Assembly (NCBI GenBank): GCA_019352035.1
Contig: JABBNZ010000004.1
Location: forward strand, 36,193 to 100,192
Direction of reading: 5' to 3'
Length of the DNA stretch: 64,000 nt
From: Pseudomonadota bacterium
Lineage (GTDB): Bacteria; Pseudomonadota; Gammaproteobacteria; Steroidobacterales; Steroidobacteraceae
This document shows, piece by piece, positions 1 through 64,000 of the stretch. Position 1 is the first letter of the stretch; every line of letters begins with the position of its first letter. A program made the position numbers and the translations under genes. The notes beneath the pieces were generated by a model. That model was not told the origin of the DNA. It was given only the letters and a program-made list of their open reading frames with translations, and ran no database searches.

Positions 1-1
1 T

Positions 2-195
2 CTTGACCCGAGGAAGTTCACGGTCCGCACGGCACTGGCGCTGTTGGCGCGCAGCGCGGCGTGGGAGGAATACCCCGAATCCGCGCGGCCGCTGTTGCCC
101 GCGATCGAGAGACTCACGCACGGCGGCCGCCGTCACCGTCCCGGGGGCCGCGTGCCGCCGGCGGGCCGGCAGACGATGACTGAAGGGCGTGTCGA

Positions 196-199
<4 letters not shown>
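2..199 (+). CDS. C-terminal end of an unidentified protein (partial)
   Basis: This frame is open from the window edge and ends at TGA 197-199, giving about 65 residues (LDPRKFTVRTALALLARS...). Its stop overlaps the ATG of the downstream histidine kinase in an ATGA junction, which argues for a real upstream gene in the same operon. The first half has helical, leucine- and alanine-rich composition. The last 25 residues are arginine-, glycine- and proline-rich and look like a disordered tail. I do not recognise the family. Confidence 0.5.
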
Positions 200-2811
<2,612 letters not shown>

Positions 2812-2941
2812 GGCTTTGATTCGGCCCGAACCACTGGCCTTCCGTCCGCGCAATGGCGCAAAATCGCGGGACGGCCACTCGACAGGGGGGCCCAGGGCTC
2901 TGGGTACCCGGTCACAAACGAAAAATCAACTGAGGAACGAC

Positions 2942-3157
2942 ATGGCTACCAAGCTCGAGAAGACCCTGAAGCGCGAGATCGACGTGGACGGCAAGGCCTA
3001 CATGCTGGCCATCTCCCCCGACGGCCTGAAGCTCACCGAGAAGGGCCGGCGCAAGGGCCAGGAACTCAGCTGGAAGGGCTTGCTCGACGGCCAGGCTGCG
3101 GCGCCGAGCGCGGCGGGCGCATCGATGGAGGAGGCGGAGACCGCGGCCGAGGAGTAG
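2942..3157 (+). CDS. Small conserved-type hypothetical protein, 71 aa
   Basis: The ATG at 2942 is preceded by a good ribosome-binding site (CTGAGGAACGAC), so I prefer it to the longer 113-aa ORF, whose extra N-terminus is out of character. The 71-residue product (MATKLEKTLKREIDVDGKAYM...) has a lysine/glutamate-rich core with a GKAYMLAISPDGLKLTEKGRRKG stretch, then a low-complexity alanine/glutamate tail. There is no signal peptide or membrane segment. The core looks like a small beta-rich domain, but I cannot assign a function. It stands alone between the histidine kinase and the convergent Lrp gene. Confidence 0.7.
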   Translation: MATKLEKTLKREIDVDGKAYMLAISPDGLKLTEKGRRKGQELSWKGLLDGQAAAPSAAGASMEEAETAAEE

Positions 3158-3265
3158 GCGGGCGCGTCGGCCAAGCATCGGGGCCCAGGGGCGCGCGATG
3201 CGCGGGGACCGGGGAGCCCCCTGCCCCCATGGATGGCCAGCGGCGCGGTGCAGAATCACTGGCCT

Positions 3266-3718
3266 TTATCGCAGGCAGCCCGTGAGAGGGGCCCGAGGCT
3301 TGATGGTCTTCATGCAGACCGTCGTCTCGAGCCTCTGCACCCCGGGCATGCGCCGGACCTCCATGCGCAGCAGCTGATCGAGCTGCTCGATCTCCCCGAC
3401 CAGCACGTGCATCAGATAATCCGCCTGTCCCGCGGTGGTGAAGCACTGCAGCACGGAAGGGTGGCTCGCGGCGGCCGCTTCGAACTCCGCGTGGCGGGCC
3501 GCATTGATGGTCACGTGGACGAACGCGTGTACCCGCAACCCGAGGCCTTCGGCATCGACCTCCGTCCGGTAGCCGCGGATCAATCCCTGGCGCTCCAACT
3601 CCCGCACCCGCTGCCAGCAGGGCGTCTTCGAGAGTCCTACGCGCTCGCCCAGCTCCGCGAATGAGATGCGGGCGTCCTCCTCGAGCAGGCGCATGATCTC
3701 GCGGTCGATCTTGTCCAT
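3266..3718 (-). CDS. Lrp/AsnC family transcriptional regulator
   Basis: This 150-residue protein has the standard Lrp/AsnC layout. The N-terminal winged HTH covers about residues 1-60 (MDKIDREIMRLLEEDARISFAELGERVGLS..., with WQRVRELERQGLIRGY). A RAM/AsnC ligand-binding domain follows, with VLQCFTTAGQADYLMHVLV and the closing ETTVCMKTIK. Such proteins usually form octamers that respond to amino acids. It is divergent from the small DUF4404 gene. No amino-acid metabolism gene is adjacent, so its effector and targets cannot be read from context. Confidence 0.93.
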   Translation of the reverse strand: MDKIDREIMRLLEEDARISFAELGERVGLSKTPCWQRVRELERQGLIRGYRTEVDAEGLGLRVHAFVHVTINAARHAEFEAAAASHPSVLQCFTTAGQADYLMHVLVGEIEQLDQLLRMEVRRMPGVQRLETTVCMKTIKPRAPLTGCLR

Positions 3719-3893
3719 GGCTGAATAACGGTCTGCGGCGTGGGCCTTTGCCAGGCCAAAGTTCTACCCGCAGTAATGTCTTTAGTCCAGCCGAGGCACC
3801 GCCGGCGCCAGGGCGCCAGTGGCACGCCCCGGAAGGGGGCGACTACAATGGCTACAACATGGCTGCGGATGGACTGAAATGGGTGAGGAGCGC

Positions 3894-4169
3894 GTGAGCG
3901 AAGAGAGTCTGCGCGAGCTGCTTGCGCGCGTGCATGAGCGGCTGGGTCAGGCGGGATCCGTGGACCCGGAGTCGCGCAAGCTGCTGTCCACGCTGGTGCG
4001 CGACATCGATCGCGCCCTGGGACGGGGCGGGGCGGCCGGTACTGCCGGGGCGGCGGGCTCGCACGCAACCAGGCTGGAATCCCTGGCCGTGCGGTTCGAG
4101 GCGGATCACCCCGGCGTTGCCGAGGTGATCCGCGAAGTGATCGACGCGCTCGTTCGCGTCGGGATTTAG
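3894..4169 (+). CDS. DUF4404 family small protein
   Basis: The product (VSEESLRELLARVHERLGQAGSVDPESRKLLSTLVRDIDRAL...) matches the DUF4404 family, whose members typically start S-E-x-x-L-R-x-L-L-x-x-L. I chose the GTG at 3894 because the family similarity begins there. The in-frame ATG at 3879 would add five residues and cannot be excluded, because the GAGGAG before the GTG lies only 3 nt away. The protein is about 91 residues and mostly helical, with a glycine/alanine linker in the middle. Its function is unknown. It is divergent from the Lrp gene. Confidence 0.75.
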   Translation: MSEESLRELLARVHERLGQAGSVDPESRKLLSTLVRDIDRALGRGGAAGTAGAAGSHATRLESLAVRFEADHPGVAEVIREVIDALVRVGI

Positions 4170-4314
4170 CATAGGTACAGGGACGAGCGCCGCCGGCGCG
4201 CCGGGCCGGGCAGGCTGCGACTCATGCGTCGCACGGGTGGCCATGGACGGACACCCCGGAGCTTTGCGCGTAGCAGGGACTGCGCAGCGTAAAGCCCGGG
4301 TCCAGCGCTTTTAG

Positions 4315-6420
<2,106 letters not shown>

Positions 6421-6510
6421 GAGCACCGGGAATTTTGGCGAAAAGAGTACCGATCCCCTATTTGCTGGCGGCGACGGGCCAACTCAAGAGGCGCCAAAGT
6501 AAAGCGCGCA

Positions 6511-6539
6511 ATTCTATTGGACGCGGTCGAAAATACCAA
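6511..6539 (-). promoter_or_regulatory. Candidate sigma-70 promoter for rpoD
   Basis: On the minus strand the dnaG-rpoD gap contains TTGGTA, 17 nt, then TAGAAT. The -10 runs straight into TTGCGCGC, a GC-rich discriminator of the kind linked to stringent control. An almost identical TAGAATTGCGCGC arrangement lies upstream of rpsU. It would allow rpoD to be expressed independently of the upstream operon. Confidence 0.6.
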
Positions 6540-6565
6540 ATTCGTTCCTCCCACCCCGCACCGGC

Positions 6566-8395
6566 TCAGGCCTTCCGGCCGGCGTTTCGGAGCATAAGTT
6601 GCTGAAATTCCTTTAGTTCATCAGGGCTCAGGCTGCCGGCCTGGCTCCTGTCCTCGAGGGCCTTCAGGCGCCGCTCGATGACCTGGCCGGCGAGCTTGGC
6701 GAGGGCGGCCTTGAGCTCCAGGGCCGCAGCCTCGGCGTCTCCCAGCATTTCCTCGCGCTCGAGCAGCCGCCCCAGGTGCTCTCCTCCGCTCCTGTCGGCC
6801 CAGCGCTCCAGGACTTGAGCCGGAACTGAGACCGGGCGCGCGCGCAAATCGTCCAGCAGCTCGCGCAGGAGCGCGATTCCCGGCTCCTCGCAGGCGTCGA
6901 GCCCCGTGCGCTCCTCGGCGCTGATGGAGCCTGCGATGGAGGGGAATCCGACGAGGCGCGCGATGGCCTGGCGCACGAGGCTGCCGCGGCCGGCGGAGAC
7001 TCGGCCTTGGGCCCCCGGCCCGGCGGGTCCCGGGCGGGGGTTCGCCGCTTCGCGGCTGACCCTCTCGGCACCCTCAGCCGCCCTGCCGGTGCCGGCCCAA
7101 AGCGCCTGCAGCCGCTCGGCCGCGAGCCCCACGACCGCGGCAACTCTGGCGGTCAGAAGTTCCCGGTAGACGCCTTCGGGCACTTTGGCGATGAGCGGCC
7201 GGGCGCTCTCGGCAAAGCGCGCGCGGCCGTCGGCGTGGGTGAGGTCCGTTTGCTCGGACAACTCCCTCACCAGGTATTCCGAGAGCGGCAGCGTCGACTC
7301 CAGCCGCCGCTCGAACGCCTCGCGCCCCTCCGCTCCCACGAGGCTGTCGGGATCCTGCCCTTCGGGCAGGAAGAGAAAGCGGATCTCCCGGCCCTCGCGC
7401 GCTTCCGGCAGCGCATGCTGCAAGGCGCGCCACGCCGCGGCCCGGCCCGCGCGGTCGCCGTCAAAAGCAAACGCCACCTCTCTCACCAGTTGGAAGATGC
7501 GCCGGAAATGCTCGGGCGTCGTCGACGTGCCGAGGGTGGCGACGGCATACGGGATGCCGGCCTGATGCAGGCGGACGGTATCCATGTAGCCTTCGACGAC
7601 CAACAGACGCTCGAGCCGCGCGCGGGACCGGCGGGTCTCATGCAGCCCGTAGAGCTCGCGTCCCTTGTGGAAGAGAACCGTCTCCGGGGAGTTGAGGTAC
7701 TTTGGCTCCCCGCGGTCGATGACGCGGCCGCCGAAGGCGATGACGCGGCCGCGCGCGTCCCGAATGGGGAACATGATGCGGTCGCGGAAGCGGTCGTAGT
7801 AGCGGTCGCCTTCACGCGCCGCCGCCGTGGTGCGTCCAGCATCGCGCTCGATGATCAGGCCGAGATCGGCAAGCGCCCGGCGCTCCGCCTCGCTGCCGCC
7901 GAAACGCTTCAGCACGGCGTTCCAGGAATCCGGCGCGTAACCGATGCCGAACTGCGTGATCGTCTCCGCAGTCAGGCCGCGGCGCGTCAGGTAGTCGTGC
8001 GCCCGCGCGTCCCGCGACAGCGTCTCGGCGTAAAACTTGGCCACGCGTGACATGAGGTCGTGGAGCCTCTCGGAATCGCGGGTGGCGCCGGGGTGGCCGC
8101 CGCTTTCCTGCGGCACTTCGAGGCCGAGCCGGCCGGCCAGTTCCTCCACGGCCTCGGGGAAGGCCATGCGGTCGTGCTCCATCAGGAAGCGAAGCACCGT
8201 GCCGTGCGCACCGCAGCCGAAGCAGTGATAGAACTGCTTCTCCGGGCTCACCCAGAAGGAGGCGGTTTTCTCGTTGTGGAAGGGGCAGCAGGCCTTGTAC
8301 TCGCGGCCGGCCTTCTTCAGCTGCAAGCGTGAGCCGACCACCTCCACGATGTCCGCGCGGGCGATCAGCTCGTCGATGAAGCTCTGGGGGATGAT
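6566..8395 (-). CDS. dnaG: DNA primase, apparently with a non-canonical AUC start
   Basis: Synthesises RNA primers at the replication fork. It has the CHC2 zinc finger (CCPFHNEKTASFWVS...HCFGCG), the primase catalytic core, and the TOPRIM motifs LLVVEGYMDTVRL and FAFDGDRAGR, followed by a DnaB-binding C-terminus. The ORF track starts at an internal GTG (8347), which would delete the universally conserved N-terminus. In the same frame the sequence upstream reads IPQSFIDELIARADIVEVVGS, exactly where other DnaG proteins begin M..IPQ.FIDELL. An in-frame TAG lies at 8405-8407, and the only codons available for initiation are ATC at 8395 or 8392. I therefore place the start at ATC 8395, giving 609 residues. 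A frameshift or assembly error at the C/G run is the alternative. It is third in the rpsU operon. Confidence 0.95.
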   Translation of the reverse strand: MIPQSFIDELIARADIVEVVGSRLQLKKAGREYKACCPFHNEKTASFWVSPEKQFYHCFGCGAHGTVLRFLMEHDRMAFPEAVEELAGRLGLEVPQESGGHPGATRDSERLHDLMSRVAKFYAETLSRDARAHDYLTRRGLTAETITQFGIGYAPDSWNAVLKRFGGSEAERRALADLGLIIERDAGRTTAAAREGDRYYDRFRDRIMFPIRDARGRVIAFGGRVIDRGEPKYLNSPETVLFHKGRELYGLHETRRSRARLERLLVVEGYMDTVRLHQAGIPYAVATLGTSTTPEHFRRIFQLVREVAFAFDGDRAGRAAAWRALQHALPEAREGREIRFLFLPEGQDPDSLVGAEGREAFERRLESTLPLSEYLVRELSEQTDLTHADGRARFAESARPLIAKVPEGVYRELLTARVAAVVGLAAERLQALWAGTGRAAEGAERVSREAANPRPGPAGPGAQGRVSAGRGSLVRQAIARLVGFPSIAGSISAEERTGLDACEEPGIALLRELLDDLRARPVSVPAQVLERWADRSGGEHLGRLLEREEMLGDAEAAALELKAALAKLAGQVIERRLKALEDRSQAGSLSPDELKEFQQLMLRNAGRKA

Positions 8396-8497
8396 GGGGG
8401 AATTCTACTCGAAGCCGTAGACTGGTCGGAGCCTCGCCGCCGCTCGATTCGAAGCCGCGGGACCGTCGGGGCACTGCCAGTGCGCGGCCAGCACCCC

Positions 8498-8947
8498 TCA
8501 GCGTGAGGCCAGCTTTTCCTTCACGCGGGCGCTGACGGCGCCCATGTCGGCGCGGCCCTGCGCCTGGGATTTCACCAGCGCCATGACCTTCCCCATGTCC
8601 TTGGCGGAGCTCGCCCCGGTCGAGGTGATGGCGCCCGCAATCAGCGCGTCGAGCTCCGCATCGCCCATGCGGGCCGGCAGGTAGCCCTCGATGATCGAGA
8701 TTTCGGCGCTCTCCTTGGCCACCAGGTCGGCGCGGCCGCCGGCCTGGAACTGGACGATCGCCTCCTTGCGCTGCTTGATCATTTTCTCCAGTACCGCGAG
8801 CACCTGCGCGTCATCGAGCGTAATGCGCTCGTCGACCTCGCGTTGCTTGATGGCGGCGAGTGCCAGGCGGATGGTGGCCAGGCGCTCCTTCTCGCCCGAG
8901 CGCATGGCGCTCTTCATGTCCTCCGTGATGCGTTCCCTGAGAGTCAT
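8498..8947 (-). CDS. yqeY: YqeY/GatB-like protein
   Basis: This 149-residue protein matches the YqeY family, which resembles the C-terminal tRNA-interacting domain of GatB (MTLRERITEDMKSAMRSGEKERLATIRLALAAIKQREVDER...). The conserved helical stretches IEGYLPARMGDAEL and KDMGKVMALVKSQAQGRADM are present. It lies between rpsU and dnaG, 17 nt downstream of rpsU, the usual place in proteobacterial macromolecular-synthesis operons. It is not a GatB amidotransferase subunit by itself, and its exact role is unsettled. Confidence 0.93.
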   Translation of the reverse strand: MTLRERITEDMKSAMRSGEKERLATIRLALAAIKQREVDERITLDDAQVLAVLEKMIKQRKEAIVQFQAGGRADLVAKESAEISIIEGYLPARMGDAELDALIAGAITSTGASSAKDMGKVMALVKSQAQGRADMGAVSARVKEKLASR

Positions 8948-8964
8948 GCCGCCGGCCGGGAGGA

Positions 8965-9174
8965 TCAGCGGGAGGCCCGCATGCCCTCGCGCGAGATGCG
9001 CTTCATGTGGCGCTTGATGGCAGCCGCCTTTTTGCGTTTCCGCTCCTGGGTCGGCTTCTCGTAGAATTCCCGCCGACGCAGCTCGGTGAGAATGCCGGCC
9101 TTCTCGCAGGCGCGCTTGAAACGCCGCAAGGCGGCATCGAAGTACTCATTCTCACGGATACGGACGCTCGGCAT
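8965..9174 (-). CDS. rpsU: Small ribosomal subunit protein bS21
   Basis: A 69-residue basic protein ([27 protein letters not shown]...) typical of bS21, with the conserved [26 protein letters not shown] core. It binds the 30S platform and affects initiation. It is the first gene of the operon with yqeY, dnaG and rpoD, is divergent from tsaD, and has a candidate promoter 60-90 bp upstream. Confidence 0.98.
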
Positions 9175-9233
9175 CGAAACCTCAAGGGCCTATCGGGGCC
9201 AGGTGAACGGGGGACCTTAAAAACGGGCGCGCA

Positions 9234-9262
9234 ATTCTAGTTGAGGCTCGTGGCAAAGGCAA
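9234..9262 (-). promoter_or_regulatory. Candidate sigma-70 promoter of the rpsU-yqeY-dnaG-rpoD operon
   Basis: On the minus strand the rpsU-tsaD gap shows TTGCCT, 17 nt, then TAGAAT, followed directly by TGCGCGCCCG. The optimal spacing and the location 60 nt upstream of rpsU make it the likely operon promoter. The GC-rich discriminator resembles growth-rate/ppGpp-controlled promoters. Confidence 0.65.
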
Positions 9263-9287
9263 AAATCCATTTCTCTGAGACCCGTCA

Positions 9288-10367
9288 ATGCAAGCCGATA
9301 AGCCCCGGGGAGCCATCCTCGCAATCGAATCCTCCTGCGACGAGAGCGCCGCGGCCGTCCTGGACGAGTCCGGGGGGCTCCTGGCGCATGAGCTCTACAG
9401 TCAGGTGGAGCTGCACCGGACCTACGGGGGGGTGGTGCCGGAGCTGGCCTCCCGCGACCATGTGCGCCGGCTCCTGCCCCTCATCCGGCAGGCCCTGGAG
9501 CGCGCGGGCACCGCTCCGGAGCGGCTGGCGGGCATCGCCTTCACCGCGGGTCCCGGGCTGATCGGGGCGCTGCTCACCGGGGCGGCCCTCGCGCGCAGCC
9601 TGGCTTATGCGTGGCAGGTGCCCGCCGTGGGAGTGCACCACCTGGAGGGGCATCTGCTCGCCCCTTTGCTCGAGCCGAACCCGCCCCCGTTTCCGCATGT
9701 GGCGCTCCTCGTCTCGGGGGGGCACACCCAGCTCATCGAGGTCGCCGGGATCGGCCAATATGCCATCCTCGGGGATACCCGCGACGATGCCGCGGGCGAG
9801 GCCTTCGACAAGACCGCGAAGCTGCTGGGGCTGCCCTATCCCGGCGGCCCGGAGCTCGCGCGGCTGGCCCAGAGCGGCACCGCGGGCGTCTTCCGCTTCC
9901 CCCGGCCGATGCTCGACCGGCCTGGTCTCGAGCTGAGCTTCTCGGGCCTGAAAACGGCGGTGCTGCATTCGCTTCGCGGGCGGGAGCTGACCTCCCAGCT
10001 GCGGGCGGATGTCGCCCGCGGCGTCGAGGAAGCGATCGTGGGCACGCTCGCCGCCAAGGCGGTGCGGGCCCTGGAGGCCACCGGCCTCGATACGCTCGTG
10101 GTCTCCGGCGGCGTGAGCGCGAACCAGCGGCTGCGCGCGCAGCTCAGCGACGCGGTCGGCCGGCGGGGCGGCCGCGTGTACTATCCGCGCATCGAGTTTT
10201 GCACCGACAACGCGGCGATGATCGCGGTGGCGGGCCTGGCGCGGCTGCGGGCGGGCGAGCATGAGGGTCTCGCAATCCAACCGCGCGCGCAGTGGCCGCT
10301 CGAGACGCTATCCGCGGTTCCGTTGCAGCCCTCTGCCGCGATCCCTCGATGTATATCCCCCCCATGA
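9288..10367 (+). CDS. tsaD: tRNA N6-adenosine threonylcarbamoyltransferase TsaD
   Basis: Transfers the threonylcarbamoyl group to A37 of ANN-decoding tRNAs, working with TsaB and TsaE. The 359-residue protein has the ASKHA-fold signatures [15 protein letters not shown], the metal-site region [30 protein letters not shown], and [11 protein letters not shown]. It ends [12 protein letters not shown], followed by a short non-conserved tail. Divergent from rpsU, the classic arrangement in this lineage, and followed 21 nt later by folB. Confidence 0.97.
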
Positions 10368-10388
10368 GTTCCGTCACTGCGTAACGAC

Positions 10389-10790
10389 ATGCACCAGGAA
10401 ACTCTTTCACCCCCCGGCGACCATATCTTCCTGCGCGGACTCACCGCCGAATGCATCATCGGATTCATCGACTGGGAGCGGCGCGTCAAGCAGACCGTGG
10501 TGATCGATCTCGAGCTGCCGGTCGACTGCCGGCGCGCCTCGAGCAGCGACGATGTCGCGGATACCGTGGACTACAAGAGGGTCGCGAAGCGCGTCCTGGC
10601 CTACATCGAGGCCTCGGAGTTCAAGCTGGTCGAGACTCTGGCGCACCGGCTGGCCCTGCTGCTGCTCGAGGAGTTCGGGCTCGACTGGGTGCGCATCTGC
10701 CTCAACAAGCCGGGTGCCATCCGCAACTCCCGTGACGTCGGCGTCCTCATCGAGCGCAGCCGCGCCGATCTGGCGGCGGCGCGCGGCTGA
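10389..10790 (+). CDS. folB: Dihydroneopterin aldolase
   Basis: Converts 7,8-dihydroneopterin to 6-hydroxymethyl-dihydropterin and glycolaldehyde in folate synthesis. The 133-residue protein shows the FolB pattern IFLRGLTAECIIGFIDWERRVKQTVVIDLEL, then VDYKRVAKRVLAYIE, KLVETLAHRLA and VRICLNKPGAIRNSRDVGV. It directly precedes folK, which acts on its product. Confidence 0.96.
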   Translation: MHQETLSPPGDHIFLRGLTAECIIGFIDWERRVKQTVVIDLELPVDCRRASSSDDVADTVDYKRVAKRVLAYIEASEFKLVETLAHRLALLLLEEFGLDWVRICLNKPGAIRNSRDVGVLIERSRADLAAARG

Positions 10791-10802
10791 TCCATCTCGC
10801 CC

Positions 10803-11297
10803 ATGCCTCACGTATACGTCGCAGCCGGAAGCAACGTCGAGCCCGAGCGGCACCTCGCGACGGCGGTCCGGGAACTCGAGCGGGAATTCCCAGGAGTGCG
10901 CTTCTCGCCCTGGTATCGCAACACCGCGGTGGGATTCGAAGGGGCGGACTTCATCAACTTCGTCGCCGGCTTTCCGACGCGGCTCGCGGTGGGCGAAGTG
11001 CTGGCGCGCCTGCACGCCATCGAGGCGCTCTGCGGACGGCCGCGGGAAGCCCCGCGATGGGCGCCGCGATCGATGGACCTCGATGTGCTCCTCTACGGCG
11101 ATCTGGTTTGTCAGGAGCCGCACCTGAATCTGCCACGCCCCGACCTGCTCAAGCGCGCTTTCATGCTGGGCCCGCTGGCCGTACTGGCCCCCGATCTCGT
11201 GCACCCGACCGAGCGGCAGACCATCGCAGCGCTGTGGCGAAGCTTCGATCGTGCGGCGCATCCGTTGGTGGAAGTGCCCAGCGCAACGGCGCGCTGA
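10803..11297 (+). CDS. folK: 2-amino-4-hydroxy-6-hydroxymethyldihydropteridine diphosphokinase
   Basis: Pyrophosphorylates 6-hydroxymethyl-dihydropterin using ATP. The 164-residue protein has the HPPK signatures VYVAAGSNVEPERHL, NTAVGFEGADFINFV and the metal/ATP motif APRWAPRSMDLDVLLYGD, then LPRPDLLKRAFMLGPLAVLAPDL. It lies 12 nt after folB and is convergent with the pteridine reductase gene, making a small pterin/folate cluster. Confidence 0.96.
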   Translation: MPHVYVAAGSNVEPERHLATAVRELEREFPGVRFSPWYRNTAVGFEGADFINFVAGFPTRLAVGEVLARLHAIEALCGRPREAPRWAPRSMDLDVLLYGDLVCQEPHLNLPRPDLLKRAFMLGPLAVLAPDLVHPTERQTIAALWRSFDRAAHPLVEVPSATAR

Positions 11298-11331
11298 GGT
11301 GTTCTGCCCGGATCCAGCACCTCGCGCAGCG

Positions 11332-12108
11332 CTACCAGCCGATGCTCCTGCCGCCATCGACCGCGAGAATCTGGCCGGTGACGAAGGGCGCCTCGGCGGC
11401 GAAGAAGAGTACCGCGCGTGCGACGTCCTCCGCCGATCCGATGCGCTTCAGGGCGGTGCGGGCGATGATCTGCTCGCGCAGCGCCGCATCGACGCCGCTT
11501 TCCGGCCACATGACCGGTCCCGGAGCGATCGCATTGACCCGCACCTGCGGCCCGAGCTCCCGCGCCAGCGATTTGGTGAGCATGATGAGGCCGGCCTTGG
11601 CGATGCAGTACACCGGATGGCGGCGCAAGGGGCGCATGCCATGAATGTCGGTGAGATTGACGATCAGGCCGCCGCGCTCGCGCAGCGCCGGGGCGGCCGC
11701 TTGCGCCAGGAAGAGCGGCGCCTTGAGGTTGGTGCCGATCAGGTCGTTCCACTGGTCCTCGCCGATTTCTCCGAGCGGAGTCGGATAGAACGACGAGGCG
11801 TTGTTGACCAGAATGTCGAGGCTCCCGAAGGCGGCCACGGCCGTGTGGGCGAGCTGTGTCACGGCGGTGCTGGCGAGCAGGTCGCACGAGGCGAGCGTCG
11901 CCGAGTCTGGCCTGAGGCCATTGAGCTCCCGGGCCAGGGCGGCCGCTTCCTCCGCGGAGCTGTGGTAGTGAAGGACCACGCTTGCGCCAGCTGCGTGCAA
12001 GGTACGCGCGATGACGGCGCCGACACGGCGGGCGGCGCCTGTGATCAGCGCGGCCTTGCCGGCGAGAGGCGGGCGCCGGGCGGCATCGGTGTGGGTGGGC
12101 TCTGGCAT
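11332..12108 (-). CDS. Pteridine reductase-type SDR (FolM/PTR1-like)
   Basis: A 258-residue short-chain dehydrogenase. The nucleotide motif is TGAARRVG, the TGxxxRxG variant typical of pteridine reductases and FolM rather than the common TGxxxGxG. NNASSFYPTPLGEI and the catalytic YCIAK (YxxxK) follow, and it ends FVTGQILAVDGGRSIGW. Such enzymes reduce dihydropterins or dihydrofolate with NADPH, and the folB-folK neighbours support a pterin role. Its start lies only 14 bp from the divergent MidA gene, so promoters for the two must overlap each other's coding sequence. Confidence 0.9.
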   Translation of the reverse strand: MPEPTHTDAARRPPLAGKAALITGAARRVGAVIARTLHAAGASVVLHYHSSAEEAAALARELNGLRPDSATLASCDLLASTAVTQLAHTAVAAFGSLDILVNNASSFYPTPLGEIGEDQWNDLIGTNLKAPLFLAQAAAPALRERGGLIVNLTDIHGMRPLRRHPVYCIAKAGLIMLTKSLARELGPQVRVNAIAPGPVMWPESGVDAALREQIIARTALKRIGSAEDVARAVLFFAAEAPFVTGQILAVDGGRSIGW

Positions 12109-12122
12109 GAGGTGCCTACATT

Positions 12123-13313
12123 ATGACGCCCGCGCTGTCACCGGAAGAGCAGGCGCACTCGCGCGCGGTCACCGCGCTCATCGCAGAGCGTATCCGTGCG
12201 GCCGGAGGCTGGATCCCGTTCGAGCAATTCATGGAGCTGGCGCTCTACGCGCCGGGCCTCGGGTACTACAGCGCGGGCAGCGTGAAGCTCGGCCCGGGCG
12301 GGGACTTCGTCACGGCGCCGGAGATCTCCGATCTCTTCGGCCGTTGCGTGGCGCGCCAGTGCGCGCAGGTGCTCGGCCACGGCGCAGAGATCCTCGAGCT
12401 GGGCGCGGGGACCGGCCGCATGGCGGCGGTGATCCTCGAGAGTCTGGCGGCGATCGGGGCACTGCCCACGCGCTACGCGATCCTGGAAGTGAGTGCGGAC
12501 CTGTCGCAGCGGCAGCGAGAGCGATTGGGACGGCTGCCGCGCGAGATCCGCGAGCGAGTCGTGTGGCTCGACCGGTTGCCGGAACGGCCGATCAACGGGG
12601 TGATCCTGGCGAACGAGGTGCTGGACGCATTGCCCTGTCAGCGGTTCGTGCTGGTCGGCGGCGAGGTCCGTGAGTTGGGAGTGGCGCTCGCGGCAGAGGC
12701 GTCCCTGGAAGCCGGTGCCTCTGCCGCCGCCGTGAAGCTCACCGAGCGCGCTGCGGCGCCGGATCAGGCGCTCGAGAGCGCCTGCGCTGAATTGCTTCGC
12801 GAATTGCCGGCGCCGCTGCCGGAGGGCTACTCGTCGGAGATCTGCTCGAGGGTGGCACCGTGGATCGCCGGCATCGCGGATTGTCTCGAGCGTGGGGTAA
12901 TGCTGCTGTTCGACTATGGGTTGCCCCGGGCGCACTATTATCATCCGCAGCGGACTGCCGGAACCTTGCGCTGCCACTTCAAGCAGCGCGTGCACGACGA
13001 TCCTTATATCAACGTCGGCGTGCAGGACATCACGGCCTGGGTCGACTTCACGCGCGTCGCCGAGGCGGCGCTTGCGTCCGGATTGGACGTCAGCGGATTC
13101 GCGACACAGGCAGCATTTCTCCTCGGTACCGGCATCGAGAGCTATCTCGCGGAAGCTGTGGACCCCATCGCGCACGCGCGCCTGGCGGGCGAGGCGCGTC
13201 GGCTACTGCTGCCTGGGGAAATGGGCGAAGCGTTCAAGGTGATGGCGCTGACCCGTGAGTGCGATGCCGCCCTGGAAGGCTTCGCACTGCAGGACCTGCG
13301 CCACTCGCTATGA
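12123..13313 (+). CDS. MidA/NDUFAF7-family SAM-dependent methyltransferase
   Basis: The 396-residue protein matches the MidA (DUF185) family. It has the family signature GWIPFEQFMELALYAPGLGYYSAG, GDFVTAPEISDLFGRC, and the SAM-binding ILELGAGTGRMA. ILANEVLDALPCQRF, the DYGLPRAHYYHPQRTAGTLRCHFKQRVH block and DPYINVGVQDITAWVDF follow. The mitochondrial relative methylates an arginine of a complex I subunit; the bacterial substrate is not established. GAGGTG lies 8 nt before the ATG. The end overlaps the convergent aminopeptidase gene by 6 nt. Confidence 0.92.
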   Translation: MTPALSPEEQAHSRAVTALIAERIRAAGGWIPFEQFMELALYAPGLGYYSAGSVKLGPGGDFVTAPEISDLFGRCVARQCAQVLGHGAEILELGAGTGRMAAVILESLAAIGALPTRYAILEVSADLSQRQRERLGRLPREIRERVVWLDRLPERPINGVILANEVLDALPCQRFVLVGGEVRELGVALAAEASLEAGASAAAVKLTERAAAPDQALESACAELLRELPAPLPEGYSSEICSRVAPWIAGIADCLERGVMLLFDYGLPRAHYYHPQRTAGTLRCHFKQRVHDDPYINVGVQDITAWVDFTRVAEAALASGLDVSGFATQAAFLLGTGIESYLAEAVDPIAHARLAGEARRLLLPGEMGEAFKVMALTRECDAALEGFALQDLRHSL

Positions 13314-14414
13314 GCGAGGCGGCGCGCCGGGCGCGCGCGGCGCCTGGCCGGCTCGAGCGAGGCCTTCGGCCGTGGGGTTGGCGCAGAGCTGGGCGTCCCG
13401 CTTCGCCTTCGGCTCGTGCGCGAGCCTGCGTGCCGCCGCGTAGAACCGCGGCAGGTCATCACCCTCTTGTCGCAGCAGGCGCTCGAATCCCGGCACACAG
13501 TCGTAATAAGTGCCCACTGAGACCAGATCCGCGTTGTTGAGTCCGTCGGCGATCCATTTGTCGTAGAGTGGCCAGCGGATTCTCAGGCGCTGCTCGAGCG
13601 AGCGGATGCTCCCCGCCAGCCCGGTGAAGATCTGCCGCTTGCGCCGCAGCTTCTCCCGCCGCGGAGCGGCCGAGGCATAGACGCGCGCCAGCCGGCCCCG
13701 GGTGCGCCGCAGCAGTGCGACCAACTGCCGGTCCTCGGTCCGCTCCTGCTCGAACTCCTCGATGCGCTGCGGGTGGCCCCGGTACTCGAGCCAGCGCTTC
13801 AGTCCCTCGTACTGCACGGTCACCGCGAAGGCCTCATCGAACCTCGAGTCATTCGGCACATAAAGAAGCTGGTGGGCGAGCTCGTGGAAAATCATGCCGG
13901 CCAGCTCCTCGCTCCCGTAGCGCATCATCGTGCTCATCACCGGATCGGGAAGCTTGCCGAGTGTAGAGTATGCAGGCACGCCCTCCACGACGACGTCATA
14001 GCCGCGGCGCTTCAACCCTGCCGCGAAGGCGCGGGCGCGCTGCTCGCTGAAGTAACCGCGATAGGCCACGCAGCCCGCGACGGGGAAGCACCATTGCTTC
14101 GGCTGCACCGACAGCGCTGGTGCGGCGACGACGTTCCATACGACGTAAGGACGGTCGATCCGAACGTACGTGCGATAGCTGTCGTTGTTCGGCAGCTTCA
14201 GCACGCGTGATGCGAAGTTGCGGGCGCTGCGGACCTCGGCGAGCTCGCGTATCAGCGGCTGTGATGTCTTCGGATCGTCGATCACTTGCACGATCGGCTT
14301 GCGATCGTGAATGACGTGCCATTCGCCGCCGGCGGCCTGTAGCAGATACATGGTGCTGGTGCAGCCGCAGATCGCGGCGAGCAGCACCGAGACGAGCGCC
14401 AGCCGAGAGGCCAT
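13308..14414 (-). CDS. Predicted zinc aminopeptidase lipoprotein
   Basis: I start at the ATG at 14414; the 617-aa ORF-track version adds about 250 residues that are only the shadow of cca. The 368-residue product begins with a lipoprotein signal (MASRLALVSVLLAAICG followed by Cys). It contains a metalloprotease HExxH motif in MIFHELAHQLLY and a downstream acidic stretch DEAFAV. The family is the predicted aminopeptidases annotated in many proteobacteria (WCFPVAGCVAYRGYF..., SVGTYYDCVPGFERLL). It is expected to be membrane-anchored facing the periplasm. Substrate unknown. The first 54 bp upstream are shared with the divergent cca promoter region. Confidence 0.85.
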   Translation of the reverse strand: MASRLALVSVLLAAICGCTSTMYLLQAAGGEWHVIHDRKPIVQVIDDPKTSQPLIRELAEVRSARNFASRVLKLPNNDSYRTYVRIDRPYVVWNVVAAPALSVQPKQWCFPVAGCVAYRGYFSEQRARAFAAGLKRRGYDVVVEGVPAYSTLGKLPDPVMSTMMRYGSEELAGMIFHELAHQLLYVPNDSRFDEAFAVTVQYEGLKRWLEYRGHPQRIEEFEQERTEDRQLVALLRRTRGRLARVYASAAPRREKLRRKRQIFTGLAGSIRSLEQRLRIRWPLYDKWIADGLNNADLVSVGTYYDCVPGFERLLRQEGDDLPRFYAAARRLAHEPKAKRDAQLCANPTAEGLARAGQAPRAPGAPPRS

Positions 14415-14468
14415 GCTGAGGGCGCGCGTGGGGGCGGGGTGGGCCTTCTCGGTTAACATGGGCGCATT

Positions 14469-15680
14469 ATGCAGGTGTATTTGGTCGGCGGTGCCGTGCG
14501 GGACCAGTTGCTCGGGCGTCCCGTTAAGGAGCGTGACTGGGTCGTGGTCGGCGCTTCGCCGCAGGAGCTCGAGCAGCAGGGCTTCGTTCCCGTGGGCCGG
14601 GAGTTTCCGGTGTTCCTGCACCCGCAGACTCACGAGGAGTACGCGCTCGCCCGCCTCGAGCGCAAGGTGGCGCCCGGGTATCGGGGGTTCACGACGCAGT
14701 TCTCCCCGGATGTGACGCTGGAGGAGGATCTGCGCCGCCGGGATCTCACGATCAATGCCATGGCCGAGACGCCCTCCGGCGAGATCGTGGACCCTTACGG
14801 CGGCCGTCGCGATCTCGAGGCGCGGCTGTTGCGGCACGTGTCCGACAGCTTCATCGAGGATCCCGTGCGGGTCCTGCGCGTGGCGCGCTTCGCGGCACGC
14901 TATGCGCAGCTCGGGTTTCGCGTGGCGGAGGAGACCGTCGCGCTCATGCGCACGATGACCGCGTCCGGAGAACTGACCGCGCTCGTTCCGGAGCGGGTCT
15001 GGCAGGAGACCGAGCGTGCGCTCGGCGAGGCGCGTCCCGAGGTTTTCTTCGAGACGTTGCGCGAGTGCGGCGCGCTGCGGGTGATCTTCCCGGAGCTCGA
15101 TGCTCTCTATGGCGTGCCGCAGCCGCCGCGCTGGCATCCGGAAGTGGACACGGGCGTGCACGTCATGCTGGCATTGCGCTATTCAGCAGCCACCGGCGCC
15201 CCCGCGACGGTCCGATTTGCCGCTCTCATGCATGATCTCGGCAAGGCGTTGACGGCTCCGGAGCGCTGGCCGAGCCATCGCGGACATGAGGAGGCCGGCG
15301 TGCCGCTGATCGAGGGGCTCTGCACACGGCTCAAGGTGCCGAACGGCTTCAGGGATCTGGCCGTCATGACGGCGCGGCATCATGCCGTCGTCCACCGCGC
15401 GGCGGAGCTGCGGGCCGCAACCGTGTTGAAACTCCTGGAGGCGACGGACGCGTTCCGCCGGCCGGAGCGGTTCGAGGAGATGCTGGCTGCGTGCGAGGCC
15501 GATGCGCGCGGACGCACCGGCCTCGAGGGGCAACCCTACCCCCAGCGCGACTATCTGCTCCGGGCACGCGCCGCGGCGGCTGCGGTGAGCCTGGACGCGA
15601 GCGAGCGTGAGGGTCTTGCCGGTCCGGCGATCGGGGAGAAGATCCGCGAGAAACGCCTGGCTGCGATTCGAGCGCTTTGA
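14469..15680 (+). CDS. cca: Multifunctional CCA tRNA nucleotidyltransferase
   Basis: Adds or repairs the 3' CCA of tRNAs. The 403-residue protein has the class II signatures [36 protein letters not shown] and [19 protein letters not shown]. The HD phosphohydrolase domain of the multifunctional bacterial form is present, with [14 protein letters not shown] and [17 protein letters not shown]. Usual length for gammaproteobacterial Cca. It reads outward from the divergent lipoprotein aminopeptidase. Confidence 0.97.
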
Positions 15681-15692
15681 GCCGGCCCTGGC

Positions 15693-16646
15693 TCAATCGT
15701 TGGTCTTGCGGGCGGCGTTGAGCTCGGTCGGCCCGGTGAAAGGGCCCAGGTAGTAGGGCAGCGCCGCGATCATGTGGCGGGGTGAGATCCCGAGCCGCGC
15801 GAGACCGTTCTCGGTGCAGACGCAGTCCACGGCCAGTGAGCGGAAGTTGTCGAGGGTGAGCGGCTTCCCGGGCAACAGACCGAGGATCGCGGCCTGCAGA
15901 CGGCCGAGCGCATCCGGCAGCCTCAGGATGTGGCACGGGAGCTGGGCCACGGCCGAGGTCATGCGCACGATCTGCTCGAGCGTCAGAATTTCCGGGCCGC
16001 AGAGCTCGTATGTCCCGCCGAAACTGCCGCTGTCCTCCAGAGTCCGCACGAACGCCTCCGCCACATCCGCAACGTCCACCGGCGCGAAGCGCGCCTGAGC
16101 GCGCGCCAGTGGCAGAAACCCGCCTCCCAGCCGCAGGAGCGCCGCGAAGCGGTTGGTGAGGGAGTCGCGGGGACCGAAGATCACCGAGGGGCGGAAGATC
16201 GTGAAGTCGAGGTGCCCGGCGGCGGCGCGGATGTGCCCCTCCGCCTCGCCCTTGGAGCGCAGATAGCGGCTGGGGCCCCGATCCCGATCGGCGCCGGCGG
16301 CGCTCATCTGCAGCAGCCGGCGGATGCGGGTCCCGCGCATGGCGGCGATCAGCTTCGCCGCGAAATCCGCGTGAACCGACTGGAATGTGGCGCGGCCGCT
16401 CTCATTGAGGATGCCGATGAGATTGATCACCGCATCCATGCCGGTCAGGAGCTGGCCGAGGGTGCGCGGGTCGTGCACGTTCGCGGTGACGAGCTCGGCG
16501 GTCGAGAGGATCTTGAGATGGTGGGCGTGAGCCGGGCTGCGCGTCGGTACGCGGACCCAATGTCCCTGGCGGACGAGCCTCGTCACGAGCTCCGTGCCGA
16601 GGAAGCCGGCGCCGCCCAGCACACAGATGTTCATCGGTCGCGGCAT
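15693..16646 (-). CDS. Atypical SDR, NAD(P)-binding complex I NDUFA9-like protein
   Basis: I start at the ATG at 16646 (MPRPMNICVLGGAGFLGTELV); the longer ORF-track start is inside degQ. The 317-residue protein has the atypical SDR nucleotide motif GGAGFLG, then INLIGILNESG, SAAGADRDRGPSRYLRSKGEAE and FRPSVIFGPRDSLTNRFA. This matches the NDUFA9-like SDR_a5 subgroup found beside respiratory and quinone genes. Substrate unknown. It follows the protease gene by 1 nt, so the two are one operon. Confidence 0.88.
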   Translation of the reverse strand: MPRPMNICVLGGAGFLGTELVTRLVRQGHWVRVPTRSPAHAHHLKILSTAELVTANVHDPRTLGQLLTGMDAVINLIGILNESGRATFQSVHADFAAKLIAAMRGTRIRRLLQMSAAGADRDRGPSRYLRSKGEAEGHIRAAAGHLDFTIFRPSVIFGPRDSLTNRFAALLRLGGGFLPLARAQARFAPVDVADVAEAFVRTLEDSGSFGGTYELCGPEILTLEQIVRMTSAVAQLPCHILRLPDALGRLQAAILGLLPGKPLTLDNFRSLAVDCVCTENGLARLGISPRHMIAALPYYLGPFTGPTELNAARKTND

Positions 16647-16647
16647 G

Positions 16648-17808
16648 TCATTGCCTCGAGCGAGCAGGTGGGCCGTCCGGCGCGCGAGCCGGGTTGCCGG
16701 CCGGGGCGCGGACGAGCGTGTTGGCGAGGATGGCGTGCCGCTGCTCCCGCCGGCCGTCGTGCAGCAGATCGATGGTGACTTCATCGCCGACCCGCAGGAA
16801 TGCGATCGCATTGCGCAGGTCGGCGTTGGACCGGATGTCGTGGCCGGCAATCGCCGTGATCACATCGCCTGCCCGGACGCCGGCCGCCTCGGCCGGAGAG
16901 CCGCGAACCACTTGCGTCACGAGTCCTCCCGCGGTCCTCTGCAGCCCGAGGGAGCGAGCCACTTCCGGGGTGACGGCATACACGCTGACGCCCAGCTGGC
17001 CGCGTCTGACGGCACCGTACTCGATGAGCTGGCGCATGATGCGCCTGGCGGTATCCACGGGTATGGCGAACCCGATGCCGATGTTGCCGCCGCTGCCCGA
17101 GAGGATGGCCGTGTTGATGCCGACCAGATGGCCGCGCAGATCGACGAGCGCTCCTCCCGAGTTGCCGGGATTGATCGAGGCGTCCGTCTGGATGTAGTCC
17201 TCATAATGGTTGGGGCTGAGGCCGGAGCGCCGCAACCCGCTGACGATGCCCGCGGTTGCGGAGTCCGGCAGCCCGAACGGATTGCCGATCGCCACCACGA
17301 AATCGCCCACCGCCAGCTTCGCGGAATCGCCGAGCGCGACCTGGGCCAGGCCGTGGGCGTGGACCTGCACCACCGCGACGTCGGAAGGAGGGTCGGCACC
17401 GACCAGCTTCGCTTTGAGTTTACGCCCGTCCTCCAGAGTGACGGTGATGCCGGTGGCGTGATCCACCACGTGGGCGTTGGTCAGGATGTAGCCGCGCCTG
17501 GCATCGACGATGACGCCGGAGCCCGCCGCTGCGAACGGTTGCTCGTCGTGATCCTGGCCCGGGAGGTTGCGAAAGAAGCGGTTGAAAAAGGGGTCGTCGT
17601 GCAGCGGATCGCCGCTGTCGCGCTCAGGCCGGACGCCTCGTATGGAGATCGTGACGACTGCGGGCGACACCCGGCGGATCATGGGGGCGAGCGAGGGGCC
17701 CCGCGTCCCGATCACGGCGGCGGGTATCGCGGCGGCTGCGGCCGCGAAAGGCATTCCTGCCGCGGCCGCGATGAGCAGGGCGGTGAAGGCAAGCTCCCGG
17801 GAGTTCAT
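16648..17808 (-). CDS. DegQ/HtrA-type periplasmic serine protease, single PDZ
   Basis: A trypsin-like periplasmic quality-control protease. From the ATG at 17808 the product is 386 residues with a signal sequence (MNSRELAFTALLIAAAAGMPFAAA). The catalytic triad is visible: His in LTNAHVVD, Asp in PPSDVAVVQV, and Ser in NPGNSGGALVDL. One PDZ domain follows (YGAVRRGQLGVSVYAVTPEVARSLGL...GVRAGDVITAIAGHDI), so it is shorter than two-PDZ DegP and closer to DegS in layout. An upstream in-frame ATG at 17841 is an alternative. TATAAT ends 3 nt before the 17808 ATG and no Shine-Dalgarno is visible. Operonic with the SDR downstream. Confidence 0.92.
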   Translation of the reverse strand: MNSRELAFTALLIAAAAGMPFAAAAAAIPAAVIGTRGPSLAPMIRRVSPAVVTISIRGVRPERDSGDPLHDDPFFNRFFRNLPGQDHDEQPFAAAGSGVIVDARRGYILTNAHVVDHATGITVTLEDGRKLKAKLVGADPPSDVAVVQVHAHGLAQVALGDSAKLAVGDFVVAIGNPFGLPDSATAGIVSGLRRSGLSPNHYEDYIQTDASINPGNSGGALVDLRGHLVGINTAILSGSGGNIGIGFAIPVDTARRIMRQLIEYGAVRRGQLGVSVYAVTPEVARSLGLQRTAGGLVTQVVRGSPAEAAGVRAGDVITAIAGHDIRSNADLRNAIAFLRVGDEVTIDLLHDGRREQRHAILANTLVRAPAGNPARAPDGPPARSRQ

Positions 17809-17820
17809 GAGATTATAGAA

Positions 17821-17873
17821 AAGCGCTGGATCCGGGCTCATGCCCGGCCCGACGCTGCTTTGGGCAAAGAGCG
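17821..17873 (-). repeat. 53-bp dispersed repeat, copy 1
   Basis: Read on the minus strand, this intergenic sequence matches 61715-61767 on the plus strand at about 48 of 53 positions without gaps. It carries the inverted repeat CCGGGCATGAGCCCGG followed by ATCCAGCGCTT. It lies just upstream of the protease gene. A degenerate half-copy (GCCCGGGTCCAGCGCTTTT) occurs at 4294-4312. Confidence 0.75.
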
Positions 17874-18057
17874 GGGTTTAGGCAGGACGCCGTGCCCAAA
17901 GCGCCGCCACCCGCGGCGGCGGGGCGCCTTCCTGGGCCTGGGGGCATGCGTTCGCTCCGCTTCATGATTCGGGATCGACCGTGTCGATGGATATCTACGG
18001 AGAGCCCATTCTACAAGTCCGCCGGGCCGGGGACGAAGTCCGTAAAAGCCCCGGTGA

Positions 18058-18086
18058 AGCTGCCGGGAGCGGGGCTCCCGGCAGCT
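18058..18086 (-). terminator. Hairpin downstream of hsp20
   Basis: A perfect 13-bp inverted repeat (AGCTGCCGGGAGC / GCTCCCGGCAGCT) with a GGG loop lies 18 bp beyond the hsp20 stop codon. On the minus strand the T-run is displaced (CTTTTA about 13 nt later), so this is a strong hairpin but an imperfect intrinsic terminator. Confidence 0.5.
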
Positions 18087-18103
18087 CGGGGGGATGGGGC
18101 CCT

Positions 18104-18538
18104 TCAGGCCGCGGCGACCTCGATGCGCCGCGGCTGCAGCTTCGCCTGCTTCGGAATCGTCACCTCGAGCACGCCGTGAGCATGCTTCGCGGTGATCGAC
18201 TCCAGGTTCGCGCTCTCCGGCAGGGTGAAGCGCCGCAGGAACCTGCCGCTGCGCCGCTCGAGACGCCGGTAGGCGCTCGATTCCCCCTGCGCGAGCGCAT
18301 GCCGCTCGCCCCGGATGGTGAGGACGCCCTTATCGGCAGTGATCTCGATGTCCTTCGACTCCACGCCGGGGACGTCGACCAACACCGCGAACCGCTCCGG
18401 CTCCTCGTAGACGTCGACCTGCGGGAGCCACCAGCCGCCCTCGGATTCGCCGGCGTCGGCGGTGGGGGGGAATGCCTCATCGAATTGCCGATGCAGGCGG
18501 TTGACGAGCGACCAGGGCTCGTAGCGCAGAATGGTCAT
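18104..18538 (-). CDS. Small heat shock protein, Hsp20/alpha-crystallin family
   Basis: A 144-residue ATP-independent holdase. I start at the ATG at 18538 because GGAGG lies 8 nt upstream (GCTTGGAGGTTTGTAAC). The alpha-crystallin domain spans about 40-135: WLPQVDVYEEPERFAVLVDVPGV, KDIEITADKGVLTIRGERH, RRSGRFLRRFTLPESANLESITAKHAHGVLEVTIPKQ. The N-terminus (MTILRYEPWSLVNRLHRQFDEAF) is the usual class A form. A heat-shock-type promoter lies upstream. Confidence 0.95.
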   Translation of the reverse strand: MTILRYEPWSLVNRLHRQFDEAFPPTADAGESEGGWWLPQVDVYEEPERFAVLVDVPGVESKDIEITADKGVLTIRGERHALAQGESSAYRRLERRSGRFLRRFTLPESANLESITAKHAHGVLEVTIPKQAKLQPRRIEVAAA

Positions 18539-18600
18539 GTTACAAACCTCCAAGCGAGAGTGGATGTCAGGCCGTCAGCCTCACTATGTCGTTGGAGGCG

Positions 18601-18629
18601 ATTTGCGGGCGGGCGGGCCGCGTTTCAAG
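18601..18629 (-). promoter_or_regulatory. Candidate sigma-32 heat-shock promoter for hsp20
   Basis: On the minus strand: CTTGAAA, 13 nt, then CCCGCAAAT. The sigma-32 consensus is CTTGAAA with a CCCCATNT -10 and comparable spacing. It lies about 60 nt upstream of the hsp20 start and fits the gene's function. Confidence 0.6.
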
Positions 18630-18774
18630 CGGCGAGCGCCCGCGCCCGACGCGCGGGCCGGGGGCCCTGCCGCCATGGATGGCCAGTGGCACGGCCCAGC
18701 CTGCTGCGTTGGCGAGTGGCAAAACCTGGAGCGCGGCATGTGGACATGCTGTGCAGAACATGTGAGCGGGCTGA

Positions 18775-18790
18775 GCACAATATATTGGGG
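18775..18790. promoter_or_regulatory. NrdR-like box 1
   Basis: GCACAATATATTGGGG matches the NrdR consensus acaCwAtATaTwGtgt at 13 of 16 positions. It lies about 350 bp upstream of nrdJa. NrdR is the ATP/dATP-sensing repressor of ribonucleotide reductase genes. Confidence 0.55.
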
Positions 18791-18950
18791 TTGCGCAAGC
18801 CGCGAAAAAGGGGCTTCCGAAAATTCTTAAGGATGTCCGTCGCGGCCCATTACGCTGTAAGTTATTGTTTTATAAGACTGCATTTTGACCGCTGAAATAT
18901 GTCCGAGAATCTTGACGCCTGCCGGGGTGCTCATTAGGCTCTGTACCCCG

Positions 18951-18966
18951 ACACAAGATCTTGTGC
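18951..18966. promoter_or_regulatory. NrdR-like box 2
   Basis: ACACAAGATCTTGTGC matches the NrdR consensus at 13 of 16 positions and contains a perfect 14-bp palindrome. It lies about 175 bp upstream of the nrdJa start. The centre-to-centre distance from box 1 is about 176 bp, wider than the usual adjacent pair. Confidence 0.55.
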
Positions 18967-19140
18967 CCGCGAGGCGGCTCCACGGGATCGCGCGTTCGGG
19001 GAGGTTCAGGGGGCGCCGGCTGCCAGAGCAGCGAGCGGGCAATCCCGCCGGCATAGGCCGCTTCGCGCGGCCGCGCGAAGCCGCATCCCCTGTGATCCGT
19101 AGGACAGGCGTGCTAAAGACAATCGGAGCGCCGCGGACAC

Positions 19141-22100
19141 ATGAATACCGTCGTGAAGATCGAGCCGAAGGATATCGATGCCATTCCGTTCCAGGAGGCA
19201 TCGCTTGACATCTGGGACAAGAAATACCGCCTGACCGCCAAAGACGGGACGCCCATCGATAGGACGATGGACGATACCTACAAGCGCGTCGCCCGTGCGC
19301 TCGCCGATGTCGAGCGTGAAGAGGTGCGCGAGCACTGGTACGAGCGGTTCCTCTGGGCTCTGCGCCGCGGCGCCATTCCCGCGGGACGCGTGACTTCCAA
19401 CGCGGGCGCGCTGGAGCACAAGCCGGCCACCTCCACGATCAACTGCACGGTGTCGGGAACGATCCGCGACTCGATGGACGACATTTTGCGAAAGGTCCAT
19501 GAAGCCGGCCTGACACTCAAGGCCGGCTGCGGCATCGGCTACGAGCACTCCACCCTGCGGCCGCGCGGCGCCTACGTCTCCGGTGCGGGCGCCTACACGT
19601 CAGGTCCGCTGTCGTTCATGGATATCTACGACAAGATGTGCTTCACGGTCTCCTCGGCCGGGGGGCGCCGCGGCGCGCAGATGGGCACGTTCGACGTAGG
19701 GCACCCCGACGCCATGGAGTTCATCCGCGCCAAACGTGAGAACGGCAGGCTGCGTCAGTTCAACCTGTCGCTCCTCATCACCGATGAGTTCATGGCCGCC
19801 GTGCGCGAGAACCGCGAGTGGAAGCTGGCGTTTCCCGTCATCCGCACGGAGATCGAGGGCGAACAGCCTGATCTGACCGACAGCGCCAGTTACGTCTGGC
19901 GCGAATGGCCGGTTCACGATGGCTACATCGTGAACGAGGAAGGCCTGGTCGCCTGCAAGGTGTACAAGACACTGCCGGCCCGGCGCATGTGGGACGTCAT
20001 CATGACGTCGACCTACGATTTCGCCGAGCCGGGATTCATCCTCATCGACCGCGTCAACGAGATGAACAACAACTGGTGGTGCGAGAACATCCGCGCCACC
20101 AATCCGTGCGTCACCGCGGATACCCGGCTGGCGACCCAGTATGGACTCGTGCGTATCGGCGATCTCCATGATGCGCGCGTGGACATTCAGGCCACGGTGG
20201 ATCGCCGGGCTCTCGGCGAGAGCGAAGGCGGAGTGGCTGTGCGTCCCGCGGTGCCCGCGTTCATGACGGCTCCATCGGCTGATGTATATCGAGTAGTCAC
20301 CGAAGCGGGTTACGAGATCAAGGCCACTGAGTGGCACGACTTCTACACCACCCGCGGCAAGGTCAAGCTCAAGGATCTCAAGCCCGGTGACGAGCTGCTG
20401 ATCCAGTCGGGCAAAGGACAGTTCGGCGGCTGCGGCGGCGCAGAGGTTGGCGTGTTGCTGGGCCTGATCACCGCAGACGGGCACATCACCAACCACGGCA
20501 AAGGGCGGCAAGCCGCCGTGGTGAACTTGTGGGGCGCGGACCGCGATTACGCTGATGTTCTGGTGTCCTACGTCAACACCATGATTACGGGTTGGGCTGC
20601 CGGGCCAAGGAATTACCGCGTGAGCGCGGTTGCGGTACCGGAGCGGAACCTGGTGATGATTCGCTCCGTGATCCTCATGCGCTACCTCAGGGAATTTTAC
20701 GGAATCAGCGTGGCGTGCAAGACCGCCGTGCCGGAGATCATCTGGCGCGGCAACGAGGAGTGCGTCAAGGGGTATCTGCGCGGATTGTTCCAATCTGACG
20801 GCACGGTGAACACGAGCGGAAACGCCGGTACCAGCTGCTCGGTTCGTCTGGCTTCCTGCCATCCGTCGCTCCTCAGGGACGTGCAGATGCTGCTCGCGAA
20901 CATCGGCATCTTCTCGAGCGTGCACAAGCGCCGTGAAGCGGGTGAGAGGCTTCTGCCGGACGGCAAGGGCGGCAAGAAGGCTTATGCATGCAAGGCCGAC
21001 TATGAGCTCATCGTCGACGGGGAGTCGCGTGAGCGCTTCATGTCGGAAATCGGCTTCCTCGCGGATCCGAAAAAGGAGAAGTACGAAAGATGGGCGGAAG
21101 GCAAAGCGCCGCGGAAAACCCAGCGATTTGCCAGCCGCATCGCTGAAATCGTGTACGTGGGCAAGGAGGCCGTGTTCGATACGACCCAGCCTGACCACAA
21201 TGCCGTGATCTTCAACGGCATCGTGACAGGGCAATGCGGAGAGCAGCCATTGCCGCCGTACGGGTCATGTCTGTTAGGTTCAGTGAACCTGACTCGCTTT
21301 GTGCGGGAGCCGTTCACCGAGCGCGCCAAGTTCGATTGGGAGGAGTACCGCGCGGTGGTGAAGGTCTTCACGCGCATGCTCGACAACGTCGTGGAGATCA
21401 ACGGACTGCCGCTCGAGAAGCAGCGCGAAGAGATTCTGCGCAAGCGCCGCCACGGCATGGGGTACCTGGGCCTCGGGAGCACGATGACGCTGCTGCGCAT
21501 GAAGTACGGCTCGTCCGAGTCGACCCGCTTCACGGAGGAAGTGTCGCGCGAGATGGCCCTGGCCGGCTGGGAAGCGGGGCTCGAGCTGGCGCGCGAGAAG
21601 GGGCCGGCACCCATCATGAACGAGGGTTTCAAGGTCACGAAGGAGATGCTGAGGAAGCGTCCCGAGATGGCCCGCGACGGCTGGAAGCCCGGCGACAAGA
21701 TCCCCGGGCGGATTCTGCACGCGAAATACAGCCGCTACATGCAGCGCGTTGCGCAAGTCGCGCCCAGGCTGGTGGAAGAGCTGGCGGAGACCGGCTCCCG
21801 ATTCACGCACCACACTTCGATAGCGCCGACGGGGACGATCTCGCTCTCGCTCGCCAACAATGCATCGAACGGCATCGAGCCCTCATTCGCACATTATTAC
21901 TTCCGCAACGTGATCAGGGGCGGCAAGAAGTCGAAGGAGAAGGTCGACGTCTACTCCTTCGAGCTGCTGGCCTACCGTGAGCTCATGAACCCGAAAGCGA
22001 AGCCCGGCTCGACCGCGGAGGGCGAGAGACTGCCGGACTATTTCATCGCGTCCGAGGACGTCAAGCCGAGCGAGCATGTGGACGTGCAGGCTGCGGCACA

Positions 22101-22416
22101 GAGATGGGTGGACTCTTCCATCTCCAAAACGGCGAATGTGCCGACGGATTTTCCCTACGAGAAGTTCAAGGACATTTATCTCTACGCTCACGAGAAGGGT
22201 CTGAAGGGCTGCACCACGTTCCGCTTCAATCCGGAAGCGTTTCAGGGCGTCCTGGTGAAGGAGCAGGACCTGAAGAATACGACTTACAAGTTCACGCTGG
22301 ATGACGGAACGGTCGTGGAGGCGCGCGGTGATGAGGAAATCGAGTACGACGGGGAGCTGCACACAGCGGCGAACCTATTTGACGCGATGAAGGACGGCTA
22401 CTATGGACGGTACTGA
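19141..22416 (+). CDS. nrdJa: Class II (B12-dependent) ribonucleotide reductase, NrdJa subunit with intein
   Basis: Reduces ribonucleotides using adenosylcobalamin. The 1091-residue precursor contains a 376-residue intein (residues 323-698), so the mature extein is about 715 residues, like Pseudomonas NrdJa. Visible features include the redox cysteine 102 in STINCTVSGTI, KAGCGIGYEHSTLRPRGAYVSG and SSAGGRRGAQMGTF. Across the intein junction the extein reads ATNP/CGEQPLPPYGSCLLGSVNL. The first Cys after the intein (699) is the thiyl-radical cysteine, and the Cys 11 residues later is the second redox cysteine. The C-terminal cysteine pair is absent and is supplied by NrdJb, encoded 48 bp downstream. 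Two NrdR-like boxes precede the gene. Confidence 0.96.
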   Translation: MNTVVKIEPKDIDAIPFQEASLDIWDKKYRLTAKDGTPIDRTMDDTYKRVARALADVEREEVREHWYERFLWALRRGAIPAGRVTSNAGALEHKPATSTINCTVSGTIRDSMDDILRKVHEAGLTLKAGCGIGYEHSTLRPRGAYVSGAGAYTSGPLSFMDIYDKMCFTVSSAGGRRGAQMGTFDVGHPDAMEFIRAKRENGRLRQFNLSLLITDEFMAAVRENREWKLAFPVIRTEIEGEQPDLTDSASYVWREWPVHDGYIVNEEGLVACKVYKTLPARRMWDVIMTSTYDFAEPGFILIDRVNEMNNNWWCENIRATNPCVTADTRLATQYGLVRIGDLHDARVDIQATVDRRALGESEGGVAVRPAVPAFMTAPSADVYRVVTEAGYEIKATEWHDFYTTRGKVKLKDLKPGDELLIQSGKGQFGGCGGAEVGVLLGLITADGHITNHGKGRQAAVVNLWGADRDYADVLVSYVNTMITGWAAGPRNYRVSAVAVPERNLVMIRSVILMRYLREFYGISVACKTAVPEIIWRGNEECVKGYLRGLFQSDGTVNTSGNAGTSCSVRLASCHPSLLRDVQMLLANIGIFSSVHKRREAGERLLPDGKGGKKAYACKADYELIVDGESRERFMSEIGFLADPKKEKYERWAEGKAPRKTQRFASRIAEIVYVGKEAVFDTTQPDHNAVIFNGIVTGQCGEQPLPPYGSCLLGSVNLTRFVREPFTERAKFDWEEYRAVVKVFTRMLDNVVEINGLPLEKQREEILRKRRHGMGYLGLGSTMTLLRMKYGSSESTRFTEEVSREMALAGWEAGLELAREKGPAPIMNEGFKVTKEMLRKRPEMARDGWKPGDKIPGRILHAKYSRYMQRVAQVAPRLVEELAETGSRFTHHTSIAPTGTISLSLANNASNGIEPSFAHYYFRNVIRGGKKSKEKVDVYSFELLAYRELMNPKAKPGSTAEGERLPDYFIASEDVKPSEHVDVQAAAQRWVDSSISKTANVPTDFPYEKFKDIYLYAHEKGLKGCTTFRFNPEAFQGVLVKEQDLKNTTYKFTLDDGTVVEARGDEEIEYDGELHTAANLFDAMKDGYYGRY
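20107..21234 (+). mobile_element. Intein with LAGLIDADG homing endonuclease, inserted at the NrdJa catalytic cysteine
   Basis: A 376-residue in-frame insertion. Block A is CVTADTRLATQYGLVRIGDL, starting with the Cys nucleophile. Block B is EAGYEIKATEWHDFYT, with the TxxH motif. The endonuclease repeats are GLITADG (residues 441-447) and LRGLFQSDG (546-554), i.e. two LAGLIDADG-type motifs. Blocks F and G are AVFDTTQPDHNAVIFNGIVTGQ. The C-extein begins with Cys. The last intein residue is Gln instead of the usual Asn, and the penultimate is Gly instead of His. Both are known variants, the Gln terminus notably in some ribonucleotide-reductase inteins, so splicing is plausible but may use a modified or slower cyclisation step. 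Confidence 0.95.
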
Positions 22417-22464
22417 GCACGTTGTGATGCAGCGTATGCGGCCCCGTATACTGGAACTCAGACC

Positions 22465-23217
22465 ATGACCATCAAGATCGAGCGCAAAATCGTCAAGTAC
22501 CAGGTGCAGAAGCCGGAGGACACAGCGGCGGCGGCAGCGGCGGAACCTGCGAAAGCTGCGAAAGCGGCTCCGGCATCGCCGACCGAGGAGGTCTTTCGCG
22601 ACAAGAACGGCCGCACCGCGAAAGTCATCCGGATGCACGAGAAGCTCGAGCGTCCGGAGGTGCTGATCGGCTCCACTTACAAGGTCAAGACGCCGATCTC
22701 CGATCACGCGATGTACGTGACCATCAACGATATCGTGCTGAACGAGGGCACGGAGTACGAGCAGCGCCGGCCCTTCGAGATCTTCATCAACTCGAAGAAT
22801 CTCGACCACTTTCAGTGGATCGTGGCGCTGACGCGGATCATTTCCGCGGTCTTTCGCAAGGGGGGCGACGTCACCTTCCTGGTCGATGAGCTGAAGGCCG
22901 TCTTCGACCCCCGCGGCGGCTACTGGCAGCCGGGAGGCAAGTTCATGTCTTCCATCATCGCCGAGCTGGGCTATGTCATCGAGAAGCACCTGCAGACCAT
23001 CGGCCTCATGCGTAAGCCCCAGCTGGACGAGCATCAGCAGAAGCTGGTGGACGAGAAGCGCGCGGAATTCGAGGCGCGCGCGAAGCAGGCGGATGCCTTC
23101 GCGAAGTCTCACTTCCCTGAAGGCGCCCAGCTTTGCGGCAAGTGCAGCACCGCGGCGGTGGTCATGATGGACGGCTGCATGACGTGCCTCAACTGCGGCG
23201 ACTCCAAGTGCGGCTGA
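22465..23217 (+). CDS. nrdJb: Class II ribonucleotide reductase, NrdJb subunit
   Basis: The 250-residue companion of NrdJa (MTIKIERKIVKYQVQKPED...). An alanine-rich linker at about residues 18-40 precedes the conserved block HEKLERPEVLIGSTYKVKTP, YVTINDIVLNEGTEYEQRRPFEIFINSKNLDHFQWI and RIISAVFRKGGDVTFL. It ends CLNCGDSKCG, the swinging-arm cysteines that re-reduce the active site of the partner subunit. The split of one class II enzyme into Ja and Jb is established for Pseudomonas. It is 48 bp downstream of nrdJa in the same operon. Confidence 0.95.
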   Translation: MTIKIERKIVKYQVQKPEDTAAAAAAEPAKAAKAAPASPTEEVFRDKNGRTAKVIRMHEKLERPEVLIGSTYKVKTPISDHAMYVTINDIVLNEGTEYEQRRPFEIFINSKNLDHFQWIVALTRIISAVFRKGGDVTFLVDELKAVFDPRGGYWQPGGKFMSSIIAELGYVIEKHLQTIGLMRKPQLDEHQQKLVDEKRAEFEARAKQADAFAKSHFPEGAQLCGKCSTAAVVMMDGCMTCLNCGDSKCG

Positions 23218-23275
23218 GGGTGTCGGGGCCGCGGCGCTGAAGCGGCGGGGCGATTTCGCGCCGCGCGCGTGAGCC

Positions 23276-24025
23276 TCAGCTCTGCCGCGTGCGACGCCGG
23301 CGGCCGAGCATCAGGCAGCCGAGGAGGCCCGCTCCGAAGAGGGCGAGCGAACCGGGCTCGGACGCCTGCACGACGCTGGTGTCGAAGCTGTAGAAGGGAT
23401 CCGGCACCGCGCTGGTGCCTGTCGAGAACGCGGCGGCGACGGTCAGCGAGTAAGACCGGATGGGATCCGGACCGCCGGTGAGTGTGGCGCCCGTGCTGCC
23501 GCTGCTCAGGTTGAGCGTGCCGATCAGATTGCTCGGGCCGCAGTTCGTTGCGGGGTTCCCGGGATCGCTCGGATTGCAGAAGTAGCTGCCGCTGGTGTCC
23601 CACCAGGCGGAGGTGGTCAACGCGCCGCTGTTGATCGTGCCGCCATACTGCAGCAGGAAGCCGTTCTCGCCGATGACCTGATTAAAGCCGGGGGCGCTGA
23701 TCACGATCGACAGGGGGTCCGTAGAGCAGCCGCCCGCTGCAGTCACGCATGTCGAGGCGACACCGCCCAGGTCGATGCCGGCATTGGTGTTGAGCGTGGG
23801 CGCATAGCTGATGGCGGCGAGGGCGACCGTCCAGCCATTCAGGGCCGTCGTGGTGGCATACGTCGCGATGGATGGGGAGCCGGTGGTGGAGGTGCTGCCC
23901 ATCACCGTGGCGGTCGCCGTGCCGCTTTGCAGGAATACCTCGATGGGATCGGCAAAAGCCGGGCTGGCGGCCATCGCGCTGGCGACGATCGCGCCAAGTC
24001 CAAGGGTGGCAATGCGGCTGAGCAT
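23276..24025 (-). CDS. PEP-CTERM exported protein
   Basis: A 249-residue secreted protein. I start at the ATG at 24025 (MLSRIATLGLGAIVASAMAASPAFA), giving a clean signal peptide cleaved after AFA, with GAGGA upstream. The body is low-charge and rich in Ser, Thr, Gly and Ala. The C-terminus ASEPGSLALFGAGLLGCLMLGRRRRTRQS is a PEP-CTERM sorting signal: a PEP-like motif, one membrane helix and an arginine cluster, normally processed by an exosortase. No exosortase lies in the window. A sigma-54-type promoter is visible upstream, in keeping with sigma-54/PrsR control known for many PEP-CTERM genes. Confidence 0.88.
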   Translation of the reverse strand: MLSRIATLGLGAIVASAMAASPAFADPIEVFLQSGTATATVMGSTSTTGSPSIATYATTTALNGWTVALAAISYAPTLNTNAGIDLGGVASTCVTAAGGCSTDPLSIVISAPGFNQVIGENGFLLQYGGTINSGALTTSAWWDTSGSYFCNPSDPGNPATNCGPSNLIGTLNLSSGSTGATLTGGPDPIRSYSLTVAAAFSTGTSAVPDPFYSFDTSVVQASEPGSLALFGAGLLGCLMLGRRRRTRQS

Positions 24026-24071
24026 TTCTGGTCCTCGTCTGAGGCTTTTCCTGAACGGTAACTCCTGCCGC

Positions 24072-24088
24072 TGCAAGAACGGTTCCAC
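24072..24088 (-). promoter_or_regulatory. Candidate sigma-54 promoter for the PEP-CTERM gene
   Basis: On the minus strand: GTGGAACCGTTCTTGCA. The -24 GG and -12 GC are separated by exactly 10 nt, close to consensus TGGCAC-N5-TTGCA. The predicted start would leave a leader of about 35 nt containing GAGGA before the ATG at 24025. Confidence 0.65.
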
Positions 24089-24280
24089 CTCTGATGTCCT
24101 GTTCCATATCAATAAGTTAGCGTTATGCCCTCGCGCCGCGGCAGGCCTGTGTAAAAAACATCGACGCTCTTTGCAGCCCCGCTCGCCGGCCGCGGCGGTC
24201 AGCGTTTGTCATATTGGACGGGCACGCGAGGCCGGGCGTAGCATCGCGCGGATAACTACAAGGCTACGCCGCCGCAGACG

Positions 24281-25657
24281 ATGAACGCCGCAGCCCCCAT
24301 ACCGCCCGAGACGGCATTGGATGAGAACGCCTGGGAGGATCTCTTAAGCTTCATCGAGGAGCGCCGGGTCATCCCGATCGTAGGGCCGGAGCTGCTGATG
24401 GTCGCGAGCGAGGGTCGGCCACGTCTGCTCTACGATGTGCTCGCAGAACGCCTGGCGACGCGCCTCAATGTCGACATGCGAGAACTCCCCGAGCGCTACT
24501 CGCTGAACGATGTGGTGTGTCTGTTTCTCGCCCATCGCGGGCGGCGCGAGGAGGCCTACGTTCGGCTGCGCGGCGTGCTGAAGGACCTCGACGTCGAGCC
24601 GCCCGCGGCGCTGCGGCAGCTCGCGGCCATTACCGACTTCGACCTCTTCGTGTCCACCACTTTCGACTCGCTGCTCGAGACGGCGATCAATCTCGCCCGC
24701 TTCGAGGGGGCGCACTCGACGGAGGCGCTCTCCTACGCGCCCAATCGCGTGACGGACCTGCCGGTCGAGCGTGAGCGGCTCACCCGGCCAACGGTGTATC
24801 ACCTCTTCGGCAAGATCTCGGCCTCCCCGACCTACGTCATCTCGGACGAGGATCTACTCGAGTATCTGTGTGCGCTGCAGAACGAGCATCTGGCGCCCGA
24901 GCGGCTCTTCTACGAGCTCGAGCACAACCACCTGCTCGTGATCGGCGGGTCCCTCAGCAACTGGGTCGCGCGGCTCTTTCTGCGCATGGCCAAGCGCCAG
25001 CGGCTCTCGGCCCCGCGCGATGTCGGTGAGGTGCTCGCCGATGACCTGATCGGCGAGGAGCCGCACCTGGTGAGTTTTCTGCATCAGGTGAGCGTGCATA
25101 CGCGCATCTACCGTGGCGCGGAGCGCTTTGTCGCGGAGCTCCATGAACGCTGGCAGGCGCGGCGCAAGCCCGCGGATGCCGGCATGGATCCGGCCCGCTT
25201 CCTGCCGCCGGTGCGGGAGATGCCCGAGAACGCGGTGTTCATCAGCTACGCGCGCGAGGACCTGCCGGCGGTAAAGCGGATCAAGGCGGGACTCGAAGCC
25301 GCAGGCATCACCACCTGGTTCGACCTCGAGCGCCTGGAAAGCGGCGATGACTACGACCTCAAGGTACAGCGCAACATCGCCCGCTGCTCGTACTTCATTC
25401 CCGTGATCTCGCAGAACACAGAGCGTCGCCTCGAGGCGTACTTCCGTCGTGAGTGGAGCTATGCGCTAGACCGCACGCGCAACATGGCCGACGGCGCACT
25501 CTTCATCCTGCCGGTGACCATCGACACCACGAACCCGGTCGCAGCGCTCGTTCCGGAGCGCTTCCGGGCGCTGCACTTCGCGCCGCTCGAGGGTGGCGAG
25601 GTCACCCCCGAGTTCGCCCGCCGGCTGGCGGAGCTCATGAGGGCGCGCCGCGGGTGA
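24281..25657 (+). CDS. SIR2-like plus TIR domain protein, candidate immune effector
   Basis: The 458-residue protein has an N-terminal SIR2-like region (about 18-290; VIPIVGPELL, DFDLFVSTTFDSLLE, VYHLFGKISASPTYVISDEDLLEYL, HLLVIGGSLSNWVARLF). A C-terminal TIR domain follows (about 320-458; NAVFISYAREDLPAVKRIKAGLEAAGITTWFDLERLESGDDY). The TIR domain keeps the predicted catalytic Glu (E391, in YFRREW). The SIR2 part lacks the usual NADase residues: the Asn of TTNFD is Thr127 (STTFD), the His of LHG is Phe176 (LFG), and the GAG nucleotide loop is GPELL. I infer a degenerate SIR2 scaffold or ligand pocket with TIR as the likely enzyme. Its stop overlaps the GTG of the NTPase gene (GTGA), so the pair is translationally coupled. 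Confidence 0.9.
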   Translation: MNAAAPIPPETALDENAWEDLLSFIEERRVIPIVGPELLMVASEGRPRLLYDVLAERLATRLNVDMRELPERYSLNDVVCLFLAHRGRREEAYVRLRGVLKDLDVEPPAALRQLAAITDFDLFVSTTFDSLLETAINLARFEGAHSTEALSYAPNRVTDLPVERERLTRPTVYHLFGKISASPTYVISDEDLLEYLCALQNEHLAPERLFYELEHNHLLVIGGSLSNWVARLFLRMAKRQRLSAPRDVGEVLADDLIGEEPHLVSFLHQVSVHTRIYRGAERFVAELHERWQARRKPADAGMDPARFLPPVREMPENAVFISYAREDLPAVKRIKAGLEAAGITTWFDLERLESGDDYDLKVQRNIARCSYFIPVISQNTERRLEAYFRREWSYALDRTRNMADGALFILPVTIDTTNPVAALVPERFRALHFAPLEGGEVTPEFARRLAELMRARRG

Positions 25658-28600
25658 GTATCGCGTCCGAGTCTGCGAACGCTGCGGCCAGCTCCGACCC
25701 GCAGGCGACAGTCGATGCCCACAACCCCTATCTCGGGCTCGTCTCTTTCACTGAGGAGACGCGCGAGTACTTCTTCGGGCGCGATGAGGAGGTAGCGGAG
25801 CTCGCGCGGCGCGTGCAGCGCAAGCTCCTCACGGTGCTCTTCGGGAAGTCGGGGCTCGGCAAGACCTCGATCCTGCGCGCGGGCCTCGTCCCGAGGCTGC
25901 GCCAGCATGGCTGCTGCCCGGTGTACGTGCGCATCGCCTATGGCCGCGACAGCCCCGAGCCCGCCGAGCAGATCAAGGCGGCGATCCGGCGCGCCGCGAG
26001 CGTCTCGGGCGAATGGACGCAAGCGGGAGTCGCCGCCGCCGGGGAGACGCTCTGGGAATTCCTGCACCACCGCGACGATGTGCTGCGCGACGCCGCGGGC
26101 GCCCCGCTGCTCCCGTTGCTCATCTTCGATCAGTTCGAGGAGCTCTTCACCCTCGCGCAAAGCGATGACTTTGGTCGCGCGCGGGCGGCGCATTTCATCG
26201 AGGAGCTCGGTGACCTGGTAGAGAACCGGCCGCCGAAGGCGCTCGAGGCGAGGCTCGATGAGGACGACAGTGCCGCCGAGCGCTTCGACTTCGCGCGCAG
26301 CGACTACCGGGTGCTGATCGCGCTGCGCGAGGACTATCTCGCTCCGCTCGAGAGCTTGCGGCAGGCGATGCCCAGCCTGCTGCAGAACCGCGTCCGCCTG
26401 GCGCCGATGCGGAGCGCTCAGGCGCTCGAGGCGGTGCGACGGCCCGGCGGCCATCTGGTCTCCGAGGGGGCCGCGGAGGCCATCGTGCGCTTCGTCGCCG
26501 GCTCCGAGCGCGCCAACGCGGCAGTCGAGCCCTCGCTCCTTTCTCTCATCTGCCGCGAGCTGAACGATGCGCGCCTGGCGCAGGGCCGGGAGGCGATCTC
26601 GCTCGACCTCCTCGCCGGCTCGCACCAGAGCATTCTCGTCAACTTCTACGAGCGCTCGCTCGCCGACCAGCCTGCGGCCGTCCGGCGGGTCATCGAGGAT
26701 GAGTTGCTGACGGACTCGGGCTTTCGCGAGAATGTAGCCGAGGAGCGGCTGCTGAAGCGCTTGCAGGCGGCCGGCGCCGCCCCCGGGGCGCTCGCGATGC
26801 TGGTGAATCGCCGGCTGCTGCGCATCGAGGAGCGGCTCGACATGCGCCGGGTGGAGCTCACGCACGATGTGCTCTGCGGCGTCGTCAAGGCGAGCCGCGA
26901 TCAGCGCCTGGAGCGTGAGGCACGCGAGGCGGCCGAGCGCGTGCTCGAGGAGCAGCGCTCGCGCGAGCGCGCCGCGCGCCATGCCTTCCGGCGGGCGCGT
27001 TCCGTCGCGCTTGGCTGCATCCTGCTCGCAGTGCTCGCGCTCTCGGCCGCCGGCTACGCGTACGTGAACGCCGAGCGCGCGCGACGCGCCGAGCGCCTGG
27101 CGCAGCAGAACCGGGCACTCGCCGAGCAGGCGCGCAATCATGCCGAACACCTCCTCGGCTATCTCGCGGACGATTTCGAGCGCCAGCTCGAGAGCTTCGG
27201 GCAGCTGAAAATCATCGCCGAGTTCACTCAGCGCCAGATCGACTACTTTCATTCGCTCCCCCCGGAGCTGCGAAGCCCCGAGACCATCCGCTACGGCGCG
27301 CTGGCGCTGATCGAGCATGCTGAGACGCTGCGCCAGCTCGGCGATTACGACACGGGCATCCGCAATCTGAGTGAGGCCGTGCGGCTGCTGTCGCAATTGA
27401 GCCGTGGCGGTCACGCCTCGCAGGCGACCGACATCGCGCTCGGGCGTGCCGACACCGCGCGCTGCCTGATCCTCACCGTGCGTGATCCAACACCGGGCCT
27501 CGCCGCGTGCCGCCAGGCCATCGCGCTCCTTCGGCCGCTCGCCGAGCGGCCGGGCGCCTCGGTGCCGGCCCGGCAGGCGTACCTCGAGGCCCTCACAGGT
27601 CTGGGTTGGGCGGTGCAGAACTTCGGCGTCGATTATCAGGGGGCCGAGCAGGCTACGCGCGAGGCGATGCGGATCGCCACCGGCCTGGGGGCCGAGGACT
27701 TGAGGCACCTGCAGGTCAGCGCCGATTACGCCTTTGCGGGGGCCTGGCGCGTGAACGCGCTAGTCAACCTCGACCGCAATCAGGAAGCGCTGCGCGTCGG
27801 CAAGAAAGTCCTGGCCGTGACCGATGGAGTGCTCGCGCAACGCCCCTGGTACCGGCTGACGCTCGGCGCCAAGGAGATCACCGAGAGCACCCTGGCCCAA
27901 GCCGCCGGAGACGAGCTCGATCCGCGGGCGGGGGCGCGATTCGGGCGGGCGGAGCGGCAGGCGGCGTTGGCCTTTCTGCGACTCGATCCCAAGAACGTGG
28001 ACATGCGCAACAACCTCGGCCTGGCGATCACGGATGTCTGCGTTCCGCTCTGGGCTCAGGGGCATCTGCCGCAGGCCCTGGGCTGGTGCCGCAAAGCGCT
28101 CGATGCCTGGGTGCGGGTGTCGAAGAGCTTGAGCGGCGGCTTCCTGGTCCAGGTCCGCTACGTCGCCGGCCGTACGGCCGATTGGCAGGCCGTCGCAGGC
28201 GATCTGTCCGGTGCCCTGCGCACGGCCGCGACCGCCGAGCGTCTGGTCGCATCAAGTTCCCCCCACGAGCCGACGACGGGTGGTAGGTTCGGCATCTCCC
28301 TCGATGCGCGAGCCGTGGCGGCCGAGGTGGCCTTCGAGCGTGGTGATTTCGCCGCCGCGAGTCACATGGCGCAGGGTGCCATCCAGAGCTTGAGGGGCGC
28401 CAAGGTGGATGACGCCGGCAGGCTCGCGCGCGCGTATCTGCTCTACGCATTCGCGCGGGTCGGCGGCCGCGCCGAGTACCAGCTCGGCCATTTTGCCGCA
28501 GCGGCAGGCGCCGCGCGCCTCGCGCTCGATCAGGCCAAAATCGTCGCGCCGTTCTCCTCCTCGGTGCTGGCGAGCGAGCGCGACAGGGCGCGCACTTCGG

Positions 28601-29019
28601 AGCGGCTGGCGATGGCGCTCGCCCGGCAGGGCAAACTGCGGCAGGCCGCGCAAGTCATCGGCCCGGTGGTGATCTTCGAGGAGGGTCTTCTCCGGCGCAA
28701 TCATGGTGATGTCTGGGTGCCTTACGAGCTTGCGCGCGCACTCTACGCCCAATCCCTATGCGATCCGGTCCAGCACGCGCGCCTGCGCGGACGAGCGGCG
28801 ACGCTGCTCGAGCAACTGCCGCCGGACCTCAAGGTTCTGCGCGACGTGCGGCGCTTGCGGCAACGGGTCGCCGGCGGGTCGGCCCAGGCTGCCCGGCGCT
28901 CGAGCATCCGCGGGAGCCCCGCCATCCTCCGCCGCGACAGCGCCGCTTCAGGTCCGCGCCGTCTCGGCCTGACTCCACTTCTGCCAGGCGTACAACGGCA
29001 GGCCCGCGAGCATCAGTAG
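25654..29019 (+). CDS. nSTAND1-type NTPase with transmembrane helix and C-terminal helical repeats
   Basis: I start at GTG 25654, overlapping the TIR gene stop; the ORF-track extension is the wrong frame of that gene. The product is 1121 residues. It opens with NPYLGLVSFTEETREYFFGRDEEV, diagnostic of nSTAND1. Walker A is GKSGLGKTS (64-72) and Walker B is LLIFDQFEELF (D159). LTHDVLCGVV and a charged coiled coil (REAREAAERVLEEQRSRER) precede one membrane helix at about 450-472 (SVALGCILLAVLALSAAGYAYV). The remaining 600 residues are TPR-like repeats. STAND ATPases act as switches that sense a ligand with the repeats and trigger an effector, here presumably the TIR protein. The last 72 bp overlap the convergent permease gene, and the final 45 residues look unstructured. 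Confidence 0.9.
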   Translation: MSIASESANAAASSDPQATVDAHNPYLGLVSFTEETREYFFGRDEEVAELARRVQRKLLTVLFGKSGLGKTSILRAGLVPRLRQHGCCPVYVRIAYGRDSPEPAEQIKAAIRRAASVSGEWTQAGVAAAGETLWEFLHHRDDVLRDAAGAPLLPLLIFDQFEELFTLAQSDDFGRARAAHFIEELGDLVENRPPKALEARLDEDDSAAERFDFARSDYRVLIALREDYLAPLESLRQAMPSLLQNRVRLAPMRSAQALEAVRRPGGHLVSEGAAEAIVRFVAGSERANAAVEPSLLSLICRELNDARLAQGREAISLDLLAGSHQSILVNFYERSLADQPAAVRRVIEDELLTDSGFRENVAEERLLKRLQAAGAAPGALAMLVNRRLLRIEERLDMRRVELTHDVLCGVVKASRDQRLEREAREAAERVLEEQRSRERAARHAFRRARSVALGCILLAVLALSAAGYAYVNAERARRAERLAQQNRALAEQARNHAEHLLGYLADDFERQLESFGQLKIIAEFTQRQIDYFHSLPPELRSPETIRYGALALIEHAETLRQLGDYDTGIRNLSEAVRLLSQLSRGGHASQATDIALGRADTARCLILTVRDPTPGLAACRQAIALLRPLAERPGASVPARQAYLEALTGLGWAVQNFGVDYQGAEQATREAMRIATGLGAEDLRHLQVSADYAFAGAWRVNALVNLDRNQEALRVGKKVLAVTDGVLAQRPWYRLTLGAKEITESTLAQAAGDELDPRAGARFGRAERQAALAFLRLDPKNVDMRNNLGLAITDVCVPLWAQGHLPQALGWCRKALDAWVRVSKSLSGGFLVQVRYVAGRTADWQAVAGDLSGALRTAATAERLVASSSPHEPTTGGRFGISLDARAVAAEVAFERGDFAAASHMAQGAIQSLRGAKVDDAGRLARAYLLYAFARVGGRAEYQLGHFAAAAGAARLALDQAKIVAPFSSSVLASERDRARTSERLAMALARQGKLRQAAQVIGPVVIFEEGLLRRNHGDVWVPYELARALYAQSLCDPVQHARLRGRAATLLEQLPPDLKVLRDVRRLRQRVAGGSAQAARRSSIRGSPAILRRDSAASGPRRLGLTPLLPGVQRQAREHQ

Positions 29020-30255
29020 AGTGCCCCAGTAGAGGGTGTCCCGGCCGGCACCCGCGGCGGCCCATAACGCGAATGCGAACGCCAGGGAGGCGAGTGCGAT
29101 GTTGCGGCCGCGCGCCTTGTCGCGGCGTCCGAGCAACAATTCGGCCATGGAGCACAGCATGTACGGCACCAGCGTGTAGAACGTCGCAATCAGGATCATC
29201 ACGTTGAACATGCCCACCAGTCCCCGGCTGTAGCTCATCAGGATCGCGATGGTGGCGATGACGCTCGAGAGCACCAGGCCGGCGACCGGCGTGCCCCGGC
29301 TCCCTTCCGCTGCAAAAGGCTTCGGAAACAAATGATCCTTGGCCGCCGCCTGCGGAAACTGACCTGACATCAGGATCCAGCCGTTGAGCGCACCGAAGCA
29401 GGAGATGATCGCGGCGACAGCGACCAGTTTACCCGCCCAGCTGCCCCAGAGGAGTCTCGCAGCGTCGGCGAACGGGGCGTTGGAGTGAGCCAGTGAGCTG
29501 GCGGGGATGACGCCCATCACCACCGTGGTGCAAAGGATGTAGAAAACGGCTGCTATTCCCGTACCGATCCAGGTTGCACGGGGGATGGTCCATTCCGGAT
29601 CCTTCACGTGATCGGATGGAATCGTGGCGCACTCGAGACCGAGGAAAGCCCACATGGTGAGCGCAGCGCTCGCGTCGATGGCCGCCGGCGCGGACTGACC
29701 GGCGCCGCCGGAGGCGAGAATGTGCAGATTGAAGTGAAAGATTCCGAACAGGGCCAGCACGAGGAGCGGGGAGAGCTTCAGGATGACCGTGATGAGCTGC
29801 AGCCGTCCGGCAGCACGGACGCCCAGGATGTTCACCGCTGTCAGCGCCCAAGTGGCCGCCAGCGCGGCGCCCGCGCCTGCCAGGGGGCGGGCGGCGAGGA
29901 GCGGGAAGATCGTCGTCAGATAACTCGCGAAGGCTACGGCGATGGCCGCGACGGCTGCCGCGCAGCTGATCCAATACATCCACGCGAGCAGGAACCCTGC
30001 AAAGTCACCGAAGACTTCACGCGGATAGGCGTACGGGCCGCCGGCCAAGGGTGCGCGCCGCGCGAGCCGGCTGAAGACCCGGGCGAGGAGCAGCGCGCCC
30101 ATGGTGCTTACGATCCATCCCCAAAGGCTGTAGACGCCGTACACCGCCAGCGATGCCGGCAGCAGGAATATCCCGGACCCCACCATGTTGCCGATCACCA
30201 CCGAGGTCGTGGTCGCGAGCCCGAGGCTGCGGCGCGGTTCGCCAGGGGATTGCAT
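28948..30255 (-). CDS. APC-superfamily amino-acid permease
   Basis: A 435-residue integral membrane protein with about 12 predicted helices. It begins LGLATTTSVVIGNMVGSGIFLLPASLA, the GSG(I/V) substrate-backbone motif of APC transporters, followed by RRAPLAGGPYAYPREVFGDFAGF and a conserved central WAFLGLECATIPSDHVKDPEWTIPRAT. The layout resembles arginine/agmatine and related exchangers. It is divergent from a dimethylargininase-like gene only 32 bp away, suggesting transport of arginine or a methylated arginine. Specificity is inference. Its 3' end overlaps the NTPase gene. Confidence 0.9.
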   Translation of the reverse strand: MQSPGEPRRSLGLATTTSVVIGNMVGSGIFLLPASLAVYGVYSLWGWIVSTMGALLLARVFSRLARRAPLAGGPYAYPREVFGDFAGFLLAWMYWISCAAAVAAIAVAFASYLTTIFPLLAARPLAGAGAALAATWALTAVNILGVRAAGRLQLITVILKLSPLLVLALFGIFHFNLHILASGGAGQSAPAAIDASAALTMWAFLGLECATIPSDHVKDPEWTIPRATWIGTGIAAVFYILCTTVVMGVIPASSLAHSNAPFADAARLLWGSWAGKLVAVAAIISCFGALNGWILMSGQFPQAAAKDHLFPKPFAAEGSRGTPVAGLVLSSVIATIAILMSYSRGLVGMFNVMILIATFYTLVPYMLCSMAELLLGRRDKARGRNIALASLAFAFALWAAAGAGRDTLYWGTLLMLAGLPLYAWQKWSQAETART

Positions 30256-30287
30256 CTGGGTTTTCTGGTTTCCGGAGGCGAAATCCG

Positions 30288-31133
30288 ATGCGATTACAGT
30301 ACCTGATATGCTCCCTGATTGGTATGAGCGAGACCCACGTTCCTTCCGTGCCCGAGCCGCCCAAGCGCGAGCGCATTGCCCTGACGCGCGAGATCAGCTC
30401 CGCGCTGTCGCGGTGCGAGCTCACTCATCTGCAGCGCGCCGCCATCGATGTTGCCCTCGCCCGGGAGCAACATCGTGCCTACGAGCAGGCACTGCGCGAT
30501 CTCGGCTGGCGGATCGAGAGCCTCCCGGAGGAGCCCGAGCTTCCCGATTCCGTTTTCGTGGAAGACACCGCCATCGTTCTGGATGAGGTGGCGGTGATTA
30601 CTCGTCCCGGAGCACCCTCACGCAGAGCGGAGACGGCGTCGATCGCGGCCGTGCTCGGAAAATACAGGGACCTGGTCTGCATCGAAAGCCCCGGCACGTT
30701 GGACGGCGGTGATGTGCTGCGCGTGGGGCGGTCGCTTTATGTGGGCACGTCCAGCCGCAGCAACTCGACCGGCATCGGGCGGCTCGGCGCGCTGCTTCGA
30801 CCTTTCGGATATCGGGTGCTGCCCGTGCCGGTGCAGGGGTGCCTTCATCTGAAGTCCGCCGTCACGCAGGTCACCGCCGGCGACTTATTGATCAACTCCC
30901 GGTATGTCGAGCGGCGGCACTTCCCGCAAATGCGCTTCATTGAAGTGGACGAATCGGAACCGTCGGGCGCCAACGCCCTCATGATCGGCGCCGACGTGAT
31001 CTATTCCCGCTCGTATCCCCGCACCGCCGAAATCCTGCGCCAACGCGGTATCCGGGTGAGCACGGTGGAGATGTCCGAGACGGAAAAGGCCGAGGGCGCC
31101 GTAACCTGTTGCAGTCTCTTGCTTTCGCCGTGA
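30288..31133 (+). CDS. Dimethylarginine dimethylaminohydrolase-like amidinotransferase-fold enzyme
   Basis: The 281-residue product has the pentein-fold features of DDAH. These are SVFVEDTAIVLDEVAVITRPGAPSRRAET, IESPGTLDGGDVLRVG, the catalytic-His region VQGCLHLKSAVTQV, and a C-terminal AVTCCSLLL containing the nucleophilic Cys. DDAH hydrolyses methylated arginine to citrulline and methylamines; other arginine deiminase-like activities remain possible. I start at the ATG at 30288 because GGAGG lies 9 nt upstream. An internal ATG at 30324 (MSETHVPSV) is an alternative. The adjacent divergent permease fits uptake of its substrate. Confidence 0.85.
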   Translation: MRLQYLICSLIGMSETHVPSVPEPPKRERIALTREISSALSRCELTHLQRAAIDVALAREQHRAYEQALRDLGWRIESLPEEPELPDSVFVEDTAIVLDEVAVITRPGAPSRRAETASIAAVLGKYRDLVCIESPGTLDGGDVLRVGRSLYVGTSSRSNSTGIGRLGALLRPFGYRVLPVPVQGCLHLKSAVTQVTAGDLLINSRYVERRHFPQMRFIEVDESEPSGANALMIGADVIYSRSYPRTAEILRQRGIRVSTVEMSETEKAEGAVTCCSLLLSP

Positions 31134-31158
31134 TGGCGATTACGCTCTGGCCGGGCGC

Positions 31159-32010
31159 TCACGCGCGATGAGCTTTCGACCAGCAGGCGAGCCAGCTCAT
31201 GCCCGCCGGCCTGCCTTCACTGACGAGGAGCCAGCGGTCTCGCTCCGGCCAGTGCGGCAGCACTGCGGCCGGGTCTCGGGGGCCTGCGCCGATGACCGCC
31301 ACCTCGTGGGTGTCACGAAAACGCTGGATGAGCGTGTCCGTTACATTCGGCACGAAGCAGTCGTGCGTCTCCACGATGATGTCGCATCGCGCCAGCTCGG
31401 GCACCTTCGCCGGATCGAGAAGCACGCCTTCGCAGCCTTCGCAATCCATCACGATGAGCGCAAAGGGCGCTGATCCGACGATTTGCGACAGCGCTTCGCA
31501 GGTGGCCGCCCCTCTCACGGTGAGGCGATCGCCGACACCGTTCTTGCCCGCGGCCTCGGCGCAGACGGCGCGGGCCATGGGGTCGAGGTCAAAGGCGAAG
31601 ATCCTGGCGCCGGGCAGCATGCGTGCGAGGCCGACAGCGTAGTACCCTTCCGCGCAGCCGACGTTGATCACCCATCCAGGCGAGCGATCGCAAGCGGTGC
31701 GCAGCGCCGGATGGAGCTCCGCTTCGTAAAGTCCCGCGAGCTTCGAGGCCTTGTCTCCCCCGCGTGCCCACGAAGCCCTGTCCGTCAGGAGCATGCCGGC
31801 GAACGGACCGTGCTGGACCACGTTGCCGCACTCGGCGGCCATCTTGGCCGACAACTCGTTCCGGCGCAGCTGATAGACGACCTTGTAAGCCTTCTCGATG
31901 CCGACCAGGCGCGAGACGAGGCCGACCATGGAGTTCTTCAGCCCCATCCCGACTACCCGATCGAATGACTGATCAGTGGCAAGCTCCCCCCAGGATCGAG
32001 TGCACGGCAC
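31159..32010 (-). CDS. FkbM-like SAM-dependent methyltransferase
   Basis: The 283-residue ORF contains a Rossmann methyltransferase domain. The SAM loop is VINVGCAEGYYAVGLARMLP with an acidic strand end IFAFDLDP. LIVMDCEGCEGVLLDP follows (the D-x-E-G signature of FkbM-like enzymes), then CDIIVETHDCF. Acceptor unknown; FkbM relatives often methylate sugars or natural products. The track start is a GTG at 32010; an ATG at 31947 (MGLKNSMVG) is a reasonable alternative because the preceding residues look non-conserved. It is not obviously part of either neighbouring pathway. Confidence 0.75.
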   Translation of the reverse strand: MPCTRSWGELATDQSFDRVVGMGLKNSMVGLVSRLVGIEKAYKVVYQLRRNELSAKMAAECGNVVQHGPFAGMLLTDRASWARGGDKASKLAGLYEAELHPALRTACDRSPGWVINVGCAEGYYAVGLARMLPGARIFAFDLDPMARAVCAEAAGKNGVGDRLTVRGAATCEALSQIVGSAPFALIVMDCEGCEGVLLDPAKVPELARCDIIVETHDCFVPNVTDTLIQRFRDTHEVAVIGAGPRDPAAVLPHWPERDRWLLVSEGRPAGMSWLACWSKAHRA

Positions 32011-32162
32011 CGCCCCCGCAGAGGAATCTGCGCTGATGCGGTCCGGCTCTTTCGGGAACTATAGGCCGATCAGCGGTCGCTGACCATAATGATGCCGGCC
32101 GCGTCAGCTGCGGCGCGGCGGATCAGAGTGCCGATCGCAGAGCCGCCGGTTGCTGCTGGCGC

Positions 32163-32180
32163 CGCGGGCCTCGGCCCGCG
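32163..32180 (-). terminator. GC-rich hairpin after the sulfolactate operon
   Basis: CGCGGGCC-TC-GGCCCGCG is a perfect 8-bp inverted repeat about 11 bp beyond the stop of the last minus-strand operon gene. No U-tract follows, so termination by this hairpin alone is uncertain. Confidence 0.35.
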
Positions 32181-32191
32181 CGGAGCGGTGT

Positions 32192-33643
32192 CTAGAGCCC
32201 GCCCACGCAGACGTACTTGAGCTCGGTGTAGTCGAGAATCCCGTACTTGGAGCCTTCGCGGCCGATGCCCGATTCCTTGACGCCGCCGAAGGGCGCCACC
32301 TCGGTCGAGAACAGCCCCGTGTTGAGTGCGACCATGCCGCACTCGAGCGCCTCGGACACCCGCCAGCTGCGGGCGAGATCGCGGGTGTAGAGATAAGACG
32401 CCAGGCCGAACTCGGTCGCATTGGCGAGCGCGATCGCCTCGGCTTCGGAAGCGAATCTGAACAGGGGCGCGACCGGCCCAAAAGTCTCTTCGCGCGCGAT
32501 GCACATGTCCGTCGTGGCATCGGTGATCACGGTCGGCTCGAAAAACGTGCCGCCGAGCGCGTGGCGCTTGCCGCCCGTGATGACCTTGGCGCCCTTGGCC
32601 GTAGCGTCTGACAAGTGCCGCTCGACTTTGCCCATGGCCTTGGCATCGATCAGCGGTCCCTGATCGGTGGGGCCCGCGAGCCCATCGCCGACGCGCAGCT
32701 GCTCGACGGCTGCCTTCAGCTTGCGTGCGAACTCCTCGTACACCCCGTTCTGGATCAGAAAGCGGTTGGGACAGACGCAGGTCTGACCGGTGTTGCGGTA
32801 CTTGCCGGCCATCGCGCCCTGCACGGCCGCATCGATGTCCGCGTCGTCGAAGACGATGAAGGGCGCATTGCCGCCCAGCTCGAGGGACAACTTCTTCAGC
32901 GTGCTCGCGCTTTGCGCCATCAACCGCTTGCCGACGGCCGTCGAGCCCGTGAAGGTGATCTTGCGCACCAGGGGACTCGATGTCATCTCGCCCCCGATCG
33001 CGGCGGCATCGCCGGTGACGACGTTGAATACGCCCGGCGGGACACCCGCCCGGCATGCCAGCTCGGCGAGCGCCAGCGCGGAGAAGGGCGTCTGCGGCGC
33101 GGGCTTGCACACGAAAGTGCATCCGGCGGCGAGCGCCGCGCCAGCCTTGCGCGCGATCATGGCGGCCGGGAAGTTCCAGGGCGTGATCGCCGCCACGACA
33201 CCGATCGGCTGGCGCAGCACCATGATGCGCTTGTCGGCGGCGTGTCCGGGGATGATGTCGCCGTACACGCGCCGGGCTTCCTCGCTGAACCACTCGATGA
33301 ATGCGGCCGCGAAGGCGATCTCGCCGCGGGCCTCGGCCAGGGGCTTGCCCTGCTCGGCGGTCATCAGGATGGCGAGATCGCTCTGATGCGCCAGCATGAG
33401 CTCGAACCAACGGCGCAGGACGATGGCTCGCTCCCGGGCGGACCGCGCGGCCCATTGCGGCAGCGCGCCGGCGGCCGCCTCGATCGCCCGCCGCGTCTCG
33501 GCCGCGGCCATATCCGGCACCGTTCCGAGTGCCGCGCCGGTCGCCGGGTTGTGCACGGCGAGGGTCGCTCCTTGCGCCGCGTCCACCCAATCGCCGCCAA
33601 TGAGACACTGCTGCCGCAGCAGCGCCGGATCCTGGAGTTTCAA
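32192..33643 (-). CDS. Sulfolactaldehyde dehydrogenase (SSADH-like aldehyde dehydrogenase)
   Basis: A 483-residue NAD(P)-dependent aldehyde dehydrogenase. ITPWNFPAAMIARKAGAALAAG, FTGSTAVGKRLM, the general-base motif LELGGNAPF and the catalytic Cys 289 in NTGQTCVCPNRFL place it in the succinate-semialdehyde dehydrogenase clade. The sulfolactaldehyde dehydrogenase of the Pseudomonas putida SQ1 sulfo-ED pathway is of the same clade. In this cluster it would oxidise 3-sulfolactaldehyde from the aldolase to (S)-sulfolactate. The start is TTG at 33643, overlapping the slcC stop by 4 nt (TTGA). Last gene of suyA-suyB-comC-slcC-this gene. Succinate semialdehyde remains a possible substrate. Confidence 0.85.
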   Translation of the reverse strand: MKLQDPALLRQQCLIGGDWVDAAQGATLAVHNPATGAALGTVPDMAAAETRRAIEAAAGALPQWAARSARERAIVLRRWFELMLAHQSDLAILMTAEQGKPLAEARGEIAFAAAFIEWFSEEARRVYGDIIPGHAADKRIMVLRQPIGVVAAITPWNFPAAMIARKAGAALAAGCTFVCKPAPQTPFSALALAELACRAGVPPGVFNVVTGDAAAIGGEMTSSPLVRKITFTGSTAVGKRLMAQSASTLKKLSLELGGNAPFIVFDDADIDAAVQGAMAGKYRNTGQTCVCPNRFLIQNGVYEEFARKLKAAVEQLRVGDGLAGPTDQGPLIDAKAMGKVERHLSDATAKGAKVITGGKRHALGGTFFEPTVITDATTDMCIAREETFGPVAPLFRFASEAEAIALANATEFGLASYLYTRDLARSWRVSEALECGMVALNTGLFSTEVAPFGGVKESGIGREGSKYGILDYTELKYVCVGGL

Positions 33644-34563
33644 CTGAGCGCATCCTTCACGGCGCGGGCGACCACCTGGCTGACGCGCACGTTCGATTCC
33701 TCGGTCACGCCGGCGATGTGGGGCGTCAGTACGAGGTTGGGCAGGTCTCGCCAGGCTTGCGCGGCGGCGGCCGTCAGCGGCTCGCTCTCGAATACATCGA
33801 GCGCCGCGCCGCCCAGCCGCTTCGAGCGCAGCGCTTCGATGACGGCGGCCTCATCGGCCACGCCGCCGCGCGCCGCATTGATCAGGATCGATCCAGGCCG
33901 CATCTGCTCGATGGCCCCCGCATCGATCAGGTGACGGGTTTGCTGCGTGAGCGGCGTGTGGAGGCTCACGACATCGCTCATCGCCAGGAGCTGGGGCAAC
34001 TCGAGGCGCTCGATGCCGCGCCAGGCCGCATTCCGCGGCTCCACGAACGGATCGTACGCGGCCACGGACATTCCCAGGGCGATTGCCTTTTGCGCCGTGA
34101 GACGCGCTATGGCGCCGAATCCGACCAGCCCGAGGCGCTTCCCGGCCAGCTCCTGCCCGATCAGCTCCATGCGGGGCCACTTGCCCGCAACGACCGCCTC
34201 GGTCGCGAACCATGCGCGGCGCAAGAGCAGCATGGCGGCGCAAATGACGTATTCCGCGACGGCCAGATCGTTCGCGCCGGTTGCGGGGTACACCCGGACA
34301 TTTCGGGCCGTGCAGGCGGCAACGTCTATGTTGTCCAAACCCACGCCGAGCCGGCCGACGACGCGCAGCCGCGGCGCCGACTCGAGCAGCGCTGCGCGCA
34401 CTTGCGTGCGGTTGCGCACCACGAGCGCACGGCAGTCGCTCAACGCGGACCCGAGCAGCTGCGGCTGATCGACGAGCTTCGGGTCATAGAGCACCTCGAA
34501 AGCGCCCAGGTGCTCGCGGATTGCCGCCTCATCCATGAATTCAGTGATCACGATGTCGGTCAT
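33640..34563 (-). CDS. slcC: (S)-sulfolactate dehydrogenase-like D-2-hydroxyacid dehydrogenase
   Basis: The 307-residue protein has the D-isomer-specific 2-hydroxyacid dehydrogenase fold: GLVGFGAIA (NAD motif), catalytic Arg in INAARGGVADE, Glu in DVFESEP and His in LTPHIAG. SlcC oxidises (S)-sulfolactate to 3-sulfopyruvate with NAD. Placement between comC-like and sulfolactaldehyde dehydrogenase genes in a suyAB operon is the known slcC context. Its start overlaps the comC stop by ATGA. A generic phosphoglycerate-dehydrogenase-like function is the fallback. Confidence 0.82.
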   Translation of the reverse strand: MTDIVITEFMDEAAIREHLGAFEVLYDPKLVDQPQLLGSALSDCRALVVRNRTQVRAALLESAPRLRVVGRLGVGLDNIDVAACTARNVRVYPATGANDLAVAEYVICAAMLLLRRAWFATEAVVAGKWPRMELIGQELAGKRLGLVGFGAIARLTAQKAIALGMSVAAYDPFVEPRNAAWRGIERLELPQLLAMSDVVSLHTPLTQQTRHLIDAGAIEQMRPGSILINAARGGVADEAAVIEALRSKRLGGAALDVFESEPLTAAAAQAWRDLPNLVLTPHIAGVTEESNVRVSQVVARAVKDALS

Positions 34564-35576
34564 CGGGTCGCCTCCGCCTGCTCCGCCAGTCCGATCAGCG
34601 TCGAGTGCAACGCCGCGGGGACATTCACGCCCTGCGCTTCGGCGCGCGCGCGGCTCGCCAGCCTCCGGTCGCCGGGAATCCTGACGCCGCTCTCGGATCC
34701 CATCGCCGCGAGCAGGTCCGACATCCGCGCGCCGAAGCCGTCGCCCGAAAGACTGTCGGCGTCCAACGCGATCAGCACCTGCCCCACGGCGGGAGGCGCT
34801 CCCCGCTCATCGAGGAACGAGCTGGCTTCCCAACCGTAGTGTCCGCCCGCGAGGGCACCGCACAGAATCTCGACGATCAGCGCCAGGGCGGCGCCCTTTG
34901 CTCCCCCGGCTCCCGTCAGTGCACCCGATAGCGCCGCAGCGGGATCGGTCGTGGGCCGGCCCGCACTGTCGATGGCCCAGTCCGCAGGAATCGTCTCGCC
35001 GGCTTTCTGGGCGGCGACGATGCGGCTGCGAGCCACCTGCGACAGCGCCATGTCGATGACCAGCGGGTCGCGGCCGGCGAGCGGCGCCGCGAAGGCGATC
35101 GGATTGGTTCCCATCATGGGCCGGATGCCGCCCGCGAACGCCATGGCGCGGGGTGTGTTGGAGCAAATGAGTCCCACACAACCCTGTTGCGCCAGACGCT
35201 CGACGGTGAGGCCCGCCGCGCCGATGTGATGCGACCGATGAATCGCGGCGGTGGCCACGCCATATTCCCGCGCCAGGCCGGGAAGAGTCTCGACCGCAAG
35301 GTCGAGCGCCGGGTAGGCGAAACCGCATGCCGCGTCGATGCGCACGGCAGCCGGCCGAATGCGCCGAAAGCTCGGAAGGGCCCGCCCGTCGACTTTGCCC
35401 GCGCGCACCTGGGCGGCATAGCTCGGGATGCGTCCGAGGCCGTGGCCGGACTGCCCGTCGATCTCGGCTGCCACCAGCGCGCGTGCGGTCGATGCGCTCT
35501 GGCCCGCGGCGGCGCCGCTGGCGGTGAGGGCGCACTGCGCGAGCTGTCGGCACTCGGCAATGCTGAGCGTCGGCAT
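34560..35576 (-). CDS. comC: (R)-sulfolactate dehydrogenase-like enzyme (malate/L-lactate dehydrogenase type 2 family)
   Basis: The 338-residue protein belongs to the Ldh_2/MDH2 family: DGQSGHGLGRIPSY, IHRSHHIGAAG, MAFAGGIRPMMGTNPIAFAAPL and GAKGAALALIVEILCGALAG are typical signatures. ComC reduces 3-sulfopyruvate to (R)-sulfolactate. Together with SlcC it inverts the stereochemistry of sulfolactate so that SuyAB can act. It lies 12 nt after suyB and overlaps slcC. Substrate assignment is from context. Confidence 0.82.
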   Translation of the reverse strand: MPTLSIAECRQLAQCALTASGAAAGQSASTARALVAAEIDGQSGHGLGRIPSYAAQVRAGKVDGRALPSFRRIRPAAVRIDAACGFAYPALDLAVETLPGLAREYGVATAAIHRSHHIGAAGLTVERLAQQGCVGLICSNTPRAMAFAGGIRPMMGTNPIAFAAPLAGRDPLVIDMALSQVARSRIVAAQKAGETIPADWAIDSAGRPTTDPAAALSGALTGAGGAKGAALALIVEILCGALAGGHYGWEASSFLDERGAPPAVGQVLIALDADSLSGDGFGARMSDLLAAMGSESGVRIPGDRRLASRARAEAQGVNVPAALHSTLIGLAEQAEATR

Positions 35577-35588
35577 GCGCGCTGCGGA

Positions 35589-36764
35589 TCAGGCGCTGCG
35601 ATAGAGCTTGGTCATCACGAACTCGTGATGGCCCAGCGCCTCGGCGCAGGTGTAGCGCCCGTTCGCCGTCTGCACGATCGCCTCGATCAGCGCATCCCCC
35701 GCCTGAGCGATGGTCATCTCACGGCGCACGATGGCCGAGACATCCACGTCGATGTGCTCGCTCATGGTGCGCACGGTGCGCGGATTGCCGCTGATCTTGA
35801 TGACCGGCATGATCGGATTGCCGATGATGTTGCCCTGGCCGGTCGGGAAGCAGTGCACCACGTAGCCGGCCGCGGCCTGCAGCGTGCAGCACTCCGCCGC
35901 GGCGGAGGAGGTGTCCATGAAGTACAGGCCCGGTCCGCGCGCCGGCGCCTCGGCCGGCTGCAGCACGTCGATGAAGCTCACGCGCTTGCCGATCTTCTCG
36001 AGATTGCCGAGCGCCTTCTCCTCGATGGTGGTCAGGCCGCCCGCGATGTTGCCCTTGGTGGGCTGGCTGTCGGAGAGGTCGGAGGTCTTGTGGGCCTCGA
36101 TGACATCGTTCTGATACGCCGTCCAGGTGCGCATGAACTTCTCGGCGATCTCGGGGCTCGCGGCGCGGGCGGCCGCGAGGTGCTCGGCGCCGGTGAGCTC
36201 GGAGGTCTCGCCGAAGCAGCCGTACAGGCCCGCGGGGATGAGCTTGTCGTACATGTTGCCCACGGTCGGGCAGGAGGCGAGCCCGGTCGTAGTGTCGCTT
36301 TCGCCGCATTTCGCGGCCACCCACAGCTCCGCGAGCGGGAGTTCCTGTCGGACCTGACCGGTGGCGAAATGGACGAACTCCTTCGCCTTGCGCGACGCCG
36401 CGGCGACGGTCGCAATGTCGCCGTTGCCCTCGATCGAGAAGCCCGCGACGGGCTTGCCCGTCGCGGCGATGCCATCGACCACGCGCTGGGTCCACTGCGG
36501 CTCGATGCCGATGACGATGCAGGCCGCGACGTTCGGGTTGGCGCCCGTGCCGATCATCGTGCGGAAGTGCAGGTCCAGATCCTCGCCGAACTGCAGCCGG
36601 CCGTAGGCGTGGGGCAGGGCGATGGCGCCCTTGATGTGAGCGGCGACAGCCTCGCACGCCGCGTTGGAGATATCGTCGAGGGGCAGGATGGCGACGTGGT
36701 TGCGCACGCCGATGCGGCCGTTCTCGCGGCGATAACCCCAGATGGTCCGGTTCACAGTTGCCAT
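35589..36764 (-). CDS. suyB: (R)-sulfolactate sulfo-lyase large subunit (UxaA-family lyase)
   Basis: The 391-residue protein is a UxaA/GarD-type iron-dependent lyase. [40 protein letters not shown] and [24 protein letters not shown] correspond to family metal/substrate blocks. Altronate and galactarate dehydratases are usually one longer chain. Here the SAF-type domain is a separate 96-aa gene 4 nt upstream, exactly the SuyA/SuyB arrangement. SuyAB splits (R)-sulfolactate into pyruvate and sulfite, cleaving the C-S bond. The downstream comC- and slcC-like genes support this over sugar-acid dehydration. Confidence 0.85.
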
Positions 36765-36768
36765 GATC

Positions 36769-37059
36769 TCACCAGCGCTTCGTCTTCAGATTGTGGGTGT
36801 GCACGTGATCGCCGCGGCGGATCGGCGCGACGACTTTGCCGATGTCCTGGCCGTACTTGATCACCGAATCGCCGACGGCAAGGTCCCGCAACGCGACCTT
36901 GTGGCCGATCGGCACGTCCTGGTTGCACACGGCGCGAATTTCACTGTTATCCTCGGTCACGACACCCAGGATGTCGGGTCCGGCGGTGAGATTCTCGACC
37001 ACGACCACGCCGACGTTGTCGCGGTGGTCATGGACGAGCAATTGAGGCTGTCTCGGCAT
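36769..37059 (-). CDS. suyA: (R)-sulfolactate sulfo-lyase small subunit (SAF domain)
   Basis: A 96-residue SAF-domain protein ([27 protein letters not shown]...). [26 protein letters not shown] is the conserved core seen at the N-terminus of altronate dehydratases and in SuyA. First gene of the minus-strand operon, 4 nt before suyB. Its start is 53 bp from the divergent dehydratase gene, with a 19-bp palindromic operator between them. Confidence 0.85.
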
Positions 37060-37084
37060 TGCGGCGGATCCTCGGTGGCGCAGC

Positions 37085-37103
37085 TCTTATATAAGATATA
37101 AGA
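37085..37103. promoter_or_regulatory. Palindromic operator 1 of the SQ regulon
   Basis: TCTTATATAAGATATAAGA has perfect 8-bp arms around an AAG spacer. It sits in the 53-bp divergent gap, 9 bp before the dehydratase ATG and 25 bp from the suyA start, so bound protein would cover both initiation regions. The same 19-mer recurs before the sulfoquinovosidase and TonB-receptor genes and nowhere else that I saw. Confidence 0.8.
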
Positions 37104-37112
37104 TATCGGAAT

Positions 37113-38846
37113 ATGGCAGACAGCACAAGGCTTCCGCTGCGCAGTGCCCGCTGGTTCGAGCGCAACGACATGCGCGGCTTCGCCCACCGCCAGCGGATGC
37201 AGCAGATGGGGCTGCGCCGCGAGGAATTCCTCGGCCGTCCGGTCATCGCGATCATCAATACGTGGAGCGACATGAGTCCGTGCCACGCGCACCTGCGTGA
37301 GCGCGCCGAGGCGGTGAAGCGCGGTGTCCTGCTCGCCGGCGGCTACCCCGCGGAGCTGCCGGCGCTCTCGGTAGGGGAGGTCATGGTCAAGCCCTCGACC
37401 ATGCTCTACCGGAACTTCCTCGCCATGGAGACCGAGGAGCTCCTGCGCTCGCATCCGGTGGATGGGGCGGTGCTGCTCGGGGGGTGCGACAAATCGATTC
37501 CCGGCATGCTCATGGGCGCGGCCAGCATGGACCTGCCGGCCATCATCTGCCCGGCCGGGCCGATGTCGAACGGACAGTGGCGCGGCGTGCGTACCGGTGC
37601 AGGGACGCACACGAAGAAGTACTGGGACGAGCTGCGGGCGGGAAACATCACCGCCGATGATTGGATCGAGCTCGAGTCGCGCATGACGCGCTCCATCGGC
37701 ACCTGCAACACCATGGGCACCGCATCGACCCTGAGCGCGATCGCGGAGGCGCTCGGCATGACCTTGGGCGGCGCCTCCTCGATCCCGGCGGCCGATTCCG
37801 GGCACGTGCGCATGGCGTCCGCATGCGGCGCGCGCATCGTGGCCATGGTCCGCGAGGATCTGCGGCCTTCGCGCATTCTGTCAGCGGCGGCATTCAGGAA
37901 CGCCGCCGCGGTGTACATGGCGCTCGGCGGCTCGACCAACGCGGCCATCCATCTCATCGCGATGGCGGGGCGGGCCGGCGTCGAGATGTCGCTGGATGAC
38001 CTTGCCGCAATCGCGCGCGAGATTCCGGTCTGCGCCAATCTCTTTCCCTCGGGCGATCGGCTCATGGAGGACTTCTTCTTCGCCGGGGGCCTGCCGGCGC
38101 TCCTCGCCAAGATCGCGGCCCGGCTCGATCTCGGCTGCCTCACCGTGGAAGGCCGCTCGCTCGGTGCCGTCATCGCCGGCGCGCAGTGTCACGACGACAC
38201 GATCATCCGTGGCCTGGACGATCCTGTCGTGCCGTTAAGCCGCGGCCGCACGCTCGATGTGCTGCGCGGCAATCTCTGTCCCGACGGCGCGGTCCTCAAA
38301 TCGAGCGCCGCCGATCCGCGGCTGATGCGCCACGAGGGCGCCGCGCTGGTATTCGATTCGCACGCCGAGCTCTCGGCGCGCATCGACGACCCGGCACTGC
38401 CCGTGGACGAGAGCACCGTCCTGGTGTTGCGCAACGCCGGGCCCGTCGGCGCGCCGGGGATGCCCGAATGGGGCAATCTGCCGATTCCGCGCAAGCTGCT
38501 CGCGCGCGGCGTGCGCGACATGGTCAGGCTTTGCGACGGCCGCATGAGCGGCACCCACTATGGCTGCTGCATCGTCCACGCCGCTCCGGAGTCGGCGATC
38601 GGCGGTCCGCTCGCGCTCTTGAAGACCGGCGACCGTGTCCGGCTGGACGTGCCCGCCGGCCGCCTGGACATGTTGGTGTCCGAGGAGGAGATCGCTGCCC
38701 GCCGCAGCGCCTGGCGCCCGCCGGCGCGGGAATACCTGCGCTCGTACGCGGCGCTGTACCAGGCGCACGTCACGCAGGCGCCGCAGGGCTGTGATTTCGA
38801 CTTCCTCACCGGACGCGCTCCCACCCCGGAGCCGCCGATTTTCTGA
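37113..38846 (+). CDS. 6-deoxy-6-sulfogluconate dehydratase (IlvD/Edd family)
   Basis: The 577-residue protein is an iron-sulfur dehydratase. It has the cysteine cluster ligands in LLGGCDKSIPGMLMG and SIGTCNTMGTASTLSA, PAIICPAGPMSNGQWRG, and CDGRMSGTHYGCCIVHAAPE near the C-terminus. The length fits sugar-acid dehydratases of the IlvD/Edd family. In the sulfo-ED pathway this class turns 6-deoxy-6-sulfogluconate into 2-keto-3,6-dideoxy-6-sulfogluconate (KDSG). First gene of the five-gene plus-strand operon, beside operator 1. Xylonate/arabinonate-type dehydration is the alternative if read without context. Confidence 0.87.
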   Translation: MADSTRLPLRSARWFERNDMRGFAHRQRMQQMGLRREEFLGRPVIAIINTWSDMSPCHAHLRERAEAVKRGVLLAGGYPAELPALSVGEVMVKPSTMLYRNFLAMETEELLRSHPVDGAVLLGGCDKSIPGMLMGAASMDLPAIICPAGPMSNGQWRGVRTGAGTHTKKYWDELRAGNITADDWIELESRMTRSIGTCNTMGTASTLSAIAEALGMTLGGASSIPAADSGHVRMASACGARIVAMVREDLRPSRILSAAAFRNAAAVYMALGGSTNAAIHLIAMAGRAGVEMSLDDLAAIAREIPVCANLFPSGDRLMEDFFFAGGLPALLAKIAARLDLGCLTVEGRSLGAVIAGAQCHDDTIIRGLDDPVVPLSRGRTLDVLRGNLCPDGAVLKSSAADPRLMRHEGAALVFDSHAELSARIDDPALPVDESTVLVLRNAGPVGAPGMPEWGNLPIPRKLLARGVRDMVRLCDGRMSGTHYGCCIVHAAPESAIGGPLALLKTGDRVRLDVPAGRLDMLVSEEEIAARRSAWRPPAREYLRSYAALYQAHVTQAPQGCDFDFLTGRAPTPEPPIF

Positions 38847-38863
38847 CACGGGACCCTGACGCC

Positions 38864-39661
38864 ATGACAGTGAATGCCTTCAAAGCGGCCGTGCTCGATG
38901 CCCGTGTCCGCCCCGCGATCGGCTCCTGGCTGATGTCCGCCTCGGCCGCCGTGGCGGAAGCCATGGGGCATTGCGGATTCGACTTCCTGGTCATCGACAT
39001 GGAGCACAGTCCGCTGCACATCGCCAACACGATCGACCTGCTGCGAGCGCTCGCAGGCACGCGGGCAACGCCGCTGGTGCGCCTCGCGGGCAATGATCAG
39101 GTCACGGTGAAGCAGGTGCTCGATGCGGGCGCCACGAGCCTGATGTTTCCATTCATTCAGACGGCCGAGCAGGCACGGGCGGCCGTGTCGTACACGCGCT
39201 ATCCGCCCGCGGGCGTGCGCGGTGTGGCCGCCATGCATCGCGCCTCGCGATACGGGCACGCTCCCGATTACCTGCGGACGGCGAACGAACGGATCGCCGT
39301 CGTGATTCAGTTGGAGACGCCCGAGGCGATAGAGCGGCTGGAGGAGATTGCGGCGGTGCCCGGGGTCGACTCCCTCTTCGTGGGCCCGGGCGACCTGGCG
39401 GCGGCTCTGGGGCACATCGGCGATCTCGGACACGATGAGGTTCAGAAGCTGATCGCGCAAGCGGCCGCCCGCGCGCGCGCGGCAGGCAAACCCATAGGCA
39501 TCGTCGGCGGCAATCCGCAGATGGTGCGGCGGTTCCTCGAGTACGGCTACACCTGGAGCGCTGTCAGCTCGGATCTGGCGATGCTCACCGGCAGGGCCGC
39601 CGAGTGGCTGCAGACTTTGAGTGAGCGCGCCGGCGCGCCCGCGGGCTCCGCTCCTTATTGA
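38864..39661 (+). CDS. KDSG aldolase (HpcH/HpaI class II aldolase)
   Basis: The 265-residue protein has HpcH/HpaI signatures. DFLVIDMEHSPLH carries the catalytic His, VKQVLDAGATSLMFPFIQTAEQA is typical of the family, and the metal ligands lie in VIQLETPEAIE (Glu) and FVGPGDLAAALG (Asp). Such aldolases cleave 2-keto-3-deoxy acids to pyruvate and an aldehyde. In this cluster the aldehyde would be 3-sulfolactaldehyde. It starts 17 nt after the dehydratase gene. Confidence 0.87.
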   Translation: MTVNAFKAAVLDARVRPAIGSWLMSASAAVAEAMGHCGFDFLVIDMEHSPLHIANTIDLLRALAGTRATPLVRLAGNDQVTVKQVLDAGATSLMFPFIQTAEQARAAVSYTRYPPAGVRGVAAMHRASRYGHAPDYLRTANERIAVVIQLETPEAIERLEEIAAVPGVDSLFVGPGDLAAALGHIGDLGHDEVQKLIAQAAARARAAGKPIGIVGGNPQMVRRFLEYGYTWSAVSSDLAMLTGRAAEWLQTLSERAGAPAGSAPY

Positions 39662-39664
39662 GGG

Positions 39665-40567
39665 ATGACCCCGGCAGGACTCATCGCGCTCACCGCCGGC
39701 GCCTCGAGCGCGGTGATCGATCCACGTCTGGGCGGCGCATTGCTCGACTTGAGCCATGCCGGGGAGCCTGTCCTGCGACGCGCCTCGGAGGAGGCGCTGC
39801 GGACGCTGGGCGTACGTGCGGCCGCTTGCTATCCGCTATTGCCCTACGCCAATCGCATCGCCGACGGCCAGCTGCCTGCGGCCGGACGCACCTTCACGCT
39901 GCGGGCCAATTTCCCACCCGAGCCGCATGCGGTGCACGGACTCGGTTGGCAGCGTCCCTGGGAGGTCGTGCGCGCGGAGGCGTCCATGGCAGAGTTGATC
40001 CTGCAATACGAGGCTGACACGCCTGCGGACTGGCCGTTCGCGTTCGAGGCGCGGCAGTCCTTCGAGCTCGATGCGAGCGGACTCGCGATCGCGCTGTCGC
40101 TGACCAACCGGGACGTCTCGGCATGGCCGGCGGGCCTTGGCCTGCACCCCAACTTCCCGCTGCGCACGGGGGCGACTCTGCAGTTCGAGGCCGCTGGTGC
40201 TTGGTCCAACGGACCCGATCACCTACCCGCGGATCCAGTCTGCGGTGCCGTCTGGGATTTCACCAACGCCCGGCCCGTCGCGGCACTCGCGCTCGATCAC
40301 GACTTTCACGGCTGGCGCGGTCAGGCTCGCATCGGTACCGGCACCGGCTTCGGCTCCGCCGGCGCGATCCGCGTCTCGGCCAGTGAGGTGTTCTCGGTGC
40401 TGAGGGTGTTCACTGCGGCGGGAAGAGGATTCTTCGCGGTGGAGCCGATGACCCACATCACGGATGCCGTGCATCGCCCGGCGATCGCAGGGTCGGGGTA
40501 TCGGGTGCTGCAGCCCGGTGAGACGCTCACCGGCACCGTCGCGATCATGCTGGAGGAGGCCGAGTGA
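39665..40567 (+). CDS. Aldose 1-epimerase, probable sulfoquinovose mutarotase
   Basis: The 300-residue galactose-mutarotase-fold protein has the catalytic His in GLGLHPNFPLR, the Glu in FAVEPMTHITDA, and YPLLPYANRIADGQL. Equivalent mutarotases (YihR type) in SQ clusters interconvert SQ anomers so that the alpha-anomer released by the glycosidase can be oxidised. It follows the aldolase stop by 3 nt and ends in a GTGA overlap with the lactonase gene. Confidence 0.87.
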   Translation: MTPAGLIALTAGASSAVIDPRLGGALLDLSHAGEPVLRRASEEALRTLGVRAAACYPLLPYANRIADGQLPAAGRTFTLRANFPPEPHAVHGLGWQRPWEVVRAEASMAELILQYEADTPADWPFAFEARQSFELDASGLAIALSLTNRDVSAWPAGLGLHPNFPLRTGATLQFEAAGAWSNGPDHLPADPVCGAVWDFTNARPVAALALDHDFHGWRGQARIGTGTGFGSAGAIRVSASEVFSVLRVFTAAGRGFFAVEPMTHITDAVHRPAIAGSGYRVLQPGETLTGTVAIMLEEAE

Positions 40568-41433
40568 GCCGCTTCGAGCTCATCCATCCCGCCGCATGCC
40601 GGCTCGGCGAGTGTCCGGTGTGGCTTGCCGATGTCGGGCAACTGCTGTTCGTGGACGTGACCGGCCGGCGCCTGCACCGCTTCGCGCCCGCCTCGGGCAC
40701 CCTCACGACCGCCGCCACCGAGGAAGATATCGGATTCGTGGCACCGGCGCGCTCCGGCGGCCTCATTGCCGGTCTGCGCAGCGGCGTATGGCTGCTCGAA
40801 GATGACGGGCGCAAACGGCGCCTGCTGGCGCGAAACCCGGGCGATGCGCGCACCCTGCGCTTCAACGATGGCGGCATCGACCCGCGCGGGCGGCTGCTGA
40901 TCGGGACCATCGACGAGACGAAGCGCGAGGGGCGTGCCGGGCTGTACCGGCTCGACGCCGACGGACTGGCCGAGGTCGCTTCCGGCCTCATGACCTCCAA
41001 CGGCGTCGCGTTCTCTCCGGACGGCCGCAGGCTCTATCACTCCGACACGCCGAGGTTCGTCATCTACGAGCGCGATTACCGTCCCGACACCGGTGAGGTC
41101 GGGGAGCGGCGCATCTTTGCCCGCCTCGATCCGCAGGCTGCGGACCGCGGCCGGCCGGACGGCGCGGCAGTCGATCGTGCCGGGGACTACTGGTCCGCGC
41201 TCTACGAGGGCTCGCGTGTCAATCGTTATGATGCCAGCGGCAGCCTGGTCGCCGAATATCCGCTGCCGGTGCGCTCTCCGACCATGCCGGCCTTCGGCGA
41301 TGCGGACCTGAAGACCCTCTATGTCACCACCGCGCAGGCCGCCGACGGGTCCGGGGGCGGACTGTATGCGCTGCGTGTGGAGATACCCGGCCTCGCTCAC
41401 CAGCCGTTCGACGACGGGGGCTTTCAATCATGA
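40564..41433 (+). CDS. Sulfogluconolactonase (SMP-30/gluconolactonase family)
   Basis: The 289-residue six-bladed beta-propeller has the metal-site motifs RLGECPVWL (Glu), RFNDGGIDPRGRLLIGTID (Asn/Asp), TSNGVAFSPDGRRLYHSDT and DGAAVDRAGDYW. In sulfo-ED it hydrolyses the 6-deoxy-6-sulfogluconolactone produced by SQ dehydrogenase. The GTG start overlaps the mutarotase stop, and the stop overlaps the next ATG (ATGA), so translation of the three genes is coupled. Confidence 0.87.
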   Translation: MSRFELIHPAACRLGECPVWLADVGQLLFVDVTGRRLHRFAPASGTLTTAATEEDIGFVAPARSGGLIAGLRSGVWLLEDDGRKRRLLARNPGDARTLRFNDGGIDPRGRLLIGTIDETKREGRAGLYRLDADGLAEVASGLMTSNGVAFSPDGRRLYHSDTPRFVIYERDYRPDTGEVGERRIFARLDPQAADRGRPDGAAVDRAGDYWSALYEGSRVNRYDASGSLVAEYPLPVRSPTMPAFGDADLKTLYVTTAQAADGSGGGLYALRVEIPGLAHQPFDDGGFQS

Positions 41434-42197
41434 CCGCCGACGCCTATTCCAGCGTGCGCTATCACTCATTGCGCGGACGCTCCGTGCTCATCACCGGCGG
41501 CGCCTCGGGCATCGGCGCCGAGCTGGTCCGCGCCTTTGCCGCGCAGGAGGCGCGCGTCGTCTTCCTCGATGTCGATCGGGAGCATGGTGAGCCGCACGCG
41601 CAGGCCACCGGCAGCCGCTTCCTGCCGTGCGACCTGCTCGATATCGATGCGCTGCGCGCGGTGGTCGCCCAGGTCGAAGCCGAGCAGGGCGGCATCGACG
41701 TGCTGGTGAACAACGCCGGACGTGACGACCGTCAGCCCCTGGCGGCGATCGAGCCGGCCGACTGGCGCCGCATGCTGGCCCTCAACGTCGATCATCAATT
41801 CTTCGCCGCGCAGGCGGTGGCCGCCGGCATGAGCCGGCGCGGGCACGGCTCGATCGTCATGCTGGGCTCGGTGTCCTGGATGCGCGGACGCCCAGGGATG
41901 GCCGGGTATACGACCTCGAAGGCGGCCATCAATGGGCTGACCCGGACGCTGGCGCGCGAGTTGGGTCCAGCCGGTATCCGGGTCAACTGCATCGTGCCCG
42001 GCGCCATTCTGACCGAGCGTCAGCGCGCCTTGTGGCTGACGCCGCAGCTCGATGCGGAATTCATCAATCTGCAGGCGCTGAAATTCCGGCTCACGCCCGA
42101 GCACGTGGCGCGCATGGCGCTGTATCTGGGCTCGGACGAGAGTGCCGGCTGCACCGGCGCGAATTTCATGGTCGACGCCGGCCTGACCCAGAACTGA
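41430..42197 (+). CDS. Sulfoquinovose dehydrogenase (SDR family)
   Basis: The 255-residue classical SDR has the cofactor motif TGGASGIG, NNAGRDD and the catalytic Ser-Tyr-Lys in SVSWMRGRPGMAGYTTSKAA. It ends CTGANFMVDAGLTQN. SDR-type SQ dehydrogenase is the entry step of the sulfo-ED pathway, giving the lactone substrate of the adjacent SMP-30 enzyme. It is the last gene of the plus operon and overlaps the lactonase gene by 4 nt. It converges on the GntR gene with only 4 nt between stops. Confidence 0.85.
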   Translation: MTADAYSSVRYHSLRGRSVLITGGASGIGAELVRAFAAQEARVVFLDVDREHGEPHAQATGSRFLPCDLLDIDALRAVVAQVEAEQGGIDVLVNNAGRDDRQPLAAIEPADWRRMLALNVDHQFFAAQAVAAGMSRRGHGSIVMLGSVSWMRGRPGMAGYTTSKAAINGLTRTLARELGPAGIRVNCIVPGAILTERQRALWLTPQLDAEFINLQALKFRLTPEHVARMALYLGSDESAGCTGANFMVDAGLTQN

Positions 42198-42201
42198 TCG
42201 C

Positions 42202-42921
42202 TCAGGTGAGGGTGATGGCGTACACGAGGTTGTCGGAGCGCACGCGGCTCAAGCGCCATTCGACCTTGCGCTCGGGCAGGCACACGGCGAGACGGTCGAT
42301 CACGAGGACGGGAGAGCCGATGTCGACCCCGATCTGCCGATGATCGTCGGCGGTGGCGAGCTGGGCGCTCAGCTCCTCGTGCGTGGTCACGATCGTGACG
42401 CCGAATTTCGCTTGATAGAGCGAGTACAGGCTGTTCGGCAGCTCGGTGATCTTCTCGATGCCTGCGAACAGATCCGCCGCCAGCACGATGAGCTCGCGGA
42501 TCGCCGGGACCCCATCGAGGAGGCGCACGCGGGAGATCTCGACGACGCGCGCCTCGCGCGCGAGCTCGAGCCGCTCGCGCTCCGGCGCGCGCGCGGCCCG
42601 CACGCGGACATTTTCGCTCCCGAGCGTGGGGCTGAGGCGTTTGCCGCCGGGGCGGGCCATCCGGAAGAAGCGGAACTGAGCGCGCTCCTGTGTGTTCTCC
42701 GCGATGAAGGTGCCCTTGCCCTGATGACGCACGAGAACCTTCTCCGCGGTGAGGGCATCCAACACCTTGCGGATGGTCCCCTGGCTGACCCCGAGCTCCC
42801 TGGCGAGATTCTGCTCGCTCGGCAGCGCTTCGCCGGGACGCCATTCGCCCTGGACCACGCGACGCACGACGATTTCGTAGACCTGGCGGTACAGGGGGCG
42901 AAATCCGGGGGTCTCGTTCAC
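42202..42921 (-). CDS. GntR-family regulator with UTRA domain, probable SQ regulon repressor
   Basis: A 239-residue HutC-subfamily GntR protein. The winged HTH (about 8-75) shows LYRQVYEIVVRRVVQGEWRPGEALPSEQNLARELGVSQGTIRKVLDALTAEKVLVRHQGKGTFI. The UTRA ligand-binding domain (about 95-235) has SRVRLLDGVPAIRELIVL and VRSDNLVYAITLT. The start is GTG. It lies between the sulfo-ED operon and the sulfoquinovosidase operon, diverging from the latter. By location it is the likely reader of the three 19-bp operators. Ligand (SQ, sulfogluconate or sulfolactate) is inference. Confidence 0.9.
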   Translation of the reverse strand: MNETPGFRPLYRQVYEIVVRRVVQGEWRPGEALPSEQNLARELGVSQGTIRKVLDALTAEKVLVRHQGKGTFIAENTQERAQFRFFRMARPGGKRLSPTLGSENVRVRAARAPERERLELAREARVVEISRVRLLDGVPAIRELIVLAADLFAGIEKITELPNSLYSLYQAKFGVTIVTTHEELSAQLATADDHRQIGVDIGSPVLVIDRLAVCLPERKVEWRLSRVRSDNLVYAITLT

Positions 42922-43041
42922 GATGGTTCCTGGCGATGGGGCGGCCGTACGCCCGAAGGCGCTGGGAACGCTACTTTAACTGGTTCGTGTCAGTACGCGC
43001 GGAACATCCCTTTCAAGGTCGGTATTGTGAAGTCTATCAAC

Positions 43042-43060
43042 TCTTATATAAGATATAAGT
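43042..43060. promoter_or_regulatory. Palindromic operator 2 of the SQ regulon
   Basis: TCTTATATAAGATATAAGT matches operator 1 at 18 of 19 positions and lies 16 bp before the sulfoquinovosidase ATG, in the 155-bp gap shared with the divergent GntR gene. Confidence 0.8.
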
Positions 43061-43076
43061 CTACTCCGGGCCCGAC

Positions 43077-45092
43077 ATGAAGATCACTGAGTTTTCCGAC
43101 GGCTTCGATCTGGCACTGGGCGATCGGGTGCTGCTGCGCCACCGCCGGGACGCACCGTGCCTCTTCATCGGCACGGGGACGGCCGATTACCGGATGACCC
43201 GGGGGCATTTCCAGGTCGAGGATTACCTCAGCGAGCGCAGGCCTCTCTGCCATGCCGAGGTGCGCCGCGAGAGCGGGGGCCTGCGGGTCGTCCTGTCGCA
43301 GTCCGCCGCATCGGCGCCCGCGCTCGAGATCGTGATCAGCGGCGAGGGCGGCCGTGCAACGCTGCGGCTCGCATGCCATGAGCCGCGGGTGAACCGCTTG
43401 TGGCTGCGGATCCCCGCCGAGGAGGGGGAGCGCATCTGGGGCGGCGGCGAGCAACTCTCGTATTTCGATCTGCGCGGCCGGCGCTTCCCGCTATGGACGT
43501 CCGAGCCCGGCGTCGGCCGCGACAAGGCGACGCTCATCACCTTCCAGGCCGACCGGACAGGTGCCGGCGGCGATTACTTCACCACCAACTACCCTCAGCC
43601 CACGTACGTTTCCTCGCGCCGGTACGCGCTGCACGTGCAGACCACCGCGTTCACGGCCTTCGATTTCCGGCACGGGGAATTCCATGAGATCGAGTCGTGG
43701 GCCATCCCGGAGCGGATCGAGCTGTGGACCGCGCAGCGGTTCACCGAGCTCGTGAGCGCTCTGTCGAGCCACTTCGGGCGCCAGCCGCCGCTGCCGGACT
43801 GGGTGCGCGCGGGCGCGATCGTGGGGCTGAAGGACGGGGAGCGCAGTTTCACGCGGCTGGAGCGGTTCGAGGCCGCCGGCGCCGCCATCTCGGGACTGTG
43901 GTGCGAGGACTGGGTCGGCGTCCGTGAGACCTCCTTCGGCACCCGGCTCTTCTGGGACTGGAAATGGAACGCCCGGCGGTATCCGGGGCTCGATCAGCGG
44001 ATTGCCGCGCTGCGCAAGCGCGGCATCCGCTTCCTCGGCTACCTCAATCCCTATCTCTGTGTCGACGGGTCCCTCTATCCGCACGCGGCCGCCCGGGACC
44101 TGCTCGTCAAGCGGCTCGATCGGGACGAGCCCTACCTGGTCGACTTCGGCGAATTCACCTGTGGCATGATGGATTTCACGCGGCCGGAGGCGCTCGAGTG
44201 GTTCGAGGAGGAAGTCATCGGCCGCAATCTCATCGACTTCGGCCTCTCGGGCTGGATGGCTGACTTCGGCGAGTACCTGCCGGTGGACGTGCGGCTCGCC
44301 TCGGGAGAGGCCGGAGCGCTCGCCCACAACGCGTGGCCGGTGCTGTGGGCGCGGGTCAATGCCGAGGCGGTCGCGCGGCGCGGCCAGACCGGCGAGGCGC
44401 TCTTCTTCATGCGCGCGGGCTTCTCCGGCGTTCAGCGGCACTGTCCGCTCCTCTGGGCCGGTGACCAATCGGTGGACTTCAGCCGCCACGACGGACTGCA
44501 GACCGTCATCTGCGCGGCGCTGTCCTCAGGGCTCCTCGGCAACGCCTATCATCACAGCGACATCGGCGGGTACACGAGTCTCTTCGGCAATGTCCGAACC
44601 GCGGAGCTGCTGCAGCGCTGGGCGGAGATGGCCGCCTTCACGGCCGTCATGCGCTCGCACGAGGGCAATCGGCCGCGCGAGAATCTGCAAATCGATGAGG
44701 ATCCGGACGTGCTTGCCCACTTCGCGCGGATGACGCGCATGCACCGCCACCTGGCGCCTTACTTTCGCGCGCTCACCGCCGAGGCCGTCACGGCGGGACT
44801 GCCGCTGCAGCGGCCGCTGTTCCTGCACTTCGAAGACGACCCGGACGCCTATGCGGATCAAACGAGCTATCTTCTCGGTGCGGATCTTCTCATCGCGCCC
44901 GTGATCGAGGCGGGCGCGGTTCGGCGGCGTGTGTACCTGCCCGCGGGCACGCGGTGGCGCCATCTCTGGAGCGGCCGGGAGCTGCCGGGCGGCGCCGAAG
45001 CGCTGATCGAGGCGCCGATCGGGCAGCCGCCGGTATTTTTCCGTGCGGACAGTCCGCACGCGGCGCTCTTCGCCGGTCTCGCCGGCTGTTGA
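43077..45092 (+). CDS. yihQ: GH31 sulfoquinovosidase
   Basis: Hydrolyses alpha-sulfoquinovosides such as sulfoquinovosyl glycerol to SQ. The 671-residue protein parallels E. coli YihQ along its whole length as I recall it: GGGEQLSYFDLRGRRFPLWTSE, FWDWKWNARRYPGLDQRI, and the C-terminal IGQPPVFFRADSPHAALFA. The nucleophile is Asp396 (GWMADFGEYLP) and the acid/base Asp463 (WAGDQSVDF). The sulfonate-recognition set of known sulfoquinovosidases is complete in its KERWY form: Lys252, Glu277, Arg290, Trp293 and Tyr499. There is no signal peptide, so it is cytoplasmic. Operator 2 lies 16 bp upstream; the next gene starts immediately after its stop codon. Confidence 0.95.
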   Translation: MKITEFSDGFDLALGDRVLLRHRRDAPCLFIGTGTADYRMTRGHFQVEDYLSERRPLCHAEVRRESGGLRVVLSQSAASAPALEIVISGEGGRATLRLACHEPRVNRLWLRIPAEEGERIWGGGEQLSYFDLRGRRFPLWTSEPGVGRDKATLITFQADRTGAGGDYFTTNYPQPTYVSSRRYALHVQTTAFTAFDFRHGEFHEIESWAIPERIELWTAQRFTELVSALSSHFGRQPPLPDWVRAGAIVGLKDGERSFTRLERFEAAGAAISGLWCEDWVGVRETSFGTRLFWDWKWNARRYPGLDQRIAALRKRGIRFLGYLNPYLCVDGSLYPHAAARDLLVKRLDRDEPYLVDFGEFTCGMMDFTRPEALEWFEEEVIGRNLIDFGLSGWMADFGEYLPVDVRLASGEAGALAHNAWPVLWARVNAEAVARRGQTGEALFFMRAGFSGVQRHCPLLWAGDQSVDFSRHDGLQTVICAALSSGLLGNAYHHSDIGGYTSLFGNVRTAELLQRWAEMAAFTAVMRSHEGNRPRENLQIDEDPDVLAHFARMTRMHRHLAPYFRALTAEAVTAGLPLQRPLFLHFEDDPDAYADQTSYLLGADLLIAPVIEAGAVRRRVYLPAGTRWRHLWSGRELPGGAEALIEAPIGQPPVFFRADSPHAALFAGLAGC

Positions 45093-46685
45093 ATGTCTGG
45101 CGCAAGCGCCAATCCCGCCGCTGCCGCTGCCCGGCCTCCCGCGCAGCCGCCGATCGATCTGGTCGTCATCGGCGGCGGCATCAATGGAGCCGGAATCGCC
45201 CGCGACGCGGCGGGGCAGGGTCTGCAAGTGCTGCTGCTCGAGCGGCGCGATCTGGCGGGGGAGACCTCTTCGGCCTCATCGAAGCTGATCCACGGCGGAC
45301 TCAGGTATCTCGAGCAGCGGGAGTTTCGCCTCGTGCGCGAGAGCCTCACGGAGCGCGAGGTGCTCTGGGCCGCCGCGCCCCACGTCATCCGGCCGCTGCG
45401 GTTCGTGCTTCCGGTCCGCAGCGGGCTGCGCAGCACCTGGCTCCTGCGTGCGGGTCTGCTCATTTATGACCATCTCGGCGGGCGCAGGCGCCTGCCGCCT
45501 ACCCGCGTGCTGCGCCGCGGCCGTGACCCGCAGCTCGATCCGCTCGATGCGCGCTACGGCCGCGCGTTCGAGTACTCCGACTGCTGGGCGGACGATGCAC
45601 GGCTGGTTGTCTTGAACGCGCTCGATGCGCACGAGCGCGGCGCGTGCATCGCAGTCGGCTGGAGTTTCATCGAGGCGCGACGTGACTCGGGCCTCTGGCG
45701 CATCGACATCGAATCGGAGCTGGGCGAGCGTCAAACGCTGCATGCGCGGGCGCTGGTGAACGCTGCGGGACCGTGGGTGGAGCAGGTGCTGGCGGGCGTG
45801 GGCGTGCCCAGCCGCAGCGCTTTGCGGCTGGTGAAGGGCAGCCACATCGTCGTGCCGCAACTCTATCCCGGCGAGCACGCCTACACGCTGCAGAGCCTCG
45901 ATGGGCGCGTCATCTTCACGATCCCGTTCCAAGGAAGATTCACGCTGATCGGCACGACCGACGTTCCCTGTGGGAGCGAGTCCCTGCCGGCGACGGTCAG
46001 CTCGGAGGAGATCGAATACCTGTGCCGCGCGGCCTCGGAGTACTTTCGCACGCCGGTGAGGCCGCAGCAGGTGGTGTGGCAGTATGCCGGCGTGCGGCCG
46101 CTCTACGACAACGGCGAGTCGAGCGCATCGACGGTGACCCGTGACTACGTGTTCGATCTGGATGCGCCCGCGGGCAGCGCACCGCTGCTTTCCGTGTTCG
46201 GCGGCAAGCTGACGACCTACCGCCGGCTCGCCGAGCATGCGCTCTCGGAGCTGCTGCCGTCCCTGAGAATCCAAGCCCGGCGGTGGACTCGCGGTGCCAC
46301 GCTCCCGGGAGGGGATCTTCCCGGTCGGGACGCTGAAGCCTTCAGCGCCGATCGGATCGCGTGCTACGCGTTCGCGCCCGCTGGGATGATCCAACGCATG
46401 TGCGCCGCCTACGGAACCCGTATTGAGCGCGTCCTCCACGGCGCGCGTCGCCTCGAAGACCTCGGACAGGAGATCGCGCCGCAGCTCTTCGAGGCGGAGC
46501 TCGAGTACCTGCGCGGCGCCGAGTGGGCTCGCGGGGGCCAAGACGTGCTGTGGCGCCGCTCGAAGCTCGGGCTCACTCTCGATAGCGGGGCCGTGCAGCG
46601 TGTCGAGCGCTGGCTCGCCGCGCATCGCGCGCCGCCCGCGATCCGCTGGCCCTCACCCCCCGGAGCGCAGCGTGCCAGCCGGTGA
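45093..46685 (+). CDS. GlpD-like FAD-dependent glycerol-3-phosphate dehydrogenase
   Basis: The 530-residue flavoprotein has the FAD motif IDLVVIGGGINGAGIARDAAGQG and the GlpD signatures LIHGGLRYLEQREFRLVRESL, LVNAAGPWVEQV, FTIPFQGRFTLIGTTDVPCG, YAGVRPLYDN and LLSVFGGKLTTYRRLAE. It starts directly at the glycosidase stop (TGAATG). Sulfoquinovosyl glycerol hydrolysis frees glycerol, so a GlpD in this operon could serve aglycone use, but no glycerol kinase is in the window. A different polyol or sugar substrate is possible. Confidence 0.88.
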   Translation: MSGASANPAAAAARPPAQPPIDLVVIGGGINGAGIARDAAGQGLQVLLLERRDLAGETSSASSKLIHGGLRYLEQREFRLVRESLTEREVLWAAAPHVIRPLRFVLPVRSGLRSTWLLRAGLLIYDHLGGRRRLPPTRVLRRGRDPQLDPLDARYGRAFEYSDCWADDARLVVLNALDAHERGACIAVGWSFIEARRDSGLWRIDIESELGERQTLHARALVNAAGPWVEQVLAGVGVPSRSALRLVKGSHIVVPQLYPGEHAYTLQSLDGRVIFTIPFQGRFTLIGTTDVPCGSESLPATVSSEEIEYLCRAASEYFRTPVRPQQVVWQYAGVRPLYDNGESSASTVTRDYVFDLDAPAGSAPLLSVFGGKLTTYRRLAEHALSELLPSLRIQARRWTRGATLPGGDLPGRDAEAFSADRIACYAFAPAGMIQRMCAAYGTRIERVLHGARRLEDLGQEIAPQLFEAELEYLRGAEWARGGQDVLWRRSKLGLTLDSGAVQRVERWLAAHRAPPAIRWPSPPGAQRASR

Positions 46686-47934
46686 GCTCGCGCGCGACGG
46701 TGTCGATGGCGCTCGAGCGGTGATGCCGCAACGGCGAACGGCCCTGCTCCTGCTGCTCGCCCTCATCGGGGTGATCAACTACGCCGACCTGCAGGCGATC
46801 GCGATCCTCAAGCCGCTCATCGAGCGCAGCGTGGGTTGGACCGATGCCGACTACGGCCGCGTCGTCGCCATGTTTCAGCTTGCGACGGCGCTGTCCTACC
46901 TCTGGGCCGGAACGGTGGTCGATCGCCTGGGCGCGAGGATGTCGATGCCCGTCGCCGTGACGGCTTTCAGCATCGCGGATGCCGCGCATGCCCTGGCGCG
47001 CACGACAGGCGGCTTCATGCTGGCCCGCATCGGGCTGGGCGCGAGCGAATCGCTCACCACGCCGGCGGTCATCCAGGCGGTCGGCGCCTACTTTGAGCCG
47101 GGACCCCGAGCGCGGGTGCTCGGCTGGGTCAACTCGGCCAACAGTCTGGGCGCCATCATCACCCCGCTGGTCATCCCCTCGGTGGCGCTCACGGTGGGCT
47201 GGCGCGCGGCGTTCGTGCTCCTTGGCGCCGTGGGCCTGCTCTGGACGGTCGCATGGGGGGTGTCGCTGCGCGGCAGTCAGCCGCTGCAGACCGGCACCGC
47301 ACGCGCGCCGAAGCCGACCCTGCGGGGGTATCTGCGCTTGCTGAGGGAGCGGGGTACCTGGGCGATCGTGGTCGGCAAGGCGCTCATCGATCAGGTCTGG
47401 TGGCTGTTGCTCTACTGGACGCCGGATCTGCTGCATCGCACGTTCCACCTGTCGGTGAGCGGCTACGGCGGCCCGCTGGCGGTGATCTATGGCGGCTCCA
47501 TGCTCGGCTCCATCGGGGGCGGGTGGGCCTCCTCCCGCCTGGTCCTGAGGGGGATGGGCGCCGTGCGCTCGCGCCTCACCGTCATGCTCGTCTGCTCGGT
47601 GATCGGACTCGCGCTGCTCGGTGTATCGCACGCGAGCGGCTTGTGGGGGGCGGTCGCGCTGCTCACGATCGGCATCACCGCCATGCAGGGGTTCTCGGTC
47701 AACATGTTCACGCTCATCACCGATGTCGTCGAGCCGGAGCGGGTCGGCACCGTCACCAGCCTGGGCGCCTTCGCCGGCAACATGGCCGGCATGGCTGTCG
47801 TGTGGCTGTGCGGTGTGCATCTGGCGGCGGGCGGCGGGTATGCGCCGTTCTTCGATTCCGCGGCGGTCTCGTTCGGACTGGCGTACGCGTGGCTGCGTCT
47901 GATGTTGCCCGGAGCCGGCGCGCGGAGCGCGTAG
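46672..47934 (+). CDS. MFS transporter, candidate SQ or SQ-glycoside importer
   Basis: An integral membrane protein with about 12 helices of the anion:cation symporter (sugar-acid transporter) type: ALIGVINYADLQAIAILKPL, the loop motif GTVVDRLGARMSM, ARIGLGASES, and FSVNMFTLITDVVEPERVGTVTSLGAFAGNMAG. I place the start at GTG 46672, with GGAG upstream and a 14-nt overlap with the GlpD gene (420 aa). The ATG at 46723 (403 aa) also works. Position inside the SQ operon suggests uptake of SQ or its glycosides; export of a sulfonate product is the alternative. Confidence 0.85.
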   Translation: MPAGELARDGVDGARAVMPQRRTALLLLLALIGVINYADLQAIAILKPLIERSVGWTDADYGRVVAMFQLATALSYLWAGTVVDRLGARMSMPVAVTAFSIADAAHALARTTGGFMLARIGLGASESLTTPAVIQAVGAYFEPGPRARVLGWVNSANSLGAIITPLVIPSVALTVGWRAAFVLLGAVGLLWTVAWGVSLRGSQPLQTGTARAPKPTLRGYLRLLRERGTWAIVVGKALIDQVWWLLLYWTPDLLHRTFHLSVSGYGGPLAVIYGGSMLGSIGGGWASSRLVLRGMGAVRSRLTVMLVCSVIGLALLGVSHASGLWGAVALLTIGITAMQGFSVNMFTLITDVVEPERVGTVTSLGAFAGNMAGMAVVWLCGVHLAAGGGYAPFFDSAAVSFGLAYAWLRLMLPGAGARSA

Positions 47935-47935
47935 C

Positions 47936-48949
47936 ATGCCGATGCAGCAGCCGATACGTTGGGGGGTGCTGGGCGCCGCGCGGATCGCCGTCAAGCACGT
48001 CCTACCGTCGTTCAGATCCGCCAGGCGCTCTGCGCTGGCGGGGATCGCCGCGCGGGATCCGGACCGGGCGCGCAGCGTCGCGTCGCGGTTCGGCATCCCA
48101 CGGACGTACGCCTCCTACGAGGAGTTGCTCGCCGACCCGGCGATCGATGCGGTTTACATCCCGCTGCCGAACGACCTGCACTCGATCTGGACACTGCGCG
48201 CGCTCGCGGCAGGCAAGCACGTCCTGTGCGAGAAGCCGATCGCGATGAGCGCGGAGCAGGCACGAGCGATCGCCGAGGCCGCGGCCCGCTGCGGCCGGCA
48301 CGTCGCAGAAGCCTACATGATCAGATTCCACCCGCAGTGGCAGCGGGCGCGCGCGCGGGTTGCCGCGGGCGATCTCGGCGAGGCCCGCGCCGTTTACGCC
48401 TGGTTCTCGTATGACAACCCGCCGGGGGACAACCTGCGCAACAGCCCCGCCCACGGCGGCGGCGCCCTCTATGACATCGGCGGCTATGCGCTGGTGGCGG
48501 CGCAGTGGCTGTTCGGCACCCGGCCGGAGCGGGTCATCGGCCTCTTCGCGCGCGATGCCGCCGAAGGAGTGGATCACCTCACGAGCGGCATGGCCGACTT
48601 CGGCGGCGGGCGGCAGCTCGTCTTCACCGTCTCGACGGCTTTGCCCCGCGTGCAGTCGGTGATGTTGTATGGAACGCGCGGCCGAATGACGATCGAGACG
48701 CCGTTCAATCCGGCGGCCGATCTGCCTACACGGCTGCTCGTGGACGACGGCCGTGATCTCTACGGAGCCGGACTCGAGGTCGAGGTCGTGGCCGCTGCCG
48801 ATCAGTATGCCCTGCAGCTGGACGCCTTCTCCGAGGCGATCGCGGCCGATCGGCAGCCGCCCTTCGGCATCGACGATGCCATCTGCAACATGCGCGCGCT
48901 GGATGCGCTCTTTCGCTCGGAGCGCTCCGGCGCCTGGGAGCGGCCTTGA
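47936..48949 (+). CDS. Gfo/Idh/MocA-family oxidoreductase
   Basis: The 337-residue protein has the N-terminal Rossmann motif WGVLGAARIAVKHVLPS, the conserved DAVYIPLPNDLH and HVLCEKPIAM (EKP), and a C-terminal dimerisation fold with GGGALYDIGGYALVAAQWLFG. Family members oxidise or reduce sugars at C1 or C3, and a branch (GH188) acts as NAD-dependent sulfoquinovosidase. In this operon it could be a second SQ-glycoside cleaving enzyme or act on 3-keto sugars made by the GMC module downstream. The start is 1 nt after the MFS stop. Confidence 0.85.
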   Translation: MPMQQPIRWGVLGAARIAVKHVLPSFRSARRSALAGIAARDPDRARSVASRFGIPRTYASYEELLADPAIDAVYIPLPNDLHSIWTLRALAAGKHVLCEKPIAMSAEQARAIAEAAARCGRHVAEAYMIRFHPQWQRARARVAAGDLGEARAVYAWFSYDNPPGDNLRNSPAHGGGALYDIGGYALVAAQWLFGTRPERVIGLFARDAAEGVDHLTSGMADFGGGRQLVFTVSTALPRVQSVMLYGTRGRMTIETPFNPAADLPTRLLVDDGRDLYGAGLEVEVVAAADQYALQLDAFSEAIAADRQPPFGIDDAICNMRALDALFRSERSGAWERP

Positions 48950-48995
48950 AGCGCGGCCCGCCTCGATCGATCCCATCCCAAGGGAGTGAGTCTCG

Positions 48996-49790
48996 ATGAT
49001 GAAGTCTCTGTGCACGTCTTTGGCGGCGCTCGCCTTCCTCAGCGCGGCGCCGGCGTTCGCCGCTTCGCGGCCGTGGCCGCCGCGCCAGCCCTGGCCACCC
49101 AATGACCTCAGCCGGCCGCAGCCGCCGCGAATGCCGGTTGCGGCAGCGCTCCTCGGCGTGCCGCCGCCGCCCGATGCGGTGGTGCTTTACGACGGCCGCG
49201 GGCTCGGGCAGTGGAATCTCGCCGCCGATCCGCGCAGCGGCTGGCACCAGTCCCGGGGCCGGATGCTGCCCGGCGGCAAGGTGTTCAACTGGCTCCTCAG
49301 CAAGCGCAGCTTCGGCAGCGTGCAGGTGCATCTGGAGTTCCGCGAGCCGGAACCGGCCGGCGGCAACGGCCAGGAGCGCGGCAACAGCGGCGTGCGGTTG
49401 ATGGGGGTCTACGAGATCCAAATCCTGGACGCCGACCACAACCAGACGTACGCCGACGGCCTCCCGGGCGCGGTGTATGGCCAGACTCCGCCCATCGCGG
49501 TGCCGGTGATGCGTCCCGGACAGTGGCAGAGCCTCGACATCCTCTTCGATGCGCCGCGCTTCCAGGGCAAGAGGCTCGTCAGGCCGCCTTACGTGACGGT
49601 GCTGCTCGATGGCATCGTCGTGCAGGATCATCAGGTGATCTTCGGCAATACCAGCGCCCACAAGGTCCCGCTCGGCTATGTGACGCGCACCGACCGCGGG
49701 CCGGTAGGGCTCCAGGACCATGGTGAGCCGAGCTCCATCGTGGCCTTCCGCAACATCTGGGTCCGGCCGCTGCATCCTCATGGCCGCTGA
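48996..49790 (+). CDS. Secreted DUF1080 (3-keto-glycoside hydrolase/lyase-like) protein
   Basis: The 264-residue protein starts with a Sec signal (MMKSLCTSLAALAFLSAAPAFA) and a proline-rich linker. The DUF1080 jelly-roll domain follows: VVLYDGRGLGQWNL, GSVQVHLEFREP, RGNSGVRLMGVYEIQILDA, WQSLDILFDAPRF and GPVGLQDHGEPSSIVAFRNIWVRPL. DUF1080 proteins cleave 3-keto-glycosides in oxidative deglycosylation pathways. GGGAG precedes the ATG. It overlaps the GMC oxidoreductase gene by 11 nt, which ties it to the enzyme expected to make its substrate. Confidence 0.85.
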   Translation: MMKSLCTSLAALAFLSAAPAFAASRPWPPRQPWPPNDLSRPQPPRMPVAAALLGVPPPPDAVVLYDGRGLGQWNLAADPRSGWHQSRGRMLPGGKVFNWLLSKRSFGSVQVHLEFREPEPAGGNGQERGNSGVRLMGVYEIQILDADHNQTYADGLPGAVYGQTPPIAVPVMRPGQWQSLDILFDAPRFQGKRLVRPPYVTVLLDGIVVQDHQVIFGNTSAHKVPLGYVTRTDRGPVGLQDHGEPSSIVAFRNIWVRPLHPHGR

Positions 49791-51474
49791 GCCGTTCGAT
49801 GTGATCGTGGTGGGCTCGGGTGCGGCCGGGGGCACTGCGGCGCACGCGCTGACGGGGGCCGGCGCCCGTGTCTGCCTGCTCGAGGCGGGCCGATCTTACG
49901 ATCCGGGACGCGAGACACCCATGTTTCAGCGGACCGCGGCGGCGCCGCTGCGGGACGCGGGCACGCCCGACAAACCGTTCGGCTTCTACGATGCGACGGT
50001 GGACGGCGGTTGGGAGTTGCCCGAGGAGCCGTTCGCGACCGCGCCAGGCACGGAGTTCCGCTGGTTCCGGGCACGGATGCTCGGAGGCCGCACCAACCAC
50101 TGGGGACGGGTCGCGCTGCGCTACGCCAACCATGACTTCAAGGCGTACTCGCGCGACGGGCTCGGCGCCGACTGGCCGTTCACCTACGATGAGTTCGCGC
50201 CCTGGTACGACCGTGCCGAGCGATTGGTGGGCGTGTTCGGCTCCAATCCCGGTCTTCCCGACCAGCCCGATTCGCCGCCGGGTTGTCTGCAGCCGCCGCC
50301 GGTGCCCCGCTCCCACGAGCTGCTCATCATGGCGGGCGGCCGCCGGCTCGGCCGGCCCGTGGTCCCGAGCCATACGGCGGTCATCACACAGCCGATCGAT
50401 GGGCGCCTCGCCTGCTTCTACGCCACTCCGTGCCTTCGCGGCTGCTCGATCCGTGCCAATTTCCAGTCCACGACGGTGCTGTTGCCGCCGGCAAGGGCGA
50501 CCGGCCGGTTGACCACCCTCACGCACGCGCAGGCTTACGAGATCGAGATGGCGCCCGACGGGCGCGCGCGCGGCGTGCATTACCTCGACCGTCTCACCCA
50601 CCGCCATCACTTCATACCGGGGCGCGCGGTGATGCTCGGCGCGAGTGCGATGGAGTCGGTGCGATTGCTCCTCAACTCCCGCAGCACGCAGTTTCCCGAC
50701 GGCATCGGCGCCGACAGCGGACTGCTCGGCCGCGGAGTCATGGACAGCACCGGCAGCAATGTCTGGGGCCAGTTTCCGCAGATGGAGAATCTGCCGCCGT
50801 TCAATGACGATGGCGTCTGGCTGCCGCACGTTTACATTCCCTGGTGGGCGTGGCCCGAGCAGCGCGCCGGCCGGCTGCCGTTCACGCGCGGCTACCATCT
50901 GGAGCTCTACGGCGGCCGGCTCGAGCCGTCGGCGGATACCTTCGATTTCCTCGACGACGTCTCGCCCCTGACCTACGGGCGCCGTCTCAAGGAAGAAGCG
51001 CAGCGCTACTACGGCAGCTTCGTGCGCCTCTCACAGCGCGGGGAGATGATCGCCCGCGAGCACAACCGGGTGCAGATCGATCCGGTGCTGCGCGACCAGT
51101 GGGGCATTCCGAGCCTGCGGTTCGATGTGCGCTTCAGCGATCAGGAGCTGCGCCAGACCGCGCACGCGCAGCAGAGCATGGCGGAGTTCATCGAGGCGGC
51201 CGGCGGCAAGCTGGTCACTCCTCTACCGCGCAATCCGGCCGAAGCGATCCTGCCTCCGGGCCGGATCATCCACGAGGTCGGCGGGGCGCGCACGGGGGTC
51301 GATCCGGCCAGATCCGTCACCGATCCGTTCGGCCGCGTCTGGGGCGTACCCAACCTCTATGTCATCGATGGGGCGGTGTTTCCGAGCAGCGCGCACAAGA
51401 ACCCCACGCTCACCATCGTCGCGTTCGCCTCGCGCGCCAGCGAGCACCTGCGCAAGGCGCTGCGTCATGCCTGA
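49780..51474 (+). CDS. GMC oxidoreductase, glucoside 3-dehydrogenase-like catalytic subunit
   Basis: From the ATG at 49780 the product is 564 residues. It has the FAD motif FDVIVVGSGAAGGTAAHALTGAGARVCLLEAG, RARMLGGRTNHWGR, and the C-terminal GMC block IHEVGGARTGVDPARSVTDPFGRVWGVPNLYVIDGAVFPSSAHKNPTLTIVAFASRASEHL, containing the active-site His and Asn. It lacks its own signal peptide; export would rely on the Tat-type small subunit encoded next, as in related gluconate and glucoside dehydrogenases. Predicted role: oxidise glycosides at C3 in the periplasm. The cytochrome subunit often found with such complexes is not in the window. Confidence 0.88.
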   Translation: MAAEPFDVIVVGSGAAGGTAAHALTGAGARVCLLEAGRSYDPGRETPMFQRTAAAPLRDAGTPDKPFGFYDATVDGGWELPEEPFATAPGTEFRWFRARMLGGRTNHWGRVALRYANHDFKAYSRDGLGADWPFTYDEFAPWYDRAERLVGVFGSNPGLPDQPDSPPGCLQPPPVPRSHELLIMAGGRRLGRPVVPSHTAVITQPIDGRLACFYATPCLRGCSIRANFQSTTVLLPPARATGRLTTLTHAQAYEIEMAPDGRARGVHYLDRLTHRHHFIPGRAVMLGASAMESVRLLLNSRSTQFPDGIGADSGLLGRGVMDSTGSNVWGQFPQMENLPPFNDDGVWLPHVYIPWWAWPEQRAGRLPFTRGYHLELYGGRLEPSADTFDFLDDVSPLTYGRRLKEEAQRYYGSFVRLSQRGEMIAREHNRVQIDPVLRDQWGIPSLRFDVRFSDQELRQTAHAQQSMAEFIEAAGGKLVTPLPRNPAEAILPPGRIIHEVGGARTGVDPARSVTDPFGRVWGVPNLYVIDGAVFPSSAHKNPTLTIVAFASRASEHLRKALRHA

Positions 51475-52096
51475 TCGCCGGGAAACCCTCTCCTGGCTGC
51501 TGCGCGCACTGGCGCTGAGCGCGGCGCCGATCGCAGGGACCGAGCGCGCCGGCGCCCGGATACTTCGCCCCGGCGCCGGCGGCGCTCCCGGCGCAGAAGG
51601 CTACGGCCGCGATCCGAGCCTGCTGCATCCGCACATTCCGTGGCCTTCGATCCTCACTCCTCCCCAAAAGGGCGCGGTCGCGCGCCTGGCCGACGTGTTC
51701 CTGCCCGAGCACGGCGCCTCACCCGCGGCAAGCGCGCTGGGGGTGCCGGATTTTGTCGATGAGTGGGTCAGCGCTCCCTACCCGCAGCAGCAGCGCGACC
51801 GCATCGTCGTGCTGCAGGGACTCACGGACCTCGAGCGCGATGCGGGCGCACCGATCGGCGAGCTCGATGCGAGGCAGGCGGAGGATCTGGTCGCGAGGCT
51901 TCACGCGCGCGCCGCCGCCGGCGCCGCGCCGGAGGGGCGCTTCTTCAGGCGCTTTCGCCAGATCTGTCTGATCGGCTACTACACCACGCCCGCGGGTGTC
52001 GCGCAGCTCGGCTACGTCGGCTATCAACCCTCGGCCCGGTTCGCCGGGCCGCCGCCGCAAGTGTTGGCCAAACTCGGCATCGAACCGGGCGGCTGA
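51467..52096 (+). CDS. Gluconate 2-dehydrogenase subunit 3-like small subunit with Tat-type signal
   Basis: The 209-residue protein begins MPDRRETLSWLLRALALSAAPIAG, a twin-arginine-type leader. A Gluconate_2-dh3 domain follows: LTPPQKGAVARLADVFLPEHGASPAASALGVPDFVDEWV, RFFRRFRQICLIGYYTTPAGVAQLGYVGYQP. It starts inside the GMC gene (8-nt overlap) and presumably escorts that flavoprotein across the inner membrane. Last gene before the TonB-receptor gene. Confidence 0.87.
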   Translation: MPDRRETLSWLLRALALSAAPIAGTERAGARILRPGAGGAPGAEGYGRDPSLLHPHIPWPSILTPPQKGAVARLADVFLPEHGASPAASALGVPDFVDEWVSAPYPQQQRDRIVVLQGLTDLERDAGAPIGELDARQAEDLVARLHARAAAGAAPEGRFFRRFRQICLIGYYTTPAGVAQLGYVGYQPSARFAGPPPQVLAKLGIEPGG

Positions 52097-52155
52097 GGGC
52101 GCCGACCGCCTTCGCGCGGCACGGCCAGCGCAAGCTGCGCTGGGTTGCATTTTTA

Positions 52156-52174
52156 TCTTATATCTTATATAAGA
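52156..52174. promoter_or_regulatory. Palindromic operator 3 of the SQ regulon
   Basis: TCTTATATCTTATATAAGA on the plus strand is the reverse complement of the operator 1 sequence, with perfect 8-bp arms. It lies 29 bp before the TonB-receptor ATG, so this gene has its own promoter although it follows the same operon. Confidence 0.8.
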
Positions 52175-52203
52175 CATAGCACAGTGTCCGTGAGGGGGAT
52201 TTC

Positions 52204-54531
52204 ATGACGCTTTTTCGCTCAGGCCTGCTGCTCCTGTCCGCGTCGCTTCTGTCCCTGCCGAGCTTCGCGCAGTCAGCCGCCACATCCAGTTCCGCCGACT
52301 CGACCGAGGCGGCACCGCTCGCCGAAGTCGTCGTCACCGCGGAAAAGCGCCGCGAGCCGCTCCATGACGTACCGGCCGCGGTCAGCGTGATCACCGGCTC
52401 GGCGCTCGCCGATGCCGGTATCCGCAACGCCGACAGCCTCGGGCAGCTGGTGCCGTCGGTCAGCTTCAAGCGCGGCTCGACCAACTCGAATTCCACGCTC
52501 GCTGTCAGGGGCATCGGTACCCAGTCGTTCTCGCCGGCCGCCGAGCCCAGCGTCGCCTTCGTCGTCGATGGGGTCGTGATGGGCCGACCTGGCATGACGA
52601 CGACCGAATTCACGGACATCAAGCGCATCGAGGTGCTGGACGGTCCGCAAGGGACCCTCTTTGGCATCAACGCGTCGGCGGGTGTCATCAACATCGTCAC
52701 GCCGGATCCGACGCGGCGGTTCGAGGGCAATGCCAGCGTCTCGTGGTTCGAAGGCCATCAATACGATGCGGCGCTGAATCTCTCGGGTCCCGTGAACGAT
52801 CACATCGGGTATACGCTTTCGGCGATCTACGATGATTACCCGGGAAACATCTACAACGTCTACAACCATCAGCAGACCAACGGGACCCGGCGTCAGGGCA
52901 TTCGCGGCAAGCTCGTCGACCGGATCAGCCATTCGCTCAAGGTCACCCTCGAGGGCGATTACGTTCATGCCAACGAAGACTGTTGCGCCGACGTGCTCGG
53001 CACGTACGTGCCGAACGCGCAGTGGACCAACGTCTTCCTCCCCGAGCTGAAGCCCTCGGTGCCGGGTCCCCATTCGCTCAACATCAACAACGACTTCGTC
53101 CCGAGACAGGTCGATACGAGCACCGGCGTGTCCGCGACCGTGGACTGGGCGCTCGGGGAAGATACTCTGACGTCGATTTCCGCTTTCCGCCGCTGGTACA
53201 ACTTCCAGGGCCGCGACGGCGACTTCCACGCCGGCTGCTGCAGCTACGTCGCGCCGCTCGACATCACGCTGCACGATCGAGGCGGTCTCGATTACAAGCA
53301 GTACAGCGAGGAGCTTCGGCTGGCATCGCCGTCCGATCAGCTGATCGAGTACACGGTGGGTGCGTTCATCTGGCACACGGATGAGCAGGACTACTTCATC
53401 CGCCACGACCGCTCCTGCACCGCCTCCACGCTGCCGCCGGACGCGACGGGATTCGCACCCTGCGCGCCGGGATTCAGCACCTACCTCGACACCCGCGGGC
53501 AGGCGAACTTCGACACCCGTGATGACAACCAGGCGCTGTTCGGGCAGGCGACCCTCCATGTCAACAAACGGCTCAGCCTGATCGGCGGCGGCCGATTCAC
53601 CCGCGACTACGTCGCCTACAGCTTCAACCGCTTCGTCGATCCGTCCACCGGGCCCGGCATCGGCGCGCCCTTCCAGGGCGCCGGCAACACCAGCCAGCAT
53701 GGCTGGTCGGCCAAGGGCGGCGCGCAGTACGACTTCTCCCGCGACGTCATGGGATATGTGACCGCCGCGCGCGGATGGAAGGGCCCGGCCTACAACGTGT
53801 TCTTCAACATGTCGGCCCTCAACACCGCGCCGATCGCGCCCGAGACCTCGACGGACTACGAGATGGGCCTGAAGAATCAGTTCTTCGGCGGGCGCCTGGT
53901 GCTCAACGTCGCGGCCTTCTACGAGACCTTCGACAACTTTCAGGCGAACAGCTTCGTCGTGACCAGTGGGGCCGTGACGACCAGCCTCACCAATGCGGGC
54001 ACGGTCCGCTCCAAAGGCGTATCCGTGGACTTCAACTGGCGGCCCATCGACAGCCTGACCATCACCGGCGGCTATGCCTTCGACAAGGCCTACATCGTGT
54101 CGTATCTGTGCGCGGGTCAGACGGGCGCGAAGCTCGCCTCATGCCGCAGCGTGCACGACGGCGGCATGCTGCCGTTCGCGCCGGAGAACAAGTTCGACAT
54201 CATGCCGAGCTGGCTGCTGCCCCTGCACAGCGAGTCGTATACCGCGAGGCTGAACCTCACCTATTCGTATACCAGCCTCACGAACTTCGACATCGATCAG
54301 AATCCGATCGCACGCCAGCCGGCTTATTCGCTCCTCGGAGCGTCATTGGTACTCGGTTTCCACGACGACGACTACCACCTCGCCATCATCGGCCGCAATC
54401 TCACCAACCAGTTCTACACGTCCTTCATCACTCCCACGGGCTCGGGCTACTCGCCCGGGGCCTATGCGCGGCTGCAGATTCCGCGCGATGCGACGCGGTA
54501 CTGGGGCGTGAGGTTCTCCGCCGACTTCTGA
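52204..54531 (+). CDS. TonB-dependent outer-membrane receptor, probable SQ-glycoside receptor
   Basis: The 775-residue protein has a signal peptide (MTLFRSGLLLLSASLLSLPSFAQ), a TonB box (EVVVTAEKR), a plug domain (LPHD-like REPLHDVPAAVSVITGSALADAGI, VDGVVMGRPGMTTTEFTDIKRIEVLDGPQGTLFG) and a 22-strand barrel. The barrel ends ...YWGVRFSADF, with a terminal Phe. The type is the sugar/secondary-metabolite importing TonB receptor common in this lineage. GAGGGGGA precedes the ATG. Its private copy of the operator links it to SQ metabolism, probably for sulfoquinovosyl glycerol or the parent lipid headgroup. Confidence 0.92.
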   Translation: MTLFRSGLLLLSASLLSLPSFAQSAATSSSADSTEAAPLAEVVVTAEKRREPLHDVPAAVSVITGSALADAGIRNADSLGQLVPSVSFKRGSTNSNSTLAVRGIGTQSFSPAAEPSVAFVVDGVVMGRPGMTTTEFTDIKRIEVLDGPQGTLFGINASAGVINIVTPDPTRRFEGNASVSWFEGHQYDAALNLSGPVNDHIGYTLSAIYDDYPGNIYNVYNHQQTNGTRRQGIRGKLVDRISHSLKVTLEGDYVHANEDCCADVLGTYVPNAQWTNVFLPELKPSVPGPHSLNINNDFVPRQVDTSTGVSATVDWALGEDTLTSISAFRRWYNFQGRDGDFHAGCCSYVAPLDITLHDRGGLDYKQYSEELRLASPSDQLIEYTVGAFIWHTDEQDYFIRHDRSCTASTLPPDATGFAPCAPGFSTYLDTRGQANFDTRDDNQALFGQATLHVNKRLSLIGGGRFTRDYVAYSFNRFVDPSTGPGIGAPFQGAGNTSQHGWSAKGGAQYDFSRDVMGYVTAARGWKGPAYNVFFNMSALNTAPIAPETSTDYEMGLKNQFFGGRLVLNVAAFYETFDNFQANSFVVTSGAVTTSLTNAGTVRSKGVSVDFNWRPIDSLTITGGYAFDKAYIVSYLCAGQTGAKLASCRSVHDGGMLPFAPENKFDIMPSWLLPLHSESYTARLNLTYSYTSLTNFDIDQNPIARQPAYSLLGASLVLGFHDDDYHLAIIGRNLTNQFYTSFITPTGSGYSPGAYARLQIPRDATRYWGVRFSADF

Positions 54532-54540
54532 GGTCTTGCA

Positions 54541-54576
54541 CCGTCCCCGCCGATCAGGCCCGATCGGCGGGGACGG
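54541..54576. terminator. Strong hairpin between convergent TonB-receptor and EthD genes
   Basis: CCGTCCCCGCCGATC and its exact reverse complement form a 15-bp stem around AGGCCC, 9 bp after the receptor stop. There is no T-run on either side, so it may work as a Rho-independent-like barrier or as an RNA-stabilising 3' structure for both convergent genes. Confidence 0.6.
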
Positions 54577-54609
54577 CTCGAATCGCCGTGGCAAGGCTGA
54601 AGCTGCGCC

Positions 54610-54930
54610 TCAGCTGCGGCCGACCACGACCTCGCTGATCTGCAGGACGGGCGCCAGATCCGTGTAATTGGCGATGTCGGCCAGGATCTCGCTGGCGTGG
54701 GGGCCGAAGCCCTCCTGAAACGCCTCCACCGAATCGCAGAAAATGTGGCACATTGCGATATAGGTGGGGGGCTTGCCCGGTGCGTCGCCCGCGAGGCCCT
54801 TATCCACCGTGTAGTACTTGCACTTCTCGCCCATCCGGCTCTTGACCAGCGGCATGTGCCGATCGCGGTAGTAATCGTGATCGAACCGGGCTCCGGGCTT
54901 GTTCGGGTACATGACGCTGACTTTGACCAT
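54610..54930 (-). CDS. EthD-domain protein
   Basis: From the ATG at 54930 (GGAG 8 nt upstream) the product is 106 residues: MVKVSVMYPNKPGARFDHDYYRDRHMPLVKSRMG, then TYIAMCHIFCDSVEAFQEGF and ADIANYTDLAPVLQISEVVV. This is the dimeric alpha/beta-barrel EthD family. Some members assist alkyl-ether degradation, but most are uncharacterised. The ORF-track version has 15 extra non-conserved residues. Convergent with the TonB-receptor gene; no clear link to SQ metabolism. Confidence 0.88.
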   Translation of the reverse strand: MVKVSVMYPNKPGARFDHDYYRDRHMPLVKSRMGEKCKYYTVDKGLAGDAPGKPPTYIAMCHIFCDSVEAFQEGFGPHASEILADIANYTDLAPVLQISEVVVGRS

Positions 54931-55721
54931 CGTGCTCTCCGGGGGCGATCGGCGGCATGGCGCGCGCCGCCTCATGCTACCACCCGTGCCCTCGCACCGT
55001 TCCGCCCGCCCCGCTCAGCGCACGGTCCCGGGCGAACCCGGTCCAAATCGAGGACACCCCCCTGTCGAGGCCGTCCGGCCCGATCGAAGTCTCCGGCCCC
55101 CAATCGAAGCCGCGGTCCGCAAGCCAGGATTCAGCGGCCCAGAGCCCTCCGCTTGCCGGGGCAGCTCGGCTTGGCGCGGGCGGGTCTCGGAGGGCCGCCT
55201 GATCGAAGGCGGTCATCGGGCGGGCCGCTGCAAGCGGCGCGGGCGAGTTCGAGCCGCCCAAAAAAGAACCCCGCCGGAGGCGGGGTTGGTCTATTGGTCG
55301 CTTGCTTGTGTGGAGGAGTGTCGTTCTTCTTCTCTAAAGGGACACGGTGCAGAAGGTGCGCGATCCCGCGCATGATCCGGCCCGTGCTTTCTTCGTATTC
55401 CGCTAGCTGCTTCCTTCCGGGCTCTCTCAGCCCTCGTGGCTGTGATATAAGCAACGCCCGTGCCAGCCCGCCCGCGGCGGGCTCCGATGTGACATGTTGT
55501 ATCTGCGACGCGGTTCAATTGTGACGCAGTGCGCGCTGTGAGAAGTTATCGGCCCTCCGGAAGGGCGACCGCAGCACTCCGAAGGCCGCCCGCCAGGGCG
55601 TGCCGACGGGCCAGGTGTCAAGTTCATCGACACTTTGGCGGCGGTGAAGGCGGCTCCTGCCGGGGGTCGAACTCGTAATTTCATGATTATCAACGCGATT
55701 TTTCGGTGGGGCGGTGTGTAA
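54931..55721. other. 790-bp gap without a supported protein gene
   Basis: Several ORFs cross this stretch on both strands but none resembles a known protein. The firm features are a strong minus-strand terminator at 55259-55288 and local inverted repeats around 55420-55480. The terminator implies a transcript running leftward into it, from a source I cannot identify. The mltD promoter should lie near the right end. Confidence 0.6.
55259..55288 (-). terminator. Rho-independent terminator, orphan, minus strand
   Basis: On the minus strand AACCCCGCC-TCC-GGCGGGGTT forms a perfect 9-bp stem followed by CTTTTTTT. This is the most textbook intrinsic terminator in the window, yet no recognised gene lies immediately upstream of it on that strand. 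Confidence 0.85.
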
Positions 55722-57815
55722 ATGAACTCGACACGGGGTAGGGCCGCGCGGCGCGGGATGCGCTGGCTCTGGGCCGTCCTGTTGATGCCGCTCGCCGTGG
55801 CGCGGGCGCCGGCCGCCGATTCGGCTCTGCCCTATCCCCCGCAGTTGCAGCGGGATGTGAATTTCTGGGTGCGGGTCTACACCCGGATCGACACCAACTC
55901 CGGCTATCTCCACGACCAATACAATCTCTCCGTCATCTACGACACCCTGCACTTCGCGCCGGACAGCTCGCCGCGCGCGCGGCAGCTGCTGGTGAACCGC
56001 ACCCGCGACCGCTACATCGCGCAGCTGCGCCAGATCGCTTTGGGAAAGGGGCCGCTGTCGCCGCAAGAGGCGCGCATCAAGTCACTCTGGGGCGCGAAGG
56101 CCACGCGCGCGCGGCTGCTCGAGGCCACGCACGACATCCGGTTCCAGCTCGGGCAGTCGAACCGCTTCAAGGCGGGGCTGATCCGTGCCGGCGCCTGGCA
56201 GCACGCCATCGCAAGGGCGCTGCGCGAGGAAGGACTGCCGCCGCAGCTCGCCGCCCTGCCGCTCGTCGAGTCCTCCTACAATCCCCGGGCGTACTCGCGG
56301 GTTGGGGCCGCGGGCCTGTGGCAGTTCATGCCCGGGACGGGTCGCCGCTACATGCAGATCGGCCGGGCGGTCGACGATCGGATGGACCCGTTCATGGCGA
56401 CCAAGGCGGCGGCGCAGCTTCTGGCGTACAACTATCGGATTCTCGGTACCTGGCCGCTCGCGCTCACCGCTTACAACCATGGGCTCGCGGGCATGCGGCG
56501 GGCGGTGCAGCGCATGGGGACGACCAATATCGTCACGATCGTGCGCCATTACCACACCCGAATGTTCGGCTTCGCTTCCCGCAACTTCTACGTGTCGTTC
56601 CTGGCGGCCCTGAAGATCGATCGGGACCCACAGAAATACTTCGGCTCGATCGTGCCGATGAGGGAAGAGCGCTTCCGGGAAGTGAAGGTGCCGGAATACG
56701 TCGACATCGGGCCGCTCGAGCATGCGCTCGACATCAATTCCGAGGCGCTGCGGGATCTGAACCCCGCATTGCGCCCTGCCGTCTGGCGCGGCTGGCTCGC
56801 GGTGCCGCGAGGCTATGAGTTGCGCCTGCCGCTCCAGGAACCGACCCTGACCACGGCGATGCTCGCCAGCCGATTGAGCACTCAGACCCTGCTGGCGAGA
56901 GCCGCGACGCCGCGCAGAGCCGCGCCGCGAATGCGCGCGGTCCGCACAGAGGCCCACCGATTCCTGGCCGCGGTCGTGAAGTCAGCGCATGCGAGCGACG
57001 TCGCGCCGGCGCCGGCGCTGGCGCAAGCGCCCGCGGCGGCCTACGACTCGCGTGTGTCCTTTGCGCCTGCGCCACCGGCAGCCGCGGGCTTCGCGGCGAG
57101 CATGCCGGACGGCGATGCATCGCCGGAGCGCGGCTCGAAGTTCGGCTTGACGAACCAGGGACTGCTCGCCTACAGCGGCTTGGGGCGGGCCTCGCAGAGG
57201 CCGCGCGCCGCGCCCGATTCCATGCTCATGAGCTCGCAGGGCGCGGGCTCGGCCTCGCCCGGCTACCGCCCCTCCGTCTCGGGCGATACCGACGACGAGC
57301 AGCCCGTCTCGGCCGCGCAAGAGGATGCGATGAGCCCCTCGCTCGGGCCCGCGGACGGCTCCAGTCAGAACGAGGATCCCACCGACTACTCCGTCGCGCC
57401 CAATGGCACCATCGCCGTGGCGGCCGCGGAGTCCCTTGGCTATTACGCGGAGTGGCTCGGCGTAAGCGCCTGGGACCTGCGGCGGCTCAATCACCTGAGT
57501 TTCCGCCAGCCGGTGCGGATCGGCGAGCGGATCCGGCTCGACTTCCGGTATGTGTCGCCCCAAGCCTTCGAGGCGCAGCGCGTCAACTACCATCGGGCGC
57601 TCGAGGCGAGCTATTTCGCCGCGCACCGCATCGCCGGAACCGAGCCGTACGTCGCGCGGCGCGGCGATTCGCTGTGGACGGTGACGCAGCGCTTCTCCCA
57701 GATGCCGCTCTGGCTGCTGCGCGAATACAACCCGGATACCGATTTCGCGGACCTTCGTCCGGGCACGCAACTTGTGGTGCCGCGCGTCGAGGAAGTGTCT
57801 GGCGGCGGTGCCTGA
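55722..57815 (+). CDS. mltD: Membrane-bound lytic murein transglycosylase D
   Basis: Cleaves peptidoglycan glycan strands with 1,6-anhydro product formation. The 697-residue protein has a basic N-terminal export signal (MRWLWAVLLMPLAVARAPAA). A lytic transglycosylase domain carries the catalytic Glu183 in LPLVESSYNPRAYSRVGAAGLWQFMPGTG, and TAYNHGLAGMRRAV lies within it. A long Ala/Pro-rich linker at about 400-560 leads to C-terminal LysM-type peptidoglycan-binding repeats (VARRGDSLWTVTQRFSQMPLWLLREYN). There is no lipobox cysteine. It lies upstream of an L,D-transpeptidase gene, another wall enzyme. Confidence 0.92.
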   Translation: MNSTRGRAARRGMRWLWAVLLMPLAVARAPAADSALPYPPQLQRDVNFWVRVYTRIDTNSGYLHDQYNLSVIYDTLHFAPDSSPRARQLLVNRTRDRYIAQLRQIALGKGPLSPQEARIKSLWGAKATRARLLEATHDIRFQLGQSNRFKAGLIRAGAWQHAIARALREEGLPPQLAALPLVESSYNPRAYSRVGAAGLWQFMPGTGRRYMQIGRAVDDRMDPFMATKAAAQLLAYNYRILGTWPLALTAYNHGLAGMRRAVQRMGTTNIVTIVRHYHTRMFGFASRNFYVSFLAALKIDRDPQKYFGSIVPMREERFREVKVPEYVDIGPLEHALDINSEALRDLNPALRPAVWRGWLAVPRGYELRLPLQEPTLTTAMLASRLSTQTLLARAATPRRAAPRMRAVRTEAHRFLAAVVKSAHASDVAPAPALAQAPAAAYDSRVSFAPAPPAAAGFAASMPDGDASPERGSKFGLTNQGLLAYSGLGRASQRPRAAPDSMLMSSQGAGSASPGYRPSVSGDTDDEQPVSAAQEDAMSPSLGPADGSSQNEDPTDYSVAPNGTIAVAAAESLGYYAEWLGVSAWDLRRLNHLSFRQPVRIGERIRLDFRYVSPQAFEAQRVNYHRALEASYFAAHRIAGTEPYVARRGDSLWTVTQRFSQMPLWLLREYNPDTDFADLRPGTQLVVPRVEEVSGGGA

Positions 57816-57903
57816 TGCGCGGGACTCGGCCCCGCAAGGGGGAGCTTGACCGTGAACTGCCTCGAAGCGGCGCCGTCTGATACGAAAGGCTGCGGAACAC
57901 CCC

Positions 57904-57909
57904 TATAAT
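57904..57909 (+). promoter_or_regulatory. -10 box directly in front of the L,D-transpeptidase gene
   Basis: A perfect TATAAT ends 7 nt before the ATG at 57917, so transcription would begin at or next to the start codon. No Shine-Dalgarno lies in the 7-nt interval and the -35 (TACGAA at 17-nt spacing) is weak. Confidence 0.5.
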
Positions 57910-57916
57910 CCAGTCC

Positions 57917-58519
57917 ATGTCGTCCTCGAGAGCGATATTCACCGCCATCGTGCTCGGCTGCGCGGTATGCGCGGCGCGCGCCAACACCGCGATGACCCCC
58001 AATATCCCGGCCACCACAGGCTCGGGGGCCATGATCCGCGGCGCACGGGCCGCCCTGGCGCCGCGCATCAAGCTGGTGCCTTCGCCCAGTCTGCCGTATG
58101 TGAATCGCATCGTGGTGAAGAAGGCCGAGCGCCGCATGTACCTCATGGACGGCGACAAAGTCGTGCGCTCGTACAAGATCGCCCTGGGCCGCGACCCGGT
58201 AGGGGCGAAGCAGCGCGACGGGGACCTGCGCACGCCCGAGGGCTGGTACCGCCTCAGCCGGCGCAATCCGCGCAGCGAATATTTCCTCTCGATCGAGATC
58301 TCCTATCCCAATACCGCCGACCTGCAGCGCGCGCGCCTGCACCACTGGCAGCCCGGCGGCTCGATCATGATCCACGGACTACCGAATCATTTGAACAACT
58401 CCCTCTGGTACTACCAGCACAGTGACTGGACGGACGGTTGCATCGCCGTCTCCGATGCGGACATGGTGCAGATCTGGTTGCTGACCCGCGACGGCATGCC
58501 GATCGACATCCGTCCGTAG
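57917..58519 (+). CDS. L,D-transpeptidase (YkuD domain)
   Basis: The 200-residue exported protein starts MSSSRAIFTAIVLGCAVCAARA. The YkuD domain spans about 65-200: IVVKKAERRMYLMDGDKVVRSYKIALGRDPVGAKQRDGDLRTPEGWY. The catalytic HxxN...DGC region is IMIHGLPN...HSDWTDGCIAVSD, with Cys175 as nucleophile. Such enzymes make 3-3 crosslinks or attach proteins to peptidoglycan; the short form resembles YafK-type members. It lies between mltD and ppnN. Confidence 0.92.
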   Translation: MSSSRAIFTAIVLGCAVCAARANTAMTPNIPATTGSGAMIRGARAALAPRIKLVPSPSLPYVNRIVVKKAERRMYLMDGDKVVRSYKIALGRDPVGAKQRDGDLRTPEGWYRLSRRNPRSEYFLSIEISYPNTADLQRARLHHWQPGGSIMIHGLPNHLNNSLWYYQHSDWTDGCIAVSDADMVQIWLLTRDGMPIDIRP

Positions 58520-58521
58520 CC

Positions 58522-59907
58522 ATGGACAGCAGCGTCGCCGTTCCCGAGTTCATCGACGCGCGCGTCGGTCCACGCGGCAGTCTGGAGAACCTCTCGCAGG
58601 CGGAGATCGAGAAGCTCCTCGATTCCGGGCAGGGAGGGCTGTACGCCCTGTTTCGCAAATGCGCGCTCGCGGTGCTCAACAGCGGCGCCAATACGGACGA
58701 TGCCAAGGAGATCTTCGACCGCTACCGCGACTTCGAGATCCGCATCGTGCGCCAGGCGTGGGGCATCAAGCTCGAGGTCCACAACGCTCCCGGCTCCGCC
58801 TTCGTCGACGGCCAGATGATCCGCGGCATCAAGGAGCATCTCTTCGCCGTCCTGCGGGATGTCGTCTTCATCGCCAATGAGATCGTGGCGAGCGACCGCT
58901 TCGCTCTCGATAATTCAGCGGACGTCACCAACGCGGTGTTTCACGTGCTGCGCAACTCCCGCGTGCTCGACTACAAGGCGCGGCCCAACCTGGTCGTGTG
59001 CTGGGGCGGCCATTCGATCGGCGGCGAGGAGTACAAGTACAGCAAGCGCGTCGGCTACGAGATGGGTCTTCGCGGCCTCGATGTCTGCACGGGCTGCGGG
59101 CCGGGCGCCATGAAGGGTCCGATGAAGGGCGCGACCATCGGCCATGCCAAGCAGCGCATCGAGCACGGCCGCTACATCGGCATCACCGAGCCCGGCATCA
59201 TCGCGGCGGAGCCGCCGAATCCGATCGTCAACCAACTGGTCATCATGCCGGACATCGAGAAGCGCCTCGAGGCCTTCGTGCGCTTCGCTCACGGCATCGT
59301 CGTGTTCCCGGGGGGCGCCGGCACCGCCGAGGAGATCCTGTATCTGCTCGGGATTCTGCTCGATCCCGCCAACCGGGATCAGCCGCTGCCGGTCGTTCTG
59401 ACCGGCCCGCGCGAGAGCGCCGCGTACTTCGAGCAGATCAGCCGCTTCATCGCCGGCACGCTGGGCGAGGCCGCGGCGAAGCGCCTCACGATCGTCATCG
59501 ACGATCCGACCGAGGTCGGCCGCCGCATGCTGCGCGGCATCGAGGCGGTGCGCGAGTTCCGCCGCGAGCGCAGCGACTCCTACAACTTCAACTGGCTGCT
59601 GTCGATCCGGCCGGAATTCCAGCGCCCGTTCGAGGTCACGCACGAGTCGATGCGCGCGCTCGAGCTCGACCGCGGCCAGCCGGTGCATCAGCTTGCCGCG
59701 GACCTGCGCCGCGCGTTCTCCGGGATCGTCACCGGCAACGTCAAGGAGCACGGCATCCAGGCGATCGAGCGCCGCGGCCCCTACGAGCTCGCGGGCGACC
59801 GCGGCATCATGCAACTGCTCGATGAGCTGCTGGCCGCGTTCGTCGCGCAGCGGCGCATGAAACTGCCCGGCACCGCCTACCGCCCCGTCTATCGCCTCGT
59901 CGCCTGA
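58522..59907 (+). CDS. ppnN: Pyrimidine/purine nucleotide 5'-monophosphate nucleosidase
   Basis: Splits nucleoside monophosphates into base and ribose 5-phosphate; the E. coli enzyme (YgdH) is regulated by (p)ppGpp. From the ATG at 58522, 2 nt after the transpeptidase stop, the product is 461 residues. The N-terminal domain is ENLSQAEIEKLLDSGQGGLY..., and the central LOG-type Rossmann domain has VVCWGGHSIGGEEYKYSK, CTGCGPGAMKGPMKGA and the signature VVFPGGAGTAEEILYLLG. A C-terminal domain ends PGTAYRPVYRLV. Length and order match PpnN. Confidence 0.94.
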   Translation: MDSSVAVPEFIDARVGPRGSLENLSQAEIEKLLDSGQGGLYALFRKCALAVLNSGANTDDAKEIFDRYRDFEIRIVRQAWGIKLEVHNAPGSAFVDGQMIRGIKEHLFAVLRDVVFIANEIVASDRFALDNSADVTNAVFHVLRNSRVLDYKARPNLVVCWGGHSIGGEEYKYSKRVGYEMGLRGLDVCTGCGPGAMKGPMKGATIGHAKQRIEHGRYIGITEPGIIAAEPPNPIVNQLVIMPDIEKRLEAFVRFAHGIVVFPGGAGTAEEILYLLGILLDPANRDQPLPVVLTGPRESAAYFEQISRFIAGTLGEAAAKRLTIVIDDPTEVGRRMLRGIEAVREFRRERSDSYNFNWLLSIRPEFQRPFEVTHESMRALELDRGQPVHQLAADLRRAFSGIVTGNVKEHGIQAIERRGPYELAGDRGIMQLLDELLAAFVAQRRMKLPGTAYRPVYRLVA

Positions 59908-60058
59908 GTTCGCCTCGAGCGCGCCGCCGCGAGGGCGTGCGTTGGACATAACGCGCGCGATGCGCGGAAACTGTAGGCAACGGGCGACATGGCTGTGAAC
60001 CAGTTCCAGCGTGCCACGGCCAAAAGCCGTACCCTGCGGAAAAGCTTCAGGTACTTCC

Positions 60059-60337
60059 ATGAGCTCAACCGACAGGGGGCGAGATAGCGCGCCCGGCAAG
60101 CAGAAGGATCCGCCCTCCGGCGAAGCGCCGGCCGCGGACCCGGCGGAGCCATTCCCCGACTGGCTCGACCGCATGCAACGTGCGCGTGTACGCCACGCCG
60201 CCATCACGCGCAATCTCAACACCTGGTCGAGCTACAAGAACTGGGCGGACCGCATGCGCGAGTCCTGGGAAGACGAGGAGCGGCAGCCGCAAGCCGGCCC
60301 GCGCGGCTCAGGCGGCGGCAAGCCCCCGGGCCGCTGA
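60059..60337 (+). CDS. Hypothetical protein, 92 aa
   Basis: From the ATG at 60059 the product has a disordered Pro/Gly/Lys-rich N-terminus. A conserved-looking core follows (FPDWLDRMQRARVRHAAITRNLNTWSSYKNWADRMRESWEDEE), then a Gly-rich tail. The tryptophan-rich amphipathic core suggests a small folded or binding segment rather than a shadow ORF. Function unknown. It ends 5 nt before the convergent ParA-like gene. Confidence 0.55.
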   Translation: MSSTDRGRDSAPGKQKDPPSGEAPAADPAEPFPDWLDRMQRARVRHAAITRNLNTWSSYKNWADRMRESWEDEERQPQAGPRGSGGGKPPGR

Positions 60338-60342
60338 TCAGC

Positions 60343-61044
60343 TCAAGGGACGGCGACGCTCGGCGGCGGACTCTCGGCCTGCGCGCACGTCGAGCCTGCG
60401 GTGGTCTCGATCCACTCGATGAGCGGGCGCCATTCCTCGACGTCCTCCCGGACGATATAGCTCTTCATCTCGTGCACGCCCACGCCGAGCTCCGCGGCGC
60501 GCAGGTAGTTCTGCGAGTCGCGCAGCGTCGCCACGATGGGAATCCCCAGCGTCTGCAGGAAGCGGATGAGTGACTGATAGGTGGCGGTGTTGCGGCGGAT
60601 GCGATTGGCCACCACCCCGATCCGGTTGTCCTCGCGGCGGACCTTCGCGACCAGCAGCAGGTCGCGAATGCAGCGCGAGCAGGCGTGAATGTCGATGTCG
60701 GAGGGCAGCACCGGAACGATGATCTTGCGCGCCTCGCGCGTGAGCTGCGGCAGCAGGTGCGGCTCCACCGCCGCCGGCGTGTCCAGGATCACGTGCGTCG
60801 TGCCGACGGGCGCGCGCAATTGGAACGATCGCGTCGTTCGCGAGTCTTTCTCGAAGGCGGCAATGATGTGAATCGGCGGCTGCGCCGCCTGGCGTTTGCG
60901 TACCCAGCGGAGCGAGGATCCTTGCGGATCGAAATCCATCAGGACTGGCCTTTGCTGCTGGGAAGCGAAGTAGCTCGCGAGGTTGGTCGCGATGGTCGTC
61001 TTGCCCGAGCCTCCCTTCGGGTTGAGGACGACGATGCGGTTCAT
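60343..61044 (-). CDS. ParA/MinD-family ATPase
   Basis: From the ATG at 61044 the product is 233 residues. It has the deviant Walker A VVLNPKGGSGKTTIATNLASYF, LMDFDPQGSSLRWVRKR, VILDTPAAVEPHLLPQLTREA and VLPSDIDIHACSRCIRDLLL. It is an orphan ParA-like ATPase: no parB or plasmid genes are beside it. The ORF-track extension is not conserved. Such orphan ATPases position large cargos (for example McdA/ParC-like systems), but no cargo gene is identifiable here. Confidence 0.9.
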   Translation of the reverse strand: MNRIVVLNPKGGSGKTTIATNLASYFASQQQRPVLMDFDPQGSSLRWVRKRQAAQPPIHIIAAFEKDSRTTRSFQLRAPVGTTHVILDTPAAVEPHLLPQLTREARKIIVPVLPSDIDIHACSRCIRDLLLVAKVRREDNRIGVVANRIRRNTATYQSLIRFLQTLGIPIVATLRDSQNYLRAAELGVGVHEMKSYIVREDVEEWRPLIEWIETTAGSTCAQAESPPPSVAVP

Positions 61045-61186
61045 GGCTGTCCTGTGTTCTCTGAACGCGGGCTGAACTGAACGGGCCGGGGCCAAGCCTA
61101 CGCACCCCACTGCGGTATCGCAAGCAGCCACGATTGTGATATTCCGCACGACAACAGCAGACTTCGGCGAGTAGAGTTGAGTCGGC

Positions 61187-61420
61187 ATGGAATTCTTCCT
61201 CCATTTTTGGGACGACCTGGACGATGCGGTGGGCGCCTGTCGCCACGTCGCGACGACCGCGCTCGCCGAGGCCGCGTCCGTGTCGACCCCGCTCCTCGCC
61301 TGGGCTTCCGCACTCGGTGTCTGGCTGCTCGTGCCGCAGCTGCGAGTCAATGCGGCATTGCTTGCCGGCAGCGTGACCTTCTTCGATCTCTACCGTCGAC
61401 TGCTGCGATTACCGGGCTGA
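61187..61420 (+). CDS. Small hypothetical protein with hydrophobic segments, 77 aa
   Basis: The 77-residue ORF (MEFFLHFWDDLDDAVGACRHVATTALAEAASV...) has an acidic amphipathic N-terminus and hydrophobic stretches PLLAWASALGVWLLVPQL and AALLAGSVTFFDLY, suggesting one or two membrane helices. It is divergent from the ParA-like gene with 142 bp between starts. No family recognised; a real small gene is plausible, not certain. Confidence 0.5.
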   Translation: MEFFLHFWDDLDDAVGACRHVATTALAEAASVSTPLLAWASALGVWLLVPQLRVNAALLAGSVTFFDLYRRLLRLPG

Positions 61421-61644
61421 TTTCCCTCGCTGCGCCGCCCCCGGTCTTGAAAATCGGGCGCCTGCGCCCAAGATTCGCCCGCTCCGGCATCTTGGTTCCC
61501 ATGGACTCATGTCGACCCCGAATCATCAAGCGGCGGGAACGCTTAGCAGGCACACGGAGGTGCCCCGCCGCCGCCGGGCGAGGCGGTGCTTTGCCCGGCC
61601 CATCCTGGGCCTCGCCCCTTCGGGACCGACGCTGAGCGTCGTCA

Positions 61645-61686
61645 TGAATCGCTCCAGGCGATTCATTCAGCGAAGCACTGCTTCGC
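61645..61686. repeat. Two adjacent short perfect hairpins
   Basis: TGAATCGC-TCCAG-GCGATTCA (8-bp stem, 61645-61665) is followed by GCGAAGC-ACT-GCTTCGC (7-bp stem, 61670-61686). A third palindrome, GACGCTGAGCGTC, lies just upstream at 61628-61640. The tight spacing suggests a structured intergenic element. Confidence 0.7.
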
Positions 61687-61714
61687 GCCGCCGGGCGAGC
61701 CTCGGGCAAAGCCA

Positions 61715-61767
61715 CGCTTTTTGCCCAAAGCTGCGCTGGGCCGGGCACGAGCCCGGATCCAGCGCTT
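61715..61767 (+). repeat. 53-bp dispersed repeat, copy 2
   Basis: Ungapped match to the minus strand of 17821-17873 at about 48 of 53 positions. It contains CCGGGCACGAGCCCGG followed by ATCCAGCGCTT. It ends 38 bp before htpG. Confidence 0.75.
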
Positions 61768-61805
61768 CATACTCAAAGACATAAAACAGGAGCGGAGCGC
61801 CAATC

Positions 61806-63737
61806 ATGTCGAGTACCGAGAACGTCACGGCCGCGGGCGCCGAGCGGCAGACACACGGGTTTCAGGCCGAAGTCCGTGAGCTGCTGAAGCTCATGATCCA
61901 TTCCCTGTACAGCCACAGGGAGATCTTCCTGCGCGAGCTCATCTCGAACGCCTCCGACGCGAACGACCGGCTGCGCTTCGCCGCCATCGGCGAGCCTGCG
62001 CTGCTCGCCGAGGATCCGGAGCTCGAGATCCGCATCGAGGCGGATCCGGCCGCGGGCACGCTGAGCATCACCGACAACGGGATCGGCATGACGCGTGAGG
62101 ACGCCGTTGCGAACCTCGGCACCATCGCCCGCTCCGGCACCGCGGAGTTCTTCCGCTCCCTGTCCGGGGATCAGCAGAAGGACTCGCAGCTCATCGGACA
62201 ATTCGGCGTCGGCTTCTACTCGGCGTTCATCGTGGCCGACCGGGTGGAGGTGCTCTCGCGCAAGGCGGGTCTGCCCGCGCAGAGCGGGGTGCGCTGGGAA
62301 TCGAGCGCCGACGGCGAGTTCGCCGTTGAGACGGTGACCCGGCCGCAGCGCGGCACTACGGTCACGCTCCACTTGAAGCCGGACGCGAAGGAATTCGCCG
62401 ATCCCTTCCGGCTGCGCGCGCTGATCCGCCGCTACTCGGATCACATCGCCTTTCCGGTGCGCATGCGCAAGGAAGGCGAGGCATCGCTCGAGTACGAAGC
62501 CGTGAATCAGGCGAAGGCGCTGTGGACGCGCCCGCGTACGGAGATCACGGACGAGGAGTACCGCGAGTTCTATCAGCACCTGGCGCACGACTTCACCGAT
62601 CCGCTCGCCTGGAGCCACAATCGCGTCGAGGGCAAGCGCGAGTACACGAGCCTCCTCTACATCCCCGGCCGCGCTCCGTTCGATCTCTGGCAGCGGGACG
62701 CGGCGCATGGACTGAAGCTCTACGTGCGGCGCGTCTTCATCATGGACGACGCGGATCAATTCCTGCCGCTCTACCTGCGATTCATCAGGGGCGTGGTCGA
62801 TTCGAGTGACCTGCCGCTCAACGTCTCGCGCGAGCTGCTGCAGCAGGAGCCGGAGGTCGAGGCGATCCGCAGCGGCCTCGCCAAACGCGTCCTCGACATG
62901 CTGACGAAGCTCGCCAAGGACGAGCCGGAGAAGTACGCCGCCTTCTGGAAGGAGTTCGGCAGTGTGCTGAAGGAGGGCGTGGGACAGGATGCCGCCAACC
63001 GGCCGGCGCTGCTGCAGCTGCTGCGCTTCGCGAGCACCCACGAGGCCGGCAACGAGCCGGCGGTGAGCCTCGCACAGTACGTGGAGCGGATGAAGCCGGG
63101 GCAGGACCGGATCTACTACGTCATCGCCGAGAGCGCCGCGGCGGCGCGTGCCAGCCCTTCCATCGAGCGGCTGACCAGAAGCGGGCTGGAAGTGCTGCTG
63201 CTCTCGGAGCGCATCGACGAGTGGCTCATGGGCCAGATCGTGGGCGAGGTCGAGGGCTTCCCCGGCAAGCGTTTCAAGGATGCCGCGCGCGGCGACCTCG
63301 AGCTCGGAACGCTCGAGAGCGAGGCGGACCGCAAGCGCCACGAGGAGGAGCTGAAGGAGAGCAAAAGTCTGCTCAAGCGGGTCAAAGACGCGGTCGGCGA
63401 CCGGGTGCTGGAAGTGCGGGTGAGCACGCGCCTCACCGACTCACCGGCCTGTCTGGTGCTGGGCGAGCACGACCTCGGCGCCGGCATGCGCCGGATCCTC
63501 GCGGCCGCGGGCCAGAGCGTTCCGGAATCGAAGCCGGTGCTCGAGCTCAATGTCGGCCATCCGCTGGTGAAGCATCTCGATGCCCTCGCCGATACGGGAC
63601 GCTTCAAGGAGCTGTCGCTGATCCTCTATGACCAGGCGCAGCTCGCCGAAGGCGGCCAGCTCGGCAATGCGGCCGAGTTCGTGCAGCGTCTGAACCGGTT
63701 GCTCGTGGAGCTCGCCGCCCCCCAGCCTGCGCCATGA
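61806..63737 (+). CDS. htpG: Molecular chaperone HtpG (Hsp90)
   Basis: An ATP-dependent cytoplasmic chaperone, 643 residues, full length. The GHKL ATPase motifs are [28 protein letters not shown] and [17 protein letters not shown]. Middle-domain signatures are [71 protein letters not shown]. The C-terminal dimerisation domain is complete. CAGGAGCGGAG precedes the ATG. Its stop overlaps the next gene (ATGA). Confidence 0.97.
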
Positions 63738-64000
63738 AGCGTTTCCCGGGGCACGTCCTCTCGCGTTCGCGGGTCTCGGAGTTGCGCGCGGAGCGCGTCA
63801 GGATTTCCGGTCCGGCCGGCGAGATCGAAGCGCTGGTGGAGATGCCCGCCGATGGCCCCGCCGGCGCGCCGGAGCGGTTCGGCGTCGTCTGCCATCCCCA
63901 CCCGCTCTATGGCGGCACGCTCGACAACAAGGTCGTCTACACGCTGGCTCGGGCGTTCGTGGAACTCGCAGTCCCGGCCATCCGCTTCAACTTTCGCGGG
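63734..64000 (+). CDS. Alpha/beta hydrolase (partial, runs off the window)
   Basis: The ATG at 63734 overlaps the htpG stop. The 89 residues present include [25 protein letters not shown], then [41 protein letters not shown]. The HPHPLxGGTxxNKVV and RFNFRG motifs are typical of the YqiA/dienelactone-hydrolase-like alpha/beta hydrolases often annotated as OsmC/YfbB-related hydrolases. The nucleophile Ser should lie beyond the window edge. Confidence 0.85.

Follow-up and report, generated by a model that had tools for sequence, protein, structure and literature searches.

A gene cluster in the DNA analysed here, a stretch of 64,000 nucleotides that we call the window, is best read as going past the cleavage of SQ glycosides, since its predicted products also include enzymes for sulfolactate racemisation and carbon-sulfur cleavage (SlcC/ComC/SuyAB) under an operator of its own. 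We assign a probability of about 0.85 to the reading in which a GH31 sulfoquinovosidase (SQase) works within an extended sulfo-ED pathway that would mineralise sulfoquinovosyl glycerol (SQGro) in one cell. Approximately ten billion tonnes of SQ are turned over annually. The sulfo-ED pathway has usually been described as the opening part of a relay between two species, in which one organism excretes sulfolactate and another removes the sulfur. The presence of a sulfoglycolytic or sulfofucolytic pathway together with a biomineralisation pathway in one bacterium was regarded as unusual in 2025 (PMC12421959). One co-regulated cluster with both halves, found in several genomes and in strain AAP38, leads to the prediction that some bacteria complete the process by themselves.

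In the proposed route, SQGro would enter through a TonB-dependent receptor and an MFS carrier, and the SQase, with D396 as nucleophile, D463 as acid/base and the sulfonate held by the KERWY residues, would release alpha-SQ and glycerol. A mutarotase, SQ dehydrogenase, lactonase, dehydratase and aldolase would yield pyruvate and sulfolactaldehyde, the latter being converted by a GabD-type dehydrogenase to (S)-sulfolactate. SlcC and ComC would invert this to (R)-sulfolactate, SuyAB would split the product into pyruvate and sulfite, and the glycerol would pass through GlpK and GlpD. The net outcome would be the conversion of SQGro to two pyruvates, triose phosphate and sulfite within one cell. 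The genes and operators concerned are listed in Table 1.

Table 1. Predicted genes and operators of the cluster, in positions of the window
Feature	Position	Strand	Basis or remark
GabD-type aldehyde dehydrogenase, candidate sulfolactaldehyde dehydrogenase	32192..33643	-	R165/R283, C289, E255 present
2-hydroxyacid dehydrogenase, SlcC-like	33640..34563	-	57-63% identity to enzymes adjoining suyAB elsewhere
Ldh_2-family sulfolactate dehydrogenase, ComC-like	34560..35576	-	
SuyB-like large subunit, (2R)-sulfolactate sulfo-lyase, GD_AH protein	35589..36764	-	
SuyA-like small subunit, (2R)-sulfolactate sulfo-lyase, 95 aa, SAF domain	36772..37059	-	
Predicted operator TCTTATATAAGATATAAGA	37085..37103	+	divergent suy/sulfo-ED promoter region
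IlvD/EDD-family sulfogluconate dehydratase (candidate)	37113..38846	+	family match
HpcH/HpaI-family KDSG aldolase (candidate)	38864..39661	+	family match and orthologues
Aldose-1-epimerase-like SQ mutarotase (candidate)	39665..40567	+	family match
SMP-30/gluconolactonase-like sulfogluconolactone lactonase (candidate)	40564..41433	+	family from sequence and position
SQ dehydrogenase (SDR)	41430..42197	+	residues numbered as in PpSQDH
GntR (HutC-like) regulator	42202..42921	-	
Predicted operator TCTTATATAAGATATAAGT	43042..43060	+	upstream of SQase
GH31 sulfoquinovosidase (SQase), KERWY type	43077..45092	+	671 aa; alignment, model
Glycerol-3-phosphate dehydrogenase GlpD	45093..46685	+	684 bits against a cut-off of 360
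MFS transporter	46738..47934	+	
Gfo/Idh oxidoreductase, sugar-3-ketoreductase-like (accessory module)	47936..48949	+	
DUF1080/3-keto-disaccharide hydrolase (accessory module)	48996..49790	+	apparent Sec signal
GMC oxidoreductase (accessory module)	49780..51474	+	
Gluconate-2-dehydrogenase subunit 3-like protein (accessory module)	51467..52096	+	twin-arginine-like leader
Predicted operator TCTTATATCTTATATAAGA	52156..52174	+	upstream of TonB receptor
TonB-dependent receptor, candidate sulfoquinovoside receptor	52204..54531	+	

The GH31 enzyme, its residues and its fold

The best reading of the GH31 gene product is a retaining alpha-sulfoquinovosidase, an activity predicted from both sequence and model. 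In phmmer searches it aligned over its full length with the A. tumefaciens enzyme AtSQase (PDB 5ohs/5ohy; 978-980 bits), and K252, E277, R290, W293 and Y499 (codons 43830-43832, 43905-43907, 43944-43946, 43953-43955 and 44571-44573) fell in the same columns as the AtSQase KERWY set K245, E270, R283, W286 and Y491. D396 and D463 (codons 44262-44264 and 44463-44465) were aligned to AtSQase D388 and D455, and D463 is taken as the acid/base position because the aligned 5ohs chain is a D455N mutant. The first-pass annotation, whose span of 43821-44580 covers just the middle of the gene, had put these five residues at the sulfonate-binding sites and both catalytic Asp residues in place, with misalignment as the risk; every named position matches AtSQase in the full-length alignment, and the assignment holds. 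It had also called the enzyme KERWY rather than the QQRWY variant of E. coli, and this agrees with the alignment to E. coli YihQ (5aed; 690 bits), where the partners of K252 and E277 are Gln262 and Gln288. The Q/Q pair is also present at these positions in B. megaterium 8r56 and E. rectale 6pnr. The roles of the residues and the names KERWY and QQRWY are established for this enzyme family.

The set K-E-R-W-D-E-D-Y is invariant in 81/81 sequences (the SQase and 80 relatives of at least 60% identity), in an alignment in which 184 of 662 columns are invariant, and we consider that its occurrence in the aligned SQase is not chance. Because the set is invariant in all of these near relatives, KERWY is the rule in this SQase branch; for the same reason its conservation was rejected as a sign of something special, and the SQase, taken alone, does not stand out from its group.

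We compared an AlphaFold2 model, built from 27 sequences (pLDDT 84, pTM 0.86), with the PDB by Foldseek. The first 23 hits were all sulfoquinovosidases at TM 0.92-0.95 and the next-ranked GH31 enzymes reached TM 0.72 or less, so that the fold comparison, like the alignment, groups the enzyme with sulfoquinovosidases and away from neutral-sugar GH31 enzymes. A neutral-sugar enzyme, alpha-glucosidase or alpha-xylosidase, might be suspected because the best NCBIfam model is named "alpha-glucosidase" (PRK10426); this, however, is the older name of YihQ. With YicI-type and other GH31 enzymes at 140 bits or less in phmmer, against 690-980 for sulfoquinovosidases, with the fold comparison just given and with KERWY and both Asp residues intact, a neutral-sugar identity is rejected by sequence and fold and has next to no probability left. 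The A. tumefaciens SQase (5ohs, 5ohy, 7ofx) resembles the window enzyme in sharing ~61% identity by structure comparison, KERWY and both catalytic Asp residues; the SQ pathway of A. tumefaciens is sulfo-SMO, however, whereas the window SQase sits in a sulfo-ED and sulfolactate-lyase cluster. A second GH31 protein is encoded elsewhere in the genome, in a ~1009 aa open frame (contig C19:7522-8937).

The putative sulfo-ED and sulfolactate arms and their predicted operator

The SQase had been proposed to anchor the substrate of the whole cluster, and the neighbouring SDR protein supports this, as its best solved relative is the P. putida SQ dehydrogenase (9gwu; 292 bits, the next at 212). In PpSQDH, D99, R101 and Q198 contact sugar hydroxyls, R152 and the water-bridged R154 contact the sulfonate, and N119-S147-Y160-K164 form the tetrad (PMC12133307). 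All nine (D99, R101, N119, S147, R152, R154, Y160, K164 and Q198) are kept by the SDR in the same numbering, so that, with the SQase, two unrelated folds in the cluster carry SQ-specific residues. Genes for a lactonase, an IlvD/EDD dehydratase, an HpcH/HpaI aldolase and an SLA dehydrogenase, all of putative specificity, lie together in the cluster, as judged by family matches and by orthologues in loci linked to an SQase. The lactonase gave no NCBIfam match and has an orthologue in most sulfo-ED loci, and the dehydratase shares 70-75% identity with those encoded next to SQases in rhizobial sulfo-ED loci, although its NCBIfam score of 877, close to the L-arabinonate dehydratase cut-off of 882, counts against the sulfogluconate reading.

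The sugar served by the cluster could in principle be sulfofucose or another sulfosugar rather than SQ, as the published SuyAB-coupled ED pathway, demonstrated in Paracoccus, is for sulfofucose (PMC12421959). S. mexicanum, named in the same paper, has an operator, a GntR gene and SuyAB homologues as in the window. The cluster dehydratase, however, belongs to IlvD/EDD, the type that acts in SQ degradation, and no sulfogalactonate dehydratase of the sulfofucolytic PF13378/PF02746 type was found in the cluster. The SQases of E. coli and A. tumefaciens are inactive on PNP-alpha-sulfofucoside (PMC12421959), and the SQ-contact set of the dehydrogenase is complete, which together make a sulfosugar other than SQ very unlikely.

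The minus strand carries, divergently from the sulfo-ED genes, what we read as a putative series of SuyA, SuyB, ComC, SlcC and SLA dehydrogenase. The SuyB homologue shares 59-78% identity with 13 plasmid-borne proteins and 39% or less with everything else. Its relative in C. pinatubonensis adjoins hpsN/hpsO, that in Methylobacterium has SlcC/ComC-like genes, TauE, a molybdopterin oxidoreductase and a sulfate exporter as neighbours, and that in Paracoccus seriniphilus lies beside a hisD/SDR/ADH trio and SlcC/ComC-like genes. In the tree it belongs to the sulfolactate sulfo-lyase clade (support 100/100), apart from proteins near uxaC, sugar-acid and unrelated genes; its catalysis is predicted. 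The names of the two dehydrogenases rest mostly on position, because the ComC-like protein scores 181 bits with the NCBIfam sulfolactate dehydrogenase model NF040650, far under its 500-bit cut-off, and because the aldehyde dehydrogenase residues R165, R283, C289 and E255 (PMC10599462) are common to ordinary succinate-semialdehyde dehydrogenase. The best aldehyde dehydrogenase match does not adjoin SlcC in loci L012 and L013. SuyB and GabD also come from families that include other substrates, which counts against the extended reading.

An ordinary sulfo-ED pathway would stop at sulfolactate and its export, leaving the UxaA-family pair for some other sugar acid such as altronate or galactarate. 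This has in its favour that SuyB/SuyA fall in the galactarate/altronate dehydratase family and that the cultured sulfo-ED strains in the published work examined all export SL or DHPS. We nevertheless consider it improbable, as SuyB shares 66-78% identity with proteins encoded next to hpsNO or SlcC/ComC-like genes and no more than 39% with other UxaA hydrolases, including those near uxaC, while the SlcC- and ComC-like genes adjoin SuyB and one operator serves both arms. An altronate or galactarate dehydratase identity for the pair was rejected by the identity gap, the tree and the neighbours.

A 19-bp predicted operator, TCTTATAT-N3-ATATAAGA, precedes each of the three transcription units. Even when three mismatches are allowed, it occurs in only these three places in the whole 4.5-Mb genome, where a reversed-motif control gave no match. 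All three positions are kept in loci L008, L010, L011 and L125, and L012 and L013, to which two of them apply, have both. The operators lie 10-30 bases upstream of the start codons, which fits a repressor; GntR would repress the three units through them and be released by a pathway intermediate, most likely sulfolactate. GntR relatives at 35-50% identity are encoded with suyAB in Methylobacterium, S. mexicanum, Paracoccus, Caballeronia, Salinarimonas, Jiella, Aurantimonas and further lineages, most of which also have versions of the motif with 1-3 mismatches upstream of suyA. The simplest history would be one in which the sulfo-ED genes came under the control of a sulfolactate regulator. It should be noted that GntR and the operator are also found near the SQase in L016/L017, so that the role of GntR may not be confined to suy genes. 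The operator offers a simple handle for finding further such clusters and for probing the ligand of the regulator.

Glycerol, uptake, the accessory module and sulfite

GlpD follows directly after the SQase and adjoins it in most relatives, and GlpK lies between the GlpD and MFS genes in L008, downstream in L012 and on another contig in the window genome; this placement points to SQGro as the natural substrate. The TonB-dependent receptor gene is directly upstream of the SQase in L124. Other SQ clusters have an ABC importer, whereas the window cluster has a TonB receptor and an MFS carrier instead.

An accessory module (47936-52096), common only to the nearest relatives L008, L010 and L011, separates the SQase operon from the TonB receptor. 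Its GMC protein is nearest to the catalytic subunits of FAD-GDH and fructose dehydrogenase, and DUF1080 proteins have been linked to 3-ketoglycoside hydrolysis (PMC9007349). The module resembles the LacABC and DUF1080 3-ketoglycoside pathway in its GMC dehydrogenase, small subunit with an export signal and DUF1080 protein, but differs in lying beside sulfosugar genes under a sulfosugar operator (PMC9007349). The Gfo/Idh protein was rejected as a second sulfoquinovosidase of family GH188 (8qc2/8qc8), as its score to SqgA 8qc2 is 48.9 bits, whereas 4had gives 215.5 and a sugar 3-ketoreductase 127. Beside GH31 hydrolysis, the module might provide another route, oxidative and periplasmic, in which sulfoquinovosides are opened by way of a 3-keto-sulfoquinovoside, both feeding the extended sulfo-ED pathway under a sulfolactate-sensing regulator, although we hold this to be speculative and rather doubtful. 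Its parts would be the GMC dehydrogenase with a Tat-exported small subunit, the secreted DUF1080 protein, the cytosolic Gfo/Idh reductase and the TonB receptor. If true, 3-keto opening would be a mechanism not known for sulfolipids.

Candidates for the sulfite outlet, four TauE-family and two PF00174 proteins, are encoded elsewhere in the genome. The two PF00174 molybdopterin proteins (L092 and L093, contigs C72 and C177) are each followed by a membrane partner and the second resembles MsrPQ; no clear SorA sulfite dehydrogenase was recognised among them.

Distribution, known systems and other features of the window

Among 49 genomes of the same genus the SQase is present in nine and SuyB in 11; all nine SQase genomes also have SuyB (9/9), with both genes on one contig in seven of them. 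Random placement would give p ~3e-8 under an assumption of independence, however, the genomes are related and the co-occurrence is therefore offered as descriptive only, with no formal test. Of 32 named loci in which the sulfo-ED trio is complete, SuyB was found in the fetched flanks of just five, those of the closest MAGs, and the other 27 have no SuyAB within 10 kb of the SQase. We rejected the view that alphaproteobacterial sulfo-ED bacteria all lack SuyAB, as at genome level the 50 genomes checked include eight with SuyB that lie outside the window's own kin. Two of the eight, Niveispirillum sp. (L128) and strain AAP38 (L127), both Alphaproteobacteria, have the same fused divergon as the window, in which SuyA-SuyB-ComC lie against SGdh-aldolase-mutarotase-lactonase-SQDH, and the other six have a separate suy cluster. 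AAP38 is a named strain and might be culturable. G010 (L122) and G015 (L121) have SuyAB next to GlpD and GlpK, without sulfo-ED genes and with no SQase at the cut-off used, and in L122 a YeiH-like exporter follows SuyB; these are possibly reduced clusters, or clusters for another glycerol-linked sulfonate.

The window cluster shares with the known sulfo-ED pathway the SQ dehydrogenase, lactonase, dehydratase, aldolase, GabD-type SLA dehydrogenase and SQase. Known sulfo-ED organisms excrete sulfolactate, however, whereas this cluster is predicted to continue to sulfite through its SlcC, ComC and SuyAB homologues. The sulfofucolytic pathway of Paracoccus wurundjeri is alike in joining an ED-type sulfosugar route to SlcC/ComC/SuyAB in one bacterium, but differs in its sugar, its dehydratase family and its ABC importer, with no GH31 SQase and no SLA dehydrogenase identified (PMC12421959). 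SuyAB is also part of an SQ cluster, with predicted complete use of SQ carbon, in the extended sulfo-TAL clusters of Thermotogae and Chloroflexi (PMC9594981) and in the GH188 sulfo-EMP-like clusters of Actinobacteria, which include a sulfolactate sulfo-lyase (PMC11465081). Their upstream parts are TAL and EMP-like, the second with another SQase family, whereas that of the window is ED with GH31. The hpsN-hpsO-suyA-suyB cluster of Cupriavidus pinatubonensis is similar in its SuyB (66% identical) and two-subunit layout, but consumes C3 sulfonates in a species that cannot use SQ (PMC9594981). No SQ sulfo-ED version of the extended (SuyAB) pathway was found in the open-licence papers searched, and within that literature the predicted joining of sulfo-ED to SuyAB is new among extended sulfoglycolysis clusters.

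Two further genes of the window lie outside the cluster. On the plus strand, 19141-22413 encodes the large subunit of a ribonucleotide reductase, which carries a LAGLIDADG intein (Pfam Ribonuc_red_lgC, LAGLIDADG_3 and Intein_splicing), and the product of 24281-25654 (also plus strand) combines SIR2-like with TIR domains, a pairing known from anti-phage defence proteins.
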